A stretch of DNA of 64,000 nucleotides from Haladaptatus sp. ZSTT2 (lineage in GTDB: Archaea > Halobacteriota > Halobacteria > Halobacteriales > Halococcaceae): assembly GCF_037081775.1 (NCBI RefSeq), contig NZ_JBAMHQ010000002.1:124001-188000 (forward strand), written 5' to 3'. The first letter of the stretch is position 1. Every line of letters begins with the position of its first letter. Below are positions 1 through 64,000 of this stretch, one piece after another. The notes under the pieces are model-generated. The model worked only from the letters and a program-made list of their open reading frames with translations, did no database searches and was not told the DNA's origin. A program made the translations under genes and the position numbers.

Positions 1-3000
1 CAAATACCGGTCACGCAACCACGCCGCAGGATACATCGCCGTCAACCCGGGTGTGTCGATGTTGAAATGCTGGGGTGGCGTTGTCTCAGCGTAGGTCTTC
101 TCCACACGCGGCTCGCCTCCGTTCGAGTTGTTCAACGCCGACAACACCTTGTGCCCATCTGATTGCGACATCACCACCCAAATCGATTCTGCTGGCTCAC
201 ACGCAGCCATCTTATCGAAATCTTCGGGAACGGCTTTCCGGTAATCGTGATTGATTCGCTCTGCCTCTCCTGCAACCACGACATCGCCTTCAGCATCCAA
301 CCCCACACAGTCGAGGCGATGTTGTTCAAACCCATCTGTCGCAGCCGCAGCGTCGTCTGAGCCACCCATAAAGCCAGCCGCAGGCAACTCGCCTTCACGA
401 ATCTCGTAGTACGGAACCACCTCGACGACCTCCGACTCAGGATTCTCTGCGAACTCAGTCACGATGTACTGTCGAAGTATCTCAACGGCGACGATGTGCT
501 GACTCGATTCCTCCAAATCACCCTTTCCGTGGCCGTAATCGACGCCTTGGCGGTAGCTCTCGCCAATCTCTTTTCGACCTTCGGGGGTCACCGTAAACAA
601 CCGATGTGGGTGGTCGGTATCGTGGCGAAGCAAGTCCCCGTCCAGTAAATCCTGAATCGCCCCGCTCTCGATGCCGACGTACTCTTGGAGGCGAATCATC
701 GAATCGCGGAGGATGTCGTACTCCAGTTCGTCATAGCGCAATCGCTGGGCGTTGTACACCACCTGCAAGAAGAGCAACTGAGGGTCAGTCCAGTCGGACA
801 GTTCTCGTTCTTCTTCGGTGAGCTTGAGCCCAACCGAACAGACCGGAATATCATCGCGGTCAACCGCGTCAAGCGAGGAACAACACGCAATCGCACGCTT
901 CATGCCCCCGATGGAGCGGTCGTAGCGGTTGTCACAGTTCACACAACGCAGGGCGTGAATTTCCCCATCGTACTCCACCGTCTCAGGCATGCGTTTGGTG
1001 TGCGCAAGCGCTGTGTCCACTCGAAGCGAAGGGGTTGGTTCATCTCCGTTTTCATCCGCCTCACTCGACGTGTGGAGCGTAACCCCCATTTCGTCACGCG
1101 TCCGCTTGGACAACTCAGCCATCGTCTCTTCAAACCGCACTTGCTCACTCTCCGTAAGCGGGCGCGCTCCCGCAGGGTCGCCGGGTGGCAACGGCGCAGA
1201 CCGCACGAGGAACGGGCGAGGCTCAGCCGTATCGAACGCGGCAGGCAGCTTCACGAACCACTGGCCACGACGCAACGCCCGGAGGCGATTTCCAACCTCC
1301 GTCGCATCCATCTCGTCGGTCGCGAGCCGAGCAGCCAGCTCGCGGTCGATGGGCACGTTCCCCGTCACGAATGTCGAGACGTTATTGAGAACCTCGTTGT
1401 ACGCCCGTTCGCTCGCCTCTCTGAGCTGGCCGGGGAATTGCATTGCGAGGGTCACCGAACACCCAAAACTCCGCGACTTGGCGAGGAACTCCGTGAGCAA
1501 ATCCGTGACTGCAACGCTCGCGGCCTCCTCGATGTAGAGATTCACGAGCGGATGGTCGTCCTCCTCACCTTTCTGTGTCCGTCTTCGCAACGCCGTCCAG
1601 AGGTTCGAGAGAATGACGAGCGTGAGTACGCGCTGGGCACCACTCCGGAGGCCGCCCGTATCGAAGATAATCACCGCATTCTCGTCGAGGGAGTCAGCGA
1701 GGTCGAAGTGCGGCCCCTTCGTTTCCTCACCATCTCTGTCGGCAACGTGATTGAACATCCGCGCCAGTCGCTTGTCAACGGGAATCTTCTCAATCCGATT
1801 CGCTACGCCCTGCATGATTTCGTCAAACGAGCGGGCACGATTGGCGACCACGCCCCCGAGCATGCGTTCGAGTTCGTCATCAGACACGGCGGGTGCAGTC
1901 TGTCGCTCGTGCATCCTGCGGGCCGCGTCGTGGAGTTCTCGGTGCGAGAAGGCATCATCCCCATTCACCGGGTCGAACAGTGCTTTCACGAGATAGCGGA
2001 TGATGTCGGGCGAGCGCACCGCTTGCTCGAAACGCTGCTTGCCCATGATTTGGGTGAGAATCTCGATGTAGTGGTCGACGGTATCTTCGACGGCCGTGGT
2101 TCGTGCAACCCCCGCGTCGAGTTCATCACGAATATCGAAAAACGAGAATGCTGGAAGGACTTCCGCACAGTCGAAATAGAGCACGTTGTCGAGCGTTCCG
2201 TATTTCGCAAAATGCGCGCGACAGTAGGCTTCGCCCATCCCATCACCTTTCGGGTCGATGAGGATGTTCGCACCCTCCGTCGCTTCCTGATTTTCAAGGA
2301 TGGCGTTCACGAGCGCTGTGGACTTCCCCGACCCGGTCTTCCCGAACCACGCGACGTGCAACGGCTGGAGTGATGGTGGCAACGAGAGGCCACGGGCGCT
2401 TGCCGTTCCATCCTGGGTGAGTGGATGGCCAACGAGGAGGCCATCAGTGTACGCACGCAACTGGGCTGCGGGTGGGCGAGGAATCGAGGTGCGCTCGCCT
2501 GGGGTGGGCGCGACTGCTCGCTTGCCAGCCGAGGTAAGCGACTCGCCGGTGAGGATGCAGAAGTTCGGGGCTTCCCGGGCATCTGCGACGATCCCTCTGC
2601 CCGTGTGTTTCCCCCACGGGAGTCTGTTGGTCAATCGGTCGAAATCGGCCGCATAGAATCTCTGTGTGTGGATGTCCTCGTAGACGCGGTCGACGTCGTC
2701 GTCGGTGTACACCGCACTCGATATCTCATAGCAGGTGTGGCTCACGCTGTCGAAGGCGGTTGCGAGTTCGCGAATCGAGGTGGACTGGTCGGTGTCTGCC
2801 TCGAGTGTGACGGCGCGGGCGTTCACCTCGAACGAGCGGCGTGTCAGCCTTGCTGCGAGTTCGTCGAGGCGGGCTTCATCACTCGCAGACAGGATATGCT
2901 CGTCTTTCGGCGGTGGTCCCCAGATGGCGTTCGAAAGCGCTCCACCGAAGGTGTCGAGGCCGGCTTCGATGTCGATGCGACGGTCTTCTGCCTGGCGCGA

Positions 3001-3555
3001 CCAGTCAGGCTTCGGTTGGACGAGCGTCTGGAAGACAATCGGCACCGAACTCGTTGCCATCGTCTCGATGACGTCTGAGAGTGGCAATCGGGTGTGGTCA
3101 GTTTCGTGGAACTGTTCGAACGCGGTAAGCTGGGTTTGCCAGTCTCGGCGCCGTTCTAGATTGCTAAGGAATTCGACCGCAGCGTCGGGTGTCTCATCCA
3201 CCCTCAGCGTATCGACAGTCACGCGAGTGAGTTCGTACGTGTTCGGAAACATCCCATTGAGAATGCGTTCAAGGACGTCGACCGATTCGCTGTCGATGCC
3301 GACGTAATAGTCGATGGTCGTTTCGGTTGTGCCGTCAGAGACGAGGCGAAATTCGATGGTTGTCGGGTCGGGGGTTCGCCTGACGAGTCGAGAGATGAGA
3401 CTCGTGGTCGTGTCTGGGCCAAGGCCATGCAGGCGTTGGAACTGTTTTGTTACCGTTCGCGGGTTCGGCGCGGTGGCTGTCGGGCGGACGCGAATGAAGG
3501 AGTGTTCGGAGTGGGCTGTCGACCGGTCGTCAGGAGGCGCGTCTGTGGCAGGCAT
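1..3555 (-). CDS. HerA/TraD/VirB4-like conjugation ATPase, partial
   Basis: An open frame of 1185 codons starts at the ATG at 3555 and runs off the left edge without a stop. Walker A GKTGSGKST lies at about residues 405-413, and later segments IIFDTGG (~630) and LYIEEAASV (~670) look like Walker B and a following acidic strand of the HerA/FtsK/TraD superfamily. Residues ~870-890 hold a Cys4-type finger (CVNC followed by a CC pair). The N-terminal ~400 residues resemble the DUF87-type conjugation ATPases of halophile plasmids. Inferred role: a hexameric motor that pumps DNA at the membrane during transfer or segregation. No relaxase or pilin gene is seen here, so conjugation itself is not shown. 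A TATA-like box lies about 38 nt upstream. Confidence 0.85.
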   Translation of the reverse strand, partial: MPATDAPPDDRSTAHSEHSFIRVRPTATAPNPRTVTKQFQRLHGLGPDTTTSLISRLVRRTPDPTTIEFRLVSDGTTETTIDYYVGIDSESVDVLERILNGMFPNTYELTRVTVDTLRVDETPDAAVEFLSNLERRRDWQTQLTAFEQFHETDHTRLPLSDVIETMATSSVPIVFQTLVQPKPDWSRQAEDRRIDIEAGLDTFGGALSNAIWGPPPKDEHILSASDEARLDELAARLTRRSFEVNARAVTLEADTDQSTSIRELATAFDSVSHTCYEISSAVYTDDDVDRVYEDIHTQRFYAADFDRLTNRLPWGKHTGRGIVADAREAPNFCILTGESLTSAGKRAVAPTPGERTSIPRPPAAQLRAYTDGLLVGHPLTQDGTASARGLSLPPSLQPLHVAWFGKTGSGKSTALVNAILENQEATEGANILIDPKGDGMGEAYCRAHFAKYGTLDNVLYFDCAEVLPAFSFFDIRDELDAGVARTTAVEDTVDHYIEILTQIMGKQRFEQAVRSPDIIRYLVKALFDPVNGDDAFSHRELHDAARRMHERQTAPAVSDDELERMLGGVVANRARSFDEIMQGVANRIEKIPVDKRLARMFNHVADRDGEETKGPHFDLADSLDENAVIIFDTGGLRSGAQRVLTLVILSNLWTALRRRTQKGEEDDHPLVNLYIEEAASVAVTDLLTEFLAKSRSFGCSVTLAMQFPGQLREASERAYNEVLNNVSTFVTGNVPIDRELAARLATDEMDATEVGNRLRALRRGQWFVKLPAAFDTAEPRPFLVRSAPLPPGDPAGARPLTESEQVRFEETMAELSKRTRDEMGVTLHTSSEADENGDEPTPSLRVDTALAHTKRMPETVEYDGEIHALRCVNCDNRYDRSIGGMKRAIACCSSLDAVDRDDIPVCSVGLKLTEEERELSDWTDPQLLFLQVVYNAQRLRYDELEYDILRDSMIRLQEYVGIESGAIQDLLDGDLLRHDTDHPHRLFTVTPEGRKEIGESYRQGVDYGHGKGDLEESSQHIVAVEILRQYIVTEFAENPESEVVEVVPYYEIREGELPAAGFMGGSDDAAAATDGFEQHRLDCVGLDAEGDVVVAGEAERINHDYRKAVPEDFDKMAACEPAESIWVVMSQSDGHKVLSALNNSNGGEPRVEKTYAETTPPQHFNIDTPGLTAMYPAAWLRDRYL

Positions 3556-3592
3556 CGAAATCTGCAGTGTTCATTCTCGGGATGTCCGCCAG

Positions 3593-3601
3593 TATAATAG
3601 T
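3593..3601 (-). promoter_or_regulatory. TATA box of the HerA-like ATPase gene
   Basis: On the minus strand the segment reads ATTATACTG, about 38-46 nt before the ATG at 3555. That places the transcription start roughly 10-15 nt before the start codon. This is position and consensus only. Confidence 0.4.
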
Positions 3602-3759
3602 GCGCATAGTGATAGCAAGCGACATGATTGTCTGACAAGGGGTTTGCGTGTCGTCTCACCAGCGTGGTTCCACAGAACCGTAGCAACGAAGCCTTCGACG
3701 AGACACTCTGCTACCTTCGCCAATAGGCCGCCCGAGAGGCAGATGCGTATCTCGACTGC

Positions 3760-4022
3760 TTATTCGAACGCTTCCCAGAGGTCTCCAACGCGAGCGTTGA
3801 TGAATGGCGCAACCACTTCTATCACGACATCGAGCAGGTCGGGCGGAAACGATTGGTCCTCCCCATCCCTGTGTCGAGCTGCCGGTGGCCGATGAAAATG
3901 ATCTCGTGAGCGGGTGGAAATGTGAGGATCCGCGATATCCACACTTCGTCTGTGAGAAATGCAGCCAGGTTGCGGAGCACTTCTGGGTTTGGCGTCCGTT
4001 TCGTTCGGTCACCGCCCCTCAC
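3760..4022 (-). pseudogene. Decayed TumE-like toxin (DUF6516-type)
   Basis: Reading from a GTG at 4022, which overlaps the stop of the HTH gene, the first ~40 residues (GDR..RT....LR.LA..L) match the start of the intact protein encoded at 26876-26445. The reading frame then changes. A second frame ending at 3760 holds SRDHFHRPP and FPPDLLDVVIEVV, matching SRDHFHPFP and FPPDLTTVLQTVV of the intact copy. About 50 residues in the middle are missing. This is therefore an internally deleted and frameshifted remnant of the downstream partner of the HTH gene. The HxHxP-like stretch is typical of TumE toxins. Confidence 0.65.
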
Positions 4023-4600
4023 ACCACACCCTCGTCAGGCACATCACGAGAAATCGAGCGCAACTTGCGAACTTCGCGACGAACGCTTTCCCATTTCGTG
4101 AGTGCAAGCCAGCGAGCTTCGACATCATCTGTCGGCAACGCAAGTGGGTCTACTTCGTCGGGCGTGTCAGCACCGAACAACTCGTTAAATTCTGCGTGAC
4201 GGCGAAGCAATGCAGCGATTCTGTCACGTCGTTCCCGGTCGCTCAACTGCGCAAGTTCGTGTCGGCGACGCCATTCGAAGTAGGACTCGTTTCGTTCGTA
4301 GCGGTCGGGGTTCTCGCTTGCCTTCGTCAAGACTCCCAATTCGACGAGCCGGTCGAGGTGCGTTCGTGCCCCGTTTTTCGAACACGCTGCTCGCTCGGCG
4401 ATATCGCTCACGCGGGTTGGCTCGTACAATGCAAGCGCAACACGGTACACCCGGTCTGCAGTCGGTTCGTTCTCACGCTTTTCACGAAGCGATGAACCGA
4501 ACTCCTCTTTGGGCGGCTTTCGATCGGTTGGTGCTTTCTCAGAGGGACCGTCGTGCCCGATTGAATCTCGAATGCGGTCGATGTCTCGGTTCCCAGCCAT
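4019..4600 (-). CDS. HTH regulator, TumA-like antitoxin (DUF7342-type)
   Basis: A 193-residue protein with a winged-helix segment near the middle (RVYRVALALYEPTRVSDI, then an ArsR/TrmB-like recognition helix) and a charged C-terminal helix. The same layout (RVYRVAL.LYEPTRV...AE.A.CS, then YERNESYFEWR) occurs in the protein at 27412-26879, so the window has two paralogues. In both loci a TumE-like gene follows directly, which suggests an antitoxin and autorepressor. Here the toxin is broken. The start is uncertain: ATGs lie at 4600, 4606 and 4618, and an AT-rich TATA-like run overlaps 4606-4612, so 4600 was chosen. Confidence 0.75.
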   Translation of the reverse strand: MAGNRDIDRIRDSIGHDGPSEKAPTDRKPPKEEFGSSLREKRENEPTADRVYRVALALYEPTRVSDIAERAACSKNGARTHLDRLVELGVLTKASENPDRYERNESYFEWRRRHELAQLSDRERRDRIAALLRRHAEFNELFGADTPDEVDPLALPTDDVEARWLALTKWESVRREVRKLRSISRDVPDEGVV

Positions 4601-4838
4601 ACTCATATATTTGAACAACCGCGAGAAATAGTTACCAACTGTTCAGAAATCTCGTCATGAACGAGTTCGGCCCCGTGTTGACTATCTATTGGGCGAGTTC
4701 GAAGGTAGGTAGGTTTAAGAGCGGTCGACCGATCGTCGGTGAAAGCGTCGGCGGCGGACGATGTCACCAATTCTTGGAAATGGCGGAAAATTAGGCAAAT
4801 AACGAGATGTTCTTCACCCCGGAGGGCGGAACGAGCGT

Positions 4839-5102
4839 ATGCCTATTGAAAATCCCCCTGCCGTCGACGCTGACGTGACGGTTCACTATGTCTCTGAGCG
4901 CTCCCAATCCGTCGTCTCCCGTACGGGGAAGCTCGCTAAGGAATCTGTGACCACGAGCGACCATACCGTGGGCTTTCTCGTCGAACCCGACACCACCAGT
5001 CGGGTAACGCTCATCAACTACGACACGGGCGCGGTGTTTTCTCGTTCACAGGGTCGAACAACGTATCTGGGGCAAGTCGAGCGTCTCGAAGTCACTGAGT
5101 AG
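4839..5102 (+). CDS. Small conserved halophile protein, function unknown
   Basis: An 87-residue acidic protein. Alternating hydrophobic residues (VTVHYVS, VGFLVEP, VTLINYDTG) suggest a small beta-rich fold. No catalytic motif, signal peptide or membrane segment is visible. It stands alone between the HTH gene and the CoA-binding gene. Codon use looks like normal haloarchaeal coding sequence, and an ATG start is preceded by a purine-rich GGAGG about 15 nt upstream. No function is proposed. Confidence 0.6.
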   Translation: MPIENPPAVDADVTVHYVSERSQSVVSRTGKLAKESVTTSDHTVGFLVEPDTTSRVTLINYDTGAVFSRSQGRTTYLGQVERLEVTE

Positions 5103-5361
5103 CCGATTTCGTGACGGTCCTGGCTGAACGATCGCGATTTCAGGACCGAAGCAATCACGCAACTCAGTAGTCGTGACCCTGTTTTCCCTTCGCTCGCTCT
5201 CCTCCACTTCGAATCACTTCCTTCGGTCGTGTCAAATTTCTCGGAACCGACCGTTCCGGGCGGTCATCCACTTAATAATCGTATTTCAGAGTATCATACT
5301 TCAGAGTATCATTCGGTGGCCTTGTTTCAGATGTTGACCCATGTCTCGATATTAGTAACAA

Positions 5362-5784
5362 TCAGTCCATCGGGTGGCGAATGAGCTGTCCGTGTTCTAC
5401 TTTCATGCAATGGTCCTGAACGACCTCCAATCCGGCGTCTTCGGCCATCTTGGCCGCCTCGTAGTTACGAATCCCGAGTTGCATCCAGATTGCCTTCACG
5501 TCGCCGCGGGCGATTGCCTGTTCGACGATTTCGGGGACTTCTTCGGCTGGGCGAAAAATCTGCACCACGTCGACCGTCCCTGGTACCTCGGCGAGTGAAT
5601 CGTAGGCGGGTTCGCCGAAAACCTCGTCTGTCGTCGGGTTGACGGGGATGATTTCGTAGCCGTGGCGCTGGAGGTACGCGGGCACGATGTGGGCATCTTT
5701 CTCGAAGGAGGTGGATGCCCCGACGACGGCGACTCGCTTGTAGCCGAGAATCCGGCGAAGTCCGTCGGTGTCCTCGATTGGCAT
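5362..5784 (-). CDS. CoA-binding domain protein (YccU-like)
   Basis: A 140-residue protein with the single Rossmann fold of the CoA-binding family. The N-terminus has VAVVGAS followed by IVPAYLQRHGYEIIPVNP, the typical nucleotide loop and second strand. The middle has VDVVQIFRPAEEVPEIV and the end has VQDHCMKVEHGQL with the conserved D-x-C. Length and order match stand-alone YccU-type proteins, which bind CoA but have no established reaction. Transcribed alone. Real gene, family confident, role unknown. Confidence 0.9.
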   Translation of the reverse strand: MPIEDTDGLRRILGYKRVAVVGASTSFEKDAHIVPAYLQRHGYEIIPVNPTTDEVFGEPAYDSLAEVPGTVDVVQIFRPAEEVPEIVEQAIARGDVKAIWMQLGIRNYEAAKMAEDAGLEVVQDHCMKVEHGQLIRHPMD

Positions 5785-5911
5785 ACCAAAGATACTGTGA
5801 GCACACAGATGAGCCTATTGCCGGGATGCCCGCACCACGTCACTCTCCGCGCTTCAAACGAGTTGTTCGACGAGCGAATCGACCCGTGTTCAGACTTCTC
5901 GGTTGTGTCTG

Positions 5912-6598
5912 TCAACCAACAGTCTCCGAGTCGCTGGATTTCGACCATTCCTCATCAAGTTCAACCTGGTCGGATTCACCACTCAAACGATACAGTCTAC
6001 GCGACTGCCCGGCCACCCACAGCGACATCACGCCGATGAACACCCGTTGGGTGAGCCCGAGGAGTGGTGATTCGATGATGACGGTGGACACCGAGACGAC
6101 GAACGTCATGAGGACGACGACTGGCGTCACTGCCGGTTCGTACCGATAGGTCGGCCATCGGTCTTCGGCACCGAGCCGGCGAGTGACGAGGCTCACTGCC
6201 GAGACGCCAGCCAGGAACGCGACGATGCTGACGATGGTGTGCAGCGTGTCGGTCACTGAATCGGGCGCCGCGGGATTCTCGGGGAACACCGCGGCCAGGA
6301 GGACGCCGCTCCCGAAGACGCCGAGCAGCGCGGTCGAAACGCGGGGTCTGCGTCCATCATCGAACCAGAAGTGGATGCCGGCCGCCAGTGCGAGGATGGA
6401 GCCTCCGAAGATACCGAAGTTGAGCTGCTGCAAGAAGGCGTACGGAGCCCCCACCGAGCCAAGCGTGCTGATGAAGTCACTCACGTGGCTGTAGCCCGGT
6501 GTGATGGCCCCGTTGAGTACGATAAGGAGCCACCACGCGATTGGCCCGAGCATACCGGCGAGGGCGAACCGACGTAATCGTCGGTTGGATCCGGACAT
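5912..6598 (-). CDS. DUF998 family membrane protein
   Basis: A 228-residue integral membrane protein with about six hydrophobic segments (around residues 10-30, 55-75, 90-105, 120-140, 160-180 and 185-200). The N-terminal motif GPIAWWLLI and the extracellular GYSHVSDFISTLG are characteristic of DUF998 proteins, where the SDFIS-like loop is conserved. The C-terminus is hydrophilic and acidic. An A+T-rich run at 6620-6632 just upstream can serve as the TATA box. The biochemical role of the family is not established. Confidence 0.85.
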   Translation of the reverse strand: MSGSNRRLRRFALAGMLGPIAWWLLIVLNGAITPGYSHVSDFISTLGSVGAPYAFLQQLNFGIFGGSILALAAGIHFWFDDGRRPRVSTALLGVFGSGVLLAAVFPENPAAPDSVTDTLHTIVSIVAFLAGVSAVSLVTRRLGAEDRWPTYRYEPAVTPVVVLMTFVVSVSTVIIESPLLGLTQRVFIGVMSLWVAGQSRRLYRLSGESDQVELDEEWSKSSDSETVG

Positions 6599-6858
6599 GA
6601 ATGAAATGTACGTGACACAATTATATATAATAATCGTGAGGGTTACGGGTGAGCAATGACTGGCTCAACGCGGATTTGGGATTCTGAATAGGCCTCTACC
6701 TGCAGCACGACAGTTCTGGTACCGTCCAATTATGCGGCTGGAGCGGGAGCGACAGTCGGTCACTCGTGAGGAGTTCACGAGAACTGCTTTGTCGTTAGTG
6801 TCACGAAGATACAGCTGAGCAACAGCAGAGTGGGACGCACGCCTATTGGCTTCCTTGA

Positions 6859-7071
6859 CTACAACCAATTTCTGCCGACTTCGCGAAACTCCAGCCCATT
6901 GTTCTGGATATAGAGTTCAACTCCATGAGATTCGTTCGTCGAAAACGAGACCTCGTAGGTTTCCTCAAATAGTCCTTCTACGCTCGCCTCGAAACGGAAG
7001 TCTGTGGCTTGTTGAATCGGATTCGTTACTGTGCCTGTCTTGTAATCTCGCGAGTCAGATTGTGCTGTCAT
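6859..7071 (-). CDS. Small hypothetical protein
   Basis: A 70-residue frame starting at ATG 7071. The sequence alternates charged and hydrophobic residues (FRFEASVEGLF, YEVSFSTNESHGVELYI), as in a small beta-sandwich fragment. A TATA-like CATATTA lies about 30-35 nt upstream, which supports expression. It could also be the end of a decayed longer gene. No family is recognised. The 6599-6858 stretch next to it shows no convincing gene. Confidence 0.35.
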   Translation of the reverse strand: MTAQSDSRDYKTGTVTNPIQQATDFRFEASVEGLFEETYEVSFSTNESHGVELYIQNNGLEFREVGRNWL

Positions 7072-7230
7072 CACCAGCGTCGAGATCGTTCTCTTCGCGG
7101 GTAATATGCCATCTCACTGTTCGCTCCTCCAACGGTCGGCTGACTAGCTGACTCCACCGCAATTTTTGAACCGACATGGAAGAGAGATGGTCACAATGCA
7201 TTTACTTGGGTGTCACGTTGTGTCAACGTG

Positions 7231-7854
7231 ATGCGGTTGAGTCTCCCTGAACGCGCACACGAGTTACTCTCGAGTCACGACGTTCCGTTGGAGATCATGA
7301 CGCTGAGTGAACCTCATGCCTTCCCGGAGAACGAAATTATCGTGACAGGGATCGCGAAACGCGACGGGGAAACCCTCTTCGTGAAGAACACGAAACCCGA
7401 CCGAGACTGGGAGTTACCAAGTGGCACTGTCGAAGACGGGGAAACCCTGGAGGGAGCGATGCATCGAGAGTTCCTCGAAGAGACTGGATGTACGGTCGAG
7501 GAGTCAGAGCCGGTAATGGTGTTAGTGTGGGCGTTTCCCGACAGCATCCTCACTCAAATCATCTACCACATCACATGTGGGTCACAAGAAGTAGAAACAG
7601 TAGACGAGATAGCGGAAACACGCTGGATGGACGAAATTCCCGACGACGTTTCGTTCGGGTCAATCAGCCGAGAAGCCTTCGAGGACTTGCTGGAGCTAGA
7701 CAATGAGGACGCACTCTCACGGCTTCGCCACCTGATAGATGGCCCGATTAAGTCACGGAAATCGTTGGCAGCTGGCGCCGCAACCGGGGGTCTCGCGGTC
7801 CTAGCCTTAGCACACCGGTACCTTCCACGGAAAGAACCCCCGTCTGAAGAGTAG
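7231..7854 (+). CDS. Nudix hydrolase with C-terminal hydrophobic tail
   Basis: The Nudix signature G-x5-E-x7-REFLEETG is complete at about residues 68-90, so the metal-binding glutamates REFLEE are present and the protein should hydrolyse a nucleoside diphosphate linked to another group. The substrate cannot be read from sequence. The last 30 residues contain a small-residue hydrophobic helix (AAGAATGGLAVLALAH), which may anchor it to the membrane. The ATG at 7231 is preferred; an in-frame GTG at 7210 would add seven residues. It is directly followed by a TnpB remnant. Confidence 0.85.
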   Translation: MRLSLPERAHELLSSHDVPLEIMTLSEPHAFPENEIIVTGIAKRDGETLFVKNTKPDRDWELPSGTVEDGETLEGAMHREFLEETGCTVEESEPVMVLVWAFPDSILTQIIYHITCGSQEVETVDEIAETRWMDEIPDDVSFGSISREAFEDLLELDNEDALSRLRHLIDGPIKSRKSLAAGAATGGLAVLALAHRYLPRKEPPSEE

Positions 7855-7920
7855 AAACAGCCTGAGAATCCTTTTCGCTCCAGCATGATGCGACTATCGA
7901 CTGGTTGCATGTGAACTTCT

Positions 7921-8190
7921 TTGATAGTATTATCGTGTCCATCGTGTGGGTTCGAGTGTGACCGTGACCTGAATGCGGCGTATAACATTCTTCAGCGTGC
8001 GTTTTCTGAAGTAGGGCAGGGACTGCCCGAATCAACGTCCTCAGAATCGTATAGCGGTTCTGATGGGCGAACGAGAGCATTGCTCTCGTTAACGCCTGTG
8101 GAGATGAGTGCCGCTGTGGACGCTACGGTGGCGTCTGCAAGCCTCGTCGTAGAACCAGGAAGCCCCGTCCTCAACGTACGCAGTGCGTAG
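7921..8190 (+). pseudogene. Remnant of IS200/IS605-family TnpB (OrfB), C-terminal part
   Basis: Only the C-terminal end of a TnpB-like protein remains. It has the zinc-ribbon half SCPSCGFECDRDLNAAYNI, where CxxCG and the D-x-NAA-NI helix are typical of IS1341-type transposon nucleases, followed by the loosely conserved tail ending near VVEPGSP. The RuvC catalytic residues and the N-terminus are missing, and no transposase TnpA is present. The typical right-end hairpin follows directly. It is a dead element lying between the Nudix gene and the DHH gene. Confidence 0.75.
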
Positions 8191-8197
8191 GGCGGGG
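8163..8197 (+). repeat. IS1341-type right-end hairpin (end of TnpB guide RNA region)
   Basis: An outer stem of 8 bp (8163-8170 with 8190-8197, one G-U pair if transcribed) and an inner stem of 5 bp (TACGC at 8177-8181 with GCGTA at 8185-8189, loop AGT) form a clear two-part hairpin, followed by TAGTTCA. This is the usual right end of haloarchaeal IS1341-like elements, where the 3' part of the TnpB-associated RNA also lies. It abuts the stop codon of the convergent DHH gene. Confidence 0.6.
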
Positions 8198-8201
8198 TAG
8201 T

Positions 8202-9233
8202 TCAGCTGTAGGGATTGTCGTGCCCCGTAGCCTCAAAGACACGCTGCTCGATGAGATTATCAGCGATCAGGATTAGTTCATCCTCATAATCTGATACGTC
8301 TCCGAAAATCCCAAGTGGTAGTTGGGCCGCGGCCATACCGTCGTGACCGCCAGCGCTTCCAACATCGCCGAAAATCTCGTCTAGGAGTTCTCCGAGCTGG
8401 ACGCGCGGATCTTTCGACCGAGCGCTTACGTGAATTTTCCGTCCATTGATTCCGAACACGATGACGGTTTCGACGCCCTCGAGCTGGAGCAGGTAGTCGG
8501 TGGCCTGCGGGACAGCGTCACGTTCGGTAATGCGACCAACGTTCGCGATTAAGTACGACGAGCGTACGGTCCGAGTGTTTATCGCCGTGCCTAGGGCAGC
8601 GAGTGTGGTCTCGGAGACCGGTGGCTTAGCCATCTTTTGGAGCAGTTCCATATCCGTGAACTCGTGGAGATACTGTGCCTTCTCGTGCATGTTCGACGAG
8701 GCTTGCCGGAGATAATCATCAGTATCCTGCCGAATCGCGAACTGCATTGCAGTCGCGAGCCGCGGATGCGGTTTGATTTCGAGTTCGCGGAGGTGCTCGA
8801 CGAGTATCTCCGTTGTGCTGGCATACCCGCTTCTGACATCTCGAAACGGTCCGTCGGGCGTGTTGGCTACGTGGTGGTCGATGATGATATCCACGGTGGC
8901 GTTGTCCTCTAGACCGTTGTTTCGTCCGGGACCCGCACTGTCGACGAGTGCAACACACTCCATCGAACCGACATCGTCGACGTCATACGTGTCCAACTCG
9001 ATATCGAGGAGATTGACAAACACACGGTTCTGCTGGTGGCTGATGTCCCCACGGTACAACTTTCGGATGGACCCGACCCCTGCGTGGGCTCCGACTCGCC
9101 CGAGAGCCAGCGCGCTCGCAAGTGTGTCCGGGTCGGGGTTATCGTGGCAAATAATCGATAACGTGTCCGTGGACTGGAGACACTCGACGAGTGCCTCGGT
9201 TTTAGTCCCATCCGAGGGAAGGTCGGCTGTCAT
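8202..9233 (-). CDS. DHH/DHHA1 phosphoesterase (NrnA/RecJ-like)
   Basis: A 343-residue DHH-superfamily protein. Motif I is CHDNPDPDTLASA (residues ~29-41), motif II has ALVDSAG (~94-100), motif III is IIDHHVANT (~116-124), and the C-terminal DHHA1 motif GSAGGHDGMAAA is near residue 293. All metal-binding aspartates and histidines are in place, so it is expected to be an active Mn2+-dependent phosphoesterase or exonuclease acting on short oligonucleotides or pAp-like substrates, as in the NrnA family. The 3' end touches the right end of the TnpB remnant; the stop TGA is at 8202-8204. Confidence 0.88.
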   Translation of the reverse strand: MTADLPSDGTKTEALVECLQSTDTLSIICHDNPDPDTLASALALGRVGAHAGVGSIRKLYRGDISHQQNRVFVNLLDIELDTYDVDDVGSMECVALVDSAGPGRNNGLEDNATVDIIIDHHVANTPDGPFRDVRSGYASTTEILVEHLRELEIKPHPRLATAMQFAIRQDTDDYLRQASSNMHEKAQYLHEFTDMELLQKMAKPPVSETTLAALGTAINTRTVRSSYLIANVGRITERDAVPQATDYLLQLEGVETVIVFGINGRKIHVSARSKDPRVQLGELLDEIFGDVGSAGGHDGMAAAQLPLGIFGDVSDYEDELILIADNLIEQRVFEATGHDNPYS

Positions 9234-10040
9234 CAGTTACACCCCACCGTGAACAGTGGTGGTCAAGGACGACGGTGTTCTGTTCAATCTGACGGTTACC
9301 ATCGTGACGTCCGGCGTCGAATTCGGGGTCTCGATGCTCACGCGACTGGTAAATGCAGGCCTCATGGGCGAGAACTGAAGGCTTCTGAAGCAGTACATCC
9401 GCGACCGTGGACACAGCTGAGTAGCCCAGTAACCGAGTTGCCCTTCGACACGGATTTCGTTCGACGAAATCTGATAATCATGGCAATGGATGTCACGCCA
9501 TCCTGAAAAATCCACTTGCCACTGGTCAACGCAACTGACTGTGCAAAATTCAATTGGTATTCAGAATGTATCTTCTCAATCGCGTGCTTCCGGTGGTTCG
9601 AACGGAGGTTGCGTATTGATTGCCTGGGCGCGTCAGACACACCGCCAGACTGTGCTTGGATTACCATACCCGGCTGACTTTTTCGACGTCATTGGTGTGG
9701 GACTCTTTGATATCCAGGCACGGTGGGGAGAGACGTTCGAGGACGTCTAACGGCTGACCTCCAATAGCTCCGTTCGACGAAACCGAACATGTGATTCGTT
9801 TCGAACCCGACTCACTGTACGAACTCGAAGACCCGATCCGTTTGAAACGAGGTATCCAGAGAGCCTGCAGTACACCACGTTGGATGCGCTCCGATCTGCC
9901 AGAACGACTGCTGATTTAATCTAGAGAGACAGTTTGACTGTTTCTTGAGCGTGGGGAATGTGCCTCATTCAATTTCCGATAGATGTTTGTGGAACTCTCG
10001 CTCTGCTTTCGAATTCCTACATTAGTGGCAGCCTATTAGT
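9234..10040. other. 807-bp stretch without a confident gene; decayed coding pieces
   Basis: No intact gene is convincing here. Three plus-strand pieces have coding-like codon use but no plausible start or family: 9256-9378 (40 codons, contains VLFNLTVTIVTSG), a frame ending at 9750 with FDVIGVGLFDIQARWGETF, and a frame ending near 9919 with HVIRFEPDSLYELEDP. A perfect 7-bp inverted repeat with a 5-nt loop lies at 9453-9471. The best reading is a mosaic of degraded genes. Confidence 0.5.
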
Positions 10041-11432
10041 TCAATACAGAAGCCTCGTACCGTGACTAACCTGGGTCTTACCTGCCACTGTAACTTCTGT
10101 GTGTAATGATACGGCTTGCGAACGTGGTGGCGAGAGCATCGACACGGCAAGGGACTTCGCACCTCCCAGAGAGATTGTCGAAATCGTGTTTCGCTCCCCG
10201 TTGATGATCTGTCCGCTCGAGTCACGGTAGGTCGTGGTGACGACGACGTTTCGAGCAGTTGCATCGCCATTGTTCGCAATCGAATACATGTAGGTTGGTG
10301 CACTGCCACTGAGCGCCATCGACGAGACGGAATAATTCATCACGGGATATCCGTACAAATCAACGAGTCGAGCCTTCGACGACCGGTATTCATCTGGCAT
10401 ATCTCCGACTCCCCATCCACTCCCTGTCGTTTCGATGTAGTAGTATCTGTCCCCGTTGTAATTGTAGTACGTTCCAGAAATATCATCTGAACCTTTGATT
10501 CCGAGAGCCATGTGGCCAGGGAGGAGCAATCCCTTCACGCCATAGCCCATCTGTTTGAGGATGCTCCCCAAGAGAATGGCGCTGTCTTCGCAGTCACCAC
10601 CTTCCTCGACGAGTGTTTCGATGGGATAGCGCTGATACTCATCCATACGAGCTGTGACCGAATCGGAGGTATACTTCATCGACTGTACGAACCGAATCGC
10701 TGCGGTCACGGCGTCCCTTGACCCCCTTCCGTGGGATTTTTCCAACGTCACTGCGATCTCTTTGGCGAGTGCATCATTTAGTGGATCTGCGCCGTAAAAC
10801 CCGTACTCCCCTCGAATTCGTGGTCGATTCGTGCAGTATTCGTAGGCCGCTTTAGAGATCGAGAGTGAGAATGTCCGTTTTCCGGCGAACAGACTATCAG
10901 AGAGTTTGTACGTGTACTCTCTATCGTACGATTCAGCAGCTGGACCTATCGCTGGAATCGAAGAGGTACTTACATTCTTGAATCGCGGTTGGGATTCGAG
11001 TGAGAGCCGAGTCGACCCGACGACGTGATTTAATTGGACGAAATCCGGAAATTCGAGTATCGACATCTGGCTCAATCCACGCAGCGTTGTATGTCCAGAC
11101 CTGGAGATAGTGTGGGTCTTCCCCAGTGACGAAAGTGAGGGGTTTTCTCTCACTCGTAGGCTGGTTCTTCCGTTTAATTCAACGTCTAAGGTCACATCAA
11201 AGGTGAGAGTAGATGCACTGAACGACTCTGAAACGACTTCGATTGTAGGCGGTCGTTGCGTAGTCCGGAACTCAAATTTTGGTCGGGTGGTCGTCTGTAC
11301 CGTTGGCTTGACTGTCGATTGTGGTGATTGTGCTGTGTCAGTGTCTGTTGAAACTGCCTCAGCGTCTGTGAGTTGGGTACAACCTGCGAGTACCGCGGCC
11401 GGGAGTGCTGCAAGGAACGTCCGCCGATTCAT
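10041..11432 (-). CDS. Tat-type lipoprotein with transglutaminase-like domain
   Basis: A 463-residue secreted protein. The N-terminus MNRRTFLAALPAAVLAGC has a twin arginine, a hydrophobic core and a lipobox LAGC, so it is likely exported by Tat and lipidated at the cysteine. A Thr/Ser/Gln-rich linker follows. Residues ~270-350 form a transglutaminase-like cysteine-protease fold: EEGGDCEDSAILLG supplies the Cys, LLPGHMALGI the His, and a later Tyr-rich segment ends in ETTGSGWGVGD. The C-terminal ~100 residues look like a beta-sandwich (NNGDATARNVVVTTTY). Its substrate is not known. Transcribed alone. Confidence 0.82.
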   Translation of the reverse strand: MNRRTFLAALPAAVLAGCTQLTDAEAVSTDTDTAQSPQSTVKPTVQTTTRPKFEFRTTQRPPTIEVVSESFSASTLTFDVTLDVELNGRTSLRVRENPSLSSLGKTHTISRSGHTTLRGLSQMSILEFPDFVQLNHVVGSTRLSLESQPRFKNVSTSSIPAIGPAAESYDREYTYKLSDSLFAGKRTFSLSISKAAYEYCTNRPRIRGEYGFYGADPLNDALAKEIAVTLEKSHGRGSRDAVTAAIRFVQSMKYTSDSVTARMDEYQRYPIETLVEEGGDCEDSAILLGSILKQMGYGVKGLLLPGHMALGIKGSDDISGTYYNYNGDRYYYIETTGSGWGVGDMPDEYRSSKARLVDLYGYPVMNYSVSSMALSGSAPTYMYSIANNGDATARNVVVTTTYRDSSGQIINGERNTISTISLGGAKSLAVSMLSPPRSQAVSLHTEVTVAGKTQVSHGTRLLY

Positions 11433-11640
11433 AAATCCTTAACTCGCATTGACATAAAGAAGATTCCTATTTGGTTAGTTAATTAACACTATTGTGGGAA
11501 GAGAAAGTGCTTGCTTGAGTACTTTCGTAGCGTGATTTTCACCGTATTGTATCGAATTCCGAGCGTCTGGGGTCTTGGTGAACTACGACGTTTCTACCAT
11601 TATCGACAAGTAAAACCACTAAACTCAATATAGTGGTAAC

Positions 11641-11650
11641 ACTCTTTATC
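11641..11650 (+). promoter_or_regulatory. TATA box of the vapBC-like operon
   Basis: The sequence CTCTTTATCG lies 22-31 nt before the ATG at 11672. This fits a leaderless transcript starting at that ATG and argues against the longer in-frame start at 11633. Confidence 0.45.
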
Positions 11651-11671
11651 GATGCTATTGTATTCTCATCT

Positions 11672-11917
11672 ATGTCAACACAGACGGACCAACAGGGGCG
11701 TCTTTACATTCCAAAGGAAGTGCGGGAGAAGTACGGAGACAAGTACCATATTGTGACGTATGATGATCGAATTGAGCTCATCCCAGTAGCCGACGATCCA
11801 TTGGGTGCAGTTCGTGAGGCAGCTGGCGACCTCCGTGAGACGTCAGTAGCAAAAATTCGAGAGGATATCGAAGCAGAGGCAAAGGCTGATGCTCGCGGAA
11901 AAGATGCAGATAAATGA
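11672..11917 (+). CDS. AbrB/SpoVT-type antitoxin (VapB-like)
   Basis: An 81-residue protein with a swapped-hairpin AbrB DNA-binding domain: QQGRLYIPKEVREKYG followed by VTYDDRIELIPV is the classic pattern. The C-terminal helix (residues ~45-81, highly charged) is the usual toxin-binding tail. It overlaps the PIN toxin gene by 4 nt (ATGA). Expected to neutralise the toxin and repress the operon. The start was chosen from the TATA position. Confidence 0.85.
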   Translation: MSTQTDQQGRLYIPKEVREKYGDKYHIVTYDDRIELIPVADDPLGAVREAAGDLRETSVAKIREDIEAEAKADARGKDADK

Positions 11918-12300
11918 CTGTATACGTTGAAACCGACTTCTTGCTCGCCCTCGCCAAGGATTCAGATTGGCTGCAAGGGTCCGCGGAGGAAGCGCTCGAT
12001 ACGTACGAAGTGGAAACATCGGCGTTTTCGTATCTTGAACTCGTACTCGCCAGAGAACGCTATGAGTTTGATTTCGTTCCCCTTGTGGCGAACCTTTTAG
12101 AGCTCGTTCCCGTCCAGAATGAGCAAGAAAAGCAAATCGTTTTGAAAGGGGTCAACTACTACGACGAAGGGATGACGCCGTTCGATGCATTCCACGCTGC
12201 GACCGCAGAAACGCGGGGACTTGACGTACTCTCGTCTGAGAAAGATTACGAGGACATAGACGTCAATAGACTCCCACTGGAACCTACTGACGAGGAGTAA
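11914..12300 (+). CDS. PIN-domain ribonuclease toxin (VapC-like)
   Basis: A 128-residue PIN-domain protein. Acidic active-site residues are visible in order: VETDFLLAL (D8), ETSAFSYLELVLARE (E ~42), MTPFDAFHAATAE (D ~87) and LDVLSSEKDYED (D/E ~105-110). The family cleaves RNA, usually tRNA or rRNA, when the antitoxin is degraded. The gene starts inside the antitoxin stop codon, so the two are translationally coupled. Confidence 0.85.
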   Translation: MTVYVETDFLLALAKDSDWLQGSAEEALDTYEVETSAFSYLELVLARERYEFDFVPLVANLLELVPVQNEQEKQIVLKGVNYYDEGMTPFDAFHAATAETRGLDVLSSEKDYEDIDVNRLPLEPTDEE

Positions 12301-12361
12301 GCGCGTGGGTAATCGTCTCACCCAAACATGAATATGAGTTGACTTTCATTGATTGGACAGT

Positions 12362-13303
12362 ATGACCGAGGATATTGCCCGGATAGAGGAACATGAGCTA
12401 CGGAGTGTCTGGCCGCATGAAGAGCGAGATTTCACCAAGTGGCTCACCTCGAATATTGATGTGTTAGCGGCAGAACTCGGACTTGAGATTGAGGAGGCAA
12501 ACTCCGAGGAAGCTGTTGGTTCTTTCTCAGCAGATATCGTGGGCAAGGAGATGAATAGTGGCGGAATCGTCGTGATTGAGAATCAGTATGGCCCAACTGA
12601 CCACGACCATCTCGGAAAACTGCTTACGTATTCAGCAGGCAAAAATGCAGAGTTCACCATTTGGCTCGCAGAACACTTCCGTCCTGAACATCGGAGTGTG
12701 CTTGAATGGCTCAACGAAAGCGGCCCGAAGGACATCAAATTCTTCGGTATTCGACCGAGGGTTGTGAGTATCGAAGGGGCAGATTCTAAAGGATTCGAGT
12801 TCGAGGTTCTTGTCGAACCGAACGATTGGGAACGAGACTTAACGAACGGGTTGTCCGAGACTGAGCAAGCGTATAAGGACTTTTTCGGACAGCTGGCGAC
12901 TGCGTACGCAGAACACCGTCCTAACTGGTATAAACTGACTCCACAGCCACAGCCGTGGCTGGCCTTTGGCGCGGGCAGGAGTGGATTAGCCTTCGTATGG
13001 GCGTTCCACAAAGGTCCCGAATTTTGTGTTGAACTCTACATCGACACATCTGATCCACAGGAGAACGATGCTATCTTCCAAACGCTACAAAACCAACAAG
13101 GGGAGATCGAAGCCAGTTTGGACCAGGAGTTGGTCTGGCAGCATCTTCCAGAAAAACGAGCGTGTAGAATCAAGCTAACGCAGGATATCTCAGGGAAGAT
13201 CACAGAGTTAGGGACTGTCGAACAGAACAAGCTCGTTGAGTGGGGCGTCACACGAATGGACGCTTTCCAAGATGAATTCGAGAATCGAATCTCAGAGTTA
13301 TAA
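12362..13303 (+). CDS. DUF4268 / PD-(D/E)xK nuclease-like protein
   Basis: A 313-residue protein. The N-terminal half has the restriction-endonuclease-like pattern GSFSADIVGKE then VVIENQYGPTDHDHLGKLLTY (D near residue 58, E-x-Q near 74). The E-x-Q replaces the more common E-x-K and is typical of the DUF4268-associated nuclease domain. The C-terminal half (from about residue 170, TEQAYKDFFGQLATAYAEHR) matches DUF4268. Such proteins are often found in defence islands, but their target is unknown. ATG 12362 was chosen because a TATA-like GAATATGAG lies ~30 nt upstream; a TTG at 12353 is possible. Confidence 0.8.
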   Translation: MTEDIARIEEHELRSVWPHEERDFTKWLTSNIDVLAAELGLEIEEANSEEAVGSFSADIVGKEMNSGGIVVIENQYGPTDHDHLGKLLTYSAGKNAEFTIWLAEHFRPEHRSVLEWLNESGPKDIKFFGIRPRVVSIEGADSKGFEFEVLVEPNDWERDLTNGLSETEQAYKDFFGQLATAYAEHRPNWYKLTPQPQPWLAFGAGRSGLAFVWAFHKGPEFCVELYIDTSDPQENDAIFQTLQNQQGEIEASLDQELVWQHLPEKRACRIKLTQDISGKITELGTVEQNKLVEWGVTRMDAFQDEFENRISEL

Positions 13304-13483
13304 CCGTCCTCACACTCCCACGTAGAAACGATCCGTATCTACTTCTTGAACTCCCATCCACCGATTCCAATCGAACTTCAATTCTTGCTCAAGATTAAGT
13401 TTCTTGATGTGCGGCACTACTCGTCAAATTGTCCTGTTTCGGCTAATAGTACATCCTCAATGAACGATGCCACGCTACTATTT

Positions 13484-14440
13484 TCACATTTCAATACGGG
13501 CACTCAAATCACACAATTCAGTGAGTTGTTCAATGTATCTACGTTTCGCGTCTGCACTCAAATTCGTCATTAGATAATACCCGTTCGAGAGCTTCCTGTA
13601 CGCCAGCATCTCATTTCCATCAGGGTGATTTGGACTATCATTGATGAGTGCACGGTCACCGCTTCCGGGGAGATACGGAATGGGGATCTGATTAAGTAGG
13701 TTGTGTTCATCGATTAGATAACTCACAACCACCTCCATTGCGTCACTCTGATTTCTCTCCTCGAATGTTTTGATTACCTTGTCACCATCACAAATTTCAA
13801 TAGTTGTTTCTCGAGAAGATGAGCTTCTTCCCCCTGAAACGGATGCTGGTTCTGCTGAAAGTGGGCGTCGGACTGCCTCCGTTGTGAGTAACTTTAAATC
13901 GCCGTTGTCAGTGGTGAATGACCCAAAGGTGACACAAACCACGTCGATTCCGTGTTCACGGAGAAAATCCGCCATGTCTAAGGATAACTCTGAGAAATCT
14001 GTGCCTACAAGAAGCAACCTTTGGTCGGTATTAAATTCCCGTTGAGTAAGCGGGTCATCTACTCTTGAGAAGTACTCTGTATGTTTACTCAGTAGAGATG
14101 CTTCTTCATCATCAACAAACTCTCTGTACCGTTCATCCAATTGGGGGTACTCTTCACTACGGATGCTTGCTGCATATTCAAGCGCTTGTGCGACAATATC
14201 CCGCGGTGTTCTTTCTCGTTTTAATTCAATGATGACGATATCGCCCTGTTCATCAACACCTAGAATATCGAAGATTCCACCTTCACCCGGACTACCCTGC
14301 TGACCAATGTATAGAACATTCACCCCTCCGATTTGAGCTCCGTCGGAGCGAATTAAATATTCCTCAAGCTTCTTCTCGGTTGGTAATTCCTGTTCTTCAA
14401 GCTGAGACAGATTCTCATCATCAATTCGATAAACCTCCAT
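13484..14440 (-). CDS. DUF91/NucS-type PD-(D/E)xK nuclease-like protein
   Basis: A 318-residue protein. An early block GIFDILGVDEQGDIVIIELK (D ~60, E-x-K ~73-75) followed by RDIVAQALEYAASI is the NucS/DUF91-like endonuclease core. Residues ~145-165 (LLLVGTDFSELSLDMADFL) form a second alpha/beta segment. The C-terminal ~90 residues (GNEMLAYRKLSNGYYLMTN) may bind DNA. The open frame continues to 15202, but a TATA box at 14461-14469 fits a leaderless start at ATG 14440, so the shorter protein is preferred. It points away from the Orc1 gene. Confidence 0.75.
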   Translation of the reverse strand: MEVYRIDDENLSQLEEQELPTEKKLEEYLIRSDGAQIGGVNVLYIGQQGSPGEGGIFDILGVDEQGDIVIIELKRERTPRDIVAQALEYAASIRSEEYPQLDERYREFVDDEEASLLSKHTEYFSRVDDPLTQREFNTDQRLLLVGTDFSELSLDMADFLREHGIDVVCVTFGSFTTDNGDLKLLTTEAVRRPLSAEPASVSGGRSSSSRETTIEICDGDKVIKTFEERNQSDAMEVVVSYLIDEHNLLNQIPIPYLPGSGDRALINDSPNHPDGNEMLAYRKLSNGYYLMTNLSADAKRRYIEQLTELCDLSARIEM

Positions 14441-14460
14441 ATGACTATCATCTGGTGGCA

Positions 14461-14469
14461 ATATAATAG
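14461..14469 (-). promoter_or_regulatory. TATA box deciding the start of the DUF91-like gene
   Basis: On the minus strand it reads CTATTATAT, 21-29 nt before the ATG at 14440, the spacing seen for leaderless haloarchaeal genes. Confidence 0.5.
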
Positions 14470-14597
14470 AATTATTGGGGATTTTTGAAAAGCTATGTCT
14501 CAAGATTCCTTTGACGTGAGCATCATACAGGTCCGAGACTGTCCCTACATACAGAGTGCCTGTTTCGAGTTTTATCGAACGTTCTAACATATCGGAA

Positions 14598-14607
14598 GTA
14601 TCGGAAC
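14598..14607 (+). promoter_or_regulatory. Shared 10-mer upstream of orc1
   Basis: GTATCGGAAC occurs here and again at 15659-15668, upstream of the RecA-like gene. In both places a TTATC element, a possible TATA box, follows within about 10-25 nt and the start codon lies about 45-55 nt downstream. It may be a common operator for orc1 and the polymerase cassette. Chance cannot be excluded for a 10-mer. Confidence 0.3.
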
Positions 14608-14650
14608 CCACCCCATTCCGCTTATCACATCTCCGGGAGACTGTCTCCAC

Positions 14651-15652
14651 ATGATACGGGATGCGAGAGTGCTTCAGGACGACTTCCTGCCCCAAGAAGT
14701 GCAACACAGAGAGGCAGAAGTCACCCAACTCTCCACCACGCTCGCAGCCCTCACGCGCGACGAAATTCCCGAGACAGCCTTCCTCTCCGGGCCATCGGGC
14801 GTCGGAAAGACCTGTATTGCGAAATTCACGGTCGACCGACTCCGCGAGGAACTCATCGACGTCAATCACCAGTACATCAACTGCTGGGAGGACTACAACC
14901 GATACCGCACGCTCTACCGTATCCTCGAAGGCATCGGCCAGACGCTCGATGTGCATCGCCAATCGACGCCACTCGACGAACTCCTTGAGCGGGTACGCTC
15001 GTACGACGGCCCACCCTACGTCGTCATCCTCGATGAGGTAGACCAGCTCGAAGACACCTCTGTGCTCTACGACCTCTACAACACACCGCGCATCCATATG
15101 GTGCTCATCGCAAACGAGGAGGACGACCTGTTTGCCGAACTCGAAGAACGGGTGCGCAGTCGCCTGCTGAGTAGCGTCCGCATTCGCTTCGAACGCTATC
15201 ACTTAGAAGAACTCGTCACCATCCTCGAAGACAGAGCGCAGTGGGGATTATCGGAAGGCGCTATCGGAAAGCAACAATTGGCGCTGATTGCCGATGCTGC
15301 AGCGGGCGATGCACGGGTCGCAATCGGCATTCTCAGGAACGCCGCGAGACGTGCTCAACAGGAGAATGCAGACACCATCACGTTCGAGATGGTCCACGAG
15401 TCCGTCCCGCGAGGAAAGGCCGAAGTCAAGCGCAAAGCCGTCGATAAACTCCATCCCCATCAGCACGCCCTCTACGAGATTCTCCGCGACGAAGGCGAAC
15501 TCTCACCGGGCGATTTGTACGAGCGCTATACCGAGAAAGTGGAGAATCCAAAGACCAAGCGGACGGTCAGAAACTATCTGACCAAGATGGACCATTACGG
15601 GCTCGTCATCGCGGAAGGGACGAATCGCGGGCGAACGTATCGTCCTCAATAA
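14651..15652 (+). CDS. Orc1/Cdc6-type AAA+ replication initiator
   Basis: A 333-residue protein. The start has the family pattern DARVLQDDFLPQEVQHREAE. Walker A GPSGVGKT is at 47-54 and Walker B VILDEVDQL at 125-133, and a sensor-1-like LIANEED follows. The AAA+ lid spans ~180-255 and a winged-helix DNA-binding domain fills the C-terminus (~262-333, ending YGLVIAEGTNRGRTY). It should recognise origin repeats and load the MCM helicase, or serve an element-specific origin. It is shorter than chromosomal Orc1 copies (~400), as in plasmid versions. No clear origin repeat with a G-string was seen beside it. It lies just upstream of the PolB cassette. Confidence 0.9.
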   Translation: MIRDARVLQDDFLPQEVQHREAEVTQLSTTLAALTRDEIPETAFLSGPSGVGKTCIAKFTVDRLREELIDVNHQYINCWEDYNRYRTLYRILEGIGQTLDVHRQSTPLDELLERVRSYDGPPYVVILDEVDQLEDTSVLYDLYNTPRIHMVLIANEEDDLFAELEERVRSRLLSSVRIRFERYHLEELVTILEDRAQWGLSEGAIGKQQLALIADAAAGDARVAIGILRNAARRAQQENADTITFEMVHESVPRGKAEVKRKAVDKLHPHQHALYEILRDEGELSPGDLYERYTEKVENPKTKRTVRNYLTKMDHYGLVIAEGTNRGRTYRPQ

Positions 15653-15658
15653 GTTGGC

Positions 15659-15668
15659 GTATCGGAAC
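15659..15668 (+). promoter_or_regulatory. Shared 10-mer upstream of the RecA-like gene
   Basis: Second copy of GTATCGGAAC (first at 14598-14607). A TTATC lies at 15690-15694, about 27 nt before the ATG at 15721. Confidence 0.3.
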
Positions 15669-15720
15669 GACCGGAAGCCACACGCTTTGGGTTATCCCAC
15701 CACCTCGCGACTTTTCAGGT

Positions 15721-16395
15721 ATGCAACCGACGACTGGTGACCCGCCCACGCTCCCGACGCTTGGGCCGGGCATCACCCGACTGGAAGCCGACGAGAGAAT
15801 CACTGGCGCACTCCAATCGCTCGTTCTCGACCACGTCCTCATGAGCAAAGGTGAGGCACTGTGGGTCGATAGTCGCGCCAACGGAACAACCCAGCCGCTC
15901 TCACGCCTCGCGCCGAGTCCCCGAACCTTAGAGCAAATCCATATCGCGCGGGGGTTCACGCCGTGGCAACACTACAGCCTGCTGCAGGACTTGCCCGCGG
16001 CCATCACCGACTCCACGTCGCTCATCGTCCTGCCCGCGCTCGATTGGTTCTATCGGAGCGACGAAGTCCGCACGAAGCTCGGCACGAAAATGTTCGAGAG
16101 TGCAGTCTCCCAGCTCGAAGCCATCGCAGAGGAGTTCGACGTACCCATCCTCGTGACCACGTACGAAGCCGACGGGTTCACCGACTCGCTGGCTGAGGTA
16201 AGCACCCCCTTAGAATGCACACTCACGAAGTTCGGGCCGCGCTTCTCCGGCCAGGAGTTCGAGACGCTCGTCTACCCCGTCGAGTACGGCATGCTCCAGA
16301 CGACGCTCGCCTACTGGTGTCAGGTGCTCTCTGCACGCCATCCAGCCATTGCCACGCCAACGTCGCAGGAGGTGACGGCGAGTGGGTCGTACTAA
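15721..16395 (+). CDS. RecA/RadA-superfamily protein lacking Walker A
   Basis: A 224-residue protein with the strand order of a RadA/KaiC-like core: LWVDSR (~47-52), IHIARGFTPWQHYSLL (~73-88), LIVLPALDWFY as Walker B-like strand (~100-110), and VPILVTTYEADG (~143-154). The ARxFTPxQ pattern is typical of RadA-family ATPases. The region that should hold GxxxxGK[ST] reads GITRLEADERITGALQS, so ATP binding is probably lost. It overlaps the next gene by 14 nt and belongs to one operon with the small protein and the polymerase. Inactive RecA-like partners are also known beside archaeal PolB2 and, as ImuA, beside bacterial mutasome polymerases. Confidence 0.7.
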   Translation: MQPTTGDPPTLPTLGPGITRLEADERITGALQSLVLDHVLMSKGEALWVDSRANGTTQPLSRLAPSPRTLEQIHIARGFTPWQHYSLLQDLPAAITDSTSLIVLPALDWFYRSDEVRTKLGTKMFESAVSQLEAIAEEFDVPILVTTYEADGFTDSLAEVSTPLECTLTKFGPRFSGQEFETLVYPVEYGMLQTTLAYWCQVLSARHPAIATPTSQEVTASGSY

Positions 16396-16642
16396 TCCAA
16401 CCTACCGGGACCTCGTTCGCGCCACCGAATCACAGTGGAGTGATTATCGCCGGGCGTTGCGGCGAGCCGACCAGCCGTATTTCGACCAGCTGTTCGAACA
16501 CGCTCGCGCCCACGCGGACGCGGGTGGGTTCCTCAATCACCAGTTCGTCGAGTTGCCGATGCTCGTCTCGGTCGCGCTCGAACAGCAGAAAGAACTCGAT
16601 GCGCTCCGCGAGCGCGTGAGCGACCTTGAGGAGGAGTCGTGA
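16382..16642 (+). CDS. Small helical protein of the PolB cassette
   Basis: An 86-residue protein with a GTG start inside the end of the RecA-like gene. MGRTNPTYRDLVRATESQW and YRRALRRADQPYFDQLFEHA look like amphipathic helices, and the C-terminal 25 residues (LEQQKELDALRERVSDLEEE) form a short coiled coil. Such small proteins accompany halophile PolB-like genes. It may tether the polymerase and the RecA-like protein; this is inference from context only. The polymerase starts 6 nt downstream. Confidence 0.7.
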   Translation: MGRTNPTYRDLVRATESQWSDYRRALRRADQPYFDQLFEHARAHADAGGFLNHQFVELPMLVSVALEQQKELDALRERVSDLEEES

Positions 16643-16648
16643 CGCTCG

Positions 16649-18745
16649 ATGGCGTTCAAATTCGACTACCGCGACGGCGACGTGCTCGCGTGGTCGCTCA
16701 CCGACGAGGGTGCGACGTACGAACGCGATGAGTCGTTCACGCCCACCATCTACGTTTCAGTGCACGGGGATGGCGCTCTCTCGGACGTTTCGGCCGTGCT
16801 TCGTGACCATCCCGCGGTATCGCACGTTCGAGAGGTGAGCGAGCGGATTAGCTTTCGCCACGACCCCGAATCCGTCCTCGAAGTCGGCGTCACCACACTC
16901 GATGCGGTCACGACACTCGCCCACACGATTAGCGCGTGGGGGTCACCGGGGACGTATCGCCTCTACAACGTGGATTTCTCGCGGGAGTATCGCTACTGCC
17001 TCGAAGAAGGCATCATGCCACTGCCCGAGCGCGAGCTTCGCGTCCTGTCGCTCGCCACGCCCGAATCGAATCTGAGCCGGGGGCGTATCACGACGCTCGA
17101 ACTCGATGAGGAGGTCGTAGAAGGCACACCAACAGAGATACTGGATGTTCTCTCCGCTCGCCTCACCGAGTACGACCCGGACGTGTTCTTACTCTCGACG
17201 AGCGAACTCGTTCCCGCGCTCTACGAGCAGGCACGACAGGTTGGCGACGACGAGTTCCAACTCGGGCGGCTTCCCGGATGGGAGCAACTCGCGGGGAAAT
17301 CGACGTACACGAGCTACGGTTGCGTGGGGCACTCGCCTGCTCGCTACAACCTGCCGGGTCGGGTCATCATCGACCGGAGTAACACGTTCATGTGGAATCA
17401 GACGAATCTCGATGGCTGTCTTGACCTCGTGAAGCGATCTGGGAAACCACTTCAAGAACTCGCGTGGGCGTCGATTGGGAACATTCTGACGGCAATCGAA
17501 ATCAAGGAAGCGCGTCGTCGAGGTGTCCTCATCCCGTGGCATTCGTGGCGGCACGAGCAGTTCAAAACGATGGGCCAACTCCACGAAGCCGACCGTGGCG
17601 GGTTCACGTTCGCGCCAAATGTCGGCCTCCACGAGGACGTCCATGAACTCGATTTCTCCTCGCTGTATCCGAACATCATCGTGACGCGGAACGTGAGTCC
17701 CGAAAAGATTCGGTGTGACTGTCACGCTGGCCGCGAAGACGTGCCCGGGCTTGGCTACTGCATCTGTGACGAGCGCGGGTATCTCCCTGATGTGCTCGAA
17801 CCAATCATTGCAGACCGTGATGCGTACAAGCGCGAACTCGCAGAGACAGACGACTCAGAGCGACAAGCCGTGCTCGAAGGTCGGTCGAACGCCCTGAAGT
17901 GGATTCTCGTTTCATCGTTCGGGTATCAGGGATTCTCGAATGCGAAGTTCGGGCGTATCGAGTGCCACGAGGCAATCAACGCCTTCGCGCGGCAGATTCT
18001 CCTCGATGCGAAGGACGTGTTCGAGGAAAACGGATGGCGTGTCGTCCACGGCATCGTGGACAGTCTGTGGGTGACGTCCGTCGAGGGCGAAGAACAGACG
18101 CCGCTCGATGAACTTGCCAAAGAAATCACTGAGCAGGTCGGGATTCGCTTGGAGTACGAGGCGGCCTACGACTGGATTGCGTTCGTGCCCATGCGGTCGA
18201 GCAACGCGGGGGCGCTCACGAAGTACTTCGGGAAGAAGGAGAATGGCGAGTACAAGTACCGAGGGATTGAGGTTCGCCAGCGGAGTACGCCTCCATTCGT
18301 CAAAGAAGCGCAGAAGGATTTGATAGAGATGCTTGATAAACATCGGTCGCCCGAGATGGTGTGTGACCGACTGCAGCTCTGGTTACAGAAACTCAGGACG
18401 GGGAACGTCGAGATGTCTGATCTTGTCATCACGAATCGCGTCTCGAAGTCGTTAGAGGAGTATTCACAATCGACGCGGAACGTGGCCGCACTGGAGCGAG
18501 CGTCGAAACTGGGACGGCCTCGTGGTCCGGGGCAGAAAGTCCAGTACGTCGTGGTCGATGATTCACTGCGAGACATCGACCGGGTTGCCCTTGCGAGCGA
18601 ACACCCGAGCGAGTACGACGTCGAGTTCTATTGCGACCTCTTACTTCGGGCAGCGGAGAGTGTAATTTCTCCCCTCGGGTGGCGACAGTCGAGGATTTCG
18701 TCGTATATTTCAGGAAGAGTGGATGCGTCGCTCAGTGCGTATTGA
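16649..18745 (+). CDS. B-family DNA polymerase (PolB2-like) with lost exonuclease motifs
   Basis: A 698-residue polymerase. Motif A ELDFSSLYPNI (~333-343) and motif B LKWILVSSFGYQG (~415) are clear. Motif C reads HGIVDSLWV (~464-472) instead of YGDTDS, so only the second aspartate, the catalytic one in the B family, is kept. In the N-terminal third the usual DIE motif is replaced by LSLATPESN (~133), and the second exonuclease motif (N-x-x-x-F-D) by STSELV after YDPDVFLL. Proofreading is therefore predicted absent. The protein is shorter than replicative PolB (~780+). The set of changes fits archaeal PolB2/Dpo2, linked to lesion bypass. Cotranscribed with the two preceding genes. Confidence 0.85.
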   Translation: MAFKFDYRDGDVLAWSLTDEGATYERDESFTPTIYVSVHGDGALSDVSAVLRDHPAVSHVREVSERISFRHDPESVLEVGVTTLDAVTTLAHTISAWGSPGTYRLYNVDFSREYRYCLEEGIMPLPERELRVLSLATPESNLSRGRITTLELDEEVVEGTPTEILDVLSARLTEYDPDVFLLSTSELVPALYEQARQVGDDEFQLGRLPGWEQLAGKSTYTSYGCVGHSPARYNLPGRVIIDRSNTFMWNQTNLDGCLDLVKRSGKPLQELAWASIGNILTAIEIKEARRRGVLIPWHSWRHEQFKTMGQLHEADRGGFTFAPNVGLHEDVHELDFSSLYPNIIVTRNVSPEKIRCDCHAGREDVPGLGYCICDERGYLPDVLEPIIADRDAYKRELAETDDSERQAVLEGRSNALKWILVSSFGYQGFSNAKFGRIECHEAINAFARQILLDAKDVFEENGWRVVHGIVDSLWVTSVEGEEQTPLDELAKEITEQVGIRLEYEAAYDWIAFVPMRSSNAGALTKYFGKKENGEYKYRGIEVRQRSTPPFVKEAQKDLIEMLDKHRSPEMVCDRLQLWLQKLRTGNVEMSDLVITNRVSKSLEEYSQSTRNVAALERASKLGRPRGPGQKVQYVVVDDSLRDIDRVALASEHPSEYDVEFYCDLLLRAAESVISPLGWRQSRISSYISGRVDASLSAY

Positions 18746-18848
18746 AGGCCTAATTGACTTCTTGTAATCGGCGTGTTATCGGTGAACCGCTCGCCCCGTT
18801 CTAGTTGGCACTCTAACATTTATCGTTGTAGTCAACCTTCTCTATTGA

Positions 18849-19589
18849 ATGAGTGACAGTTCACCACTCGAAGACCTTCGGTCACGATTGCTCGGCAGAC
18901 GCTTCTATAATCAGGGCATCGACGAGTCATTCACCGTCGTCGGTGTCGATTCAACCTTCGTGTATCTCCAGTACGACGACGGCATTGGATGGGACGATTC
19001 ACCAGGACCAGACCTCGTGCCTGAGGACGTCGCATACATGATGGACCTGTCTGAAGGCGGCATCGACGACAGCAACTACGTTCCCCTCGAACACGGCCTC
19101 TCGCTCGACCACGCATGTAACGAGGATGACCACGCTTTCTATCCGTTACCTCACCAACTGGGGTGGGCTGACGCTTCGGTGTGGTACAGCTCTATCGACG
19201 GGCAACCCACCTCGAACATCTACCTGAACATCGTTCGTTGTAAACGGTGTGGCCTGTCTGGCAACGTCCTTATGCAGTTCCTCGGGCACGCAACCCCCGA
19301 GGTCTGTGCAAAGTGCGGCAACGAGCTCATTCCCGGTCAAGACGAGTTTGTATTCAATGCAACCCCCGACTGGGGCGACGCCACCCTGTGTGGGTCCTGT
19401 GCTGAATTGGAGCAATCTCGCTTTGAGGATGTCGAGGTATCTTGTGCTGACTGTGGGACGGCACTCGGACTAGCAAGCGAAAACGAGCGGCATCCAGGTA
19501 ACTCGATACTTGGCAAGCAGCTGGGTGTTGACCCAGCTGAGTATTTCTACATCTGCGGAGACTGTTTCCAGACGCACTCGTCTACTTGA
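18849..19589 (+). CDS. Zinc-ribbon protein with five CxxC knuckles
   Basis: A 246-residue protein. The N-terminal half is acidic with a possible SH3-like start (FTVVGVDSTFVYLQYDDG). The C-terminal half carries CKRC (~132), CAKC (~155), CGSC (~182), CADC (~198) and CGDC (~237), so it should bind at least two zinc ions. Possible role in DNA, RNA or protein binding; no family recognised. It lies 103 nt after the polymerase gene in the same direction and may be a separate unit. Confidence 0.7.
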   Translation: MSDSSPLEDLRSRLLGRRFYNQGIDESFTVVGVDSTFVYLQYDDGIGWDDSPGPDLVPEDVAYMMDLSEGGIDDSNYVPLEHGLSLDHACNEDDHAFYPLPHQLGWADASVWYSSIDGQPTSNIYLNIVRCKRCGLSGNVLMQFLGHATPEVCAKCGNELIPGQDEFVFNATPDWGDATLCGSCAELEQSRFEDVEVSCADCGTALGLASENERHPGNSILGKQLGVDPAEYFYICGDCFQTHSST

Positions 19590-20036
19590 GGTTGTGAACG
19601 GGGTCGTTATCGATGAAGGGTTGACCGCATCTGTTGCTCCGCTATGACAGGGACTATTCCAAACTTAGGTGACGCTGACACGCGCGAGCGCCCGGCCCGG
19701 TTCAATCCCACCCTATGGTCTGCGTAGCGGTCTTTGGATCGCGGGTGGTTAGTGTCACGTTTCGAATACCCGATCGACCGCGCCTTCGCGTCGATCACGG
19801 CTCCGCGGTCACCTACTGATGTTGATAGACTCGCTGTTCTCAATTGTCCAGCGATCCATCTGTCTCGCTCATGCAAAACCGAACGTGCGACCCCTTCCAA
19901 TCTCACAATTGGTGTGTATGCAGCACAGAGTTCTATGCAATTCTACTTTTAACCAAATATAGCGCTGGTGTCCGATAGTCAATGGAAAATATTGGCTATA
20001 ATTATGTTTATATCTAGTTGTGTGTTACTATTTACC
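19590..20036. other. 447-bp stretch without an intact gene
   Basis: No convincing intact gene. A minus-strand frame across 19607-19906 contains DRGAVIDAKARSIGYSKRDT, which could be a decayed transposase piece, but no catalytic residues can be named. A TATA-like TTTATAT at 20008-20014 serves the next gene. Confidence 0.4.
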
Positions 20037-21221
20037 ATGGGCGGGGGAGAAGCGCGTGAGCAGTTCGCTCAGAAAACTACTCGCAGAGACGCATTGAAGA
20101 GATTAGGAGGGGCAACGATCATTGGAGGGGCGCTATCAACTCTTCCAATTTCAGTCCAAGCAACACGTACTTCGAAGCAAGATGATTGGCCGATGTTCAA
20201 ATACGATACTGCTCGAACAAGCCACAGTCGGCGGTCCAAACGTCCACGCAAGAGTAGCCGTGAGTTATGGCGAACAACTCATCTTGGGTCGGGTACGTCG
20301 CCAGCAGTCGTAGATGGAATTGTATACCATGGATCGAGAAATCATCAACTATACGCCTACGATGTGGATGATGGTTCTGTACTGTGGGCAAGCGAAGCCG
20401 AGGCGAGTCTCGATCCTTCTCGTCCATCGGTTGCCAATGGAATTGTGTATGATGGAGACATCGCGGGCTATCTAAACGCATTTAACGCCCAAACCGGAGA
20501 CTTACTTTGGCGGTTTGACACTGGTGAAGGCCAACTATCGAGCGGTGCTGTAGTAGCCAACGGGATGGCATTCTTCGGGAGTTTTACAGGCGTGTTGTAT
20601 GCTGTAAACGCCACCACTGGGGACGAACACTGGAGGGTTGAAACTGGCGGCATCATTGATCATTCACCAGCCTACCACAACGGAACTGTGTATATCTCTA
20701 GCACTGATAGACACATGTACGCGATTGACGGCGGTACTGGAACGATTAAGTGGATGAGTCCACTTCCAGGCGGTGATCGCCCTCGCGGGTTTGCAGTTTC
20801 TGATGGTTCCATTTATGTTGGGGGACAAGGAGGCTTTTATGCGCTTGATAGTGCTGATGGGTCAAATCGCTGGCAATTCGATTCAGGTTGGGTCACGAAT
20901 TCACCAACAGTAAGTGATCGATTCGTCTATTTTGGAAGTAACAGAAATTACGTCTATGCGGTTGAGCGAAAAAGTGGTGAGGAACAGTGGCGTTTTGCTC
21001 TTGGCGATGCACGGTTTGATGGGATAATCTCGTCACCTGCACTCGTACGCAACAGCCTTTATTTCGGCAGCTATGACCACAATATCTATGCATTAAACGC
21101 AAAAACTGGGACGTTACAGTGGGCCTACGATACAGGTAGCGAACTGACTGGTTCACCAGCAGTTGTTAATCGGAACTTGTACATCGGAATCCGCTTGGGT
21201 GGTATCCTTGCTCTTGGCTAG
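20037..21221 (+). CDS. Tat-exported PQQ-type beta-propeller protein
   Basis: A 394-residue protein. TTRRDALKRLGG followed by a small-residue hydrophobic stretch is a Tat signal ending near SVQA. The rest is a series of about seven to eight ~40-residue blades with the PQQ/BamB-like signature (A-x-x-x-x-TG-x-x-x-W-x-x), for example NAQTGDLLWRF, NATTGDEHWRV, ERKSGEEQWRF and NAKTGTLQWAY. No PQQ-binding catalytic residues can be claimed. Probably a cell-surface scaffold. The ATG at 20037 was chosen because a TATA box lies ~25 nt upstream and the Tat signal then sits at the N-terminus; a GTG at 19968 would place a membrane helix before it. Confidence 0.82.
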   Translation: MGGGEAREQFAQKTTRRDALKRLGGATIIGGALSTLPISVQATRTSKQDDWPMFKYDTARTSHSRRSKRPRKSSRELWRTTHLGSGTSPAVVDGIVYHGSRNHQLYAYDVDDGSVLWASEAEASLDPSRPSVANGIVYDGDIAGYLNAFNAQTGDLLWRFDTGEGQLSSGAVVANGMAFFGSFTGVLYAVNATTGDEHWRVETGGIIDHSPAYHNGTVYISSTDRHMYAIDGGTGTIKWMSPLPGGDRPRGFAVSDGSIYVGGQGGFYALDSADGSNRWQFDSGWVTNSPTVSDRFVYFGSNRNYVYAVERKSGEEQWRFALGDARFDGIISSPALVRNSLYFGSYDHNIYALNAKTGTLQWAYDTGSELTGSPAVVNRNLYIGIRLGGILALG

Positions 21222-21296
21222 CATTGTCTCAGCGAAACACGTTTGAACAGGGTACTTCAGGTGGCATTTTGTACGCCCGTTCTGATTGATGGCCCA

Positions 21297-21648
21297 CCCC
21301 GCTCGCCGCGTCTATCCTCTGCGTGCTCACGGCTCATTCTTCGCCGTTCACACCGAATCGCTCGGCACCGACCATTCCGGGCGTGCGGCCTGCGGCCGTT
21401 CCGGGCATCTGGTTTGCCGCCAGCACCAAGCGCGCTTTCGGTTGCGTCTTGCTCGCTCCTTGGGGTCGCTCGTGGATAGAAGATTGGAGCCGGGTCGGGC
21501 AGACCCTCGTGAGCGGGTGAGCCGGGAGGAGTTGGCGGCGGTGAATCAGCAGGCGACGCGCATTCATCGGATGGTCAAAAGCAGTGTCTCTCGGGCGGTA
21601 CTCTCGAAGCAGTTGGCCGAACGGGTGGTGCGTGGAGGGAGTTGGGCT
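21297..21648 (+). pseudogene. Truncated copy of the OB-fold gene locus of 35.4-36.3 kb
   Basis: The first 176 bp match 35375-35550 closely and the next ~177 bp match 36152-36330 inside the OB-fold gene. About 600 bp between them are missing. The second half still encodes VNQQATRIHRMVKSSVSRAV in the plus frame, but there is no start, and the C-terminal OB-fold is gone. It is a deleted duplicate. The antitoxin gene at 21701 begins just after the similarity ends. Confidence 0.8.
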
Positions 21649-21700
21649 CACATCGTACACACGAAAACGACTAAGTTCGTTGGCTCACAATGTACACATA

Positions 21701-22003
21701 ATGAGCACCGATAAGAAGCGCGTGCAGTTTCGAGCTCCACATCGGCTCATCGACCGGGCTGACGCACTGGCCGCGGTCCTCGGGGAGGACCGAACCGACG
21801 TGCTCGTGACCGCGCTTCGGGAGTACCTCCAAGACGCCGCTCACGACGACAAACTCATCCAGGAGATTGCTGCCGCCTATTACGACGACGAAATCACCTT
21901 TGCGCAACTCAAAGCCCTCGTCGGCGCGAAAGAGGCGGCAAACACCCGGGTGTTGAAACAGCAGTTGGACGAGGGCTTCGTCGACGAGATCGCTGAGCTA
22001 TAG
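21701..22003 (+). CDS. Antitoxin-like small protein upstream of PIN toxin
   Basis: A 100-residue protein. The N-terminus (KKRVQFRAPHRLIDRADALA and DRTDVLVTALREYLQD) has the beta-helix-helix pattern of ribbon-helix-helix regulators. The C-terminal half (EITFAQLKALVGAKEAANTR) resembles antitoxins of the UPF0175 group, where this segment contacts the toxin. The stop codon is immediately followed by the ATG of the PIN gene. Expected to be antitoxin and autoregulator. Confidence 0.75.
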   Translation: MSTDKKRVQFRAPHRLIDRADALAAVLGEDRTDVLVTALREYLQDAAHDDKLIQEIAAAYYDDEITFAQLKALVGAKEAANTRVLKQQLDEGFVDEIAEL

Positions 22004-22516
22004 ATGGCGGGATTAGTCGCAGATACTTCAGCTCTGGTGAGCCTCGGTATCGTCTCGGACTCCGATCCGAGTCCGCTCTCGCTCTGTCTCGATGGCTATG
22101 CTGTGTTCGTCCCAAACGCGGTCATCGAAGAACTCGAAGAGATTGCCTCATACGATGATAAGCATGGACAGGCCGCAACCGCAGTCCTTGATCGAACTGC
22201 CGAGCTGACGGTTCACTCAGTAGCGCTCGATGCTGCGTTCCCACTCGATGATGGGGAGAACGCTGCCGTCACACTCGCGAACGAGATCGACGCCACACTC
22301 TTCCTCTGTGATGAATTCAATTCGCTTGGGCTCATTCATGCCTCACTGGCCGATACGCGACTCGTGACGACCCCAACGCTACTCTCGGTGTTCGTTCGAA
22401 TGGGCCGGTTGACACCCGACGACGCACGCACCCTCCTCGACGACATCAGCACCGCTCGGAGTTGGGATGCGAACAGCTACGTCCAGCGGACACGCTCGTT
22501 GCTCGATGATTCCTGA
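22004..22516 (+). CDS. PIN-like nuclease toxin
   Basis: A 170-residue protein with the acidic positions of a PIN-like nuclease: LVADTSALVSL (D7), VIEELEEIASYD (E ~43-45), DDGENAAVTLANE (D/E ~84-86) and LFLCDEFNSLG (D ~103). Directly coupled to the preceding antitoxin (no gap). Longer than typical VapC (~130), with an extra C-terminal helix bundle (LTPDDARTLLDDIS). Likely an RNase toxin. Confidence 0.75.
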   Translation: MAGLVADTSALVSLGIVSDSDPSPLSLCLDGYAVFVPNAVIEELEEIASYDDKHGQAATAVLDRTAELTVHSVALDAAFPLDDGENAAVTLANEIDATLFLCDEFNSLGLIHASLADTRLVTTPTLLSVFVRMGRLTPDDARTLLDDISTARSWDANSYVQRTRSLLDDS

Positions 22517-22851
22517 TCGACACCCCTTCTTCGAGCGGTACCGTGTTGCGTAGGTGCGAGTTGATTTATATATCACTTCGATATCTCGCAACGAGATTTA
22601 GCTGTCCACAGGGAAGTCGAGTACGGGTAACTCGAATAAGGCCTTCAACCGCTCGGTATCCCGTGACACAGTAGCCCTGAAGCCCCGGTATTAGTATACC
22701 CATTCATATATCAACTATACATAAAGTTCGTGCCAGCGTTCGCACGTATACTATTCGGGCATATTTGTCCACGATAGAGCTCGCACAGCCCCTCCGTATA
22801 CCCACTATAAAAACAACTATACCAATAGACGCAGATAGTGGTATCATCGAG
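22517..22851 (+). promoter_or_regulatory. 335-bp upstream region of the Fic gene with a TATA box
   Basis: No gene seen. CTATAAAAAC at about 22804-22813 is a strong TATA box for the Fic gene, placing the transcript start about 20 nt before ATG 22852. The region is A+T-rich with several TATA-like runs (22696-22722). Confidence 0.45.
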
Positions 22852-23997
22852 ATGCCCACGAAAGAGCTTCCAGATAGTGCGCCGGGGAAATACGTCCCGT
22901 ATCATCCGAATCCATACTATTCACCGGAGCCGCTCCCAGTGGAGCCGAAGCTCGAACTCTCCGAACAGACACACGATTTGGTGACCGCTGCAGCGTATCA
23001 AATCGGTCGTGTCGACGGTATCAGCTCGACAGTTGATTTCTCCGCAGTTCTCTACACCTCTCTCATACGTATCGAGGCCGTCGAGTCAGCACGTATCGAA
23101 GGGGCAGACGTCGCGTATCAAGACGTCGAAGCGTACCACACAAAGCATCCTGCAGGCGGGGCTGGCACGACAATCGGGAAAGACCTGAAAGAGGCCCTCA
23201 ATTACGAGACTGCACTCACATACGGACTCGAGAGAGTCGAGAGCGGAGCGTCGATAACGCTCTCGCTGATCAAAGAACTCCATTCGATGCTGCTCGAGGA
23301 TGTCCGAAACGAGGGTGACGTTGTCGGTGACTTCCGCGACCATATGGTTCATCTCACGAGCCCACAGCCAGGACAGCGTCCGTTCGTCCCACCGACTCCG
23401 GAGGGACTCACTGGACTCATGCACTCACTTGAGTCGTACATTCAGATGGGTGGGCAGTACCATCCGCTCGTCGACGCCGGCATCATCCACTATTTCTTCG
23501 AGACCGTTCACCCCTTCTCGGATGGGAACGGTCGACTCGGTCGACTCCTTATCATTCTGTATTTGGCGAGCGAAGGGTACCTCGAAAGTCCATACATCTA
23601 CCCGAGCGCGTACTTCAATCGGCACAAAGTCGAGTACGTCGAGCGGATGCGTGCGGTGAGTGAGGACGGTGCGTGGGACGAGTGGCTCACGTTCTTCCTC
23701 GAAGGACTCCGAAGTCAAGCCGAAACGTCGTACGACCGGACGCACCGACTCCGTGAGCTCCAAGCACGCTACGAGAAAGAGTACCCAGGCAGCACGAATA
23801 CGGACAAATTCGCTCGGCAGTTGCTCCAATATCCGTACTTTACGGCGCCTGACCTCGTGGAGTATCTCGACGTCTCACGTCGGACTGCCTACAAGGTCGT
23901 CGACGACCTCGAATCGGATGGCCTCATTGAGGAAGTGACCGGGAAAGAACGTGGGAAGGAGTACAAGGCGGTCGAGGTGTTTGACATTCTGGAGTAG
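22852..23997 (+). CDS. Fic-domain protein (AMP transferase) with N-terminal inhibitory motif
   Basis: A 381-residue Fic protein. The catalytic motif HPFSDGNGRLGR (~219-230) is complete, so transfer of AMP or another nucleotide part to a target hydroxyl is expected. Upstream, VESARIEG (~85) fits the S-x-x-x-E-G inhibitory helix of class II Fic proteins, which keeps the enzyme inactive until released. The C-terminal ~70 residues (FTAPDLVEYLDVSRRTAY) form a winged-helix domain of the Fic/DOC-associated type. A TTG at 22765 could extend it by 29 residues, but ATG 22852 fits the TATA box. Stands alone. Targets unknown. Confidence 0.88.
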   Translation: MPTKELPDSAPGKYVPYHPNPYYSPEPLPVEPKLELSEQTHDLVTAAAYQIGRVDGISSTVDFSAVLYTSLIRIEAVESARIEGADVAYQDVEAYHTKHPAGGAGTTIGKDLKEALNYETALTYGLERVESGASITLSLIKELHSMLLEDVRNEGDVVGDFRDHMVHLTSPQPGQRPFVPPTPEGLTGLMHSLESYIQMGGQYHPLVDAGIIHYFFETVHPFSDGNGRLGRLLIILYLASEGYLESPYIYPSAYFNRHKVEYVERMRAVSEDGAWDEWLTFFLEGLRSQAETSYDRTHRLRELQARYEKEYPGSTNTDKFARQLLQYPYFTAPDLVEYLDVSRRTAYKVVDDLESDGLIEEVTGKERGKEYKAVEVFDILE

Positions 23998-24104
23998 GCG
24001 GCAGTGCCTCGGGTTCACTCTGGTTGTGGATTTTTCCAGGTGTCGAATCAGTTGCAGACCTCCTGAAGTTGAAATACCATGACGAAGGAAGCCATCCACA
24101 AGAG

Positions 24105-24563
24105 ATGACTGACCACTACGCTGATTTAGAGGAATTACGACCACTTGGTGAATCGACCCACGTTCCCGACGACGAGGTTTCTGGACGGGGGAACGCTGGG
24201 CGAGTAGAGGGACAACGAAGAGCGGCGGGATTCGTATCCAGATCGAACGAGATTGACGCAAGGCGAGTGATCTTCGCCACAGGGTCGTGCAACGGTGTCG
24301 TCACGTTGTGTTGTTCGGTGAGATCGGCCAAAGGAACGGATACACACGACGGGAGCGATGTTCCAGAGGGACCCGACCAGGAACAGTCGTTGCAGAGACT
24401 CGACGGCATCGGACCGACGTACAAGGAACGTCTCCACGACGCCGGGATTTCTACGGTGAGCCAGCTCGCAGCCGCGGATCCGGCCGCGCTCGCCGAGCGA
24501 CTGGGTATCAGCGACTCACGAGTGTTGTCGTGGGTCGAGCAAGCCCAACAGCTCTCCAGCTAG
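24105..24563 (+). CDS. Protein with C-terminal helix-hairpin-helix domain
   Basis: A 152-residue protein. The first ~95 residues are hydrophilic with no recognised family. The last ~55 form a helix-hairpin-helix domain: LQRLDGIGPTYKERLHDAGI followed by TVSQLAAADPAALAERLGIS. This type usually binds DNA non-specifically or acts as a protein-interaction module. The N-terminal part could be a decayed or fast-evolving region, so the gene may be a fragment of a larger protein. Confidence 0.55.
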   Translation: MTDHYADLEELRPLGESTHVPDDEVSGRGNAGRVEGQRRAAGFVSRSNEIDARRVIFATGSCNGVVTLCCSVRSAKGTDTHDGSDVPEGPDQEQSLQRLDGIGPTYKERLHDAGISTVSQLAAADPAALAERLGISDSRVLSWVEQAQQLSS

Positions 24564-24619
24564 TTCGCTCACCGTGCTGGTTCCCGGACAATTGCCCCGG
24601 TGACATCTACGACGGATCC

Positions 24620-25210
24620 CTATGTGACGACGATGCCACCGTCGATTTCCATGTATGGGTGTCCATAGCCACAGTAGGTCAGACAACTCAGCGTGTAATC
24701 GCCCCGTTGCGTCGCTCCTAGCTGACGAACGATGGGTCTGGTGGCATTTTGCGGAAGTGCAACTGGGCGCATCATCATGCCACCGCCCATGTGAATCTGT
24801 CCGGAGGGCATGATTGCCAGGCTATGATCTGGGTACTGCTCGTTCGCTTCTTCCAGCAGTTCGTGGAAGTCGCCATCTGACGGGGCCGGGATGCGTTCCG
24901 CGTTTCGTTCTTCGAGCGCCTCGTGGTCGGGTAGGGCGTCTTGGACCGATGCTGGAAGGGACTGGACGGCTTGACTCGCGAGCGTGTTGAATGCGACCAC
25001 ACGGAGAACATCGTTCCGCTGCAGACTGATGCGGTCCTGTTCCTCGCCGGATTCGTCGACGATGATGAAGCCCCAGTGGTACGCCCCAACGTAGATCGTT
25101 CGATCAACGCCGCCGCTGCTCCCTGGAAGATTGCCGACACAGCCCGAGAGACTCGCGAGGCCGGCTCCGAGCGCAGTGAGGAACTCACGTCGCCGTACTG
25201 TCGGGGACAT
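24620..25210 (-). CDS. Tat lipoprotein with CuA-type cupredoxin domain
   Basis: A 196-residue protein. RRREFLTALGAGLASLSGC is a Tat signal with a lipobox. The C-terminus has CLTYCGYGHPYM, the C-x3-C-x3-H-x2-M ligand set of the binuclear CuA centre found in cytochrome oxidase subunit II and nitrous oxide reductase. The usual upstream histidine may be H45 (YHWGF). Likely an extracellular electron carrier or oxidase subunit II-like protein. The next gene downstream on the same strand is absent; upstream lies the SHOCT protein (9-nt gap), so the two are probably cotranscribed. Confidence 0.8.
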   Translation of the reverse strand: MSPTVRRREFLTALGAGLASLSGCVGNLPGSSGGVDRTIYVGAYHWGFIIVDESGEEQDRISLQRNDVLRVVAFNTLASQAVQSLPASVQDALPDHEALEERNAERIPAPSDGDFHELLEEANEQYPDHSLAIMPSGQIHMGGGMMMRPVALPQNATRPIVRQLGATQRGDYTLSCLTYCGYGHPYMEIDGGIVVT

Positions 25211-25218
25211 CTTGGAAC

Positions 25219-25587
25219 CTATTGTAACTCCTCGCGGGTGAGTTTCGCCCGCCGCTCCTCGAACTCCTCGTCGGAGAGGTCGCCGCGTGCGTACGCGACT
25301 CGGAGTTCCTCGAGCGCCCTGTCAGTGGTCAGAGACGACCCGACACCACTGACGAGGCCGCGATAGAGGAGATAGCCGATGCCGACGAGGACGACGAGCC
25401 AGACGAGCATCATCCCGATGCCCCACAGCGGCGAGAGGCCCCCGGCCGTGCCGCCGCCCCACCACCAGCCCATCATCCCCATCATCGGGGCGGCGAAGAC
25501 CATCATCAGCATCGGAAACAGGACGATTACAGCGAGGACGATCAGGACGATGCGGAGCAGGCCGTCGGAGGAGCGCTCTGTCGACAT
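25219..25587 (-). CDS. Membrane protein with C-terminal SHOCT domain
   Basis: A 122-residue protein. Two membrane segments (~11-37 and ~52-72) are joined by a Met/Trp/Gly-rich loop (MMGMMGWWWGGG). The C-terminal 33 residues (ALEELRVAYARGDLSDEEFE) are a SHOCT domain, a short module usually found at protein termini. Gene order suggests cotranscription with the CuA lipoprotein. A Met-rich loop could bind copper, but this is speculation. Confidence 0.8.
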   Translation of the reverse strand: MSTERSSDGLLRIVLIVLAVIVLFPMLMMVFAAPMMGMMGWWWGGGTAGGLSPLWGIGMMLVWLVVLVGIGYLLYRGLVSGVGSSLTTDRALEELRVAYARGDLSDEEFEERRAKLTREELQ

Positions 25588-25716
25588 GGTTTACCAGTAG
25601 AGACGTTCGTCCACGACGGGTATAAAGTTGGTCGGCTGGCAGTACTGCTCTGGGAATGGCCTGAAAGTCGGAGACAGACACGATGTTGATCCGTGTCTTT
25701 ATTGAGGTGAATCCAC

Positions 25717-25938
25717 TCAGCAGCAGTCGTTATTGTCGGGTGACCACTCGCACGCGTCGCCCGTCGTCAGGTCGTGTTCGTCGATGTACACGGAGAGGCA
25801 CGCATAGTTACAGAAGTACGCGGGAGAGCCGCAGTCATCGGTGCAGTCTCGAACACAGATGGGATCGTGATCGTAGATTCTCGACCCGCAGTAGGCACAC
25901 GTCTCGTCATCTTCGGGACGTTCGGCAGTCGTCGCCAT
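25717..25938 (-). CDS. Small zinc-finger protein
   Basis: A 73-residue protein with CAYCGSRIYDHDPIC (~14-28), a CTDDCG (~32) and FCNYACLSVYIDEH (~42-55), ending in DCC. Cysteine and histidine spacing fits one or two small treble-clef-like fingers, as in the many mini zinc-finger proteins of halophiles. It lies 7 nt after another mini zinc-finger gene. Function unknown; nucleic-acid or protein binding is likely. Confidence 0.75.
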   Translation of the reverse strand: MATTAERPEDDETCAYCGSRIYDHDPICVRDCTDDCGSPAYFCNYACLSVYIDEHDLTTGDACEWSPDNNDCC

Positions 25939-25945
25939 CGCGCTA

Positions 25946-26110
25946 TTAGAATTCGATTGCTCCGATCATCGGCTCACCAACACACTTCGGACAGACGTCA
26001 GTGTCGTATTCCGCCATACAGTGTCGGTGACAAGTGATTCCACAGTGCTCACAGACGAACACCTCGTCATCGCTGGCACACTGTGACTCACAGATGTAGC
26101 ACCGAACCAT
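25946..26110 (-). CDS. Very small RING/zinc-ribbon-like protein
   Basis: A 54-residue protein from ATG 26110 to TAA 25946. Cysteine and histidine pairs are regularly spaced: CYIC, VCEHCGITCHRHC and VCPKC, eight or more ligands in 40 residues, consistent with a cross-brace finger binding two zinc ions. It ends MIGAIEF. Together with the next gene it forms a two-gene unit of mini zinc proteins. Confidence 0.7.
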   Translation of the reverse strand: MVRCYICESQCASDDEVFVCEHCGITCHRHCMAEYDTDVCPKCVGEPMIGAIEF

Positions 26111-26180
26111 GGTTGCTAGAACGTACAGTGGGAACCGGCATGAATCGCTGTGCTCGCCACTCTCAGCAGATGAGACGTGT

Positions 26181-26260
26181 TCAGTCCCGCCGATCCTCTC
26201 CTAACCGCTCCCGTCGTTGCCGAAACTCCTCGTCGTCAATATCGCCGACCTGCAATGGGG
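26181..26260 (-). pseudogene. SHOCT-domain tail remnant in a 334-bp gap
   Basis: Minus-strand frame VGDIDDEEFRQRRERLGED ending at TGA 26181-26183 is a SHOCT end like that of the protein at 25219. No upstream part exists; the sequence turns A+T-rich at about 26270. The rest of 26111-26444 shows no gene. Confidence 0.55.
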
Positions 26261-26444
26261 AAGGTCTCCATGTGGTAATTCATTACAAAGTCAAGCAGTT
26301 AATATTTACCCTGCTACATTACTTTTTCAATCCAAATTGGAATTTCAACATATTGGCCGATATCTCCGTTGTACTACCATCGCCGAGTCTGGTAAGCTGG
26401 CAGCGTGGTCAGTCTCGGAGCGATTCCGCCAGTCGAGACCTGCC

Positions 26445-26876
26445 TTACTCTTGCCAGACCTCTCCAAGGCGGTCCTCAATCCATGGGAGGACGACCGTTT
26501 GAAGCACCGTCGTGAGATCTGGGGGGAACTCACGATCTTCAGCGCCGGTTGTACTCGCAGTCGGGAATGGATGGAAATGATCACGACTGTTGTGTGGTTG
26601 GTCGTGACGGTCCCACCGACACCGGCGCTGGTCCCCACGATACCGTTCGAAATATGAGACGTGGAATTCCCCGTTCGTATAGACGCGAAGCTCCAACCAG
26701 ACGGCAGCCATTGCCGTTGGATAGTAGTCACGACTGAGATGCACAATGAGGCTTTCCTGCTTGTTCGCTGGGAAGAGTGATGTCCCACTCACTTCCGATT
26801 GCTGTGCGAGAACCCGTGCCAGATAGCGAAGCGTTGCCGCGTCGATGGTTCGCTGTCTGTCTCCCGGCTCGCCCAC
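26445..26876 (-). CDS. TumE-like toxin (DUF6516-type)
   Basis: A 143-residue protein with GTG start 2 nt after the HTH gene. The central block WLELRVYTNGEFHVSYFE followed by CRWDRHDQPHNSRDHFHP has the charged strand pair and His-rich segment typical of TumE toxins. The C-terminus is FPPDLTTVLQTVVLPWIEDR. Paired HTH plus TumE is a known toxin-antitoxin arrangement. The mode of toxicity of this copy cannot be read. The decayed paralogue is at 3760-4022. Confidence 0.65.
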   Translation of the reverse strand: MGEPGDRQRTIDAATLRYLARVLAQQSEVSGTSLFPANKQESLIVHLSRDYYPTAMAAVWLELRVYTNGEFHVSYFERYRGDQRRCRWDRHDQPHNSRDHFHPFPTASTTGAEDREFPPDLTTVLQTVVLPWIEDRLGEVWQE

Positions 26877-26878
26877 AG

Positions 26879-27412
26879 TCAGGCGGCCTCCGATGGGAAG
26901 TCACCCGTTCGCTGCTGACGAACGTCTTCCAGTCGGCGAATGCGGCGCCGCACGGTTTCCCACTCGCTGAGGTCTAACCATACGTCTTCGATCTGATCGA
27001 AGTCAGCGTGGTCGAACGCGTCGACATCGTCCGGTCGGTCGACGCCATACTGGTCGCGGAACTTTCGCTCACGAGCGGTTAGCTCTGTGAGTCGAGTTTG
27101 GAGCTGATCCGTCGAGAGTTGTTCGAGTCGGCTGCGTTTCCGCCACTCGAAGTACGATTCGTTCCGCTGGTAGGTTGCGGGTGAGTCGCTGACCTGGTCG
27201 AGGACGCCGATATCGACGAGCCGGGTGAGATGCCGGCGTGCAGTATCGGGTGAGCACTCAGCCCGTTCAGCAACTCCCGCGACGCGTGTCGGTTCGTAGA
27301 GCTGGAGGGCGACCCGGTAGACACGCTCGTCGGTCGGCGCTGCGGCCAACTCGGCCGCGAACTCGGCGGCAAGGTCGAACTCCGCCACTGGGTTAGTGTC
27401 TGGCTCGGGCAT
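26879..27412 (-). CDS. HTH antitoxin-like regulator (TumA-like, DUF7342-type)
   Basis: A 177-residue protein, paralogue of the one at 4600-4019. RVYRVALQLYEPTRVAGVAE begins the winged-helix domain (~30-85), and YQRNESYFEWRKRSRLEQLS starts a long charged helical tail. ATG 27412 is preferred over the upstream start at 27511 because TATA-like AAATATATT lies about 24-33 nt before it. Partner of the TumE-like gene just downstream. Confidence 0.8.
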   Translation of the reverse strand: MPEPDTNPVAEFDLAAEFAAELAAAPTDERVYRVALQLYEPTRVAGVAERAECSPDTARRHLTRLVDIGVLDQVSDSPATYQRNESYFEWRKRSRLEQLSTDQLQTRLTELTARERKFRDQYGVDRPDDVDAFDHADFDQIEDVWLDLSEWETVRRRIRRLEDVRQQRTGDFPSEAA

Positions 27413-27670
27413 ATTGGGTGATTTGGGCTCGTGACTAATATATTTGTCTCGCACAGAAATATTTCGTGAGATGGCTGGTAGACTCCACGGACATGGTGAA
27501 ATGCTTTGCAACTGATAAAAGTCGGCTTTCTCTGAATTCAGAGATCGTAGTCAGCATGAGTAAATGAGTATGGCTAGATGGGTGATAGGGTTCTTAAACT
27601 AAAGATTTTTTGAGGATTCTACTCTGGTTGTATAGCGATTGCTGAAGCGAAACAGGACGGCCACACAACG

Positions 27671-27907
27671 GTGCAAGTCAACGAGAGTGAGTATAATCGA
27701 TTGACGACCCTATTTGCTGAACACCCTCATATCGTCGTCAAAAATGGGCTGCGGACAGAATCGCCGGAATTCACAACCGCGCATGAGGGTACTCGTGTGA
27801 TGTTCGTACGTGAAAACGGCGAGACAGTGTCGTGGCCGACGAGGTCGACGTCTTCCGCGGTGATGCTCATACCACGCCTCGCCAACCAGTATCCAATACG
27901 TGGTTGA
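27671..27907 (+). CDS. Short hypothetical protein or gene fragment
   Basis: A 78-codon frame from a GTG. The first ~55 residues (NESEYNRLTTLFAEHPHIVV, then GTRVMFVRENGETVSW) have good coding character, while the end passes into the opposite-strand G+C-rich island and looks accidental. It is probably a gene truncated at the island border near 27.85 kb. Confidence 0.35.
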   Translation: MQVNESEYNRLTTLFAEHPHIVVKNGLRTESPEFTTAHEGTRVMFVRENGETVSWPTRSTSSAVMLIPRLANQYPIRG

Positions 27908-28006
27908 CGGCACGCCTTGCCGTCCGAAACGCGGGCTCTCGACCAAAATATCGGTGCGTCCCGGGGCGAACCTGGGACGCGCTGGCCGGCGGTGCGTTCC
28001 CGACCG

Positions 28007-28873
28007 TCACTCCGCTCGCTCGACGGCGTCCGCCAACACCCGCTCGGTGTACACCCCCAGCAGGTGCGCGCGGAATTCGCTCGAGGCCTGCGGGTCCGAG
28101 TGCAGGTCATCGGCGTCGACGGCCGCCTTTGCCGCGTCACCGGCGGTCGTGAGCAGTTCGTCGTCCATCGGTTCGTCCTCGAGGACGTCCTCGACGTCCT
28201 CCAGGCGGAATGGACAGTCGGTGATACCCGTGGCGGCGACGCGCGCCTCCCTGACGGTGTCGCCGTCCAGCCGCACGCTCGCGGCAACCCCCACCAGCGC
28301 GTATCCCGAGAGGGGGTTGCGGTACTTGTGGTACGCGCTCCCGGCGTCACCGTCGACGGGCAGTTCGAGGCGGGTCACGACCTCCCGTTCGCCGACGGAC
28401 GTCTCGAAGGAGCCGTCGAAGAGGTCCGTGGCGGGGATTTCGCGCTCGCCGTCCGGGCCCTGGACGACGAGGCTGCCGTCCAGCGCCAGCACCGCCGCAG
28501 GCGGGTCCGAGCGCGGGTCGCCGTGTGCGAGGTTGCCGCCGACGGTGCCGGCGTTGCGCACCTGCAGGTCGCCGACCTCGCCCGCGGCGTCCGAGAGCGC
28601 GGCCGCGTGGTCCGCGACGGTCTTCGAGTCGGCGACCTCGGCGTGCGTCGCGAGTGCGCCAACCGAGAGCGCACCGTCGCTGGCCTCGATTGCGGACAAG
28701 CCGTCGAGGTTCCCGATGTCGACGAGTGCGGGCGGCGACTCGTCGCCGGTCTTCATGCGCGTCAGGATGCCCTGTGCACCCGCGAGCAGTTCGCTGCCGT
28801 CGTGCTCGCCGAGCAGTTCGATTGCGTCCTCGACGCTGTCGGCGCGGTAGTAGTCGAAGTTCTCGGTGTACAT
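28007..28873 (-). CDS. coxM: Molybdenum hydroxylase FAD subunit (CoxM/CutM-like)
   Basis: A 288-residue flavoprotein subunit of the xanthine dehydrogenase/CO dehydrogenase family. FAD-binding pattern ELLAGAQGILTRMKTG (~28-43) and RNAGTVGGNLAHGDPRSD (~104-121) are typical; the C-terminal CO-dehydrogenase flavoprotein domain includes YHKYRNPLSGYALVGVAAS. It passes electrons from the iron-sulfur subunit to an acceptor. Its start overlaps the stop of the large subunit, so the order is S-L-M in one operon. The island is visibly richer in G+C than its flanks. Confidence 0.88.
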   Translation of the reverse strand: MYTENFDYYRADSVEDAIELLGEHDGSELLAGAQGILTRMKTGDESPPALVDIGNLDGLSAIEASDGALSVGALATHAEVADSKTVADHAAALSDAAGEVGDLQVRNAGTVGGNLAHGDPRSDPPAAVLALDGSLVVQGPDGEREIPATDLFDGSFETSVGEREVVTRLELPVDGDAGSAYHKYRNPLSGYALVGVAASVRLDGDTVREARVAATGITDCPFRLEDVEDVLEDEPMDDELLTTAGDAAKAAVDADDLHSDPQASSEFRAHLLGVYTERVLADAVERAE

Positions 28874-31242
28874 CACTTCGCACCTCCGATTGCGCGCCAG
28901 ACTTTCTCAGGAGTTACCGGCATGTCGAGGTGGTCGACGCCGAACGGCTCCAGCGCGTCCGTCACTGCCGCCACCATCGTCGGCGTTCCGGCGATGGTCG
29001 CGGACTCGCCGACGCCCTTCACGCCGATGGGGTTGTGCGGGCTGGGCGTGACGGTGTTGTCCGTCTCGAAGTCCGGTAACTGGGTCGCGTGCGGCACGGC
29101 GTACTCGTCCATGCGCCGCGTCTCCAGCTTGCCGTCGTCGTCGTAGGACGCGCCCTCGAACAGCGCCGCGCCGATGCCCTGCGCGATGCCGCCGTGGACC
29201 TGCCCCTCGACGACCATCGGGTTGATGATTTCGCCGCAGTCGTCGACTCCGACGTACTGCTGGATGTCTATTTCGCCCGTGTCCGGGTCGACTTCCACCA
29301 CGGCGACGTGCGTCCCGAACGGGAATGTGAAGTTCGCCGGGTCGTAGAAGTTCGTCACTTCCAGCCCGGGGTCCATGTCCTCTGGCATGTTATGGCCGAG
29401 GTACGCCTGGTGGGCGACCCCCTGGATGTGCATCGATCGGTCTGGCGCGCCCGCGACGTGGAACTCGCCGTCGTCGAACTCGATGTCGTCGACGCTGGCC
29501 TCGAGTTGGTGGGCGGCGATGCGGCGCGCCTTCTCGCGGACCTCGCGGGCGCCGCGCGCGACGGCGCCGCCGCCGACCGACGCGCTCCGACTGCCGTACG
29601 TCCCCATTCCCTGTGGGATGCGGTCGGTGTCGCCCTCCACGACCTCGATGTCGTCCATCGAGACGCCGAGTTCCTCGGCGGCAATCTGGGCGTACGTCGT
29701 GCGGTGGCCCTGTCCCTGGTCGGCCGTTCCGACAAACAGCGTGACCGTGCCCGTGGAGTCGAAGCGCACGATGGCGCTCTCCCAGCCGCCGGCCTGCGAG
29801 CCGAGGTTGCCCGCGGCCTCCGACGGCGACAGGCCCGCGGACTCCACGAAGTTCGCGACGCCGATGCCGATGTACCGGCCCTCCTCGCGGAGCTCTGCCT
29901 GTCGCTCCCTGAGTGCCTGGTAGTCGACGTGGTCGAGCGCGGTGTCCATGCCGCGCTCGTACTCGCCGCTGTCGTAGACCAGCGCTGCCGCGGACTCGTA
30001 GGGGAAGTCCTCGGGCGGTACGAGGTTCTGCTTCCGGAGTTCGACGGGGTCCATGTCGAGTTCACGCGCCGCGACGTCCATCGCACGCTCAATCACGTAG
30101 ATGCCTTCCGCGCGGCCCGCGCCGCGGTAGGCGTCCACGGGGGTCGTGTTCGTGAACGCACCGACGACGCGACTGTGGATGGCCGGAATCGTGTACTGGC
30201 CCGAGAGTACCGTCGTGTAGAGGTACGACGGCGTCGCGGAGCCGAACTGCGAGAGGTGCGCGCCGAGGCCGGCGTACGTCTCCACGCGGAGCCCGCGCAC
30301 CGTGCCGTCTTCGTCCACGGCGATTTCGGCGGTGGTGTCGTGGTCGCGGCCGTGGCAGTCCGTCTTGTAGCTCTCCGAGCGGGTCGCCTGCCACTTCACG
30401 GGGCGCTCGACCTGCATCGACGCCCACCCAGTGATGGCCTCGTCCGGGTAGTGGTAGATCTTGCTCCCGAAGCCGCCACCGACCTCCGGTGCGATGACCT
30501 GGAGTTTGTTCTCCGGGATGCCCAGCGTCGCCGCCGCCATCAGCATCCGGTGGAGGTGGGGGTTCTGGCTGGTCATCCAGATTCGCATCTCCTCGGTGGT
30601 CGCGTCCCAGTCGGCGACCGCCGCCCGCGGCTCCATCGCGTTCGGAATGATGCGCGGCAGGCGGAGGTCGACACTGGCGGTGTGGTCGGCGTCCGCGAAC
30701 GCCTGGTCGACGGCGTCGGCGTCGCCGAGTTCGAAGTCGAAGCCGACGTTGTTCTCGGCCGCCTCGTGGACCTCCGGCACATCGCGCTCGACGGCCTCGC
30801 GTGGGTTTGTGGCGTGGTCGAGTTTCTCGTACTCGACCTCGATGCGCTCGACGGCGTCCCTGGCGACGTGGCGCGTCTCCGCGACGACCGCCGCGACGCC
30901 GTCGCCCTCGTGGCGCACCTTGTCGACCGCGAGCATCCGGTATTGCGGTTGGACGAGGTTCGGCAAATCCCAGGCCGTCGGGATGGCGTTCGGGACGCCG
31001 CTGTCCTCGACGTCCTGGCCTGTGAATACGGCGACGACGCCGTCCATCGCCTCGGCGGCGCTGGTGTCGACGTCGACGATGCGGGCGTGCGCATGGTCCG
31101 ACCGCCGCACAGCGAGGTGAGTCATTCCCTCGAGTTCGATGTCGTCCGTGTATTCGCCCTCGCCTTTCAGCAGCGGGACGTCCTCGCGGCGCGCGACCGG
31201 CGACCCGAAGATGCGCTCGGCGGTGTCCTCCGCGTCGCTCAT
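28873..31242 (-). CDS. coxL: Molybdenum hydroxylase large subunit (CoxL-like, form II)
   Basis: A 789-residue molybdopterin-cytosine-dinucleotide subunit. It starts with GSPVARREDVPLLKGEGEYT, then the substrate domain and EVGGGFGSK (~257). The active-site loop reads AYRGAGR (~365), the form-II signature, not the AYxCSFR of true CO dehydrogenase, so oxidation of CO is unlikely. The C-terminal part contains TADQGQGHRTTYAQIAAEEL and the conserved GVGESATIAG with the catalytic glutamate. The substrate is an aldehyde, purine or other hydroxylatable compound; it cannot be fixed. Overlaps CoxS by 4 nt. Confidence 0.92.
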   Translation of the reverse strand: MSDAEDTAERIFGSPVARREDVPLLKGEGEYTDDIELEGMTHLAVRRSDHAHARIVDVDTSAAEAMDGVVAVFTGQDVEDSGVPNAIPTAWDLPNLVQPQYRMLAVDKVRHEGDGVAAVVAETRHVARDAVERIEVEYEKLDHATNPREAVERDVPEVHEAAENNVGFDFELGDADAVDQAFADADHTASVDLRLPRIIPNAMEPRAAVADWDATTEEMRIWMTSQNPHLHRMLMAAATLGIPENKLQVIAPEVGGGFGSKIYHYPDEAITGWASMQVERPVKWQATRSESYKTDCHGRDHDTTAEIAVDEDGTVRGLRVETYAGLGAHLSQFGSATPSYLYTTVLSGQYTIPAIHSRVVGAFTNTTPVDAYRGAGRAEGIYVIERAMDVAARELDMDPVELRKQNLVPPEDFPYESAAALVYDSGEYERGMDTALDHVDYQALRERQAELREEGRYIGIGVANFVESAGLSPSEAAGNLGSQAGGWESAIVRFDSTGTVTLFVGTADQGQGHRTTYAQIAAEELGVSMDDIEVVEGDTDRIPQGMGTYGSRSASVGGGAVARGAREVREKARRIAAHQLEASVDDIEFDDGEFHVAGAPDRSMHIQGVAHQAYLGHNMPEDMDPGLEVTNFYDPANFTFPFGTHVAVVEVDPDTGEIDIQQYVGVDDCGEIINPMVVEGQVHGGIAQGIGAALFEGASYDDDGKLETRRMDEYAVPHATQLPDFETDNTVTPSPHNPIGVKGVGESATIAGTPTMVAAVTDALEPFGVDHLDMPVTPEKVWRAIGGAK

Positions 31243-31712
31243 TTCAGGTCACCCAGTTGGGCGGCTGTCGCCTCGATGGCGTCAACGATGTTGTGGTAGC
31301 CTGTACACCGACAGAGGTTTCCCTCGATGGCGTCCCGAATCTCCTCGCGGGACGGGTCGTCGGCGTCCGCGAGGAACGTGTCCGCGGTCATCAGCATGCC
31401 CGGCGTGCAGTACCCACACTGCAGGCCGTGGTGCTTCTGGAACTGCTCCTGGATGGGGGCAAGGTCGCCGTCGTCGTCCAGGCCCTCGACCGTCTCGATG
31501 GTCGCGCCGTCGGCCTGCACTGCCAACCGCGTGCAGGACTTGATGGCGTCCCCATCTTCGCGGATGGTGCAGGCACCACAACGGCCCGTCTCGCAGCCGA
31601 CGTTGGCTCCCTTGTAGCCGAGTTCCTCGCGCAGCGCCGTCACGAGTAACGTTCGCGGCTCTACAGTCAGTTCATGTCGTTGCTCGTTTACTGTCAGTGT
31701 GATGTCTGGCAT
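31239..31712 (-). CDS. coxS: Molybdenum hydroxylase [2Fe-2S] subunit (CoxS-like)
   Basis: A 157-residue iron-sulfur subunit. Plant-type [2Fe-2S] cluster: CETGRCGACT (~40-49) with a fourth Cys at KSCTR. The second cluster sits in the helical domain: CGYCTPGM (~99-106) and CRCTGY (~133-138). Order and length match CoxS/CutS. First gene of the S-L-M operon; its stop overlaps the start of the large subunit (ATGA). Confidence 0.93.
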   Translation of the reverse strand: MPDITLTVNEQRHELTVEPRTLLVTALREELGYKGANVGCETGRCGACTIREDGDAIKSCTRLAVQADGATIETVEGLDDDGDLAPIQEQFQKHHGLQCGYCTPGMLMTADTFLADADDPSREEIRDAIEGNLCRCTGYHNIVDAIEATAAQLGDLK

Positions 31713-32065
31713 TGCTGTGTTCCTCCACCCCAGTCGCGTCGGCGATGGGAGTGGCTCGTCATGGCGTCAGTACCACGTTGACAAATACCATGGACCTACC
31801 AATCAAAAAGATTCGGGAACTTCGTTCGGTCGCGTTACGGCAGAGGATGAGGCGGACGATTTCAGGGTGTCTATGCGAGAATCCGAAATTCTTCGACGTC
31901 GTGGCGGCATGCATCACTTGCTCAGCTTATAGCCACTCTTGAGTTCCCACCTACAGCCGTACTCGGTGCGGTGTCCGCTCCCCCGATTCGTCATGAACAC
32001 CGAGTACTGCCGGTGATCGTTATGCTCGGAATTTCTTTCCGGCGATAGATCACCGTCGTCTCCTG
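31713..32065. other. 353-bp gap in the molybdenum hydroxylase island
   Basis: No gene seen. It contains a perfect 10-bp inverted repeat, GTACTCGGTG at 31959-31968 and CACCGAGTAC at 31998-32007, separated by 29 nt. G+C content drops here compared with both sides. Confidence 0.4.
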
Positions 32066-32320
32066 CTACTTGTTCTTCCCGAGGTGGAGCTTCCGGTCAG
32101 TCTCAACTCCCACTCTCGCTCGCTCCACGGTTCGGTCAACGATTCCCGGCCGGGACGCGTCGCACGGGAACGCACTGTGAGACATCTCATAGGTCCGGAA
32201 CGAGCACGCGTGGGCGGGTTCGGAGACGACGGGCGCCAGCACCGCATTCCGTTCGTCGAGTCCCTCGGCGAGGGCGTCCATCACTTCCGTCTCGGGAACG
32301 CTCCAGTCGCCGGCTGTCAT
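32066..32320 (-). pseudogene. N-terminal remnant of XdhC/CoxI-like maturation factor
   Basis: An 84-residue frame beginning MTAGDWSVPETEVMDALAEG, which matches the usual start of halophile XdhC-family proteins. After VVSEPAHACS the expected RRPGAKM loop is absent and the rest (FPCDASRPGIVDRTVE) does not match. XdhC proteins load sulfurated molybdenum cofactor into these enzymes. The gene seems cut after ~40 residues, so this function must come from elsewhere or be lost. Confidence 0.5.
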
Positions 32321-32369
32321 GCGGGGTACCTCCCGTTCTGTTCGATCCGGTCGTTCGTTGATCGCTGAG

Positions 32370-33686
32370 TCATGGTTCTGTCTCCGTGTCGCGTCGGGTG
32401 GTTTCCCGTCCTCGGCGCGGATCGAACTCCAGGCCGATCCGGCCGCCGACCCCGTACCGTTCCAGTTGCCGCGCCGTCTCGTTGACGTCTTCCGAGTCGA
32501 CGAACGCGAAGAGACCGTCGACAGACGGGAGCGCTGCCGCCATTCCCGTCGGCGTCGGCTCGTATCCCGGGGTGGCGGCGAGCGGATTGAGCCACAGGAC
32601 GGCCCGCGCGCGGCTCGCGAGCCGCGTCATTTCGTGCTCTAGGTCCGTCACGTCGCCCATCTCCAACCCGTCGCTGACGACGAGCACGACGGTCCGCCGG
32701 TCGACGGCCTCCGAGTGCTCTCGCCTGACGGTTCCGACGGCGTGACCGATCCGCGTGCCGCCGCCCCAGCTCGTCTCCGCCCGCTCCAGCGCCTGCACGG
32801 CGTCGGCGGTCGTTGGCTCGTCGAACGCCGCCGTCACGTCGCGCACGTCGCTGTCGAAGAAGAAGGCTCGACTCCAGCGGACCCGCGCCGTGAGCGTCCG
32901 GAGGAACCGCAGCAAGAATCCGCGGTCGACGACGTCGAGCACCGACTGTGAGACGTCCGCGAGGACGACCACCCGCACCGCGGTCTCGCGGCGGGCTCGT
33001 TCGGGCAACGAGACGACCGCCCCGCCGGTGGCGACGCTCCGGCGGAGGGCACGGCGCGGATCCACCCGTTCGCCGGTCCCCGCGCGCTGCCAGCGACGGC
33101 CCCGAAGCGACGCGAGCGACCCGACGAGCCGGTCGACTGCGGCGTCCAGGTTGTCGTCCGCGAGCGCACGCACGTCGACGGTGACCGTCTCCGGGCGTCC
33201 CGCGGGGCTGTACGTCGCGGTCGTTCCGTCCGCCTCGCCCTCGTCAGACGCCCCGGGCTCGATCGCGCTCCGCACGAGCGGCAGATCGCCGTCGCGCGAG
33301 TCGTCTCCCGACCGCGTCTCAGCCGCGGTCGCCTCGGCGGTCTCGCCGAGCGGGGCGAGGGCGCCGTCAAGGGCGTCGTCGGGCGGCTCGGCCGCCGTCT
33401 CGCCGTCGAGATTGGCGTAGAGCCGCCGCCAGAACTCCCCGAACAGCCTGTCGAACGTCTCGAGGTCCTCAGCGCGGGTGACGAGCGTGGCCCGGAGCGC
33501 GGCCCGGGCGCGGTCCTCGTCGTTGAAGCCGACTTCGACCAGCGCCTGCGCCCCGACGACACCGGCGTTCGCGGAGACATCGACGCCGGCCCGTCGGAGC
33601 CCGCGGACGAACGCCACGAGCGCCTCGAGCACCTCGTCGCGGATCCCGGTCGCGTCGGACACGTCGTCACCGTCGGTCGGGAACAT
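32370..33686 (-). CDS. coxE: CoxE-like von Willebrand factor A domain protein
   Basis: A 438-residue protein. The C-terminal half holds a VWA domain with the MIDAS start VVLADVSQSVLD (D-x-S-x-S), a later threonine in SWGGGTRIG and the acidic VVSDGLEMGD. The N-terminal half is helical and charged. In Cox operons CoxE works with the AAA+ ATPase CoxD to mature the large subunit's active site. ATG 33686 lies 2 nt after the CoxD stop, so the shorter start is preferred to the long frame from 34034. Confidence 0.85.
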   Translation of the reverse strand: MFPTDGDDVSDATGIRDEVLEALVAFVRGLRRAGVDVSANAGVVGAQALVEVGFNDEDRARAALRATLVTRAEDLETFDRLFGEFWRRLYANLDGETAAEPPDDALDGALAPLGETAEATAAETRSGDDSRDGDLPLVRSAIEPGASDEGEADGTTATYSPAGRPETVTVDVRALADDNLDAAVDRLVGSLASLRGRRWQRAGTGERVDPRRALRRSVATGGAVVSLPERARRETAVRVVVLADVSQSVLDVVDRGFLLRFLRTLTARVRWSRAFFFDSDVRDVTAAFDEPTTADAVQALERAETSWGGGTRIGHAVGTVRREHSEAVDRRTVVLVVSDGLEMGDVTDLEHEMTRLASRARAVLWLNPLAATPGYEPTPTGMAAALPSVDGLFAFVDSEDVNETARQLERYGVGGRIGLEFDPRRGRETTRRDTETEP

Positions 33687-33688
33687 CG

Positions 33689-34645
33689 TTACTCGTCCTT
33701 TTGCGCTCGCTCGGCGGTCTCCGCGAGCGTCTCTAGCAACGTTTCGTCGATCCGCTCCACGTCGTCGACCTCTTTCAGGAGACAGCCGATCGTGTGTTCG
33801 ATCTCCGCCGTCGAGAGCGGCTCCGAACCGCCGTCGACCCGGAGGTGCGCGATCGCCCGCGCCCAGTCCAGCGTCTCCGCGACGCCCGGCCGCTTCCGGA
33901 GCGGTTCCTGCCGGAGCCGCTGGGTGACGGCGCACAGCTCGGCCGCGATCGCGCCGTCCAACTCCGGGACCTTGCGCTCGACGATCGACTTCTCCTTCTC
34001 GAAGCTCGGCGGTTTGGCGTGGAGGAACAGGCACCGTCGCTTGAGTGCGTCACTGAGCGCGCGCGTCCGGTTCGAGGTGATGACGACGGCCGGCGGGGTC
34101 TCCGCCCGCACCGTCCCGAGCTCCGGGATCGAAACCTGAAAGTCTGATAACACCTCGAGGAGGAGCGCTTCGAACTCCTCGTCGGCCCGGTCTACCTCGT
34201 CGATGAGCAGCACCGGCGGGCGGTCGCCGCTTCCGGAGAGCGCCCGGAGGAGCGGCCGCTCGAGTAAGTACTCCTCGGTGAACACCGAGTTCCTCTCATC
34301 GACGCCGCCCTCGTCGGCCTGAATTGTCAGCAGCTGCTTCGTGTAGTTCCACTCGTACAGCGCGTTCTCGGCCGTCAGCCCCTCGTAACACTGGAGCCTG
34401 ATGAGCTCCGCGTCGAAGCCGGCGGCGAGCACCTTCGCGAGTTCCGTCTTGCCCGAGCCGGGATCGCCTTCGACCAGCAGCGGGCGACCGAGGCGGAGCG
34501 CCAGCAGTACCGTCGTCACGATGTCGTCGTCGGCCACGTAGTCGGTCGCCTCGAACGCCGCCCGGAGCTCGTCTTCGCTCACGTCGTCGAACCCGGTCGA
34601 CTCCGTCGCGTCTCGATCCGTCGTCGGGCTCGGTTCGTCCGTCAT
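33689..34645 (-). CDS. coxD: CoxD/MoxR-type AAA+ ATPase
   Basis: A 318-residue MoxR-family ATPase. Walker A GDPGSGKTELAK (~59-70), the family motif LQCYEGL (~84), Walker B PVLLIDEVDRADEEFEALLL (~144-163), sensor 1 VVITSNRTR, and an arginine finger region ALKRRCLF. CoxD remodels the large subunit so that sulfur or copper can be placed in the active site. It is coupled to CoxE directly downstream. Confidence 0.9.
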   Translation of the reverse strand: MTDEPSPTTDRDATESTGFDDVSEDELRAAFEATDYVADDDIVTTVLLALRLGRPLLVEGDPGSGKTELAKVLAAGFDAELIRLQCYEGLTAENALYEWNYTKQLLTIQADEGGVDERNSVFTEEYLLERPLLRALSGSGDRPPVLLIDEVDRADEEFEALLLEVLSDFQVSIPELGTVRAETPPAVVITSNRTRALSDALKRRCLFLHAKPPSFEKEKSIVERKVPELDGAIAAELCAVTQRLRQEPLRKRPGVAETLDWARAIAHLRVDGGSEPLSTAEIEHTIGCLLKEVDDVERIDETLLETLAETAERAQKDE

Positions 34646-34703
34646 GGTCGATGGCTCGTGGGAAGGGCATGTGTTACCGGCGGCCGGCGGTGCGTCGGCC
34701 GAG

Positions 34704-34814
34704 TCACGTTGTGACGGTCGCGCCGGCGCGTTCGGCGGCCCGTTCGAGCCCCCGCTCGGCTGCGGCCGCGACGGCGTTCTCGGTCATGAACGTGCCCTCG
34801 AACTCCACGATCAG
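34704..34814 (-). pseudogene. C-terminal remnant of an unidentified gene upstream of coxD
   Basis: A minus-strand frame with high third-position G+C reads VEFEGTFMTENAVAAAAERG and ends at TGA 34704-34706, 59 nt before CoxD. No start is present; an in-frame break lies near 34815 where composition drops sharply. It marks the upstream border of the G+C-rich operon and may be the tail of a CoxG-like or other accessory gene. Confidence 0.4.
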
Positions 34815-35033
34815 GCGACCTCGGTTTGTTCCGTGCTTCTTATCAACATGGTACGAGTTAACATTCTACTGTGCTGGGGACCAAGAACGCTCACATAATA
34901 AAATATAGGGGGGTTATGTAGCCGGTATTAATTGCGCTCCCGCCGTATATGTAACTGAATGTAATCGATTGTCGGTCGAGCGGGTCCGCGGATTTGCGAG
35001 GCCTCAGGCCTCCAATCCCACGGAGGGCGTCGT

Positions 35034-35258
35034 GTGACCGACCGCGAGCTCTCGCGCCGTCCCGCGGCGTCGCGCCGGCTGCACGCCGAGCGAACGCGGC
35101 TACTCGGAGACGGCCCACCGGAGGAGGTCCCGCTGTCGAGGGTCGGCGAGCGTCCGCCCGCCGACCCAATCGTCGCCGAAACCGACGTTCCGGCCCACGA
35201 CGTGGCGACGATTCCTGAAAGCCATCGGCCGTTCACGGGCGGCGTCGCCGCCCGTTAG
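35034..35258 (+). CDS. Short G+C-rich hypothetical protein or fragment
   Basis: A 74-codon frame from a GTG (TDRELSRRPAASRRLHAERT, ending HRPFTGGVAAR). Third positions are G/C-rich, as in real halophile genes, but no family is recognised and there is no clear promoter. It could be the tail of a lost gene on the island side of the 35-kb border. Confidence 0.3.
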   Translation: MTDRELSRRPAASRRLHAERTRLLGDGPPEEVPLSRVGERPPADPIVAETDVPAHDVATIPESHRPFTGGVAAR

Positions 35259-35374
35259 CTCGGACGACGCAGTCTCCCCGTGACCGAGACGGCCTCGTCC
35301 GTTCTACGTCCGACAGGATATCGACTGTGTCACTGAGCGTCGAGAGTGGTTGAACGGTGGTTCTCTACGGTACG

Positions 35375-35550
35375 CCCCGCTCGCCGCGTTTCACCTGCGC
35401 GTGCTCACGGCTCATCTTTCGCCGTTCGCACCGAGTCGCTCGGCACCGACCATTCCGGGCGTGCGGCCTACGGCCGTTCCGGGCGTCTGGTTTGCCGCCA
35501 GCACCAAGCGCGCTTTCGGTTGCGTCTTGCTCGCTCCCTATGGTCGCTCG
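35375..35550 (+). repeat. 176-bp repeat upstream of the OB-fold gene (copy at 21297-21472)
   Basis: Nearly identical to 21297-21472. It contains GC-rich nested inverted segments (CGGCC/GGCCG) and no believable start codon. In both places it precedes sequence of the OB-fold gene family, so it may be a conserved untranslated leader or regulatory element of that gene. The gap 35259-35801 holds no other gene. Confidence 0.6.
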
Positions 35551-35635
35551 TCGCGACGGACGCGAAAGCGGCTTGCGTACTGGACGCTTGCGCCGGGTGA
35601 CGCTGGCGCGCGGTGCTAGTTGCGTAGTTTCAAAG

Positions 35636-35688
35636 GCGCGCTCGCTTCGCTCCCGATGGTCGCTTGCGAAGGCGCGAAGCGAGCGCGC
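35636..35688. repeat. 14-bp perfect inverted repeat upstream of the OB-fold gene
   Basis: GCGCGCTCGCTTCG at 35636-35649 is matched exactly by its reverse complement at 35675-35688 with a 25-nt loop. It lies ~115 nt before ATG 35802 and could form a leader hairpin. Confidence 0.6.
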
Positions 35689-35801
35689 AGGTGGTTGAGG
35701 TGTCTTTTGAGAGCCACGGCTGGAGAGTCAGTGGTTCTGTGAAAGTGAAGACGCCGAGTGAGCGCCTTCGAGCGGCTACCAAACAAGAATTGGAGCAACC
35801 A

Positions 35802-36674
35802 ATGAGTACTAAACGCACTTTCGGACAAGAAGCTTCGGTCGAACAGGCATATGAATTAGACGTTGCAGCGGTTGACGAGGATGGCTTCGAGGTGGTCGAG
35901 GAGCGTCCTGAGCTGCGGCCCACGGTCGAGTTGGAGATTCAGGCGAAGGTGGATACAAACCACCCGGATGCGGGGGTGTCGGGATTGACGCTCGAAGCAG
36001 AGGAGCGCATGTTGGCGAGAGAGTGGGAGATTGCGAAGACGCGGACGCGGTGGGATGATAGACCGGAGTCAGACCGGGAGGCGCGGACGCGGCGGATGGT
36101 GAGCGACCAGAGCAGAGCGCGGCGAGTCGAGTTCCAGAAGCGAGCGGCGAGCGTCGATAGACGGTTGGAGCCGGGACGGGTTGATCCTCGTGAGCGGTTG
36201 AGTCGTGAGGAGTTAGCGGCGGTGAATCAGCAGGCGACGCGCATCCATCGGATGGTCAAAAGTAGTGTCTCTCGGGCGGTGCTCTCGAAACAGTTGGCCG
36301 AGCGGTTGGTGCGCGGCGAGGAGTTGGTGAGCGCAGCGGTTGCAGTCATCGAGAAGCAATGGACGCGACCGGGTGGGATTGTGCCCATTGCGAAGGTTGG
36401 GGATGTGCCGAGAGGGGAAGTGACGGTTGAAGGTCGGGTCGAACGTCTTTGGGTTCCATCACATCCAGCGATAATGCAGGTTGGCCTCCTTGAAGACGAC
36501 ACAGGTCGGATTCGGTTCACGGTGTGGAAGAAGTCGAACCAAGCGATGGTCAAAGAGGGTGAGCGGGTGCGATTCAGGGCAGCGGAGAAGAACTGGTACG
36601 AGGGGCGGTGTTCGATTGCGTTGACGTGGTGGTCGAACACGGAGTTCCCAGACAGAGGTGCGTGGTGGGAGTAG
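35802..36674 (+). CDS. OB-fold (RPA-like) single-strand DNA-binding protein
   Basis: A 290-residue protein. The N-terminal ~170 residues are charged and helical. A conserved block VNQQATRIHRMVKSSVSRAV (~140-160) follows. The C-terminal ~95 residues form an OB-fold: GEVTVEGRVERLWVPSHPAI, DDTGRIRFTVWKKS and GERVRFRAAEKNWYEGR are its five strands. OB-folds of this kind bind single-stranded nucleic acid. ATG 35802 was chosen because codon use turns normal there; upstream is the repeat and hairpin leader. A deleted copy is at 21297-21648. Confidence 0.78.
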   Translation: MSTKRTFGQEASVEQAYELDVAAVDEDGFEVVEERPELRPTVELEIQAKVDTNHPDAGVSGLTLEAEERMLAREWEIAKTRTRWDDRPESDREARTRRMVSDQSRARRVEFQKRAASVDRRLEPGRVDPRERLSREELAAVNQQATRIHRMVKSSVSRAVLSKQLAERLVRGEELVSAAVAVIEKQWTRPGGIVPIAKVGDVPRGEVTVEGRVERLWVPSHPAIMQVGLLEDDTGRIRFTVWKKSNQAMVKEGERVRFRAAEKNWYEGRCSIALTWWSNTEFPDRGAWWE

Positions 36675-36726
36675 ACTAACGGAAGTCCTTTCTTTTTGTC
36701 GCCAGCCATTCTTCGATTCTCCTACA

Positions 36727-37251
36727 TCAAATCGCGTAAGGGGGGACAACTGAAATTTGAACAGATTCATCAGATGAATTGTAAAATGTAAGAATGTATC
36801 CAGTGTTCGGCACTCTCGCTAAAACTTTCTCGGATTTTTGATTGAAGACAGACGCTTCTCTGTTGTAGTTTGCATCGAAACCTTCCAACCAACTCTGGTG
36901 TTCCTCGTCTTCGAAAAGCATCACATCAATTGAAGGGCCAGATACTACCTCAAACTCATATGAAACGTTCGTAGTTTCTGGGGATTGGAATCCAGAGTCG
37001 GTAAAGGAGCCCTCTCTGATCAAACTAATTCCAAGAGAGGATTGTGGGGGAATCACTGTTTCAAATGACTCTGAAATCAATACTGTCTCGTGTCGTGGCT
37101 CTGGAGCCGGTGTTGGTGTCTCATCGAACAGATCTTGAGAACCTTTTGCTGCTCCTTTAAACGCACCTTTCGTCGCTAATTTAGTACAGCCTGTCAACCC
37201 AAAAACAACTCCTAACCAAGTCATTGCCATGAAATTTCTCCGAGTTGCCAT
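36727..37251 (-). CDS. Secreted lipoprotein, function unknown
   Basis: A 174-residue protein. MATRRNFMAMTWLGVVFGL followed by TGC is a Tat-like signal with a lipobox. A linker rich in Thr and Pro follows, and the rest has alternating hydrophobics (ISVVPPYAI at the end), suggesting a beta-sandwich domain. ATG 37251 is preferred because TTTAATAT lies ~27 nt upstream. Separate from neighbours. Confidence 0.65.
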   Translation of the reverse strand: MATRRNFMAMTWLGVVFGLTGCTKLATKGAFKGAAKGSQDLFDETPTPAPEPRHETVLISESFETVIPPQSSLGISLIREGSFTDSGFQSPETTNVSYEFEVVSGPSIDVMLFEDEEHQSWLEGFDANYNREASVFNQKSEKVLARVPNTGYILTFYNSSDESVQISVVPPYAI

Positions 37252-37467
37252 GTCTGAAGTTAAATTCAAGAGATATTAAAGTAATATTGACAAACAGTAT
37301 CTATGATATAACTTGGCGGTATCTTATGACATTACTGGTGTAACTCGATGTTTGGAATTTTGTATAGTGTTATCATACAATATATCTGAATTATATACTT
37401 GTATGCTGTTCTGAATTTTGTGAATTCAATCACAAATAAAACAATATCGAATGAGGATGGACGAGCG

Positions 37468-37761
37468 ATGAAAGATGATTGGTGGCACCTCGTTGTTGCA
37501 CTCCCAGCATACTTCCTTCTCGTAGCGTTGACTGCAGTGGTCGGCATTGGATTCCGGTCCGTGCTAATCCAAATCCCACTTGTCCTTGCGTATCCATTTG
37601 GTCTCTACCTTGACACTCGATACGTGAGGCACATGAGCCAATCGTGGAATCCGAACAAGTGGTATTACCTCGGGCTGGGCATCCTTGTCGTCGTCACGTT
37701 TGGGCTATTCAGTCTCATCCTCTCGCCGTACTATCTCTACAAACGGAACAAACACCTGTAA
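37468..37761 (+). CDS. Small membrane protein
   Basis: A 97-residue protein with three hydrophobic segments (~8-24, ~28-46, ~62-88) and a basic tail YYLYKRNKHL. LVALTAVVGIGFRSV and LGLGILVVVTFGLFSLIL are the clearest membrane parts. A longer start at 37399 is possible. No family recognised. Confidence 0.55.
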   Translation: MKDDWWHLVVALPAYFLLVALTAVVGIGFRSVLIQIPLVLAYPFGLYLDTRYVRHMSQSWNPNKWYYLGLGILVVVTFGLFSLILSPYYLYKRNKHL

Positions 37762-38030
37762 ATGTACCTTGGTTCCCAGTTCTTTACTAATCGTCTACCC
37801 AGTGCGATTCAATACTTCTTCAATTACTCTCTGGCAACTTTATTATATTCCCAGTCCGGTGAGTCAACTCATCTTCTGGACTGCCGTGAACAAATAGGTG
37901 GATGACAGTTCGCATTTCGTTACCCAGTTCGGTCTCACAACAACCAGCCATTGGATAGAATGCCCACCCTGTGTTCACTCGAACAGTTCAACCATTGGGA
38001 TTCATTAACAATCCAACGAATTCTGTGTCC

Positions 38031-39188
38031 ATGGATGGTGGGATCTATCTCATGGATGGCGACTCGCTGATTGAGATGACCGAAGAACAATACGACAGTG
38101 AACGCATCCTTCAGGAAAGTCTAGCAGACTTTCCACGGTTACTCGCTGGCGACCAGATGACCACTGATGACGCTCGTCGGTGGGCGTTAGTCGCGAGGGA
38201 GGCAGCGGTTCCGGACAAGGAAGGCGGCGGCGATCGCTGGTCGGCTGACCATTTGTTCGTCGACCAAGCAGGTGTCCCAACGATCGTAGAGGTGAAGCGA
38301 AGCGACGATACACGGATCCGCCGCGAAGTGGTGGGGCAGATGCTTGACTACGTCGCTCATGCATCCATTTACTGGAATGGGTCTGACCTTCAAGACCGAT
38401 TCATCGAGACGTGCGAAGAACGTGGCACCGTCCCAGAACAGCTCCTCTCCGAATTGACTGGTGATGAGGAAACTGATGGTTTCTGGGAGCAGGTACAAAC
38501 GAATCTGCGGTCGGGGAATATCCGTCTCCTCTTTGTCGCCGATGCAATCCCAAGTGAACTCAAGCGGGTCGTCGAATTTTTGAATGAACAGATGTCGTCT
38601 ACGGAAGTTCTCGCGGTGGAAGTTACCCAGTACGTTGACGAACAGGATAATTTGAAGGCATTCGTCCCGCGCTTGCATGGGCAGACAGAGGAAGCCCGAA
38701 GTGCAAAGCGGTCAACCGCGCGTCCGACCCACGATGAGGAAGACTTGTTGAATGACCTCCGAGAGAAAGAACGGTCAGGGGTTCTCTCAGCTGCTGAAGC
38801 AGCCGCAGTGCGCGATATCTATGACTTCATCCAGACTGAGGCTGATGCCTACGATTTCGGTGGGAGTGCAAACGTTAGTGTGACCGCACGATGGGAGGTT
38901 CTCGGTGGCAGCAAAGGTATGTTCACGCTGAATTCGGGTGGGCATATCGATTTCTGGCAACCCAGCCCAGATGCTGACGGCGCAGAGTGGGGCGAAACTG
39001 AACTCGAGGAGTGGTATGACGCGCTCGGGGCAATCGATCACCCATCAATTGACCGTGAGAAGTTCGACACCCAACAGAAGATACAGATTGTGGCTCTGAC
39101 TGATGAGAGTAATCGAAGCCAGTTCAAAGCTGCCTGTCGACAGTTTGCCCAGGCTTGCGAGCAAGCAGCCGACGAGTCCTTTGTGTAA
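38031..39188 (+). CDS. PD-(D/E)xK nuclease-like protein
   Basis: A 385-residue protein. Residues ~60-105 contain HLFVDQAGVPTIVEVKRSDD, a D and E-x-K arrangement, followed by RREVVGQMLDYVAHA, the helix typical of DUF91-type nucleases. The middle has LLFVADAIPSELKRVVEFLN. The C-terminal part (WEVLGGSKGMFTLNSGG) is unfamiliar. Related in design to the protein at 14440-13484 but with low similarity. Likely defence or repair nuclease. ATG 38031 chosen; the frame is open to 37971. Confidence 0.7.
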   Translation: MDGGIYLMDGDSLIEMTEEQYDSERILQESLADFPRLLAGDQMTTDDARRWALVAREAAVPDKEGGGDRWSADHLFVDQAGVPTIVEVKRSDDTRIRREVVGQMLDYVAHASIYWNGSDLQDRFIETCEERGTVPEQLLSELTGDEETDGFWEQVQTNLRSGNIRLLFVADAIPSELKRVVEFLNEQMSSTEVLAVEVTQYVDEQDNLKAFVPRLHGQTEEARSAKRSTARPTHDEEDLLNDLREKERSGVLSAAEAAAVRDIYDFIQTEADAYDFGGSANVSVTARWEVLGGSKGMFTLNSGGHIDFWQPSPDADGAEWGETELEEWYDALGAIDHPSIDREKFDTQQKIQIVALTDESNRSQFKAACRQFAQACEQAADESFV

Positions 39189-39212
39189 CGTCCAGGGACA
39201 TTTTCGAATCAC

Positions 39213-39644
39213 TTAGTAAGCATTCTTATTACGGTTGAGTTTCACCCACGCGTCGTGGTATTTGCGTTGGTTTTCGACAACCGAATCGTTGACCTCGGAT
39301 AACCTCGTCAAATCCATGTTGTTTTCAAGATCTGCAATCTTCACTCGTCGAGCGATGGGGTTCTCAGCGACACGCTCGATGAACTCGGTGTAGTTCTCAC
39401 CCATTCGTTTCGTGAGAGCGTCGACCGCAGCCCGCACCATGGAACCAAACGTCTCCTCGATTGCTTCGATTGTATAGTCGGTGTCTTCGACTACGTCGTG
39501 GAGTACGGCAACGATGCGTTCTGTTTCTGACTCCGTTTCGGTCATTACCCGCAGTGGATGGCAGATGTACGTCTCCCCGGCCTTGTCGGTATCACCAGCG
39601 TGCTTCTATGTTGCGAGCGCAATTGCGCACTCCAATTTGTTCAT
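39213..39644 (-). pseudogene. HD-domain hydrolase (RelA/SpoT-type) with in-frame TAG
   Basis: From ATG 39644 the frame encodes MNKLECAIALAT, a TAG stop at 39606-39608, then KHAGDTDKAGETYICHPLRV and onward to AVLHDVVEDTDYT and VKIADLENNMD. This is the usual order of (p)ppGpp-hydrolase-like HD proteins: the first metal histidine (KHAG) lies after the TAG, then HP, the HD pair (LHDVVED) and the final D (KIAD). An internal ATG at 39545 gives a 110-residue protein but lacks the first histidine. The gene is probably inactive unless the stop is read through or is a sequencing error. Confidence 0.7.
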
Positions 39645-39685
39645 ACGCCCCACACAAAGGCCAGCCACTTAGAAGGTTTCAGCAC

Positions 39686-40423
39686 TCACCGATGACAATT
39701 GTGACAGACAGCAATGACGTTATCTGGATGGTCTGCGCCCCCATCGCTAAGAAAATCAATGTGGTGAACTTCCCGGAACGGTTCCCCTGTCGGTGTCAAA
39801 AAGGGCGCTTCGTTCTCACAGCCTTGGCAAACTCCACTCGCTGCACGTAGCGCAAACTGTTTCGGTATTTCTGAGCGATTGTACTCAACACCAGCTATTG
39901 CTTTTGTTCGTGTTTCTGGTTCTCTGCCTTCCTGGTGATGGGGGGCATTTTTTACCGCCTCTTCATAGAGTTCTTCGAGCGATAAGTTCTCGAATTTCTG
40001 TGGGAGAGTGACTGTATTGCCACCTGCTGGAATCAGATGAAAGAGAATCGCTCTTCGTAGCTTCCCGTTCCTATCGGGGGATTGGGTGAACCGATGAAAG
40101 TCATACTCGTATTGGCCGCGATACCGAACCATGTAGCTATCTTCAGCTTTCTCGAACAGGTGTAGCTCTTTGTCTAATTCGTGGTGGTCGCGTGCACGAT
40201 TCACATACCGCCAGTCCATATCCCCCTCGACTCCCTGTCCGGAGTATACAAACGTTCCATCTGGCAAGAATTCATCTTCATATCCGAATTCTTCGCCTCG
40301 TTCTCCCGTGATGATGAAGACGTAGGGGTTGGCTTTTGCCGTGATAATCCCCATTCCCCACGATCCCCCTAAGGCAGCTAGGTCATCGCGTCGATGGTAG
40401 GGTTTGCCGATTTTAAATTGCAT
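39686..40423 (-). CDS. HNH endonuclease, McrA/type IV restriction-like
   Basis: A 245-residue protein. The N-terminal ~140 residues (DGTFVYSGQGVEGDMDWRYV, NRARDHHELDKELHLFE) resemble the SRA-like modified-base reading domain of McrA-type enzymes. The C-terminus has an HNH core: CQGCENEAPF, then REVHHIDFLSDGGADHPDN and CHNCH. The protein ends just after CHNCHR, where related enzymes have a few more residues. Predicted to cut modified DNA. ATG 40423 is preferred over a frame to 40468. Confidence 0.75.
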   Translation of the reverse strand: MQFKIGKPYHRRDDLAALGGSWGMGIITAKANPYVFIITGERGEEFGYEDEFLPDGTFVYSGQGVEGDMDWRYVNRARDHHELDKELHLFEKAEDSYMVRYRGQYEYDFHRFTQSPDRNGKLRRAILFHLIPAGGNTVTLPQKFENLSLEELYEEAVKNAPHHQEGREPETRTKAIAGVEYNRSEIPKQFALRAASGVCQGCENEAPFLTPTGEPFREVHHIDFLSDGGADHPDNVIAVCHNCHR

Positions 40424-40553
40424 TTTTCTAAAATGACTATCAGTCTGGAAAAATCTTACCGCAGACAATGTTGTAATACTCTATGCTATCGGATTGACCT
40501 TATTACGGATATTGGAACTCCATCTCTTCCGAGTTCGGCCAATCATTGAGTGG

Positions 40554-41063
40554 CTATATTGGAAGAGTCAGGCAAACGTTTCCGACCTCTGGTGCCAACG
40601 AGATTACCTGAGCTTTCCGCTGCAGTTCACGGCGACGTTTCTCGATTCGCTCCTCTGATAGACGAGCCACGTATTCGTGTACAACGTATCGAACAAGCGA
40701 ATCGTCTGCGACCAGGTAGAAGTAGAGGATCTGTGCTTTGTCGCGTGTCGTTTTGCACTTGTCAAATATCGCTGGTAGATCGCTGGGATTTGGAAGGGAC
40801 GTAGGAGCATTTTTGAATCGCGATGTAAGAACTCGATAAATCTTCTGTGAGCTCCCTCGTGTACTTCGATTTGATAGTCGCTCCTCGAACCACGCATCTT
40901 TGACATCGTTCCAGTTTCCGTGCTCTGCATAGAGACGAACGAGCTCTTCTGCTCGCTCGATGAGAAGACCACACATTGTCAAATCCATATTGACTTCTTC
41001 CGAAGAGAGTTGGCGAGACAGAGATGGGAGAGGGTACCCATCTCCATTGGATGAGAGAGTCAT
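40554..41063 (-). CDS. BrxA-like (DUF1819) protein, possibly C-terminally shortened
   Basis: A 169-residue protein. The block MCGLLIERAEELVRLYAEHG, NWNDVKDAWFEERL and KIYRVLTSRFKN follows the BrxA pattern (W-x-x-VK, a small linker, then L-x-x-R) and continues as LYFYLVADDSLVRYVVHEYV. BrxA is the small DNA-binding protein of BREX systems. The usual C-terminal helical end is missing: after RRRELQ the sequence becomes unrelated and stops. No other BREX gene (brxC, pglX, pglZ, brxL) is in the window. A TATA-like run at 41089-41097 supports ATG 41063. Confidence 0.45.
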   Translation of the reverse strand: MTLSSNGDGYPLPSLSRQLSSEEVNMDLTMCGLLIERAEELVRLYAEHGNWNDVKDAWFEERLSNRSTRGSSQKIYRVLTSRFKNAPTSLPNPSDLPAIFDKCKTTRDKAQILYFYLVADDSLVRYVVHEYVARLSEERIEKRRRELQRKAQVISLAPEVGNVCLTLPI

Positions 41064-41349
41064 TATTCGATAGACAAAACCAACCCACTTTATTTTTCGT
41101 TTATTTGGGAGCGCTTCCCTGACCGTAGCCACTATGAAATATTCTGTATCTCAAACCCAGTGAAAACAGATTCCAGGTCATCGGGCAGATTTGATACGAC
41201 GAGCACATTTTGATCCTCACAACGGAAGAATTGCTCATTCGATATCGAGGGTAAACTTAATCACCGGGGATATTGACTTGCCCGCACAAACCGTTCACTA
41301 TCCTAACCTCTTTAAGTGGACTGAAAGATTGCGATAATTCGAGAAAGTG

Positions 41350-42275
41350 TCACACGCCCTCTGAGAGGGGAGCCAAGCTGTGTAACTTTGAAGCTATCTC
41401 GGCAATCTCCGCACTTTCGGTGATCTCCCTTACCCATCGATTAGGTAATGAATCACCACCGAATCTAGCCCCTGCAACAGCTCCCGTTACCGCTCCAATT
41501 GTGTCCGTATCGCCCCCTCTATTCACTGAGGTGATAATCGCTTGCTCAGCACTCCTTGCTGTCAAGGCATCATGCAACGCTGTCTGTAAGGTCGTCACGA
41601 CATATCCAGTCGTTTCCAGCGACTCTGGTTCTCTCCCATTTGCGATCGGTTCGAGGGCGGCTATAAGTTCTTCTGGCGCAGACTCTTCGACCTGAGCTAG
41701 CGCTGTCTCAAGTGGTGAGTTCTCCTCCCGCAAGAGTCCAGCAATTGTGAGATTCAAGATTGCACAGCCCTCCTGGCATCGAGGATCTGCATGAGTAATG
41801 AGTGAGGATTGTCGACTGACTTCTGCAAGTCGGTCCTTATTATCTCGATACGTAATCGCGAGTGGGGCACATCGCATTATACTCCCGTTTCCTGCATTGC
41901 TCCCTTCTTTTGATTTTCCCATATGGCTTGCCCGGAAACGTCCCAAGGCCTCCCTCGCGCAATTGCTTTGATCGCTCGTTGGGTGAGAATACCAACATCG
42001 AATGGACCGGTTTCATACCACTCCACAAATCGATTCGCAATATCCTCTGGATCAAATGTTCCACATTCGACGAGACTCCAAGCAATACAAAGAGCTTGGT
42101 CAGTGTCGTCAGTGAGAGTTCCAGGAGACTTTCCCCACCTGCCGAACCCCTCCATCTCTGAGAGGCGGCCATATTCGCTCTCTATTTCGTCTGTTGATTC
42201 GAATTCGACTGGTCGTCCGAGCGCATCTCCACACGCGAGTCCCATAAAAACACCTTTCGCAGCTTCATCGCTCAT
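41350..42275 (-). pseudogene. ADP-ribosylglycohydrolase with one frameshift
   Basis: The N-terminal part from ATG 42275 has MGLACGDALGRPVEFES and GTLTDDTDQAL, both metal-binding motifs of the ARH family, and runs to about 41905. The second half continues in another frame with SNAGNGSIMRCAPLA and GGDTDTIGAVTGAVAGARFG, the C-terminal metal site. The two frames meet at an A/G-rich run (41901-41912); a one-base shift joins them into a full-length ~308-residue enzyme. So this is a broken gene, a sequencing error or a case of programmed slippage. Confidence 0.75.
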
Positions 42276-42476
42276 ACAACACATCAATCAAGAAATAATA
42301 AGAACGGACAGCATGATTTTCAAAGTACAGCACTATGAAGCGATAGAACTCACTTCAAAACAATACACTCAGCTGAGCCCATTCAGGATGCTGAACTGAC
42401 TCCTTTACTCAGAACGGGAATCGGTAGAGAATCGTATTCCGCCACTTGAAACGCGTATCATATATGATGATCTCGA

Positions 42477-42782
42477 CTAATCGTTCCTCTCTTGGCGAAC
42501 CAGCTGGGGGTTTGTATTTGACTTTTGGTTTCCCATCGGATTTGAATCGATAATATAGGTTCCCCCTCTTCCTTTCTTGATTTCAAGGGTCGGCCGACCA
42601 CCAGCTTCAAAACCGATCTTGGTCACCTCATAGGTTGTGGAACTGAATTTCCAACTCACTCCTTCCCACTTGACTAAATATCGTTCTGGTTCTACCTGGT
42701 CGAGAGATCTAATGGCATCTGCTACTTCGTGCGAAGATGGGCTTGTGGCACTAAAGACCGCACTCGTTCCCATACAAAACAT
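42477..42782 (-). CDS. Small hypothetical protein downstream of the helicase operon
   Basis: A 101-residue protein. ERYLVKWEGVSWKFSSTTYE and GGRPTLEIKKGRGGTYIIDS suggest a small beta-rich domain; the C-terminal 20 residues are polar. Located 119 nt after the 980-residue helicase on the same strand and could belong to the same block. No recognised family. Confidence 0.5.
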   Translation of the reverse strand: MFCMGTSAVFSATSPSSHEVADAIRSLDQVEPERYLVKWEGVSWKFSSTTYEVTKIGFEAGGRPTLEIKKGRGGTYIIDSNPMGNQKSNTNPQLVRQERND

Positions 42783-42901
42783 AGTCGGGGAACTAAAATC
42801 AAAATTCCTCAAGATACTACACTCGAAAGTTTCTCAACTCGCGTTTCGAATCTCGATTAATCGCAATGGATTTCTGCGGGTAGAAAATGTGATCGCTCAA
42901 A

Positions 42902-45844
42902 TTAGAAGAAGTCGAGCTCCGTGGGTGCATCATCGGTTAGACTCCCGCTTTGCTCTTCGAATTCAAATGAATCTGGTCCCTCCGTTACGCCTAAGAATAC
43001 TGGTCCACCTTGTGTCACCGTCAACATATGATTCGCCTCGTTGATGATTATTGTCCCCCCACCTTTCTGCTCTAACACGAATTCGGCAACTGAAACGATC
43101 TCCGGGTTGGTAATGAACTCCCGGCGATTTTGCCGCTCTTTGAACGGGCGGCCTTGCGCATCCACGCTGAACTGATAACCTTCACGCGGCCCTGGATAGG
43201 GGTCGCCCATCTCTAGCTCTGTAGGGTCTGGAATTGTTACCTCGAAGTCATCGCTTGTTGGCAGTGGGTCATCAGTCAGAACAAGTTCTCCTTCCAACAT
43301 GGAGTCTCCAGCATCCCAATAGTAGTGATGAACTTCTGCGTTCGCAAGCTGTTCATCCCAGTCATACTCCTTGAAAAGCCGCTCATCTATGGTATCACGG
43401 GCATAGAGCACGTACAATTGAGACGTCTTTCCCTCATCAGATCCTGTACGGAGCACACGGCCAAACGTTTGGATTCGCTGGCGTAAGCTGCTGTTCGAAA
43501 CCCGAATAATGCCCACATCAGCACTTGGGACGTCGACTCCCTCGACGAGAGCTTTGACACTGAGCATTACGTTTGCAAATCCGTCTGCACGGAACCACTC
43601 CATCGCATAATCGTTCCAGGCATCTCGAGAATGACCTGAGTGATACATTGCAGGCCAAAATTTAGACTCGCTAAACAGCTCTTCAATCGCTAAGTCCACC
43701 TGTTTCAAGTCTTCATACAACTCATACTGTTCTTGCCGACCGGATGCCCCCTCAGTTAGCTTTCCAGTTCGAGGATTCCTGTCTCGCCGCTCATGAGGCG
43801 CAACCAATTGCTCTAACTGCGCGATATGCTCTTGGAACACGATCGATTTCTTCCCGGACTCGACCGCATTTCGAAGCAATTTCAGCGTAATCGATTGGCG
43901 GTAGATAGAATCTGCAACAAGGTCCCGACGCTCTTGAGTGAATTCGAAGAAGTCGGCAATAGCAGGCGTTGGACCATCAGCACTGTTCATCAAGGTCTGG
44001 AGCTTCTGGTGGAAATTTCCATTCAATTGGTAGAGGCGATCTCCGTACAGCATGTCGATCTCGTTGATTGCATTCGAGATCTTCTTCGTGTACTGGTCGT
44101 ATAACCGGCGCTCACGGTCGGTAAGTTCAAACCCAACATAATTCACCTCGAACGGTGGAATCAGCCCCCGTTTGAGTGCTTCATCATACGTGAGATTATA
44201 GTAGATGTCTCCCAGTTCACTGATGAGCAGCTCATCCGCCGGAGAGTACTGTTCAGAGCAATCTTTTTCGACAATTCCAATATTTGATGTTGGAGTCGCC
44301 GAGAGGCCAAGCGAAGCAGTTCGGTGATACGAAAAGATGTTAGAGAAAACATCACCGGTATACCGATGACATTCGTCTGCGATCAAGAGATGTGGGGGAT
44401 CCCCCACCGACTTCAGCGACTCTGCAAGGTAGTCTTCATTGACTGCCGTATTGACGATACTGACAACAATTCGGCGGCCCTTCTCGAATCCATCGCGAGT
44501 TCCATCGCCGGCCCACCCTAAGTCCTCGACTGGCACATTGAGCTTCGTAATGAGCTCTGTGAGCCATTGGTCCATCAATACTTTCGTCGGAACAATTATC
44601 GTCACAACGCCATCCTCAGTAGAGACTAACCACTCCCGTATTGCTCCGAGTGCCATGACTGTTTTTCCAGCCCCGGTCACAACTTGCGCAATTCCCCGAG
44701 TTGGCGGCGTTCGCGAATTCGCGAACCACTGGTAGACTGCTTCAACCTGCCAGTCGAACAACTCGAACGAATCAGGGAACGTGTAAGGGTCTCGTCCAGC
44801 GTCAACAAGCGTCTCAAGGTCTGCACGGGATACCCCAGACCCGGCGGAGACTCTAATACGGTTCGCTTCAGTTGGGTCAGGGGCATCCCGAATTCGCTTC
44901 AGAACGTCTGTTGAAAGTCCACTCAATAGCTGACTTTCAATCCCATGGATCTGCTTTATCTCTCGTCTGAGATCCTTACGATTGGTCCGGGCTTCCATAT
45001 AATCAGCTGAGCGCTGGAGCTGAGGTCGGACTGTATTGCCCTCCCGTGCATCTGCTGAGAGAAATTCTCGCCAGAAGGGTTTGAGCCAGGCTGTCTGCTT
45101 TCCCATCCCACCTGACTCGCGGTACATGTAGTATTTCATCATGTCACGTTTCACCGAGCTCTTAGGGAGGTCGCCTGTTGCCCCTTCACGCCGAATCCAG
45201 CGTTCATAAATCCGGAACAAGTCTGCCTGTCTGAACTTGTTGAGATAGGTCTCAGCCGCTTCAGTGGGAGTGTATTTGGCAGTCGAATCATCCTTCTCTA
45301 TTGCACCAAGGAGAACAAGCAACTCAGGATACCCTCGCACACCCAGCTTGTTGAAGGAATAATTGTAGTCCTCACGGAGCGTGTATTCGATATCTGATTT
45401 TCCTAATGGTTTCTCGGCGTGGATCAGTGCATGAAGCACCCGTTCGATAGCCTCAATCTTTTCAGGCGCATTTGCTTCGAGGACCCACCCTCGTTTCAGT
45501 GACTGCCAGATAAAATCCGCAAAGTCAAGCTCAGCGTCTAACCACGCAGATCCAGTCGGCCAAAGCGAGACGAATTGCTCAGTTCGTTCACCGTCTTCTC
45601 CTTCGGTTTTTCGGGATTCTCTTCTGATGAACCCTGAGCTTACCATATCAGAGGTCATCCGTCGATTCCATGACTCACCATAGAGTTCCGAAGAATTGGG
45701 CTTCGTCACAGCCTGAAGACACCGTTCCCGAAACTCATCCCACGTAAGCTGGGTTTCTGCATCGTTAACAATAGAGAGTACCGTCTCGTAGTGGGGTTTA
45801 TACGTGGGTAATCCAACAGCACCAGGGGGAAATCTTCGTGTCAT
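42902..45844 (-). CDS. SF2 helicase with C-terminal repeat module
   Basis: A 980-residue protein. The N-terminal ~350 residues are helical with winged-helix-like parts (LTWDEFRERCLQAV). The SF2 core has Walker A VTGAGKTVMALG (~390), DECH box LIADECHRYTGD (~487), motif III LGLSATPTS and motif VI QRIQTFGRVLRTG (~810). After the core, ~870-955 repeats the module of the two upstream proteins: GYQFSVDAQGR, then GGGTIIINEANHMLTV and GPVFLGVTEG. It starts 9 nt after the preceding gene. Likely a DNA translocase of the local defence system. Confidence 0.85.
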   Translation of the reverse strand: MTRRFPPGAVGLPTYKPHYETVLSIVNDAETQLTWDEFRERCLQAVTKPNSSELYGESWNRRMTSDMVSSGFIRRESRKTEGEDGERTEQFVSLWPTGSAWLDAELDFADFIWQSLKRGWVLEANAPEKIEAIERVLHALIHAEKPLGKSDIEYTLREDYNYSFNKLGVRGYPELLVLLGAIEKDDSTAKYTPTEAAETYLNKFRQADLFRIYERWIRREGATGDLPKSSVKRDMMKYYMYRESGGMGKQTAWLKPFWREFLSADAREGNTVRPQLQRSADYMEARTNRKDLRREIKQIHGIESQLLSGLSTDVLKRIRDAPDPTEANRIRVSAGSGVSRADLETLVDAGRDPYTFPDSFELFDWQVEAVYQWFANSRTPPTRGIAQVVTGAGKTVMALGAIREWLVSTEDGVVTIIVPTKVLMDQWLTELITKLNVPVEDLGWAGDGTRDGFEKGRRIVVSIVNTAVNEDYLAESLKSVGDPPHLLIADECHRYTGDVFSNIFSYHRTASLGLSATPTSNIGIVEKDCSEQYSPADELLISELGDIYYNLTYDEALKRGLIPPFEVNYVGFELTDRERRLYDQYTKKISNAINEIDMLYGDRLYQLNGNFHQKLQTLMNSADGPTPAIADFFEFTQERRDLVADSIYRQSITLKLLRNAVESGKKSIVFQEHIAQLEQLVAPHERRDRNPRTGKLTEGASGRQEQYELYEDLKQVDLAIEELFSESKFWPAMYHSGHSRDAWNDYAMEWFRADGFANVMLSVKALVEGVDVPSADVGIIRVSNSSLRQRIQTFGRVLRTGSDEGKTSQLYVLYARDTIDERLFKEYDWDEQLANAEVHHYYWDAGDSMLEGELVLTDDPLPTSDDFEVTIPDPTELEMGDPYPGPREGYQFSVDAQGRPFKERQNRREFITNPEIVSVAEFVLEQKGGGTIIINEANHMLTVTQGGPVFLGVTEGPDSFEFEEQSGSLTDDAPTELDFF

Positions 45845-45853
45845 GGAAATTGA

Positions 45854-46705
45854 TTAAGCAACACTCTTGTTCGCACTTTTGCTGCAAGCAACGTAATAAT
45901 TCATATCAGTCACGACCGGCCGAGGAATGAGTCCCTCATCAAATTGCTCTAAATGGCCAATATATAGCGGTAGATGACCGTTTTTTGGGTCATTGTTCGG
46001 AGACGTTGCTTTGAGACGCCTCGTCACAAGCCGAAGGCCTGTAGAATCTCCTTGTGACTTCGCACGATTCTTCCAGGTCTCGAACGTAGAAAGTACCTCA
46101 TCTTGCTTTGCTGGTGGGACCTCTTCTGCAGGCGCATTCACGAAGATATGTCCGTACTCATTAATGTATAATCGCCCTCCTCTCTGCCGATACTCTTCGT
46201 ACCGTGCCACTAGTTCATCGTGAGAAAAGGCGGACTTGAACCGGTACTTTTTGCGCTTCCAGATGAGCTCACCATTGGCGTTCACTACCCATCTCTCACC
46301 GTGTCCGAACGTAAACCCATCCCAGATAGTAATTTCATCTGCTGGTGGGACCTCGGGGTCATTGTTAATTTTATTGAACCCAAGCCGACCCTCTAGTTTG
46401 CCAATGTACACCGGAATCCAACCCCGTTTATGCGGAGCCTCTTCAATGTGAGCGTAGTCATCTGAGTGGACTTTTGTTAAGACTTCACCCGCAGCAGTAA
46501 TGCGAAACGCACCGGTTCCTGTTCCATTGGTTTTCCCAACAGCCTGCATTGCTGTTACCAAATGCTGGGGTGGCTCACAGTGTGCCCTCAGGCCTCGATA
46601 GGACCACCGAACAATGTATCCACGCCCATGCCTTCTACTTTGATCAAGGCTGTATTTTGACCCTCGATACGCAGATGGCCATGGTTTTCCGGGCTCGATT
46701 GTCAC
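45854..46705 (-). CDS. Repeat-module protein B (two units)
   Basis: A 283-residue protein built of two ~110-residue units. Unit 1: GKPWPSAYRGSKYSL, GAFRITAAGEVLTKV and IPVYIGKLEG. Unit 2: WVVNANGELIWKRKKYRF, GGRLYINEYGHIFVNA and LPLYIGHLEQ. The same pattern occurs in protein A and at the end of the helicase. No enzyme motif is visible; an all-beta adaptor or nucleic-acid-binding scaffold is suggested. GTG 46705 gives an N-terminus like that of protein A; the open frame reaches 46822, which would overlap protein A by 77 nt. Confidence 0.7.
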   Translation of the reverse strand: MTIEPGKPWPSAYRGSKYSLDQSRRHGRGYIVRWSYRGLRAHCEPPQHLVTAMQAVGKTNGTGTGAFRITAAGEVLTKVHSDDYAHIEEAPHKRGWIPVYIGKLEGRLGFNKINNDPEVPPADEITIWDGFTFGHGERWVVNANGELIWKRKKYRFKSAFSHDELVARYEEYRQRGGRLYINEYGHIFVNAPAEEVPPAKQDEVLSTFETWKNRAKSQGDSTGLRLVTRRLKATSPNNDPKNGHLPLYIGHLEQFDEGLIPRPVVTDMNYYVACSKSANKSVA

Positions 46706-46745
46706 TTCTTGTCCGCTTGCCAGTGGGACTGCTGTTGGGACGAAA

Positions 46746-47705
46746 TTAATTATCCCCACCGGTGATCCTCTCCTCGGTTTTCTTGAGGTCTTCCTGCAAC
46801 CATTCGATTGGGTCATCATCAAATTCGGGTGCGGGTTCTTCCTCTTCTGTTTGCGAGTCTGTCGCTTCCGTGGCAGAATCTGGTGTTGCCTTGTGGTTCT
46901 CTGGGGAGGTCTTGTCTGTTGAACCTAGACTTGCTGCCCAATCTTCGAGTGCCTGTTCCTCCTCTGGAGAAAGATCTCGGGTGAGCGAGGGTGGCTCTTC
47001 GACGCTAAATGATGGGTTCTCAAGCGTACCAATGTATACGGGTAGCATTGAGAGGTCGGCACGTTCTTTTCGAAGTTTGATGATGTTGCGGACAACTGGA
47101 GGAAGGGACCCAAATTGTTCGCGGACGAGTTGTGGTGCTGGGTCGCGAATCAACGTGATCACATCTCCATTGGGTGTTACTCGGAACGACCCCCCCTCCG
47201 GTTTGTATACCCGAAGCTGGCGCCAGATGTTATCTGGGAGCGTTGAGGTGACTGAATGGTTCTTTCGTGTTTGAGTATTACGCCACCAAAGGCGGCCGTT
47301 CACGTTGTATGAATATCGGGCCCCATCGTAGACGCTTGGCCATAAATCGCCAGCAGAGAGGCCAGTTGGTTGGATCTCGATTGCCTTGCTTTTGTCAGCG
47401 TCCGGGACTAATTTCCCGCTCAGATCCACCTCTCCAATCCAGACACCCGTATATTCCTCAGTGTCAGATTCTTCCTCCTCGAGCTTGGTGAGCACCTGTC
47501 CAGTTTCTGTTATATGGATTCGCCCGCCAAGTGGCCGCACTTCCAACAAGTCCTCAACTATCTCCTTCGGGAAATCTTCGCACTTGAGTCGGTCAGTTCC
47601 ATTGTAGACCTGCCACCAAACGTCTTCTTTTTGGTTGACGTGTAATCGGAAGCCACGATAGTGTTCAGACCATTTTTCGCCGATAGAGAGTTTGTTTTGC
47701 GTCAT
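46746..47705 (-). CDS. Repeat-module protein A (two units)
   Basis: A 319-residue protein. Unit 1 starts GEKWSEHYRGFRLHVN, with VWWQVYNG, GGRIHITETGQVLTKL and GVWIGEVDL. Unit 2 has GDLWPSVYDGARYSYN, LWWRNTQT, GGSFRVTPNGDVITLI and LPVYIGTLEN. The C-terminal ~90 residues are disordered and very acidic (TEEEEPAPEFDDDP), ending in a short helix. Together with protein B and the helicase tail there are five units. Function unknown. It begins a subgroup of genes 190 nt after the dnd-associated gene. Confidence 0.75.
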   Translation of the reverse strand: MTQNKLSIGEKWSEHYRGFRLHVNQKEDVWWQVYNGTDRLKCEDFPKEIVEDLLEVRPLGGRIHITETGQVLTKLEEEESDTEEYTGVWIGEVDLSGKLVPDADKSKAIEIQPTGLSAGDLWPSVYDGARYSYNVNGRLWWRNTQTRKNHSVTSTLPDNIWRQLRVYKPEGGSFRVTPNGDVITLIRDPAPQLVREQFGSLPPVVRNIIKLRKERADLSMLPVYIGTLENPSFSVEEPPSLTRDLSPEEEQALEDWAASLGSTDKTSPENHKATPDSATEATDSQTEEEEPAPEFDDDPIEWLQEDLKKTEERITGGDN

Positions 47706-47895
47706 TGTTAGGTTAGTTTCGCTGTATGATTCGGTGATTAGATAAGTGGTACCATGTGACTATCGCTTGAATTGACTTGATGCTATATCATCATATATGT
47801 ATTGATATATTGCACATATCCCACAGATTCTTTGTTCGAATGATGGTATCAATCGAGTGACGTAGCGACCATTGTCACCGTCATAATTTTCTGTC

Positions 47896-48366
47896 TTAGA
47901 CTGGACTATTGTTCTCGAAGTCGAGTTTGATCTCGCTGAGGATCGTTTCATCTTCCTCTTGGTCTTCATCTCGATGATTGGCCTGGAGGTAGGTGACAAC
48001 CGCATCGGTTGGGTCACCAGTCACATCCCCAAACTCTTCAGCAGCGATCTGTGCTCCACCTGCTGCATACTGAGCCAGAATCTGAAGTTGCTTCTTCGGG
48101 TTTAGAAGCGCTGCGGGGTCCTTTGTATCCTGGAAGGCAATCGATGCGGCGACGACACGATAGAGGTCTTTTTTCTGGAGGTGCATCCAGAGCATCTCGT
48201 TGTCCCCTTCGTAGCCTTCACGCACCACTTTGCCCTTGTTGAATCCAAGTGTTGCTGCGAACACGAAAAAGTCCACATAGGACCCAAATACCCCGTAATC
48301 GTCGACGAGAGTTTCATAGATCGGTGTCTTCTCGTAATTTACACGTGCACTTGCTGATTCACTCAT
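47896..48366 (-). CDS. DNA phosphorothioation-associated protein 4-like
   Basis: A 156-residue helical protein. VFGSYVDFFVFAATLGFNKG, then KKDLYRVVAASIAFQDT and LAQYAAGGAQIAAEEFGD follow the pattern of the dnd-associated protein 4 family (VFAAxLGY, then EYANGGLEIL). It lies 2 nt after the DndD-like gene, as expected for that family. The function of the family is not established. The acidic tail EDQEEDETILSEIK may contact the ATPase. Confidence 0.6.
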   Translation of the reverse strand: MSESASARVNYEKTPIYETLVDDYGVFGSYVDFFVFAATLGFNKGKVVREGYEGDNEMLWMHLQKKDLYRVVAASIAFQDTKDPAALLNPKKQLQILAQYAAGGAQIAAEEFGDVTGDPTDAVVTYLQANHRDEDQEEDETILSEIKLDFENNSPV

Positions 48367-48368
48367 TT

Positions 48369-50408
48369 TTATTCACCACCTGCAACCGCAGTCTGCTGAC
48401 TTTCAATATGCGTCTGTGGATAGTTCTTCTCGCCTTGTCCTCGATCATAATTCAACCAATACTGCTTGCCGACGAACGGTTGCATCTCTTCGGCAACCGC
48501 TCCATCCCACTGAGAATCAGTGGCGAAAACAATCACCTGCTCAGCCAGATGAGGCATCAACCGACCCACCTGCTTTTGGTGCGTCTTGTCTAACGACCCG
48601 AAAGGTGAGTCCATCACCACTGGGTAAATGCCACCTTTGAAATACGGCGAATCATCGCTTGTCTCATAGCGCTCACGCGCAATTGAAACAAGACTTCCAA
48701 TAAAGGCTAAACTCGCAATTTGCCGTTCACCAGTAGATTTGTCAACTGGAGCGAGTGCCCCGTCAACTTTCTGCCGAATGAGGAGCTTGAAATCCTCTGA
48801 AATATCGGCTTCTAAATCCTTGTGAGAGATCTCTGCAAAGGTCTCTTTGACCAGTCTATCCGACCATCCACGAACTGTAGATTGCAGGTCTACGAAGTTG
48901 GCCTCTAACTCTTCTCTAACAGCAACTGCCGCGGCCCGTCGGCGTTTTGCCGTAAGGGCCTTCCCTTTCTCCTCTTCTTCGGCTTCGATATCCGCTTCTA
49001 AATCCTCAATTTTCTCCTCATCATCTTGAAGACGCTGGTCGAGTCGAATGATCTGCTCTTTCGTATCCTCAAGCTGCTTTACTTTCTCTTTACGGGTACG
49101 CTCGAGCTCAGCTGGGCTTTCACGATTTTTGTCAGAGGTTTCATCTAGCCCTTCAAGCTTTGTGCTCACCTCATCGATTTTCTCAGTTAATTCCGTAACT
49201 TGCCCTTCTAGTGTTTCGCGTTCTGCAACTAGCGTATCAATTTTTTCGAACAGCTTCGACCGACCGACAGCAATGTGTTCAAGTTGGGAGATGAGGTGAA
49301 TTGCTGCTTGGTCTAAGCCTTCTATTTTGAGTTCAGACTTCCAACCTTCAACTGCTGTATAGGGGTCTGTACCTGCCTCAAGCGGGCGGTCACAAATGCA
49401 TTCTCCCTTGTTGAGAAGCCGGTCTACAAACTCATTGCTGAGCTCAGATGGGATATCTCCTTTCGCCCGAAGCTCATCAATTGCTTCGGCAGTCGCCCGA
49501 ATCGCCGGCATCCCAAACTCAAGATAGGCAGATTCTGATATCTCTTCTCGAATATTGGCATTGATCTTCTCGATTTGTTCCTCAATTTCCGCTCGCTGAG
49601 CTTCGAGCTCAGATCGGTCCTCTTCGAGTTCAGCACTCTCCTCTAACTCTTCGAGTTGGGCCTTTATATCTCCAATTTCGCCCTCGAGCGTGATTTTAGC
49701 CTCTCGTTTTGCAGAGATCTCTCGTTTCCGGTCGCGGATATCGGCCTCTAATTCATGCTTTTCTGCAAGGAGTTTCTTGAGCTCGTCACTCCCGAACTCT
49801 TCCATTTGACTCTCATATTCACTCTCGACGGTTCGCAGATGACGAATAGACCGCTCAAGAATGGTAAGGCCCATAATATTCTGAATTGCTTCCTGGACTC
49901 GGTCCTGGTTGTCTACTCCAGCGAGCTCGTCGATATCTTCTCCATCGAAGAAGAAGAGACTTCGAAGCCGGTCTGGGAGGATCTGCTTTAGACGCGTATC
50001 CGGGTTCTTCACCTCTCTCATCTCTCCATTCGCTTGTTCTTCTGCCAAGCTAATCCCCTGGTCTTCGAACACACCGTGCAGGTCGCCTTCTTTTTCTTTG
50101 CGAAGTTCTACCCACCGGGTTGCTCGAAATTCAGTCCCATCGTGCGTGAACGAGAGTGTCCCCTCAACTCGAATCCGGTTTCCAACCGCAGTTTGTGCGA
50201 CTACACCCTCATTTGGGAGATGCTCGATACCATTCTCGAAGCCAATTGCACCATACAATATCCACGGAAATGCATTCAATAGCGTCGTTTTCCCCGAGCC
50301 ATTGGGGCCGTGGATTACCGTGACGCTCTTACCCTCTTCAATCGAGAAGTCGATAGTCGCATCCTTAAATTGGCGGAAATTCTGTAGCCGGAGGGAAATT
50401 AACTCCAT
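48369..50408 (-). CDS. DndD-like SMC/Rad50-type ATPase
   Basis: A 679-residue ATPase. Walker A HGPNGSGKTTLLNAF (~33-47), a FFFDGEDIDEL segment (~170) typical of DndD, two long coiled-coil arms (~190-320 and ~375-510) with CICDRPLE at the tip, signature STGERQIASLAF (~570) and Walker B YPVVMDSPFGSLD (~612-624). DndD supplies ATPase activity to the DNA phosphorothioation complex. The partners DndC and DndE are not seen beside it, so a different use is possible. Start ATG overlaps the stop of the 59-residue gene by 1 nt. Confidence 0.8.
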   Translation of the reverse strand: MELISLRLQNFRQFKDATIDFSIEEGKSVTVIHGPNGSGKTTLLNAFPWILYGAIGFENGIEHLPNEGVVAQTAVGNRIRVEGTLSFTHDGTEFRATRWVELRKEKEGDLHGVFEDQGISLAEEQANGEMREVKNPDTRLKQILPDRLRSLFFFDGEDIDELAGVDNQDRVQEAIQNIMGLTILERSIRHLRTVESEYESQMEEFGSDELKKLLAEKHELEADIRDRKREISAKREAKITLEGEIGDIKAQLEELEESAELEEDRSELEAQRAEIEEQIEKINANIREEISESAYLEFGMPAIRATAEAIDELRAKGDIPSELSNEFVDRLLNKGECICDRPLEAGTDPYTAVEGWKSELKIEGLDQAAIHLISQLEHIAVGRSKLFEKIDTLVAERETLEGQVTELTEKIDEVSTKLEGLDETSDKNRESPAELERTRKEKVKQLEDTKEQIIRLDQRLQDDEEKIEDLEADIEAEEEEKGKALTAKRRRAAAVAVREELEANFVDLQSTVRGWSDRLVKETFAEISHKDLEADISEDFKLLIRQKVDGALAPVDKSTGERQIASLAFIGSLVSIARERYETSDDSPYFKGGIYPVVMDSPFGSLDKTHQKQVGRLMPHLAEQVIVFATDSQWDGAVAEEMQPFVGKQYWLNYDRGQGEKNYPQTHIESQQTAVAGGE

Positions 50409-50587
50409 TATTCGCTCCCTCCATCGAATGCATAGTCGACTTCATCGACTTCTGCTTCGATGATTTCCATTATCTCTGGGATGATATTGTGTGGTCGATC
50501 GAGGTGCAGTTGCTTCTTTTCCGCCTCCAGTATTTTCTCTCGAATTCGCGTTCGAGTTTTCGGATCGATTTCTATTGTATCAGTCAT
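50408..50587 (-). CDS. 59-residue acidic protein coupled to the DndD-like gene
   Basis: Starts at ATG 50587 and ends at TAA 50408-50410, which shares a base with the DndD start. Sequence: IDPKTRTRIREKILEAEKKQ, then HNIIPEIMEIIEAEVDEVDY. One basic and one acidic helix are likely. It may be a small adaptor or regulator of the ATPase, or the residue of a lost larger gene such as dndC; the own start codon argues for the former. Confidence 0.65.
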   Translation of the reverse strand: MTDTIEIDPKTRTRIREKILEAEKKQLHLDRPHNIIPEIMEIIEAEVDEVDYAFDGGSE

Positions 50588-50650
50588 GGTTGGTGATTTT
50601 TTTAAGTTGAGTTGTTGGATTTGATTTGTAGTGAATTCCGATAACGGTTC

Positions 50651-52072
50651 TCACATGTGTCGTAAATTATACATCCGCTTGAGTTCACGCAACGAGCCTT
50701 CGCCTGATGGAATTCCGGGAACATCAGCATCGGGATGATTTATCGCCGCTTCGGTGAACGTTGAAACTCGCTCAAGTTCGCTCCGGATAAGTGAGCGCTC
50801 AGCGTTGAATGCATCTCCTTCAAGGCCTGTTAGGCTCCCACCTCCAGCTGGCACTGCGATAAAGTCATGAATCACGGCGAACTCCTTCCCAGGATGGGTG
50901 CGAAGAATCCGACCACGACGTTGGACAAATTGACGTGGGTTTGATGAACTCGCGAGCATGAACGCAGTTCGGGTGGCGGGCACGTCTACACCTTCGTCTA
51001 AACATCGAATCGCCACTAATGCCTCCAATTCGCCTTGTCGAAACTCCTCAAGGAGTTTTTCGCGGTCGGCTTGGGTTTCACGTGCAGTGAAGCGATTTAC
51101 GCGCAACCCTTTGGCTCGGAGTTCATCGACTGCTGCATCGACGTGGCGTTTCATCTTGCCTGTTTCTTCATTTCCGATAGACCCATCCCCACAGTATACG
51201 AGCGTATGGTCCACTGAATCCATTTGGTCGATAAGCTCGTTCAGCCGAGTGAGTTTATTTTCTGCTGTCCCCACCAGTCGTGCCCGCTTGAACAGCGCAA
51301 ATTGTAGCGAGCTGTTTCCCTGCAGGTCTGCATCGGACAGATTTCCATTGAATCGACTTGCGAGCCGACCAATCGTTCTCGTCAGTGTGAGGTATTCTTC
51401 CGTTTCATCGGCCGTCAGCTGAACGATGTGGGGGATATAGTAGTATGGACACAATGCACCGTTTTTGATTGCGGCCTGCAGGCCATACTCATAGACTACT
51501 CCACTAAAGTACTCCATCAGTTCCTCTGTTCCCTCTTCGTCGTACCACCGTTCCGGGGTGGCAGAGAGGGCCAATCGCTGCTTGAATCTCTCTGACAATC
51601 CTGAACGAAGATGAGGCGCACCCAGATGATGCGCTTCATCAGCGATCAGCATTGCTGACCGAGACGGAATCCTCGCAACCAGCCGTTGGAACGGCTTGCT
51701 CGCAAACGTTGCGTGGGTCACAATAACAACGACTGCATCTCGTGCCCCAGCGTGGTACGCAGCAAGCTGACGTTCCAGAGTCCCCTGCCATTGGCGACGA
51801 GACTTATACGCAAGAACTGGTTCAACGCCAAACTCGCGGACATCGCCCGCCCATTGGTCAACCAGATGTTGATAGGGTACAGCGATCACGAGGAATAACT
51901 GGTCGAAGTTCGCTGCTACCTGCCCTGCGGTCAACAGTGAGGTGATCGTCTTGCCCGTACCAGTAGCCATGTTGTACATGCCCTGGCCATTGTGTTTGAA
52001 CCAGGCACGAACTGCTTCTTGCTGATACTCCCGCGGTTCAACCCACGCAGGTGTCTTGAAAGTGGACGTCAT
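50651..52072 (-). CDS. SF2 helicase, phosphorothioation-type restriction enzyme-like
   Basis: A 473-residue helicase. REYQQEAVRAWFKHNGQGMY precedes Walker A NMATGTGKTITSLL (~35-47). DEAH box LIADEAHHLGA (~141-151), LALSATPERWYDEE (~167) and the C-terminal motifs VYCGDGS, AIRCLDEGVDVP and QFVQRRGRILRT are present. Size and order match the DEAD-type helicases annotated as restriction enzyme of DNA phosphorothioation systems. ATG 52072 overlaps the preceding small gene by 4 nt. Confidence 0.8.
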   Translation of the reverse strand: MTSTFKTPAWVEPREYQQEAVRAWFKHNGQGMYNMATGTGKTITSLLTAGQVAANFDQLFLVIAVPYQHLVDQWAGDVREFGVEPVLAYKSRRQWQGTLERQLAAYHAGARDAVVVIVTHATFASKPFQRLVARIPSRSAMLIADEAHHLGAPHLRSGLSERFKQRLALSATPERWYDEEGTEELMEYFSGVVYEYGLQAAIKNGALCPYYYIPHIVQLTADETEEYLTLTRTIGRLASRFNGNLSDADLQGNSSLQFALFKRARLVGTAENKLTRLNELIDQMDSVDHTLVYCGDGSIGNEETGKMKRHVDAAVDELRAKGLRVNRFTARETQADREKLLEEFRQGELEALVAIRCLDEGVDVPATRTAFMLASSSNPRQFVQRRGRILRTHPGKEFAVIHDFIAVPAGGGSLTGLEGDAFNAERSLIRSELERVSTFTEAAINHPDADVPGIPSGEGSLRELKRMYNLRHM

Positions 52073-52380
52073 GGGCAAACTCCAACTTCATTCGGCTCTC
52101 GCTCCCACAATCTCATCAGAGGACCACAAGTGCCTGCACCTCTCACTTTTTTGAAGGGAGTTCTCTGTGGAGAGTGCAAGAACTGGGTTTGACAGCTGAA
52201 TTGACCCATGCAGTTTCGTCTGTATTGTTGTCTGTGTTTTAGACACTTTACCATACCGGCATAGAAGCCATCTCTCAGGACTATCCAACCTTTACTGTGA
52301 GAGAATTCCAGGTGTAGTGAACTTCCTCTCTGGAATTGGGTACCTGGTAAGCTTCGAATGACGGCTTGTTGATTGGTCAT
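52069..52380 (-). CDS. Small basic protein between nuclease-like gene and helicase
   Basis: A 103-residue protein, 4-nt overlaps on both sides (ATGA), which is the main evidence that it is real. SSLHLEFSHSKGWIVLRDGF suggests a short beta-rich part; the rest is basic with several cysteines (CLKHR, CMGQFSC, GAGTCGP). This is unusually basic for a halophile protein, so it may bind nucleic acid. Some doubt remains because the frame is basic and of odd composition. Confidence 0.5.
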   Translation of the reverse strand: MTNQQAVIRSLPGTQFQRGSSLHLEFSHSKGWIVLRDGFYAGMVKCLKHRQQYRRNCMGQFSCQTQFLHSPQRTPFKKVRGAGTCGPLMRLWEREPNEVGVCP

Positions 52381-53105
52381 TGTTTTAGGGTCGGTGTCCA
52401 GGAGAGTTGGTGACTCCCCGGAATTTGATTGAATCTCACAGTTGTAGGATAAACTCGAAGTTCTTCTCGCGGAACCGGGCGACCATCGATAACGGCGAAC
52501 ATCGTTACAGATGGGCGTGCACGTTGCTCGATGACCCTTGCTACCTCTGTCGAGGATAAGCTTGCTTCATTCGACGAGATAATCGGAATTGACACGGCAA
52601 GGCTGAACCCAAAGGCTCGAGTCGTCAATTGCCACCAGATAACCTCGATGCCACAGTACGAGCTGATGCTCGTCAGTATCTTGGCACCCTTCATCCGCCG
52701 GGTCGCCCATGTATCAACTGCATCATAGAACGACTCCTCGGTTGCAATATATTCGCCAGTGACACTCGCGCTTGGAACGGCCAGAATCTGATACTGAATG
52801 TTTATTGTTACCGGATCACCTGTGAATTGCGTCTGTGTTGGCCAGGCGAGATGGTATCGGTGATTCTGGTCGTCTTTTCGTGATGCAAATTTTTGGACGT
52901 CGTCTTTCGCAGCATGATACCCCCCGATGCTTTCGAGCTCGAAGAGCACGGGGACGCAGTGGTGGCCACCCGCAATATCTGGACCAACCCATACGAGGGC
53001 GTCAGGGACGCCTTTTCGAGTATTGAAGCCACGTCGCTCCGTCTCGTGCTTGATTGCCGCATTTGCTAGTGTATCGCGCAGCGCGAGTGTCTCGGGCTTA
53101 TACAT
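52377..53105 (-). CDS. PD-(D/E)xK nuclease-like protein of the defence block
   Basis: A 242-residue protein. GVPDALVWVGPD followed by VLFELESIGGYHAAKDDVQK gives the D and E-x-E arrangement of a restriction-like fold, with the usual following helix. In the last residue the normal lysine is replaced by E, so activity is uncertain. The C-terminal half (WWQLTTRAFGFSLAVSIPII) is hydrophobic and probably buried. ATG 53105 overlaps the preceding gene by 8 nt; a further start at 53147 is unlikely. Confidence 0.6.
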   Translation of the reverse strand: MYKPETLALRDTLANAAIKHETERRGFNTRKGVPDALVWVGPDIAGGHHCVPVLFELESIGGYHAAKDDVQKFASRKDDQNHRYHLAWPTQTQFTGDPVTINIQYQILAVPSASVTGEYIATEESFYDAVDTWATRRMKGAKILTSISSYCGIEVIWWQLTTRAFGFSLAVSIPIISSNEASLSSTEVARVIEQRARPSVTMFAVIDGRPVPREELRVYPTTVRFNQIPGSHQLSWTPTLKQ

Positions 53106-54510
53106 TACCCAGTTTCCCCTCCTTCTGGAACGTGATGTCTCCCACAAGCTCTAGGAACTCGTCAGTGAGACCGTCAGATTGTAGTCTGCGTAGCGAAAGG
53201 GGTTCGCCCATCTCAAAGCGGAGCCATGTTTCGACAACTCCCACAGCGTCGTCCTCATAATCTCCACGAGCTGCTTGTAAGGTAGTGACCCATTCAGCAA
53301 ACGCTTTCAGCTGGTCTAATGCACTGACAGGGTTGTCTGCTACACTACCCATATCGACAGGTTCGCTCTCGTGGAACGCAGGAGCTTCCGTCAGTTGCTC
53401 TGAGACCGTCTCGACGGCTTTCTTGTGCTGTGAGAGGCGTGCATAGGTTTGCTCAACCCACTCGTCGTAGGTATCGGCAAGTGTCGAAAGCTCTGCTCCT
53501 AACTGGTCGACAGTTCGCGTCTCGTCCACCGCTGTACCAACAAGGTATGCCTCGACTACATCACGGAACGGCAAACCATCCGTCGCAAGTACCAACGACT
53601 GCTGTTCTGATTCGGCAAGTAGCTCCTCGTTGAACGACTCGAGGGAGGGTGCCCCAGCAAGTGCAGAATGAGGAACAGAGATTCCTCCTAATTTTGACGC
53701 AACCGCTCCGATGGCCGATTCCAGCTCCGCGATCGACCCCTGGAAGGCACCTGCAAGCGATTCGCGAACAGCAGCAGCAGCATGAATGACGGTTGGTATA
53801 GACATTAGTTTCTGCTCGATGGTTTCGACGTGAAGCTGTACGGCGTCCGCCTCTGATGAGTTCGCGTTGAAGCCCTTATAGTAAGAATATGTTTCGCTGA
53901 TCCCCGAAGCCGCCGCAGGTGCCCACTCGACATCGTCGAACGCACTCTCGAGCGCACACATGGTATCGTACCACTCGACCAACTCGCTCACCTGCGTGGA
54001 CAACTGTTCGTATTCAAGTAATTTGCTGACCCGACTTGCTGAGGCCTCGTTTACATACTCTCGCGTGCACTCACGCACGATTTCAGGGCTATTTCGAAGC
54101 GATTCTTCGCAGGTACTGTAAGTCGCAGTGGCCTCTTGGAGTTGGTCTGCCTCCATGGTTTTCAGGTTCTTGTCGATGGTGTGACGGTTGTCTTTGGTCA
54201 ACGACAGGCTCAGTGTGCCGCAGAGCTCATTAAGAGCTTGAGTGGCCGCTTCCCGAACGGGATCTGCAAGCGCAACTTCCAAACTCCCAACCATATGCTC
54301 GTAGTCCGTGAGTTTGGTTGCTGTCGCCGCTTCGACTTTGATCCCAAAGACGGCATTCATGAATGCATTACGAGGCTCGGCTTCGAGGGCCTCCCACTGC
54401 AGAATAACGTCCTCTAGACGATCTGCAAGAGCATCATATTCCTTTCCATCAGCATTTGCTTCGTCAGCATAGTCCTCGAGCGAGTCAAGCACTGGGTACT
54501 CAGTGTTCAT
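53098..54510 (-). CDS. Helical partner protein of the large ATPase
   Basis: A 470-residue, mostly helical, acidic protein with long heptad-like stretches (LEDYADEANADGKEYDALAD, TYDEWVEQTYARLSQHKKAV). No catalytic motif. It starts 4 nt inside the end of the 1034-residue ATPase gene (ATGA), so both are made together. In size and type it recalls the helical middle subunits (such as DndG) of phosphorothioate restriction complexes, but no sequence match is claimed. Confidence 0.65.
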   Translation of the reverse strand: MNTEYPVLDSLEDYADEANADGKEYDALADRLEDVILQWEALEAEPRNAFMNAVFGIKVEAATATKLTDYEHMVGSLEVALADPVREAATQALNELCGTLSLSLTKDNRHTIDKNLKTMEADQLQEATATYSTCEESLRNSPEIVRECTREYVNEASASRVSKLLEYEQLSTQVSELVEWYDTMCALESAFDDVEWAPAAASGISETYSYYKGFNANSSEADAVQLHVETIEQKLMSIPTVIHAAAAVRESLAGAFQGSIAELESAIGAVASKLGGISVPHSALAGAPSLESFNEELLAESEQQSLVLATDGLPFRDVVEAYLVGTAVDETRTVDQLGAELSTLADTYDEWVEQTYARLSQHKKAVETVSEQLTEAPAFHESEPVDMGSVADNPVSALDQLKAFAEWVTTLQAARGDYEDDAVGVVETWLRFEMGEPLSLRRLQSDGLTDEFLELVGDITFQKEGKLGNV

Positions 54511-57500
54511 TGCTCCACCTCCGGTGTGGTGACTCGAGCGATAAACGCGTCGAGCCCGTTTTTGAGGTCTGCTTTCTGTTCGGCTTTCGCATGGTGTTCT
54601 GTCATGAGGTTCTCCAAGTCGTCGAGGTAATTTTGTACGATACGGCGGTCACTTCGTGCCTTATCAGTGAGGGCCGGGATGACGCCTGTATCATCCGGAA
54701 TTGCGATTCTATCGGTGCCTGCTGTACCTTCGAAATCGAGAACCGACTTCCCGAGCTCCTCAACGTCTTCGATGAGGTCGGCTTGTGTGTCGGTGTATTC
54801 ACTCACGTCTGCGAAGGAACGGGCCGCCTTGTCGAGGTCGCTGTACGCTTCACGCAGGCCTCGAATGTCGGTGAAATCACCGTCTTTGATCAGCGCCGAG
54901 GGGAGTTTGTCGACTGCCTCGCCCATGACAGTGGCGTACCGCCGTGCGAAGATGAGATAGCCATACGCAGACACTCGGAAATCAGGATTGACGTCACACT
55001 GCATCGCAGCATTCTCAACTGCAGCGTGCATCTGACGTAGATTCTCCTCAATCCGATTGAGGTAGGCAGGCGTCAGCTCGACACCTGTTCCAACCTCAAT
55101 ACCGTCAGGGGGCGACAGATCTGCACTCAACTCATCGATTCTCTGAATCTGTTTTTCGACCGTTTTGCGGTCAGTTTCGAGACTTGTGGCGATTGCAGAC
55201 AATTTCTCTTTTACGAACGAAGTGTCTCGAACTAAGGTAGCGGCGAGAGCTGCACGTAGCCAGGAAAACTCTTCTGTTGACTCGACCGAGGCAGACCGAA
55301 TTATCGGAATCTCACCCTTCCCAGCGCGTGCATTGTCATCGTCTACTTTTACGAAGAGGGCCTCGGTGGAATCTGCGTAAGCATCGGCCACGGCAGCCAT
55401 GAATTTGAGAACGTTTTGGACTGGTGGTGCAATGGAGCCGTCAGCACGGTAATGCAGCCCATGGAGTCGAGACAGTGCTTTTGAGAGGTCTCCTGAATTT
55501 TTGAACCCATTTCCAACGAGTTCCGTGTGCAAGAAATTCGATGTGCTGAATTCATCGAATTCAGTCTTCGCGTCCTCGATAGTCTTGGGGATTGTACTGT
55601 ACTCCTGTGTTGTGTCGGGAAGCACCCCGAACGCGAACAGGAATGCGGTCATGAACCGTTGTTCGTGGAGTGGTGCGTTTGTCCACTCAGCGGTTGTGAT
55701 GGCGTCTTGTTCCCAAATTAGCTGGTTGCCAGCTGGACCGGCGAACCGGCTGTGATAGTCCGTCCAGAGACCCTCAGCAGCTTCTTTTCCAACCCGGTCA
55801 GCTAGCTGTTCGTAGAGGCTGCGAAGGGTTGTTGCAATCTCGTGGTCACTTTCTGCTTCTATAAGCGCAGAAATCGCTTTATCGTCCAGAGTGCCAGAGT
55901 TTTGCCCTTTCTGCGTGGCGTAATCCTGAAGATGAACGACGAAATCCCATAAGCGCGCTGCGTCCTGGTGGCGTACACTGAGCACGTCGAAATCCGAGAG
56001 GGCTTTCGGAACGCCATCGAGGGTGACATCTACTTCTTCGGGCACGAACAGCACGTTTGGTGAGGCCAGATCTGGTTCATTTCGAAGAATGTCGAGTTCC
56101 GTTTCGAAGACGGCTTTTGTTGGGCAGAAGACGACGGTAACTCTGTTGTGTGATTCAACGCGAAGCCCGCGCCCCATCGACTCATAAAGGGAGTCTGTAT
56201 CGGTGGTGGTGAGCCGACGTGGGTTCAACGCCAACGGTGGGAATGCGTTAGTGACGATGCGAGGAGCCGTTACCTCCACGTCCGTTTCGATAATATCATC
56301 CTCATCGAGCTTGTGCAGGGCGCTCACGTACGCGCTTGACAGCTTGCTCTTGGCTACTTCGAGCGTTTCGAAGACGATGGTGCGTTCCTTGGAGTGTGGC
56401 TCGAAAGAGGCCAAGATGTTCTGGGCAATTTCGAGGAAGGCAATGGCCTCTTCCTGGTCGTGTAACCACGAGTACGGGAGATGTCCGTTGCTATCTGCTA
56501 GAGCGTGAACTGCCCGTCGGAGACACACTTGTATCTTCACATGGGCTTCTGGGTTGCTCGACGCCAATGGCTCGAGATCCTGGAGGCGCTCATGCAGAAG
56601 CGTCACCATCCGTTTAGCAGGGATTGCCGTGTCATCTGCGATGACCCAGTCTGGGTAGCCATTCGGTAGAAATGCCACCGAGCGAATGGACGCATCATAG
56701 GCTTCTACGTTTTCAGTCCATACAGGGCGGACAAGGTCTACCTCAGCGATTGGGTCTTGGGCCAACCGCTCGAGCCACTCCGTGGGTGCATTCGCCTCAT
56801 CGCCGTCGAGTTCTGTGATGAGTTTGTGAACCCAAGCTGGACGACCGCGGCTTGCCCACCAAATGAACGATGCAAGCGATTCGTCGTGGCTTGCTTTTCG
56901 AAGGAGGTTACGAACGTCCTCAACAGTTACTGGTGGAATTTCGATGTCCACCTGGCGGCCTCGGTCTGCATCTCCTTGCACTTGGAATTCGTATGCGGAC
57001 AGTTGACCGAAACTCCAGAAGCAGAGGACGTCGGTGAGGCTGTCGTTGATGACGCGGAGTGAGTTTTCATCCTCGACGCCGACTGCTTTTCGGAGGCGCT
57101 GGAAATGCTGTTCGACTTCGTCAATGATGAGGACCCAGCGGTCCATGTCCACGACAGAGACTTCGGTTGGAACATTCTCATTCAGCCATGCTTCGAGCTC
57201 TTTCTGTGGAACGTCCGGGACCCATGAGAGAGTGTCAAAGTCCCGGCGTACCATTGCTTCTAACTGAATTTGGCCCTCTTTTTCGAGCCAGATTGGCAGT
57301 GAGTCTTCCTCATCGGCGTCGAATTGGTCGAGCATTTGCCCAGGGTGTGCAATGAAGACTGCAGGAACCCCTTTTTCCCACGCGTGGTTGTATGTCTCAT
57401 AGAGAAACTGAGATTTTCCGACCCGGTATGGCCCATAAACCATGTAGAGTGGGTACCCACCTTGACCTTCCTCTGCTGCGAATATCTTGATGGCATTCGT

Positions 57501-57611
57501 CATCGCCTCTAACCGCTGTTCGTGTTCATCCGTGAGCGCAAGGAACGGTCGCCCTAGCGTTGGGAGCAGCCCAAATTCGACGGCGTCGGCAGGGATATCG
57601 TCGTCAGTCAT
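54507..57611 (-). CDS. Large P-loop ATPase of the defence block
   Basis: A 1034-residue protein. Walker A YGPYRVGKSQFLYET (~59-73) and Walker B RWVLIIDEVEQHF (~158-170) mark a STAND/AAA-like ATPase in the first 350 residues. The middle part (TVVFCPTKAVFETELDIL) looks like a second alpha/beta domain. The C-terminal ~300 residues are helical and charged. The layout recalls the BrxC/DndF-type ATPases of defence systems. It is the first long gene of the block; a 398-bp region with inverted repeats precedes it. Confidence 0.75.
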   Translation of the reverse strand: MTDDDIPADAVEFGLLPTLGRPFLALTDEHEQRLEAMTNAIKIFAAEEGQGGYPLYMVYGPYRVGKSQFLYETYNHAWEKGVPAVFIAHPGQMLDQFDADEEDSLPIWLEKEGQIQLEAMVRRDFDTLSWVPDVPQKELEAWLNENVPTEVSVVDMDRWVLIIDEVEQHFQRLRKAVGVEDENSLRVINDSLTDVLCFWSFGQLSAYEFQVQGDADRGRQVDIEIPPVTVEDVRNLLRKASHDESLASFIWWASRGRPAWVHKLITELDGDEANAPTEWLERLAQDPIAEVDLVRPVWTENVEAYDASIRSVAFLPNGYPDWVIADDTAIPAKRMVTLLHERLQDLEPLASSNPEAHVKIQVCLRRAVHALADSNGHLPYSWLHDQEEAIAFLEIAQNILASFEPHSKERTIVFETLEVAKSKLSSAYVSALHKLDEDDIIETDVEVTAPRIVTNAFPPLALNPRRLTTTDTDSLYESMGRGLRVESHNRVTVVFCPTKAVFETELDILRNEPDLASPNVLFVPEEVDVTLDGVPKALSDFDVLSVRHQDAARLWDFVVHLQDYATQKGQNSGTLDDKAISALIEAESDHEIATTLRSLYEQLADRVGKEAAEGLWTDYHSRFAGPAGNQLIWEQDAITTAEWTNAPLHEQRFMTAFLFAFGVLPDTTQEYSTIPKTIEDAKTEFDEFSTSNFLHTELVGNGFKNSGDLSKALSRLHGLHYRADGSIAPPVQNVLKFMAAVADAYADSTEALFVKVDDDNARAGKGEIPIIRSASVESTEEFSWLRAALAATLVRDTSFVKEKLSAIATSLETDRKTVEKQIQRIDELSADLSPPDGIEVGTGVELTPAYLNRIEENLRQMHAAVENAAMQCDVNPDFRVSAYGYLIFARRYATVMGEAVDKLPSALIKDGDFTDIRGLREAYSDLDKAARSFADVSEYTDTQADLIEDVEELGKSVLDFEGTAGTDRIAIPDDTGVIPALTDKARSDRRIVQNYLDDLENLMTEHHAKAEQKADLKNGLDAFIARVTTPEVEQ

Positions 57612-58009
57612 GTGTCTGTACCTCGTCCATTGAAGGAGAGTAGGTATCCGCCGCCAAGTTCTGGATTAGTTGTTGCATAGTATGCGTGCATTCGGAGTAT
57701 GCCCTGAGCAACCCAAACCATAGATGGTTCTAATCGGCCCAAATACGCAGTTTTGGGCCGTGTCGAGGGCAAACCTCCTTACAGTAATCATCAACTCTGG
57801 GGGTTAAAAGTCTATGTATTGGTGGGTCTGTTCGGCATCGACCGAATTGAAAGTTTGGTTAGATTCGTGCATAGGGGGCGCTGAAGCACCGAATTCGGGC
57901 GTTTCAGGATTTTTGCATACAATATATGCACATAGTTTCCCCACTCATTCCATATTGGGATGGAAATGCTTATATTGCCCCAACCTTATCTTATAAGGTC
58001 TAATATTCT
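57612..58009 (-). promoter_or_regulatory. 398-bp regulatory region before the ATPase operon
   Basis: No gene seen. It holds a 9-bp perfect inverted repeat (CGGCCCAAA at 57735-57743 and TTTGGGCCG at 57752-57760), a palindromic TGCATACAATATATGCA at about 57914-57930, and a 7-bp inverted repeat ACCTTAT/ATAAGGT at 57983-57999. The A+T-rich 57914-57990 part can hold the promoter. The hairpin at 57983 lies just after the stop of the small gene and may also act as its terminator. Confidence 0.5.
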
Positions 58010-58372
58010 CTACTCTGGGAGATCCGAAACAGATTTTCTAATCTCGCCCAACATCGAGCCGGATTCAGCGGCTTCGTCTCTTTGCTTCGATGTAACACCA
58101 AGTCGGTCGGCCAATTCTTTTTGCAGAATCGGATCATTCAGGTCGGCTAACCGCACTAATTCAGATTTCGAGAGTGTCACTTCTGTTTCCTCTGACGCTG
58201 AAAGCGTTGCGATACCAAGCACCGCAGCGAAGCGGACCATCTCATTAGTCGCAAAGTGAGAATCTAATATTTGGTCTACCGCATTGCTTTTACTCGTGAA
58301 TTTATTCGTTAAGACAGCCCCCTCCAATAGGCGATTCAGATCTTCGGGTATCGCTGCTGACGTTCTAGGCAT
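58010..58372 (-). CDS. Small regulator-like protein, second of a pair
   Basis: A 120-residue protein. AAIPEDLNRLLEGAVLTNKF and SKSNAVDQILDSHF match the ribbon-helix-helix style seen in the preceding gene, followed by a helical tail (VRLADLNDPILQKELADRLG). It overlaps the preceding gene by 8 nt. Probably a DNA-binding regulator or half of an antitoxin-type pair controlling the downstream block. Confidence 0.6.
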   Translation of the reverse strand: MPRTSAAIPEDLNRLLEGAVLTNKFTSKSNAVDQILDSHFATNEMVRFAAVLGIATLSASEETEVTLSKSELVRLADLNDPILQKELADRLGVTSKQRDEAAESGSMLGEIRKSVSDLPE

Positions 58373-58664
58373 CTTCTGGCCTCAGTAAATCACGGTGTTC
58401 TAATTCGTCACGCATTTCCCCTGGCATACAGTTCGCCAACCTTGCTGCACGAATAAGGTCAACATCGTCCTCATTACCTGCTTGCTTAGCAGTGTACATT
58501 TGTATCGCACTCTCCATTGCCACATCTGAGTGTGAATCAAAGTATTCCCGAAGTGCAGTGCGAATCACGTCACCCGTGTTTGTGTACACTCCTGCCTCTA
58601 CTGCTCCGTCAAGATACAATTGGACATCTTCAGAGAGGGAAGCACTCACTCGTGGATTCGACAT
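58365..58664 (-). CDS. Ribbon-helix-helix regulator-like protein, first of a pair
   Basis: A 99-residue protein. MSNPRVSASLSEDVQLYLDG and GDVIRTALREYFDSH have the strand plus two helices of a CopG/ParD-like ribbon-helix-helix domain. The C-terminal part has AIQMYTAKQAGNEDDVDLI. ATG 58664 chosen; a TATA-like GCATATCAA lies ~32 nt upstream, and an upstream in-frame start at 58700 is less likely. Likely autoregulator. Confidence 0.65.
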   Translation of the reverse strand: MSNPRVSASLSEDVQLYLDGAVEAGVYTNTGDVIRTALREYFDSHSDVAMESAIQMYTAKQAGNEDDVDLIRAARLANCMPGEMRDELEHRDLLRPEDA

Positions 58665-58855
58665 GTATGCAATTCTATGGACTGCATCATTGATATGCAT
58701 TCGTGAGTGGCCATGCCCCCATCCTCACAGTGTACCACCACTCTTCTGACAGCAGCGTCACCCACTGCCCGACTGACTGAAGAATTTCAGCACCCACCTA
58801 AAAAACACTGACTGGGCCTATTTCTCGGAAGAGGTTGTCTCAAAGGCAGAAAGCA

Positions 58856-59788
58856 TTATCGAGCCAATGATGGCGAAAGTTGAGCTTCAATCTCAGGAAC
58901 GTTCGTGGCGAGAATCTCATCTACTTCCCCCCGGTTCTCGCCATCAGAATTGATGTATCGCTTTGCACCTTCGATTGTGACAGTGAACCCTTCATCTTCG
59001 TAGTGCGGAGCCATCACTCCACTATTGCTCAGAATAACATAGGCATCCATCTCATGGAGTTCACGTGCAACGGAGAGCAGCGTCGCTTGGTCACGTTGGC
59101 CAAAGCCCTCCTTTGAATACTCCGTAAATTCTGCGGTCGTGCTCATTGGTGTGTACGGAGGGTCAAAGTACACGAGATCACCCGCTGTGGCTTCATCCAA
59201 GACATATTCAAAACTCTCATCAAAAATTTCGACAGTGGATTCCTGAAGTACTCTACTTGCTTCTCTTACCAAATCGGCTCGCTCCCAATTTGGTTCGGAA
59301 TACCTTCCAACTGGGACATTAAACTCACCGTCCCGATTTTCGCGATAAAGGCCATTGAAACAGGTTCGATTGAGGTACAACAGTATGGCAGCCTCCTCAA
59401 TTTCATCGAAAGGTTCCTCATCTGGTGGGTTATTGAACAGCCGGCGTTGTTGATAGTAGTACCAATTTGCATCCCGCTTTTCTTCGACTTCCTCTGCGAA
59501 CGGTCGCTCGGGGTCAGGGGATTTATGTGGGTCTCTGAATTTAGACGCGCGTTTGAGGACCTTCTCGGGATTATCACGAATTTGTCGATAGAAATTCATC
59601 AATCGAGAATTTGTATCATTGATGGTTGCTGCTGTAGGTTCTAAGTCGAAAAAGAGGGCTCCACCTCCGAAAAAGGGCTCATGATACGTGGTAGTCGCAG
59701 AAGAACTATCCTCCTCAGGGAAGTGAGCGTAGATCTCATCGAGGAGGCGTCGTTTTCCACCAGCCCATTTGAGTACGGGGTCGACCAT
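58856..59788 (-). CDS. D12-class adenine-N6 DNA methyltransferase (Dam-like)
   Basis: A 310-residue enzyme. LKWAGGKRRLLDEIYAHFP starts the S-adenosylmethionine-binding fold, then EPFFGGGALFFDL (motif I), LYLNRTCFNGLYRENRDG and the catalytic YFDPPYTP (DPPY, ~203-210), followed by YVILSNS. This is the order of the D12/Dam family. Target sequence cannot be read. The N-terminal extension to 59866 is doubtful; ATG 59788 is preferred with a TATA-like TTTTAAC ~27-35 nt upstream. It diverges from the second methylase. Confidence 0.9.
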   Translation of the reverse strand: MVDPVLKWAGGKRRLLDEIYAHFPEEDSSSATTTYHEPFFGGGALFFDLEPTAATINDTNSRLMNFYRQIRDNPEKVLKRASKFRDPHKSPDPERPFAEEVEEKRDANWYYYQQRRLFNNPPDEEPFDEIEEAAILLYLNRTCFNGLYRENRDGEFNVPVGRYSEPNWERADLVREASRVLQESTVEIFDESFEYVLDEATAGDLVYFDPPYTPMSTTAEFTEYSKEGFGQRDQATLLSVARELHEMDAYVILSNSGVMAPHYEDEGFTVTIEGAKRYINSDGENRGEVDEILATNVPEIEAQLSPSLAR

Positions 59789-59916
59789 CGTACTGGTGTA
59801 CTCTGCTCGTCTTCGGTTAAAAGAATAGCCTTTCTTGTGAAGAGAACCGTCTATGAAATTGAACATATTACGCAGAAAAGTTTACCTCCGGCCACGAACC
59901 GATATACGGATAGACA
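59789..59916. promoter_or_regulatory. Divergent promoter region between the two methyltransferase genes
   Basis: 128 bp serve both genes. Minus-strand TATA-like sequence at 59814-59823 and plus-strand A+T-rich CATATTACG (~59864) or GATATACG (~59901) are candidates. Methylation of sites here could couple both genes; none is obvious. Confidence 0.35.
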
Positions 59917-60840
59917 ATGGCGGAGCCAATTTTGAAATGGGCGGGAGGCAAACGCCAACTGATTGACGAACTCTATGCGCGATTTCCGAATGATTACAAC
60001 AAAAAGAACAATGCCTATCACGAGCCATTTTTCGGCGGAGGGGCACTTTTTTTCGCTCATAGACCGCGCCGTGGCACAATAAACGATTATAACGGGAGTC
60101 TTGTGAACTTCTATCGACAAGTTCGCAATAATCCCCAACGGTTGATTCAGCGATGTAAGGATTTCAAGCGTCCGACCTATGATCAACTCGACGGTGAATT
60201 TCGTGATGAGAAGAATTACTTTTACCAGCAGCGGGCTCGGTTTAATTGGCTGCAACAACAGGAGACTCGAAACACGCTTGAAGAGGCGGCGTTACTTCTG
60301 TATCTCAATCGAACCTGCTTCAATGGGATGTATCGAGAAAACGAAAAAGGAGAGTTCAATGTCCCGATTGGCGATATATCGAATCCAGACTGGGTACGAG
60401 CGGAACAAATTCGAAGTGCCAGTACAGTATTAAACCAATTACCAGATTCAGCCATTCATAATGAAGACTTCTCATATGTTCTCGATGAAGTAGTTGAGGG
60501 GGACCTCGTGTATTTTGACCCTCCATATGCACCGGTGAGTGATACTGCATACTTCACAACCTACAGCGGGGGTCAATTTGGAGAAGATGAACAAGAACGC
60601 GTAATTGAGGTTGCAGAGCAACTGCACAATAATGGCGTACACGTCATTCTCAGCAATAGTGAGGCGATGAAGGAAAAATACGAGGAAATCGAAGGATTCC
60701 ATGTTGAGATTGTAAAGGCCACCCGCTCGGTCAACAGCGATGGCGAAAATCGTGGTGAGGTCAACGAGGTGGTTGCGACGAACAACCCTAGTGAAAAACG
60801 TGGGAACTACCTTCACGCATCATGGGATCGGTACAGATAA
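59917..60840 (+). CDS. D12-class adenine-N6 DNA methyltransferase (second Dam-like)
   Basis: A 307-residue paralogue of the divergent neighbour. LKWAGGKRQLIDELYARFP, EPFFGGGALFFAH, LYLNRTCFNGMYRENEKG and YFDPPYAPVSDTAYF are all present. The substrate-recognition middle (~100-180) differs from the neighbour's, so the two may read different sites or different strands of an asymmetric site. No matching restriction endonuclease is visible. It converges on the helicase-nuclease gene, 25 nt apart. Confidence 0.9.
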   Translation: MAEPILKWAGGKRQLIDELYARFPNDYNKKNNAYHEPFFGGGALFFAHRPRRGTINDYNGSLVNFYRQVRNNPQRLIQRCKDFKRPTYDQLDGEFRDEKNYFYQQRARFNWLQQQETRNTLEEAALLLYLNRTCFNGMYRENEKGEFNVPIGDISNPDWVRAEQIRSASTVLNQLPDSAIHNEDFSYVLDEVVEGDLVYFDPPYAPVSDTAYFTTYSGGQFGEDEQERVIEVAEQLHNNGVHVILSNSEAMKEKYEEIEGFHVEIVKATRSVNSDGENRGEVNEVVATNNPSEKRGNYLHASWDRYR

Positions 60841-60865
60841 TTTCAAAACAAAATCGGTGACGAGG

Positions 60866-63709
60866 TTACAGTGTGTTCGCGGCGAGTGCTTCTATCTCTG
60901 ATTTCGAGAGTGGGTCGATTGACACCTCAGTACCGAGTTCTGTGTAGAAGATAGTTGGTGTAATCTCTTTTTCAGGATAGACATCACTGATGACGTGATA
61001 GTAGATACTCAATTGTTTTCTATACTCATTTTCTGCGTGTCGCCCACGGTCTGTTTTGTAATCGATAATATCCACACAATCCTGCTGGATGTGGAGTAAA
61101 TCTACAGTCCCTGTGATCGTTACTCTTGTTCCATTGACGTGAACAGGTAAGAAGACGGGTTTCTCGACGACAAGCTCACCCGTTAGTGAATAGAGGAATG
61201 ATTTGACATGTTCTTCATCAGAGTTCGTGGGGATTGCGTTGCCGTGTTTCACTAAGGTTTCTGCAAAGTCGTGTACCTGTGTCCCAAACTCTGGACCCAT
61301 CCCGTTGCTACCACCCTTCACCATAGCCATTAAATCATGAGCGGACTTTCTGACCGGCCGAGATGTTTCTGGAATGGTCACTGAAAGTGGTTCGAATGCT
61401 TCTTCCGGTGGCTCCATTGGTGATGGCGTTCCAGTTATCTCTACAGGGTCAACCGGCAAATTCTCGAAGAAGGGGCTTGGATTTTTGCTGGCTGAGAATA
61501 TTAGATGGAACTTTGCGCGGGTCATTGCCACGTACATCAACCGGCGCTCTTCGTCATAATCCGTTTGTAAGCACCCATTGAGGATGTCGTACCGCCAGTT
61601 CCCGTAGACATGCGGTGAGCCATGTACTCTGGATGCAATTTTTGATTGGCGAATCCCAATTGGTTCAGCAAATCGAATCGAATCCGAACCTCCACCGCTA
61701 GGGGGGAACGATGATTGATTGATATTTGCAAGTATCACAATAGGGTGTTCAAGGCCTTTCGCAGCGTGTATCGTTTGGACGGTTACACTATTTCCACCAG
61801 GGTCATCATCGACCTCTTGCGTACTTGCTTCTCCATGGCTTTGTTCGATGAAGTGTATGATTTCACCTCGATTGAGGTACGTGCTCGAATTGATCGACTC
61901 CAAGACGCTGATCAACGTATCGCTGTAGGCATCTGAAAGGCCGTATTTCGTGAATACACGACGGCAGAGCCCGCCAATCGACTCGGTCTCCAACAAGTCC
62001 TCTCGAAATTCGATCATCACATCAGGATACGATTCGGTATCGAGGATATGGCGAATTTCATCGAGGTTATAGCCTGTTTGTTCGAGGACAACCGCCCATC
62101 CCCGCCTCGAGTTTGGGCTTTCGAGAATGCGTAACCAGGCTAAGAGTAGCAGGGCATGGTCGGTATCGAATAATTCGAGACCACCCTCATACGCAACTGG
62201 AATATTATAGTCTGTGGCCGTGTGCTGGAGTTGTCTTCCGAAGCGACGAATTCGAGTTAGAACAGCGATGTCCTGGTATGTTGGGGACCTCCACTCTCCT
62301 TCGTCTTTCACTGCATACGCCGGGTTTCCAACGATCGACTGAATTTTCTCGAGTACCCCCTCCAACTCATCACTACAAGTGACCGCCTCAATTGACGATT
62401 CATCCCATGAAAGATTTGTCTCTAGTGATGTGATTTTTGCCTGAATTCCGGCCACACCAATATCCTCATCGCTCGATGCTGGAAGAGTAAGGGCGTGTTC
62501 AGAGAAATCAAGGATAGATTGTGATGACCGATAATTTTGATTCAATGGGATCGTATTGATAGGCGTGACTGGGAAAGAGATGCGCTCAGCATCACTGTTA
62601 AGTTCCTCTTTGTACTGAGTCAACCTGGATTCAAACTCCTGGATGTTTTCGACAGCGGCATACTGGAACCCGTAAATGCTCTGTTTCCAATCTCCAACTA
62701 CACAGAAATTGTCCCGGTTGGCAAAGAGCAACGACAGCTTGAATTGAATCTCGTTGGTGTCTTGAAACTCGTCTATCATCACGTACTCATGTTGGAGATC
62801 CTCCCGGAGGGTGTGATCCTCACAGAGTAGTGAATATGTGAACATCAAAAGCATCCAGAAAGTGAGATAATTCTGGCTGAGAGCGTATTCGATGTATTGG
62901 AAGTAGACATCGTGAACGAACTGCTTGAGTGCTTTGCGGTCCTCAAAAAATGCTTGTTCTGCCAATTCTGCGTCGATTTGTTTGTCCCCCCAATCTCCTC
63001 GAACCTGGGATTCTGCTGGTGCGTCTGATAAATAGCAATTTTTTCCCCAACCGCTGAGCTTGGCTCGAAGATCGGATTGTGTCGGCCCTGACGCACCTTG
63101 GTTTGGCTCGTTCGCAGCTATAAACAGCTCCTGGAAAGCATCAAAATCCCCATCCAAATACTCCTCTCCATGTCGGTACCAGCCCTCACGTTCTGGATAG
63201 ATTCCTTTCGCTGCGAGCGAACCAATCAGGTCTAACAGCGAAAGAGGAGAGTTGAGCACTTGCAACTGTTCGTGGTATTCTGGATGACTGTCGGCGAATT
63301 GCTGTATGAATTCGCGGAAGCGATTCTTCTCGAGCACACTTTCTTCGATAAGTTGTGTAGAACTCGTAATATGGTCCTCAATTCCCAGTGTATTCGGAGC
63401 ATTGAATCCATGTGCTAGCAACAGCTGATGACAGTGGGCGTGAAATGTGCTAATCGGGGCGTCTCGGAGCGCAGCCATACTATAGTCGCAGTTGTTGACA
63501 ATGCGTTCTCTCATCTCAGCGGCTGCGTTGTTTGTAAACGTGAACAATAGCACGTCAGCGGGTTCGACCTTATCTTGTGATAGAATATTCGCGTACCGAT
63601 GTGTAATTGCGAATGTTTTACCAGTTCCTGCGCCTGCGTCGACGAGATGGATACCGTCAGTCGCATCTATCAGTTCTTGCTGTCGTGGATTTGGCGATAT
63701 TTCACTCAT
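60866..63709 (-). CDS. AddA/UvrD-like helicase-nuclease
   Basis: A 947-residue SF1 helicase with a C-terminal nuclease. PRQQELIDATDGIHLVDAGA followed by GTGKTFAITHRY is motif I (~25-37), then VMIDEFQDTNEIQF (motif II), VGDWKQSIYGFQYA, VQTIHAAKGLEHPIVILAN and YVAMTRAKFHLIF. The last ~180 residues hold the RecB/Cas4-like nuclease motif VDIIDYKTDRG with QLSIYYH. It should unwind and degrade DNA ends. Its ATG overlaps the stop of an upstream gene (ATGAGTGA), so the two work together. Confidence 0.9.
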   Translation of the reverse strand: MSEISPNPRQQELIDATDGIHLVDAGAGTGKTFAITHRYANILSQDKVEPADVLLFTFTNNAAAEMRERIVNNCDYSMAALRDAPISTFHAHCHQLLLAHGFNAPNTLGIEDHITSSTQLIEESVLEKNRFREFIQQFADSHPEYHEQLQVLNSPLSLLDLIGSLAAKGIYPEREGWYRHGEEYLDGDFDAFQELFIAANEPNQGASGPTQSDLRAKLSGWGKNCYLSDAPAESQVRGDWGDKQIDAELAEQAFFEDRKALKQFVHDVYFQYIEYALSQNYLTFWMLLMFTYSLLCEDHTLREDLQHEYVMIDEFQDTNEIQFKLSLLFANRDNFCVVGDWKQSIYGFQYAAVENIQEFESRLTQYKEELNSDAERISFPVTPINTIPLNQNYRSSQSILDFSEHALTLPASSDEDIGVAGIQAKITSLETNLSWDESSIEAVTCSDELEGVLEKIQSIVGNPAYAVKDEGEWRSPTYQDIAVLTRIRRFGRQLQHTATDYNIPVAYEGGLELFDTDHALLLLAWLRILESPNSRRGWAVVLEQTGYNLDEIRHILDTESYPDVMIEFREDLLETESIGGLCRRVFTKYGLSDAYSDTLISVLESINSSTYLNRGEIIHFIEQSHGEASTQEVDDDPGGNSVTVQTIHAAKGLEHPIVILANINQSSFPPSGGGSDSIRFAEPIGIRQSKIASRVHGSPHVYGNWRYDILNGCLQTDYDEERRLMYVAMTRAKFHLIFSASKNPSPFFENLPVDPVEITGTPSPMEPPEEAFEPLSVTIPETSRPVRKSAHDLMAMVKGGSNGMGPEFGTQVHDFAETLVKHGNAIPTNSDEEHVKSFLYSLTGELVVEKPVFLPVHVNGTRVTITGTVDLLHIQQDCVDIIDYKTDRGRHAENEYRKQLSIYYHVISDVYPEKEITPTIFYTELGTEVSIDPLSKSEIEALAANTL

Positions 63710-64000
63710 TGGTTAGGATCATATCTGGGTTGTTCAAGCGGTCTGGATTTGGGTCACAGACCGGGAATCGGCTTTCGCGGTACTCCTCGAGAGATGACAG
63801 TTGGGTTTGCAAAAACGATTCAAAGGCATCTAAGTCGGGTTTGAAAAGTGTTTGTGACTTGATATCAGACAGTTTTTTCAGCGCTGAGTTGCAGCCCTTT
63901 TCGACGTACTTGTACTCCCCGGCGCGTGCTTGTGAGAATGCTATGAATTCCGCTGCAAATGAGGTTTCGAGAAGATCATCTTTACTATCTACGTCAGGGA
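63702..64000 (-). CDS. Partner gene of the helicase-nuclease, partial
   Basis: The last ~99 codons of a gene that enters from the right edge and ends at TGA 63702-63704. Visible sequence: ETSFAAEFIAFSQARAGEYK, then CNSALKKLSDIKSQTLFKPD and RFPVCDPNPDRLNNPDMIL. Mostly helical. Overlap with the helicase-nuclease start suggests an AddB-like or other subunit, but the family cannot be named from this piece. Confidence 0.7.
   Translation of the reverse strand, partial: PDVDSKDDLLETSFAAEFIAFSQARAGEYKYVEKGCNSALKKLSDIKSQTLFKPDLDAFESFLQTQLSSLEEYRESRFPVCDPNPDRLNNPDMILTNE

Follow-up and report, generated by a model that had tools for sequence, protein, structure and literature searches.

The island described here consists of three pieces that are mixed and matched in related genomes: a Pbe variant without a nuclease, an unrelated three-gene cassette and a module-helicase unit that has not been described before. 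All positions refer to the window, the complete stretch of 64,000 nucleotides from Haladaptatus sp. ZSTT2 that was analysed. The explanation to which we give only slightly less than an even chance is that of a composite island, in which a helicase-only Pbe system missing its nuclease half is supplied with an effector by an exchangeable neighbour, the modB-modA-SF2b genes. The association of the two units is moderately supported.

Gene content of the island

The genes named in the preliminary description (the ATPase, helical, nuclease-like, DndD-like and module proteins and both helicases) are all open frames on the minus strand (Table 1). We corrected the start of the nuclease-like gene to the ATG at 53105 and added the small pbeB gene, which the gene list lacked. 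Many of the frames had also been described as overlapping, which proved to be true within groups of genes but not between them. The overlap is 4 nt between the ATPase and helical genes, 8 nt between the helical and nuclease-like genes and 1 nt between PbeB and PbeC; modA overlaps modB as well. A gap of 305 nt lies between the nuclease-like gene and pbeA, and one of 190 nt between pbeD and modB. The restriction of overlaps to the interior of groups suggests three transcription units, and as the two gaps separate three cassettes, the block is not a single uninterrupted operon. It comprises at least three cassettes: pbeA-D, modB-modA-SF2b and ATPase-helical-nuclease. At its right edge are two ribbon-helix-helix proteins, each of which matches the other, the second also giving weak ParD/RHH_8 matches in Pfam.

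Table 1. Genes of the island and of its right flank, in window numbering
Gene or product	Position	Strand	Description
SF2b	42902..45844	-	980 aa; Pfam ResIII/Helicase_C, PADLOC PbeA E=1e-45
modA	45854..46819	-	repeat-module protein; start ATG 46819 or GTG 46759
modB	46746..47705	-	two modules; conserved acidic DDDPxxW tail (alignment)
PbeD	47896..48366	-	DndE-like, dnd-associated protein 4-like; TIGR04062 E=1e-13, below cut-off
PbeC	48369..50408	-	CxC-type coiled-coil ABC ATPase; PADLOC PbeC E=1e-213
PbeB	50408..50587	-	small protein, 59 aa; homologues at matching place in related Pbe loci
PbeA	50651..52072	-	helicase-only SF2 helicase; TIGR04095 551.6 bits
Nuclease-like protein, ATPase cassette	52377..53105	-	GVPD...ELE...DD..KFA.R motif
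Helical protein, ATPase cassette	53098..54510	-	adjoins ATPase in 5 other genomes
P-loop ATPase	54507..57611	-	1034 aa; Walker A GPYRVGKS, Walker B IIDEVE; Pfam ATPase_2 E=0.003, below cut-off
Ribbon-helix-helix pair, overlapping frames	58010-58372, 58365-58700	-	right edge of block
Dam-family adenine methyltransferase	58856-59866	-	MethyltransfD12 E=3e-55
Dam-family adenine methyltransferase	59917-60840	+	MethyltransfD12 E=1e-58

A Pbe operon without its nuclease half

The four genes at 47896-52072 form a Pbe (CxC ABC ATPase-DndE) operon, pbeA-pbeB-pbeC-pbeD, that is probably complete. The ATPase previously taken for DndD-like is real, but it is PbeC, as its match to the PADLOC DndD profile (E=1e-54) is far weaker than that to the PbeC profile. 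At residues 337-339 it carries the CxC hook, the defining feature of the PbeC-type ATPase clade (PMC10853773). The gene likened earlier to dnd-associated protein 4 likewise exists, although its TIGR04062 score of 51.5 bits falls short of the curated cut-off of 74.25; Pfam (DndE included) and PADLOC give no match for it, and its place 3' of PbeC, where we call it PbeD, is kept in relatives. No library model matches PbeB, which was identified by its position, phmmer homologues being found between PbeA and PbeC in related Pbe loci.

PbeA reaches 92% of the curated TIGR04095 cut-off of 600. Its alignment with the PADLOC PbeA profile (E=3.5e-165) starts only at profile position 246, the HxKx4D/E motif is absent, and a query made from the PLD N-terminus gives no match. 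The PbeA of the window thus has no PLD/HKD nuclease half. The frame at 52069-52380 was considered as the lost half and rejected: PbeA relatives begin at the helicase, the frame has no match, and it is probably spurious.

We collected close haloarchaeal PbeC loci from 392 genomes of the order and by three family-level searches. A PLD-type PbeA is missing from 22 of the resulting 23 loci, the window included, and hence the short form is not a local truncation. In these 22 loci PbeA is a helicase of 468-546 aa, barring one locus (L082) where the retrieved stretch ends within it and another (L137) where no PbeA was found. The single exception, in genome G326, has a 717-aa PbeA of the PLD form and adjoins dndCDEA. 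The PLD form was present in all of the more distant Pbe loci that were examined. We make no claim that helicase-only and PLD loci differ in how often they are linked to dndC, as the sample is biased, some loci having been found via DndD.

The absence of both dndC and the PLD nuclease is also what would be expected if the Pbe genes were a decaying remnant, inert without phosphorothioate and nuclease. Inactivity of solitary Pbe systems was considered by Xiong et al. (PMC6459918), and a truncated SNF2 gene and an incomplete ADP-ribosylglycohydrolase gene nearby show that some decay has occurred. We nevertheless find this explanation improbable. All four pbe frames are intact and retain their motifs, which, together with the 40-52% identity of the window PbeC to its helicase-only relatives, argues for long purifying selection.

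The place behind pbeD

Among the 23 loci of the helicase-only Pbe clade, the window counted in, the genes behind pbeD vary. Two loci have modBA-SF2b at this place, two (L080 and L092) a MrcB_N/AAA protein with a partner, and two that are close relatives (L082 and L098) GmrSD. Seven have a two-module protein of another family, followed in one case by a UvrD/AddB-like pair, and the remaining ten have other genes or none. No homology was found between that two-module protein and the mod modules. Helicase-only Pbe loci often have a second PbeA-like helicase nearby, and HNH-repeat or helix-hairpin-helix proteins are likewise common there. The variability of this place and the frequency of second helicases in the vicinity suggest that the lost nuclease half may have been replaced in trans by exchangeable effectors.

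The mod proteins and SF2b

Neither modA nor modB belongs to a family in Pfam, PADLOC or NCBIfam. In line with their earlier description as repeat-module proteins, they are built from one repeated module, which occurs in four copies across modB and modA, and they are homologous to each other; comparisons of profiles of the module parts gave E=8e-15, 4e-14, 3e-13 and 4e-6, the second modA copy being weaker. A fifth copy forms the C-terminal tail of SF2b and matches modB at E=5e-6. The predicted structure of modA (pLDDT 87.6) has no match at E<=0.001 among PDB entries and viral structure models. The mod proteins are a family not known before, and its confidently predicted structure has no counterpart in the PDB.

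SF2b is a PbeA-like SF2 helicase at about residues 356-807, and its similarity to the PADLOC PbeA profile covers this part only. Its N-terminal 350 residues (model pLDDT 84) gave winged-helix matches of high probability but with E no better than 0.009. No nuclease domain was found there, and the models make winged helices more likely than a nuclease. More generally, none of the three proteins modA, modB and SF2b has a recognisable nuclease domain, and none matches McrBC or GmrSD.

Recurrence of modB-modA-SF2b

After removal of duplicates, modB-modA-SF2b is present in about 24 haloarchaeal genomes, drawn from 17 of the 392 genomes of the order (strong modB matches), five plasmids and 13 genome-contig loci. 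IMG/VR yielded no viral copy of either modA or the ATPase, and no near-identical plasmids were found. A 1272-aa frame in G126 that looked like a fusion of modB and SF2b was dismissed; the two are separate frames there.

The preliminary description had proposed that a module-based second helicase unit was added to a Pbe- or DndFGH-type effector. Such a unit is indeed attached to the Pbe genes, and this arrangement recurs. In both the window and G323 (L088), modB-modA-SF2b immediately follows pbeD and shares its strand, with gaps of 190 and about 200 nt, respectively. In G115 (L107), it is located directly upstream of dndC-dndD-dndE-dndA, again on the same strand. A sister relationship of the window and G323 is rejected both for PbeC (AU p=1e-4) and for SF2b (p=2e-7) in the respective trees, and therefore the Pbe-mod pairing either arose twice or is old and has been kept.

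The mod unit might, on the other hand, be an independent haloarchaeal defence core with partners of its own, a second modA among them, which stands beside Pbe merely through the clustering of defence genes. We consider this a real possibility, though one somewhat below an even chance. In at least 14 of the approximately 24 genomes, modB-SF2b is accompanied by an SNF2 protein, a long Cys-rich zinc-ribbon-like protein, a Mrr-like protein and modA (the SNF2-X1100-Mrr-modA operon). The SNF2 partner is DrmD-like (265 bits against a cut-off of 610), and the Mrr-like partner is doubtful as an active nuclease, as its catalytic lysine is not conserved. Four further mod loci have a NERD-type protein nearby, together with one of 380 aa. 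In G323, the SNF2 operon is found on the opposite side of the Pbe genes, and the genome of the window keeps a second modA and an SNF2 remnant at 66423-68220, past the right edge of the window and about 19 kb away. Against the composite island, moreover, the mod unit occurs without Pbe in about 22 of the 24 genomes, so that it can hardly depend on Pbe, and the known cases are two adjacent to Pbe and one adjacent to Dnd.

An independent core accounts less well for three genomes from separate branches in which the unit is placed tightly against a pbe or dnd operon on the same strand. The mod core and a close PbeC also co-occur more often than expected (3 observed, 0.65 expected, P=0.02). In a rough placement model, the probability of two Pbe- or Dnd-adjacent copies among the 23 other mod loci is 7e-6, or 0.003 with 20-fold clustering. 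With 100-fold clustering of defence genes it rises to P=0.06, and the two adjacent copies could then be due to chance.

A separate ATPase cassette

The order and strand of the ATPase-helical-nuclease genes are kept in five other genomes, with an ATPase identity of 21-29% (alignment of six members), and the cassette never stands beside Pbe or the mod unit in them. It had been suggested that these genes, together with a helicase gene, could be a Pbe- or DndFGH-type effector. The profile search, in which PbeC and PbeA were matched, gave no DndF/G/H or Pbe match for any of the three proteins in PADLOC or NCBIfam; with synteny also against the assignment, we abandoned it. A Pbe system was correctly anticipated, but its genes are pbeA-D, and the ATPase cassette is separate and unrelated to Pbe.

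No profile or PDB sequence matches the nuclease-like protein. Its GVPD...ELE...DD..K motif is kept without change by the window protein and by three relatives, and is absent in two more distant ones. D...ExE active sites are of the BamHI type, and the GVPD...ELE part of this putative nuclease resembles such a site.

It appears very unlikely to us that the entire block forms a single multi-gene system to which the ATPase cassette belongs. All of its genes do share one strand, and G330 also carries all three cassettes, for which the chance is about 0.008. However, these are on separate contigs in G330, the ATPase cassette stands alone in five other genomes, and 305 nt separate it from pbeA. The single defence block of the preliminary description hence dissolves into cassettes that recur separately in related genomes.

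Dam methylation as a candidate self mark

The genome of the window (assembly 99.95% complete) contains no TIGR03183 match for dndC, and at E<=1e-20 a search for DndD-like proteins finds PbeC and no other. Without DndC, the known route to phosphorothioate is closed, and phosphorothioation is not supported for this genome.

Dam-family enzymes methylate GATC, and both Dam genes of the window score above the cut-off of TIGR00571 dam. Such genes are present in 9 of 38 Pbe stretches without dndC, compared to none of 10 with dndC (p=0.17, not significant) and none of 25 other defence-rich control stretches (p=0.009); the expectation per random stretch is 0.0015. In three genomes (G271, G488 and G227), dam is immediately upstream of pbeA, whereas the window Dam is 6.8 kb from pbeA and outside the pbe operon. 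Methyltransferases near solitary Pbe systems were already noted by Xiong 2019 (PMC6459918), and cytosine methylases near Pbe by Rakesh 2024 (PMC10853773). In all four haloarchaeal strains studied, phosphorothioate is at GpsATC (PMC6459918). What we add to these papers is that GATC is common to the phosphorothioate site and Dam methylation. Given this site and the Dam genes near Pbe stretches without dndC, we propose the Dam pair of the window as candidate self-marking enzymes and GATC methylation as the mark.

Proposed mechanism

In the composite island, self DNA would most likely be marked by Dam at GATC and not by phosphorothioate. Judging from the DndD and DndE families, PbeC together with PbeD would scan DNA for an unmarked short motif, and PbeB would gate them. 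The PbeA helicase, from its motifs, would travel along the unmarked DNA, and modA, modB and SF2b would be recruited to it. Equipped with a second motor and with contacts through the predicted winged helices and the modules, these three would then block replication of the DNA or open it to a nuclease encoded elsewhere.

More broadly, modB-modA-SF2b may be the core of an undescribed haloarchaeal antiviral machine that plugs into Pbe, DndCDEA, SNF2/zinc-ribbon/Mrr-like and NERD-type modules. Helicase-only Pbe would correspondingly be a general sensor with an exchangeable effector slot, reading Dam-type GATC methylation instead of phosphorothioation. We put this wider proposal forward as speculative and on balance less likely than not.

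Significance and comparison with known systems

There is a dispute over whether DNA cleavage is the means by which Pbe stops viruses. Xiong et al. observed no cleavage (PMC6459918), whereas Rakesh et al. reasoned that cutting by the PLD/HKD nuclease has to take place (PMC10853773). A natural clade that has no nuclease, and has McrBC-like, GmrSD-like and module-helicase neighbours, makes the question testable. According to a published survey, more than half of Pbe systems have no nearby Dnd genes; the proposed replacement of phosphorothioate by adenine methylation at a shared GATC core would, if true, help to explain such Dnd-less systems. The mod protein family, for its part, joins Pbe, Dnd and SNF2 contexts.

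The island resembles the DndFGH restriction module in having an ATPase with partners beside Dnd-like genes, but there is no DndF, DndG or DndH match and the ATPase cassette is unlinked to Dnd or Pbe elsewhere. The DrmD-like SNF2 partner of most modBA-SF2b loci recalls DISARM; among the conserved partners, however, no further DISARM protein was recognised, and none of the DISARM models matches modA, modB or the zinc-ribbon protein. Relatives of the McrBC and GmrSD type IV restriction enzymes occupy the place behind pbeD in related loci but are absent from the window. The closest likeness is to PbeABCD, or CxC ABC ATPase-DndE (Xiong 2019, PMC6459918; Rakesh 2024, PMC10853773), with which the island shares PbeA, PbeB, the CxC-hook PbeC and the probable PbeD in matching order. 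The island differs from it in that its PbeA has no PLD/HKD nuclease, its genome has no dndC, and effector-like genes stand behind pbeD.

Genes neighbouring the mod unit, Pbe and the ATPase cassette

The mod unit (two repeat-module proteins and the SF2 helicase SF2b) is regularly accompanied by a very Cys-rich protein; the L104 example, ~1100 residues long and composed of numerous zinc-ribbon-like CxxC/CxxH repeats, matches nothing in Pfam. In Natrinema pellirubrum (L046) a Piwi-domain protein is encoded close to the unit. A short way downstream of SF2b in the window lies an ADP-ribosylglycohydrolase fragment, and longer genes of this type occur near the mod units of Haloferax lucentense (L045) and Halorhabdus tiamatea (L047).

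The ribbon-helix-helix-type proteins encoded between the ATPase cassette and the Dam adenine methyltransferase genes match one another (E=2e-5) and are possibly regulators or orphan antitoxins. The HNH endonuclease of the window, judged by eye, has an N-terminal part resembling a modified-base reader domain, and in L014 a gene for a close homologue of this enzyme is found near the ATPase cassette.

Coordinates of the neighbouring genes
Feature	Locus	Position	Remark
HNH endonuclease	window	39686-40468	
ADP-ribosylglycohydrolase	window	41350-41946	C-terminal part
Two ribbon-helix-helix-type proteins	window	58010-58700	genes overlap
UvrD/AddA-like helicase-nuclease and AddB-like protein	window	60866-63709 and past the right edge, to 66275	paired; AddB-like, 857 aa
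Cys-rich protein	L104	7214-10501	
Piwi-domain protein	L046	9818-11902	

In another genome (G190, L087) Pbe is followed by the UvrD/AddA-like and AddB-like pair, and in G323 (L088, L127) a UvrD relative adjoins the mod unit.

Follow-up and report, generated by a model that had tools for sequence, protein, structure and literature searches.

Two described systems are close to the locus presented here. PbeABCD, grouped with the CxC ABC-ATPase-DndE systems (PMC6459918, PMC10853773), is reported to inhibit replication without cleavage (PMC6459918). In the haloarchaeal APAP system, i.e. a long-A pAgo together with the PLD protein AgaP, the ago-agaP operon of Natrinema pellirubrum by itself confers immunity on Haloarcula hispanica, as shown by Cheng et al. 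(PMC11442185), who also remark that some operons of this kind have a helicase gene nearby. The three genes described below, which were absent from that immunity experiment, lie beside relatives of the first system in the DNA analysed here and beside the second in N. pellirubrum.

A domain repeated in three neighbouring proteins

The window, i.e. the whole stretch of 64,000 nucleotides that was analysed, corresponds to C2:124001-188000, C2 being a haloarchaeal contig of 404 kb. ORFs were called mechanically, and three of them follow each other on the minus strand in the order A (47705-46746), B (46822-45854) and Hel (45844-42902):

46746..47705, minus strand: protein A, 319 aa, two units of the shared domain and an acidic C-terminal tail with FDDDPIEW (20 orthologues aligned)
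47400..47699, minus strand: unit A1, residues 3-102 (HMM, profile comparison, AlphaFold)
47013..47369, minus strand: unit A2, residues 113-231 (HMM, profile comparison, AlphaFold)
45854..46822, minus strand: protein B, 322 aa as ORF, two units of the shared domain
46370..46708, minus strand: unit B1, residues 39-151 (HMM, profile comparison)
45935..46342, minus strand: unit B2, residues 161-296 (HMM, profile comparison)
42902..45844, minus strand: Hel, 980 aa, winged-helix-like N-terminus, XPB-like SF2 core and C-terminal shared domain
42956..43240, minus strand: Hel-tail unit, residues 869-963 (HMM, profile comparison, AlphaFold)

The true start of B probably lies later than that of the ORF, most homologues having 295-308 aa. 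The initial annotation had proposed a module repeated five times across these genes, and we can confirm that A and B (two copies each) and the C-terminus of Hel (one copy) contain one domain of about 75-100 residues; the five strings quoted for it are all found in the translations at the positions given. An HMM made from the family itself, and hence not independent of it, recovers the five units with domain E-values of 1e-22 to 2e-29. In profile-profile comparisons, with each unit represented by about 20 orthologues, all ten pairs (scores 26.7-84.6) exceed every one of the 60 column-shuffled controls per pair (maxima 16.9-24.9), which rules out chance repetition. A1, A2 and B1 are strongly linked to one another, with A2-B1 (98.4%, E 8e-15) as the top pair and A1-A2 at 98.2%, and A1-Hel (95%, E 2e-8) and A2-B2 (91%) are well linked; individual pairs with Hel are uneven (33-95%). 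As B1-B2 (27%) and A2-Hel (33%) are the least linked, the family is joined by transitivity through the other units.

The AlphaFold models of A and Hel were calculated separately from different, thin alignments (13 and 11 sequences, respectively; two of the five A models are poor), and A1, A2 and the Hel tail have one common order of elements, strand-strand-strand-helix-strand-strand-strand (beta3-alpha-beta3), within spans modelled mostly at pLDDT 75-90 (A1 18-92, A2 129-227, Hel tail 889-953). A2 contains a two-helix insertion ahead of its last strand. Among the first 23 Foldseek PDB matches of A, almost all are sliding clamps, mostly PCNA, as are most rows of a second look. The domain might thus be a distant PCNA-like DNA-clamp fold and the three proteins a translocase with a clamp-like scaffold that restricts by blocking or remodelling DNA, in line with the reported inhibition of replication by PbeABCD without cleavage (PMC6459918). 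However, the matches (E 0.06, TM near 0.15, Z no higher than 3.5) are within noise. A clamp half-domain has the order strand, helix, three strands, unlike the unit with its three strands, helix and three strands, and we consider this reading very improbable.

The domain had not been recognised in the initial annotation, and our searches of Pfam, NCBIfam, PADLOC, PHROGs and PDB sequences gave no convincing match either, the first four of which argue against a known domain. No family of Pfam, NCBIfam, PADLOC or PHROGs matches A or B above its cut-off or with E 0.001, and whole A and B reach E 0.75 or worse against PDB sequences; a library of viral structures gave no match. Rows for calmodulin (E at least 0.0085), which cover a short stretch of a unit, were taken as chance. 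The domain thus appears to be undescribed, an earlier description being possible as the open-access literature was covered by keyword search.

Hel is an XPB-like SF2 helicase. The AlphaFold model of its N-terminal region (about residues 1-340) consists of helices and beta hairpins, which we read as winged helices, and the SF2 core (about residues 355-850) has intact motifs (Walker A TGAGKT, DECH, SAT, GRVLRT). According to structure comparison the nearest solved fold to this core is that of XPB-type SF2 helicases (archaeal XPB with Bax1), to which Hel adds the winged-helix-like region and the C-terminal shared domain. The NCBIfam XPB model gives 46 bits for Hel, i.e. does not reach its cut-off of 610, and E 2e-12 to 8e-17, below cut-off, for the Hel proteins; of the family models, TIGR04095, the Dnd restriction helicase, scores best with 114 bits (cut-off 600). 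In PADLOC, A and B are unmatched and Hel matches PbeA in the helicase core only. A search of A, B and Hel for a nuclease or other effector domain found none.

Distribution of the trio

With A as query, 391 genomes of the class yielded 24 with a match, and in 22 of these the match extends over the greater part of A. The trio is present in about 6% of the sampled haloarchaeal genomes, scattered across genera, and both other sampled species of the genus are without it, as is genome G109. Matches in a phylum-wide sample are confined to genomes of the same order, and two short peptide patterns, scanned non-exhaustively against 84,980 species genomes, occurred in haloarchaea only. A scan of genome contigs with the A protein of the window alone gave no match, an alignment then giving 12 loci; in the viral contigs and phage records searched, A was not found.

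The unit profile detects exactly five copies in 18 genomes and seven copies in three (G000, G368, G374), the latter corresponding to one A, one Hel and two B. Single copies in G108 and G303 are broken ends (remnants) of Hel, a further single copy is found in G289, and G080, G093, G329 and G404 have weak matches. In the sampled genomes the domain is limited to haloarchaea and, remnants apart, to the trio.

The XPB-like core of Hel and the location of several trio copies on megaplasmids would suit a housekeeping or plasmid-maintenance module for DNA repair or replication. Yet the scattered occurrence, the lack of the trio in both congeneric species and the restriction and defence genes that are constantly nearby speak against a role outside defence, which we regard as improbable.

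Partner genes and subunit types

The informative part of the locus is its defence context, unseen in the initial annotation. Upstream of A, the window contains a Pbe-like set, two methyltransferase genes and part of a second partner unit:

47896..48366, minus strand: PbeD/DndE-like protein, 156 aa (TIGR04062 51.5 bits, below the cut-off of 74.25; no PADLOC match)
48369..50408, minus strand: PbeC, CxC-type ABC ATPase, 679 aa (E 1e-213; CIC in the coiled-coil part)
50408..50587, minus strand: ORF of 59 aa in the position of PbeB, without family match
50651..52078, minus strand: PbeA-like SF2 helicase, 475 aa, lacking the PLD/HKD nuclease domain that PbeA has at its N-terminus
58856..59866, minus strand: D12 adenine methyltransferase, a possible self-marking enzyme
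59917..60840, plus strand: second D12 adenine methyltransferase, head to head with the first
60866..63709, minus strand: UvrD helicase with a C-terminal PD-(D/E)XK match, part of the second partner unit

The PbeA-like, PbeC and PbeD-like genes lie directly upstream of A, and G368 has the same order next to its trio, including a PbeD/DndE-like homologue at the same place. The match of the window's PbeA-like helicase begins at profile position 246 of 672 and HxKx4D is absent from it; the PbeA-like protein of G368 likewise lacks the PLD domain. DndC was searched for in the window's genome and not found, and phosphorothioation (PT) genes are absent. As both the PLD domain of PbeA and DndC are missing, the set differs from PT-coupled PbeABCD. 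The ten window proteins that were scanned showed no match to DndF, DndG or DndH. Adenine methylation by D12 may be the self-mark of the window system, and a D12 gene is located within about 10 kb of the trio in G368 and G255, too; methylation partners for solitary Pbe have been proposed earlier (Xiong et al., PMC6459918). The two D12 genes of the window are related and 50 bp apart.

The second partner unit is completed by a PD-(D/E)XK protein and a second B (C2:187702-190275 and 190423-191343), i.e. this B lies about 2.4 kb past the window, beside the PD-(D/E)XK protein and UvrD. It is adjoined, together with a Mrr_cat/DUF7226 protein, by an SNF2-helicase remnant of the commonest partner set (locus L078 5792-6220, plus strand; C2 at about 191.8 kb). 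Elsewhere in the window, an operon on the minus strand (54507-57611, 53098-54510, 52377-53147) encodes a 1034-aa P-loop, a 470-aa and a 256-aa protein and is perhaps a further defence set; the 256-aa protein (52377-53147) looks PD-(D/E)XK-like by eye (PD...ELES), with no support from any tool, and a similar-looking AAA set is found outside the window (L078 12340-17995).

Across the genomes, with partners assigned from stretches of about 20 kb, 14 of 20 loci contain an SNF2 helicase, a Cys-rich protein of about 1000-1200 aa and a Mrr-type nuclease together with B (the SNF2/Zn/Mrr set). This set is usually divergent from A-Hel (in Halopenitus all genes have one direction), and B is part of the effector operon, 6-7 kb from A-Hel; in the remaining loci A-B-Hel are contiguous. 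The trio is adjoined by DndCDEA, including DndC, in G119, by a PD-(D/E)XK-UvrD pair in Halorubrum salsamenti, by a GapS1/NERD-like protein in Halorussus, Halobaculum and Halalkaliarchaeum, and by Argonaute and a PLD protein in N. pellirubrum; in one other genome, G349, a DndH-like protein adjoins A. In G255 (L033, a short contig) the trio is without an identified nuclease partner.

The haloarchaeal protein between SNF2 helicase and Mrr nuclease (L031 11593-14970 and homologues, 1000-1200 aa) is a very long Cys/His array with no Pfam match over cut-off. An AAA/VWA/MBL-fold set is situated directly beside Hel in several haloarchaea (L031 290-5938, L036 16409-18700, L120 15759-23263). An ADP-ribosylglycohydrolase-like gene of the window (41350-42287, minus strand) is split over two frames, and homologues of it are found close to the trio at five or more further loci (L033, L039, L080, Haloferax lucentense pSVX82-3, Halorhabdus tiamatea pHTIA).

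In the tree of B, the 16 SNF2/Zn/Mrr-linked proteins form one clade (100/99), with one label change on the tree. Four genomes carry two B of different types (the window's genome, G368, H. salsamenti and the MAG Haloquadratum LUM.47), and species descent can thus not account for the grouping. Each of the three two-B genomes with counted domain copies has one A and one Hel, i.e. a second partner in one genome comes with its own B, but without a second A or Hel. The second B of the window's genome groups with the UvrD/NERD/Argonaute type, its placement being unsure due to a long branch (86/89). The A tree contains the same main groups, and the acidic tail motif DDDPxxW, present in 16 of 20 A proteins, is missing in exactly the four of the UvrD/NERD/Argonaute-partner type. 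The Hel tree agrees only partly: the UvrD-linked Hel joins that of the window and not, as in the trees of A and B, the NERD/Argonaute type.

That the three proteins work together is well supported: they co-occur in nearly every domain-bearing genome, an operon frequently contains all three, and partner type largely divides their trees in the same way. The suggestion in the initial annotation that they assemble thereby gains indirect support. Direct assembly of A, B and Hel through the shared domain is plausible. The trio might also be a self-contained defence system, capable of recognition and effect by itself, whose place in defence islands beside unrelated systems is no more than accumulation, in line with the high diversity of partners, the G255 locus and the immunity provided by APAP without the trio (PMC11442185). 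We regard this as rather unlikely, since A, B and Hel lack a detectable nuclease or effector domain, the SNF2/Zn/Mrr/B order is conserved with B residing at a distance from A-Hel, and the type of B tracks the partner.

A possible DNA-translocase platform and its relation to known systems

What can be read from the sequences is the shared domain, the fixed trio, the exchange of partners and the types of B (and A) that follow the partner. We give an even chance to the explanation that A, B and Hel constitute a DNA-translocase complex of haloarchaea which is associated with defence and connects to different antiviral effectors. Hel would be the ATP-driven dsDNA translocase, whose C-terminal domain may dock onto its relatives in A and B to form a scaffold. 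As B alone is duplicated where a second effector is present, B could be the coupling subunit fitted to one type of effector, with A and Hel common to all. Since the UvrD/NERD/Argonaute-partner type, and no other, lacks the A tail, this tail may be a second docking peptide. Effector nucleases (Mrr, PLD, PD-(D/E)XK, NERD/GapS1-like) or sensors (CxC ATPase-DndE) would then be delivered along invading DNA, the window partners being a PbeABCD-like set that has lost the PLD nuclease domain of PbeA, and D12 adenine methylation being the candidate self-mark. Some neighbours may be chance, since defence islands juxtapose unrelated genes.

Only tentatively do we extend this to a universal exchangeable engine, i.e. 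one A-Hel translocase per cell that would serve several unrelated effectors (Mrr restriction set, Pbe-like ATPase, UvrD-nuclease, Argonaute-PLD, PT modification), each with its own B adaptor and all joined by one new domain. If the platform exists, APAP, Pbe-like systems and the undescribed SNF2/Zn/Mrr set, now held separate, use one DNA motor, which would explain the recurrence of helicases beside haloarchaeal defence systems and render effector swapping directly testable. The shared domain would be a marker for such loci, and the platform would suggest concretely what Pbe-like sets that lack a nuclease or PT marks depend on.

A, B and Hel are no part of PbeABCD as described. In N. pellirubrum, A-B-Hel lie on the same strand as agaP, 100 nt downstream of it, and the 717-aa ORF before A (HSK105...GSPN157, G119/S120/D122) is AgaP, as its HxK(x)49GSxN motif and residue numbers agree exactly with those given in PMC11442185. 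The immunity reported there implies that the trio is dispensable for this effector, at least in the heterologous host; a keyword search of the same source gives no description of A, B or the shared domain, and in the window, the genes on either side of the trio include neither long-A pAgo nor AgaP. In the commonest partner set, the SNF2 protein resembles the SNF2 helicases DISARM DrmD and BREX BrxHI (E about 1e-70), and DrmA/DrmB/DrmC, PglX and PglZ were not recognised among the scanned proteins. BRIGADE and ARMADA are built on a YprA helicase with DUF1998, which is unreported for the proteins scanned here, but BRIGADE, just like the trio, is limited to halophilic archaea and combines helicases (PMC12458937).
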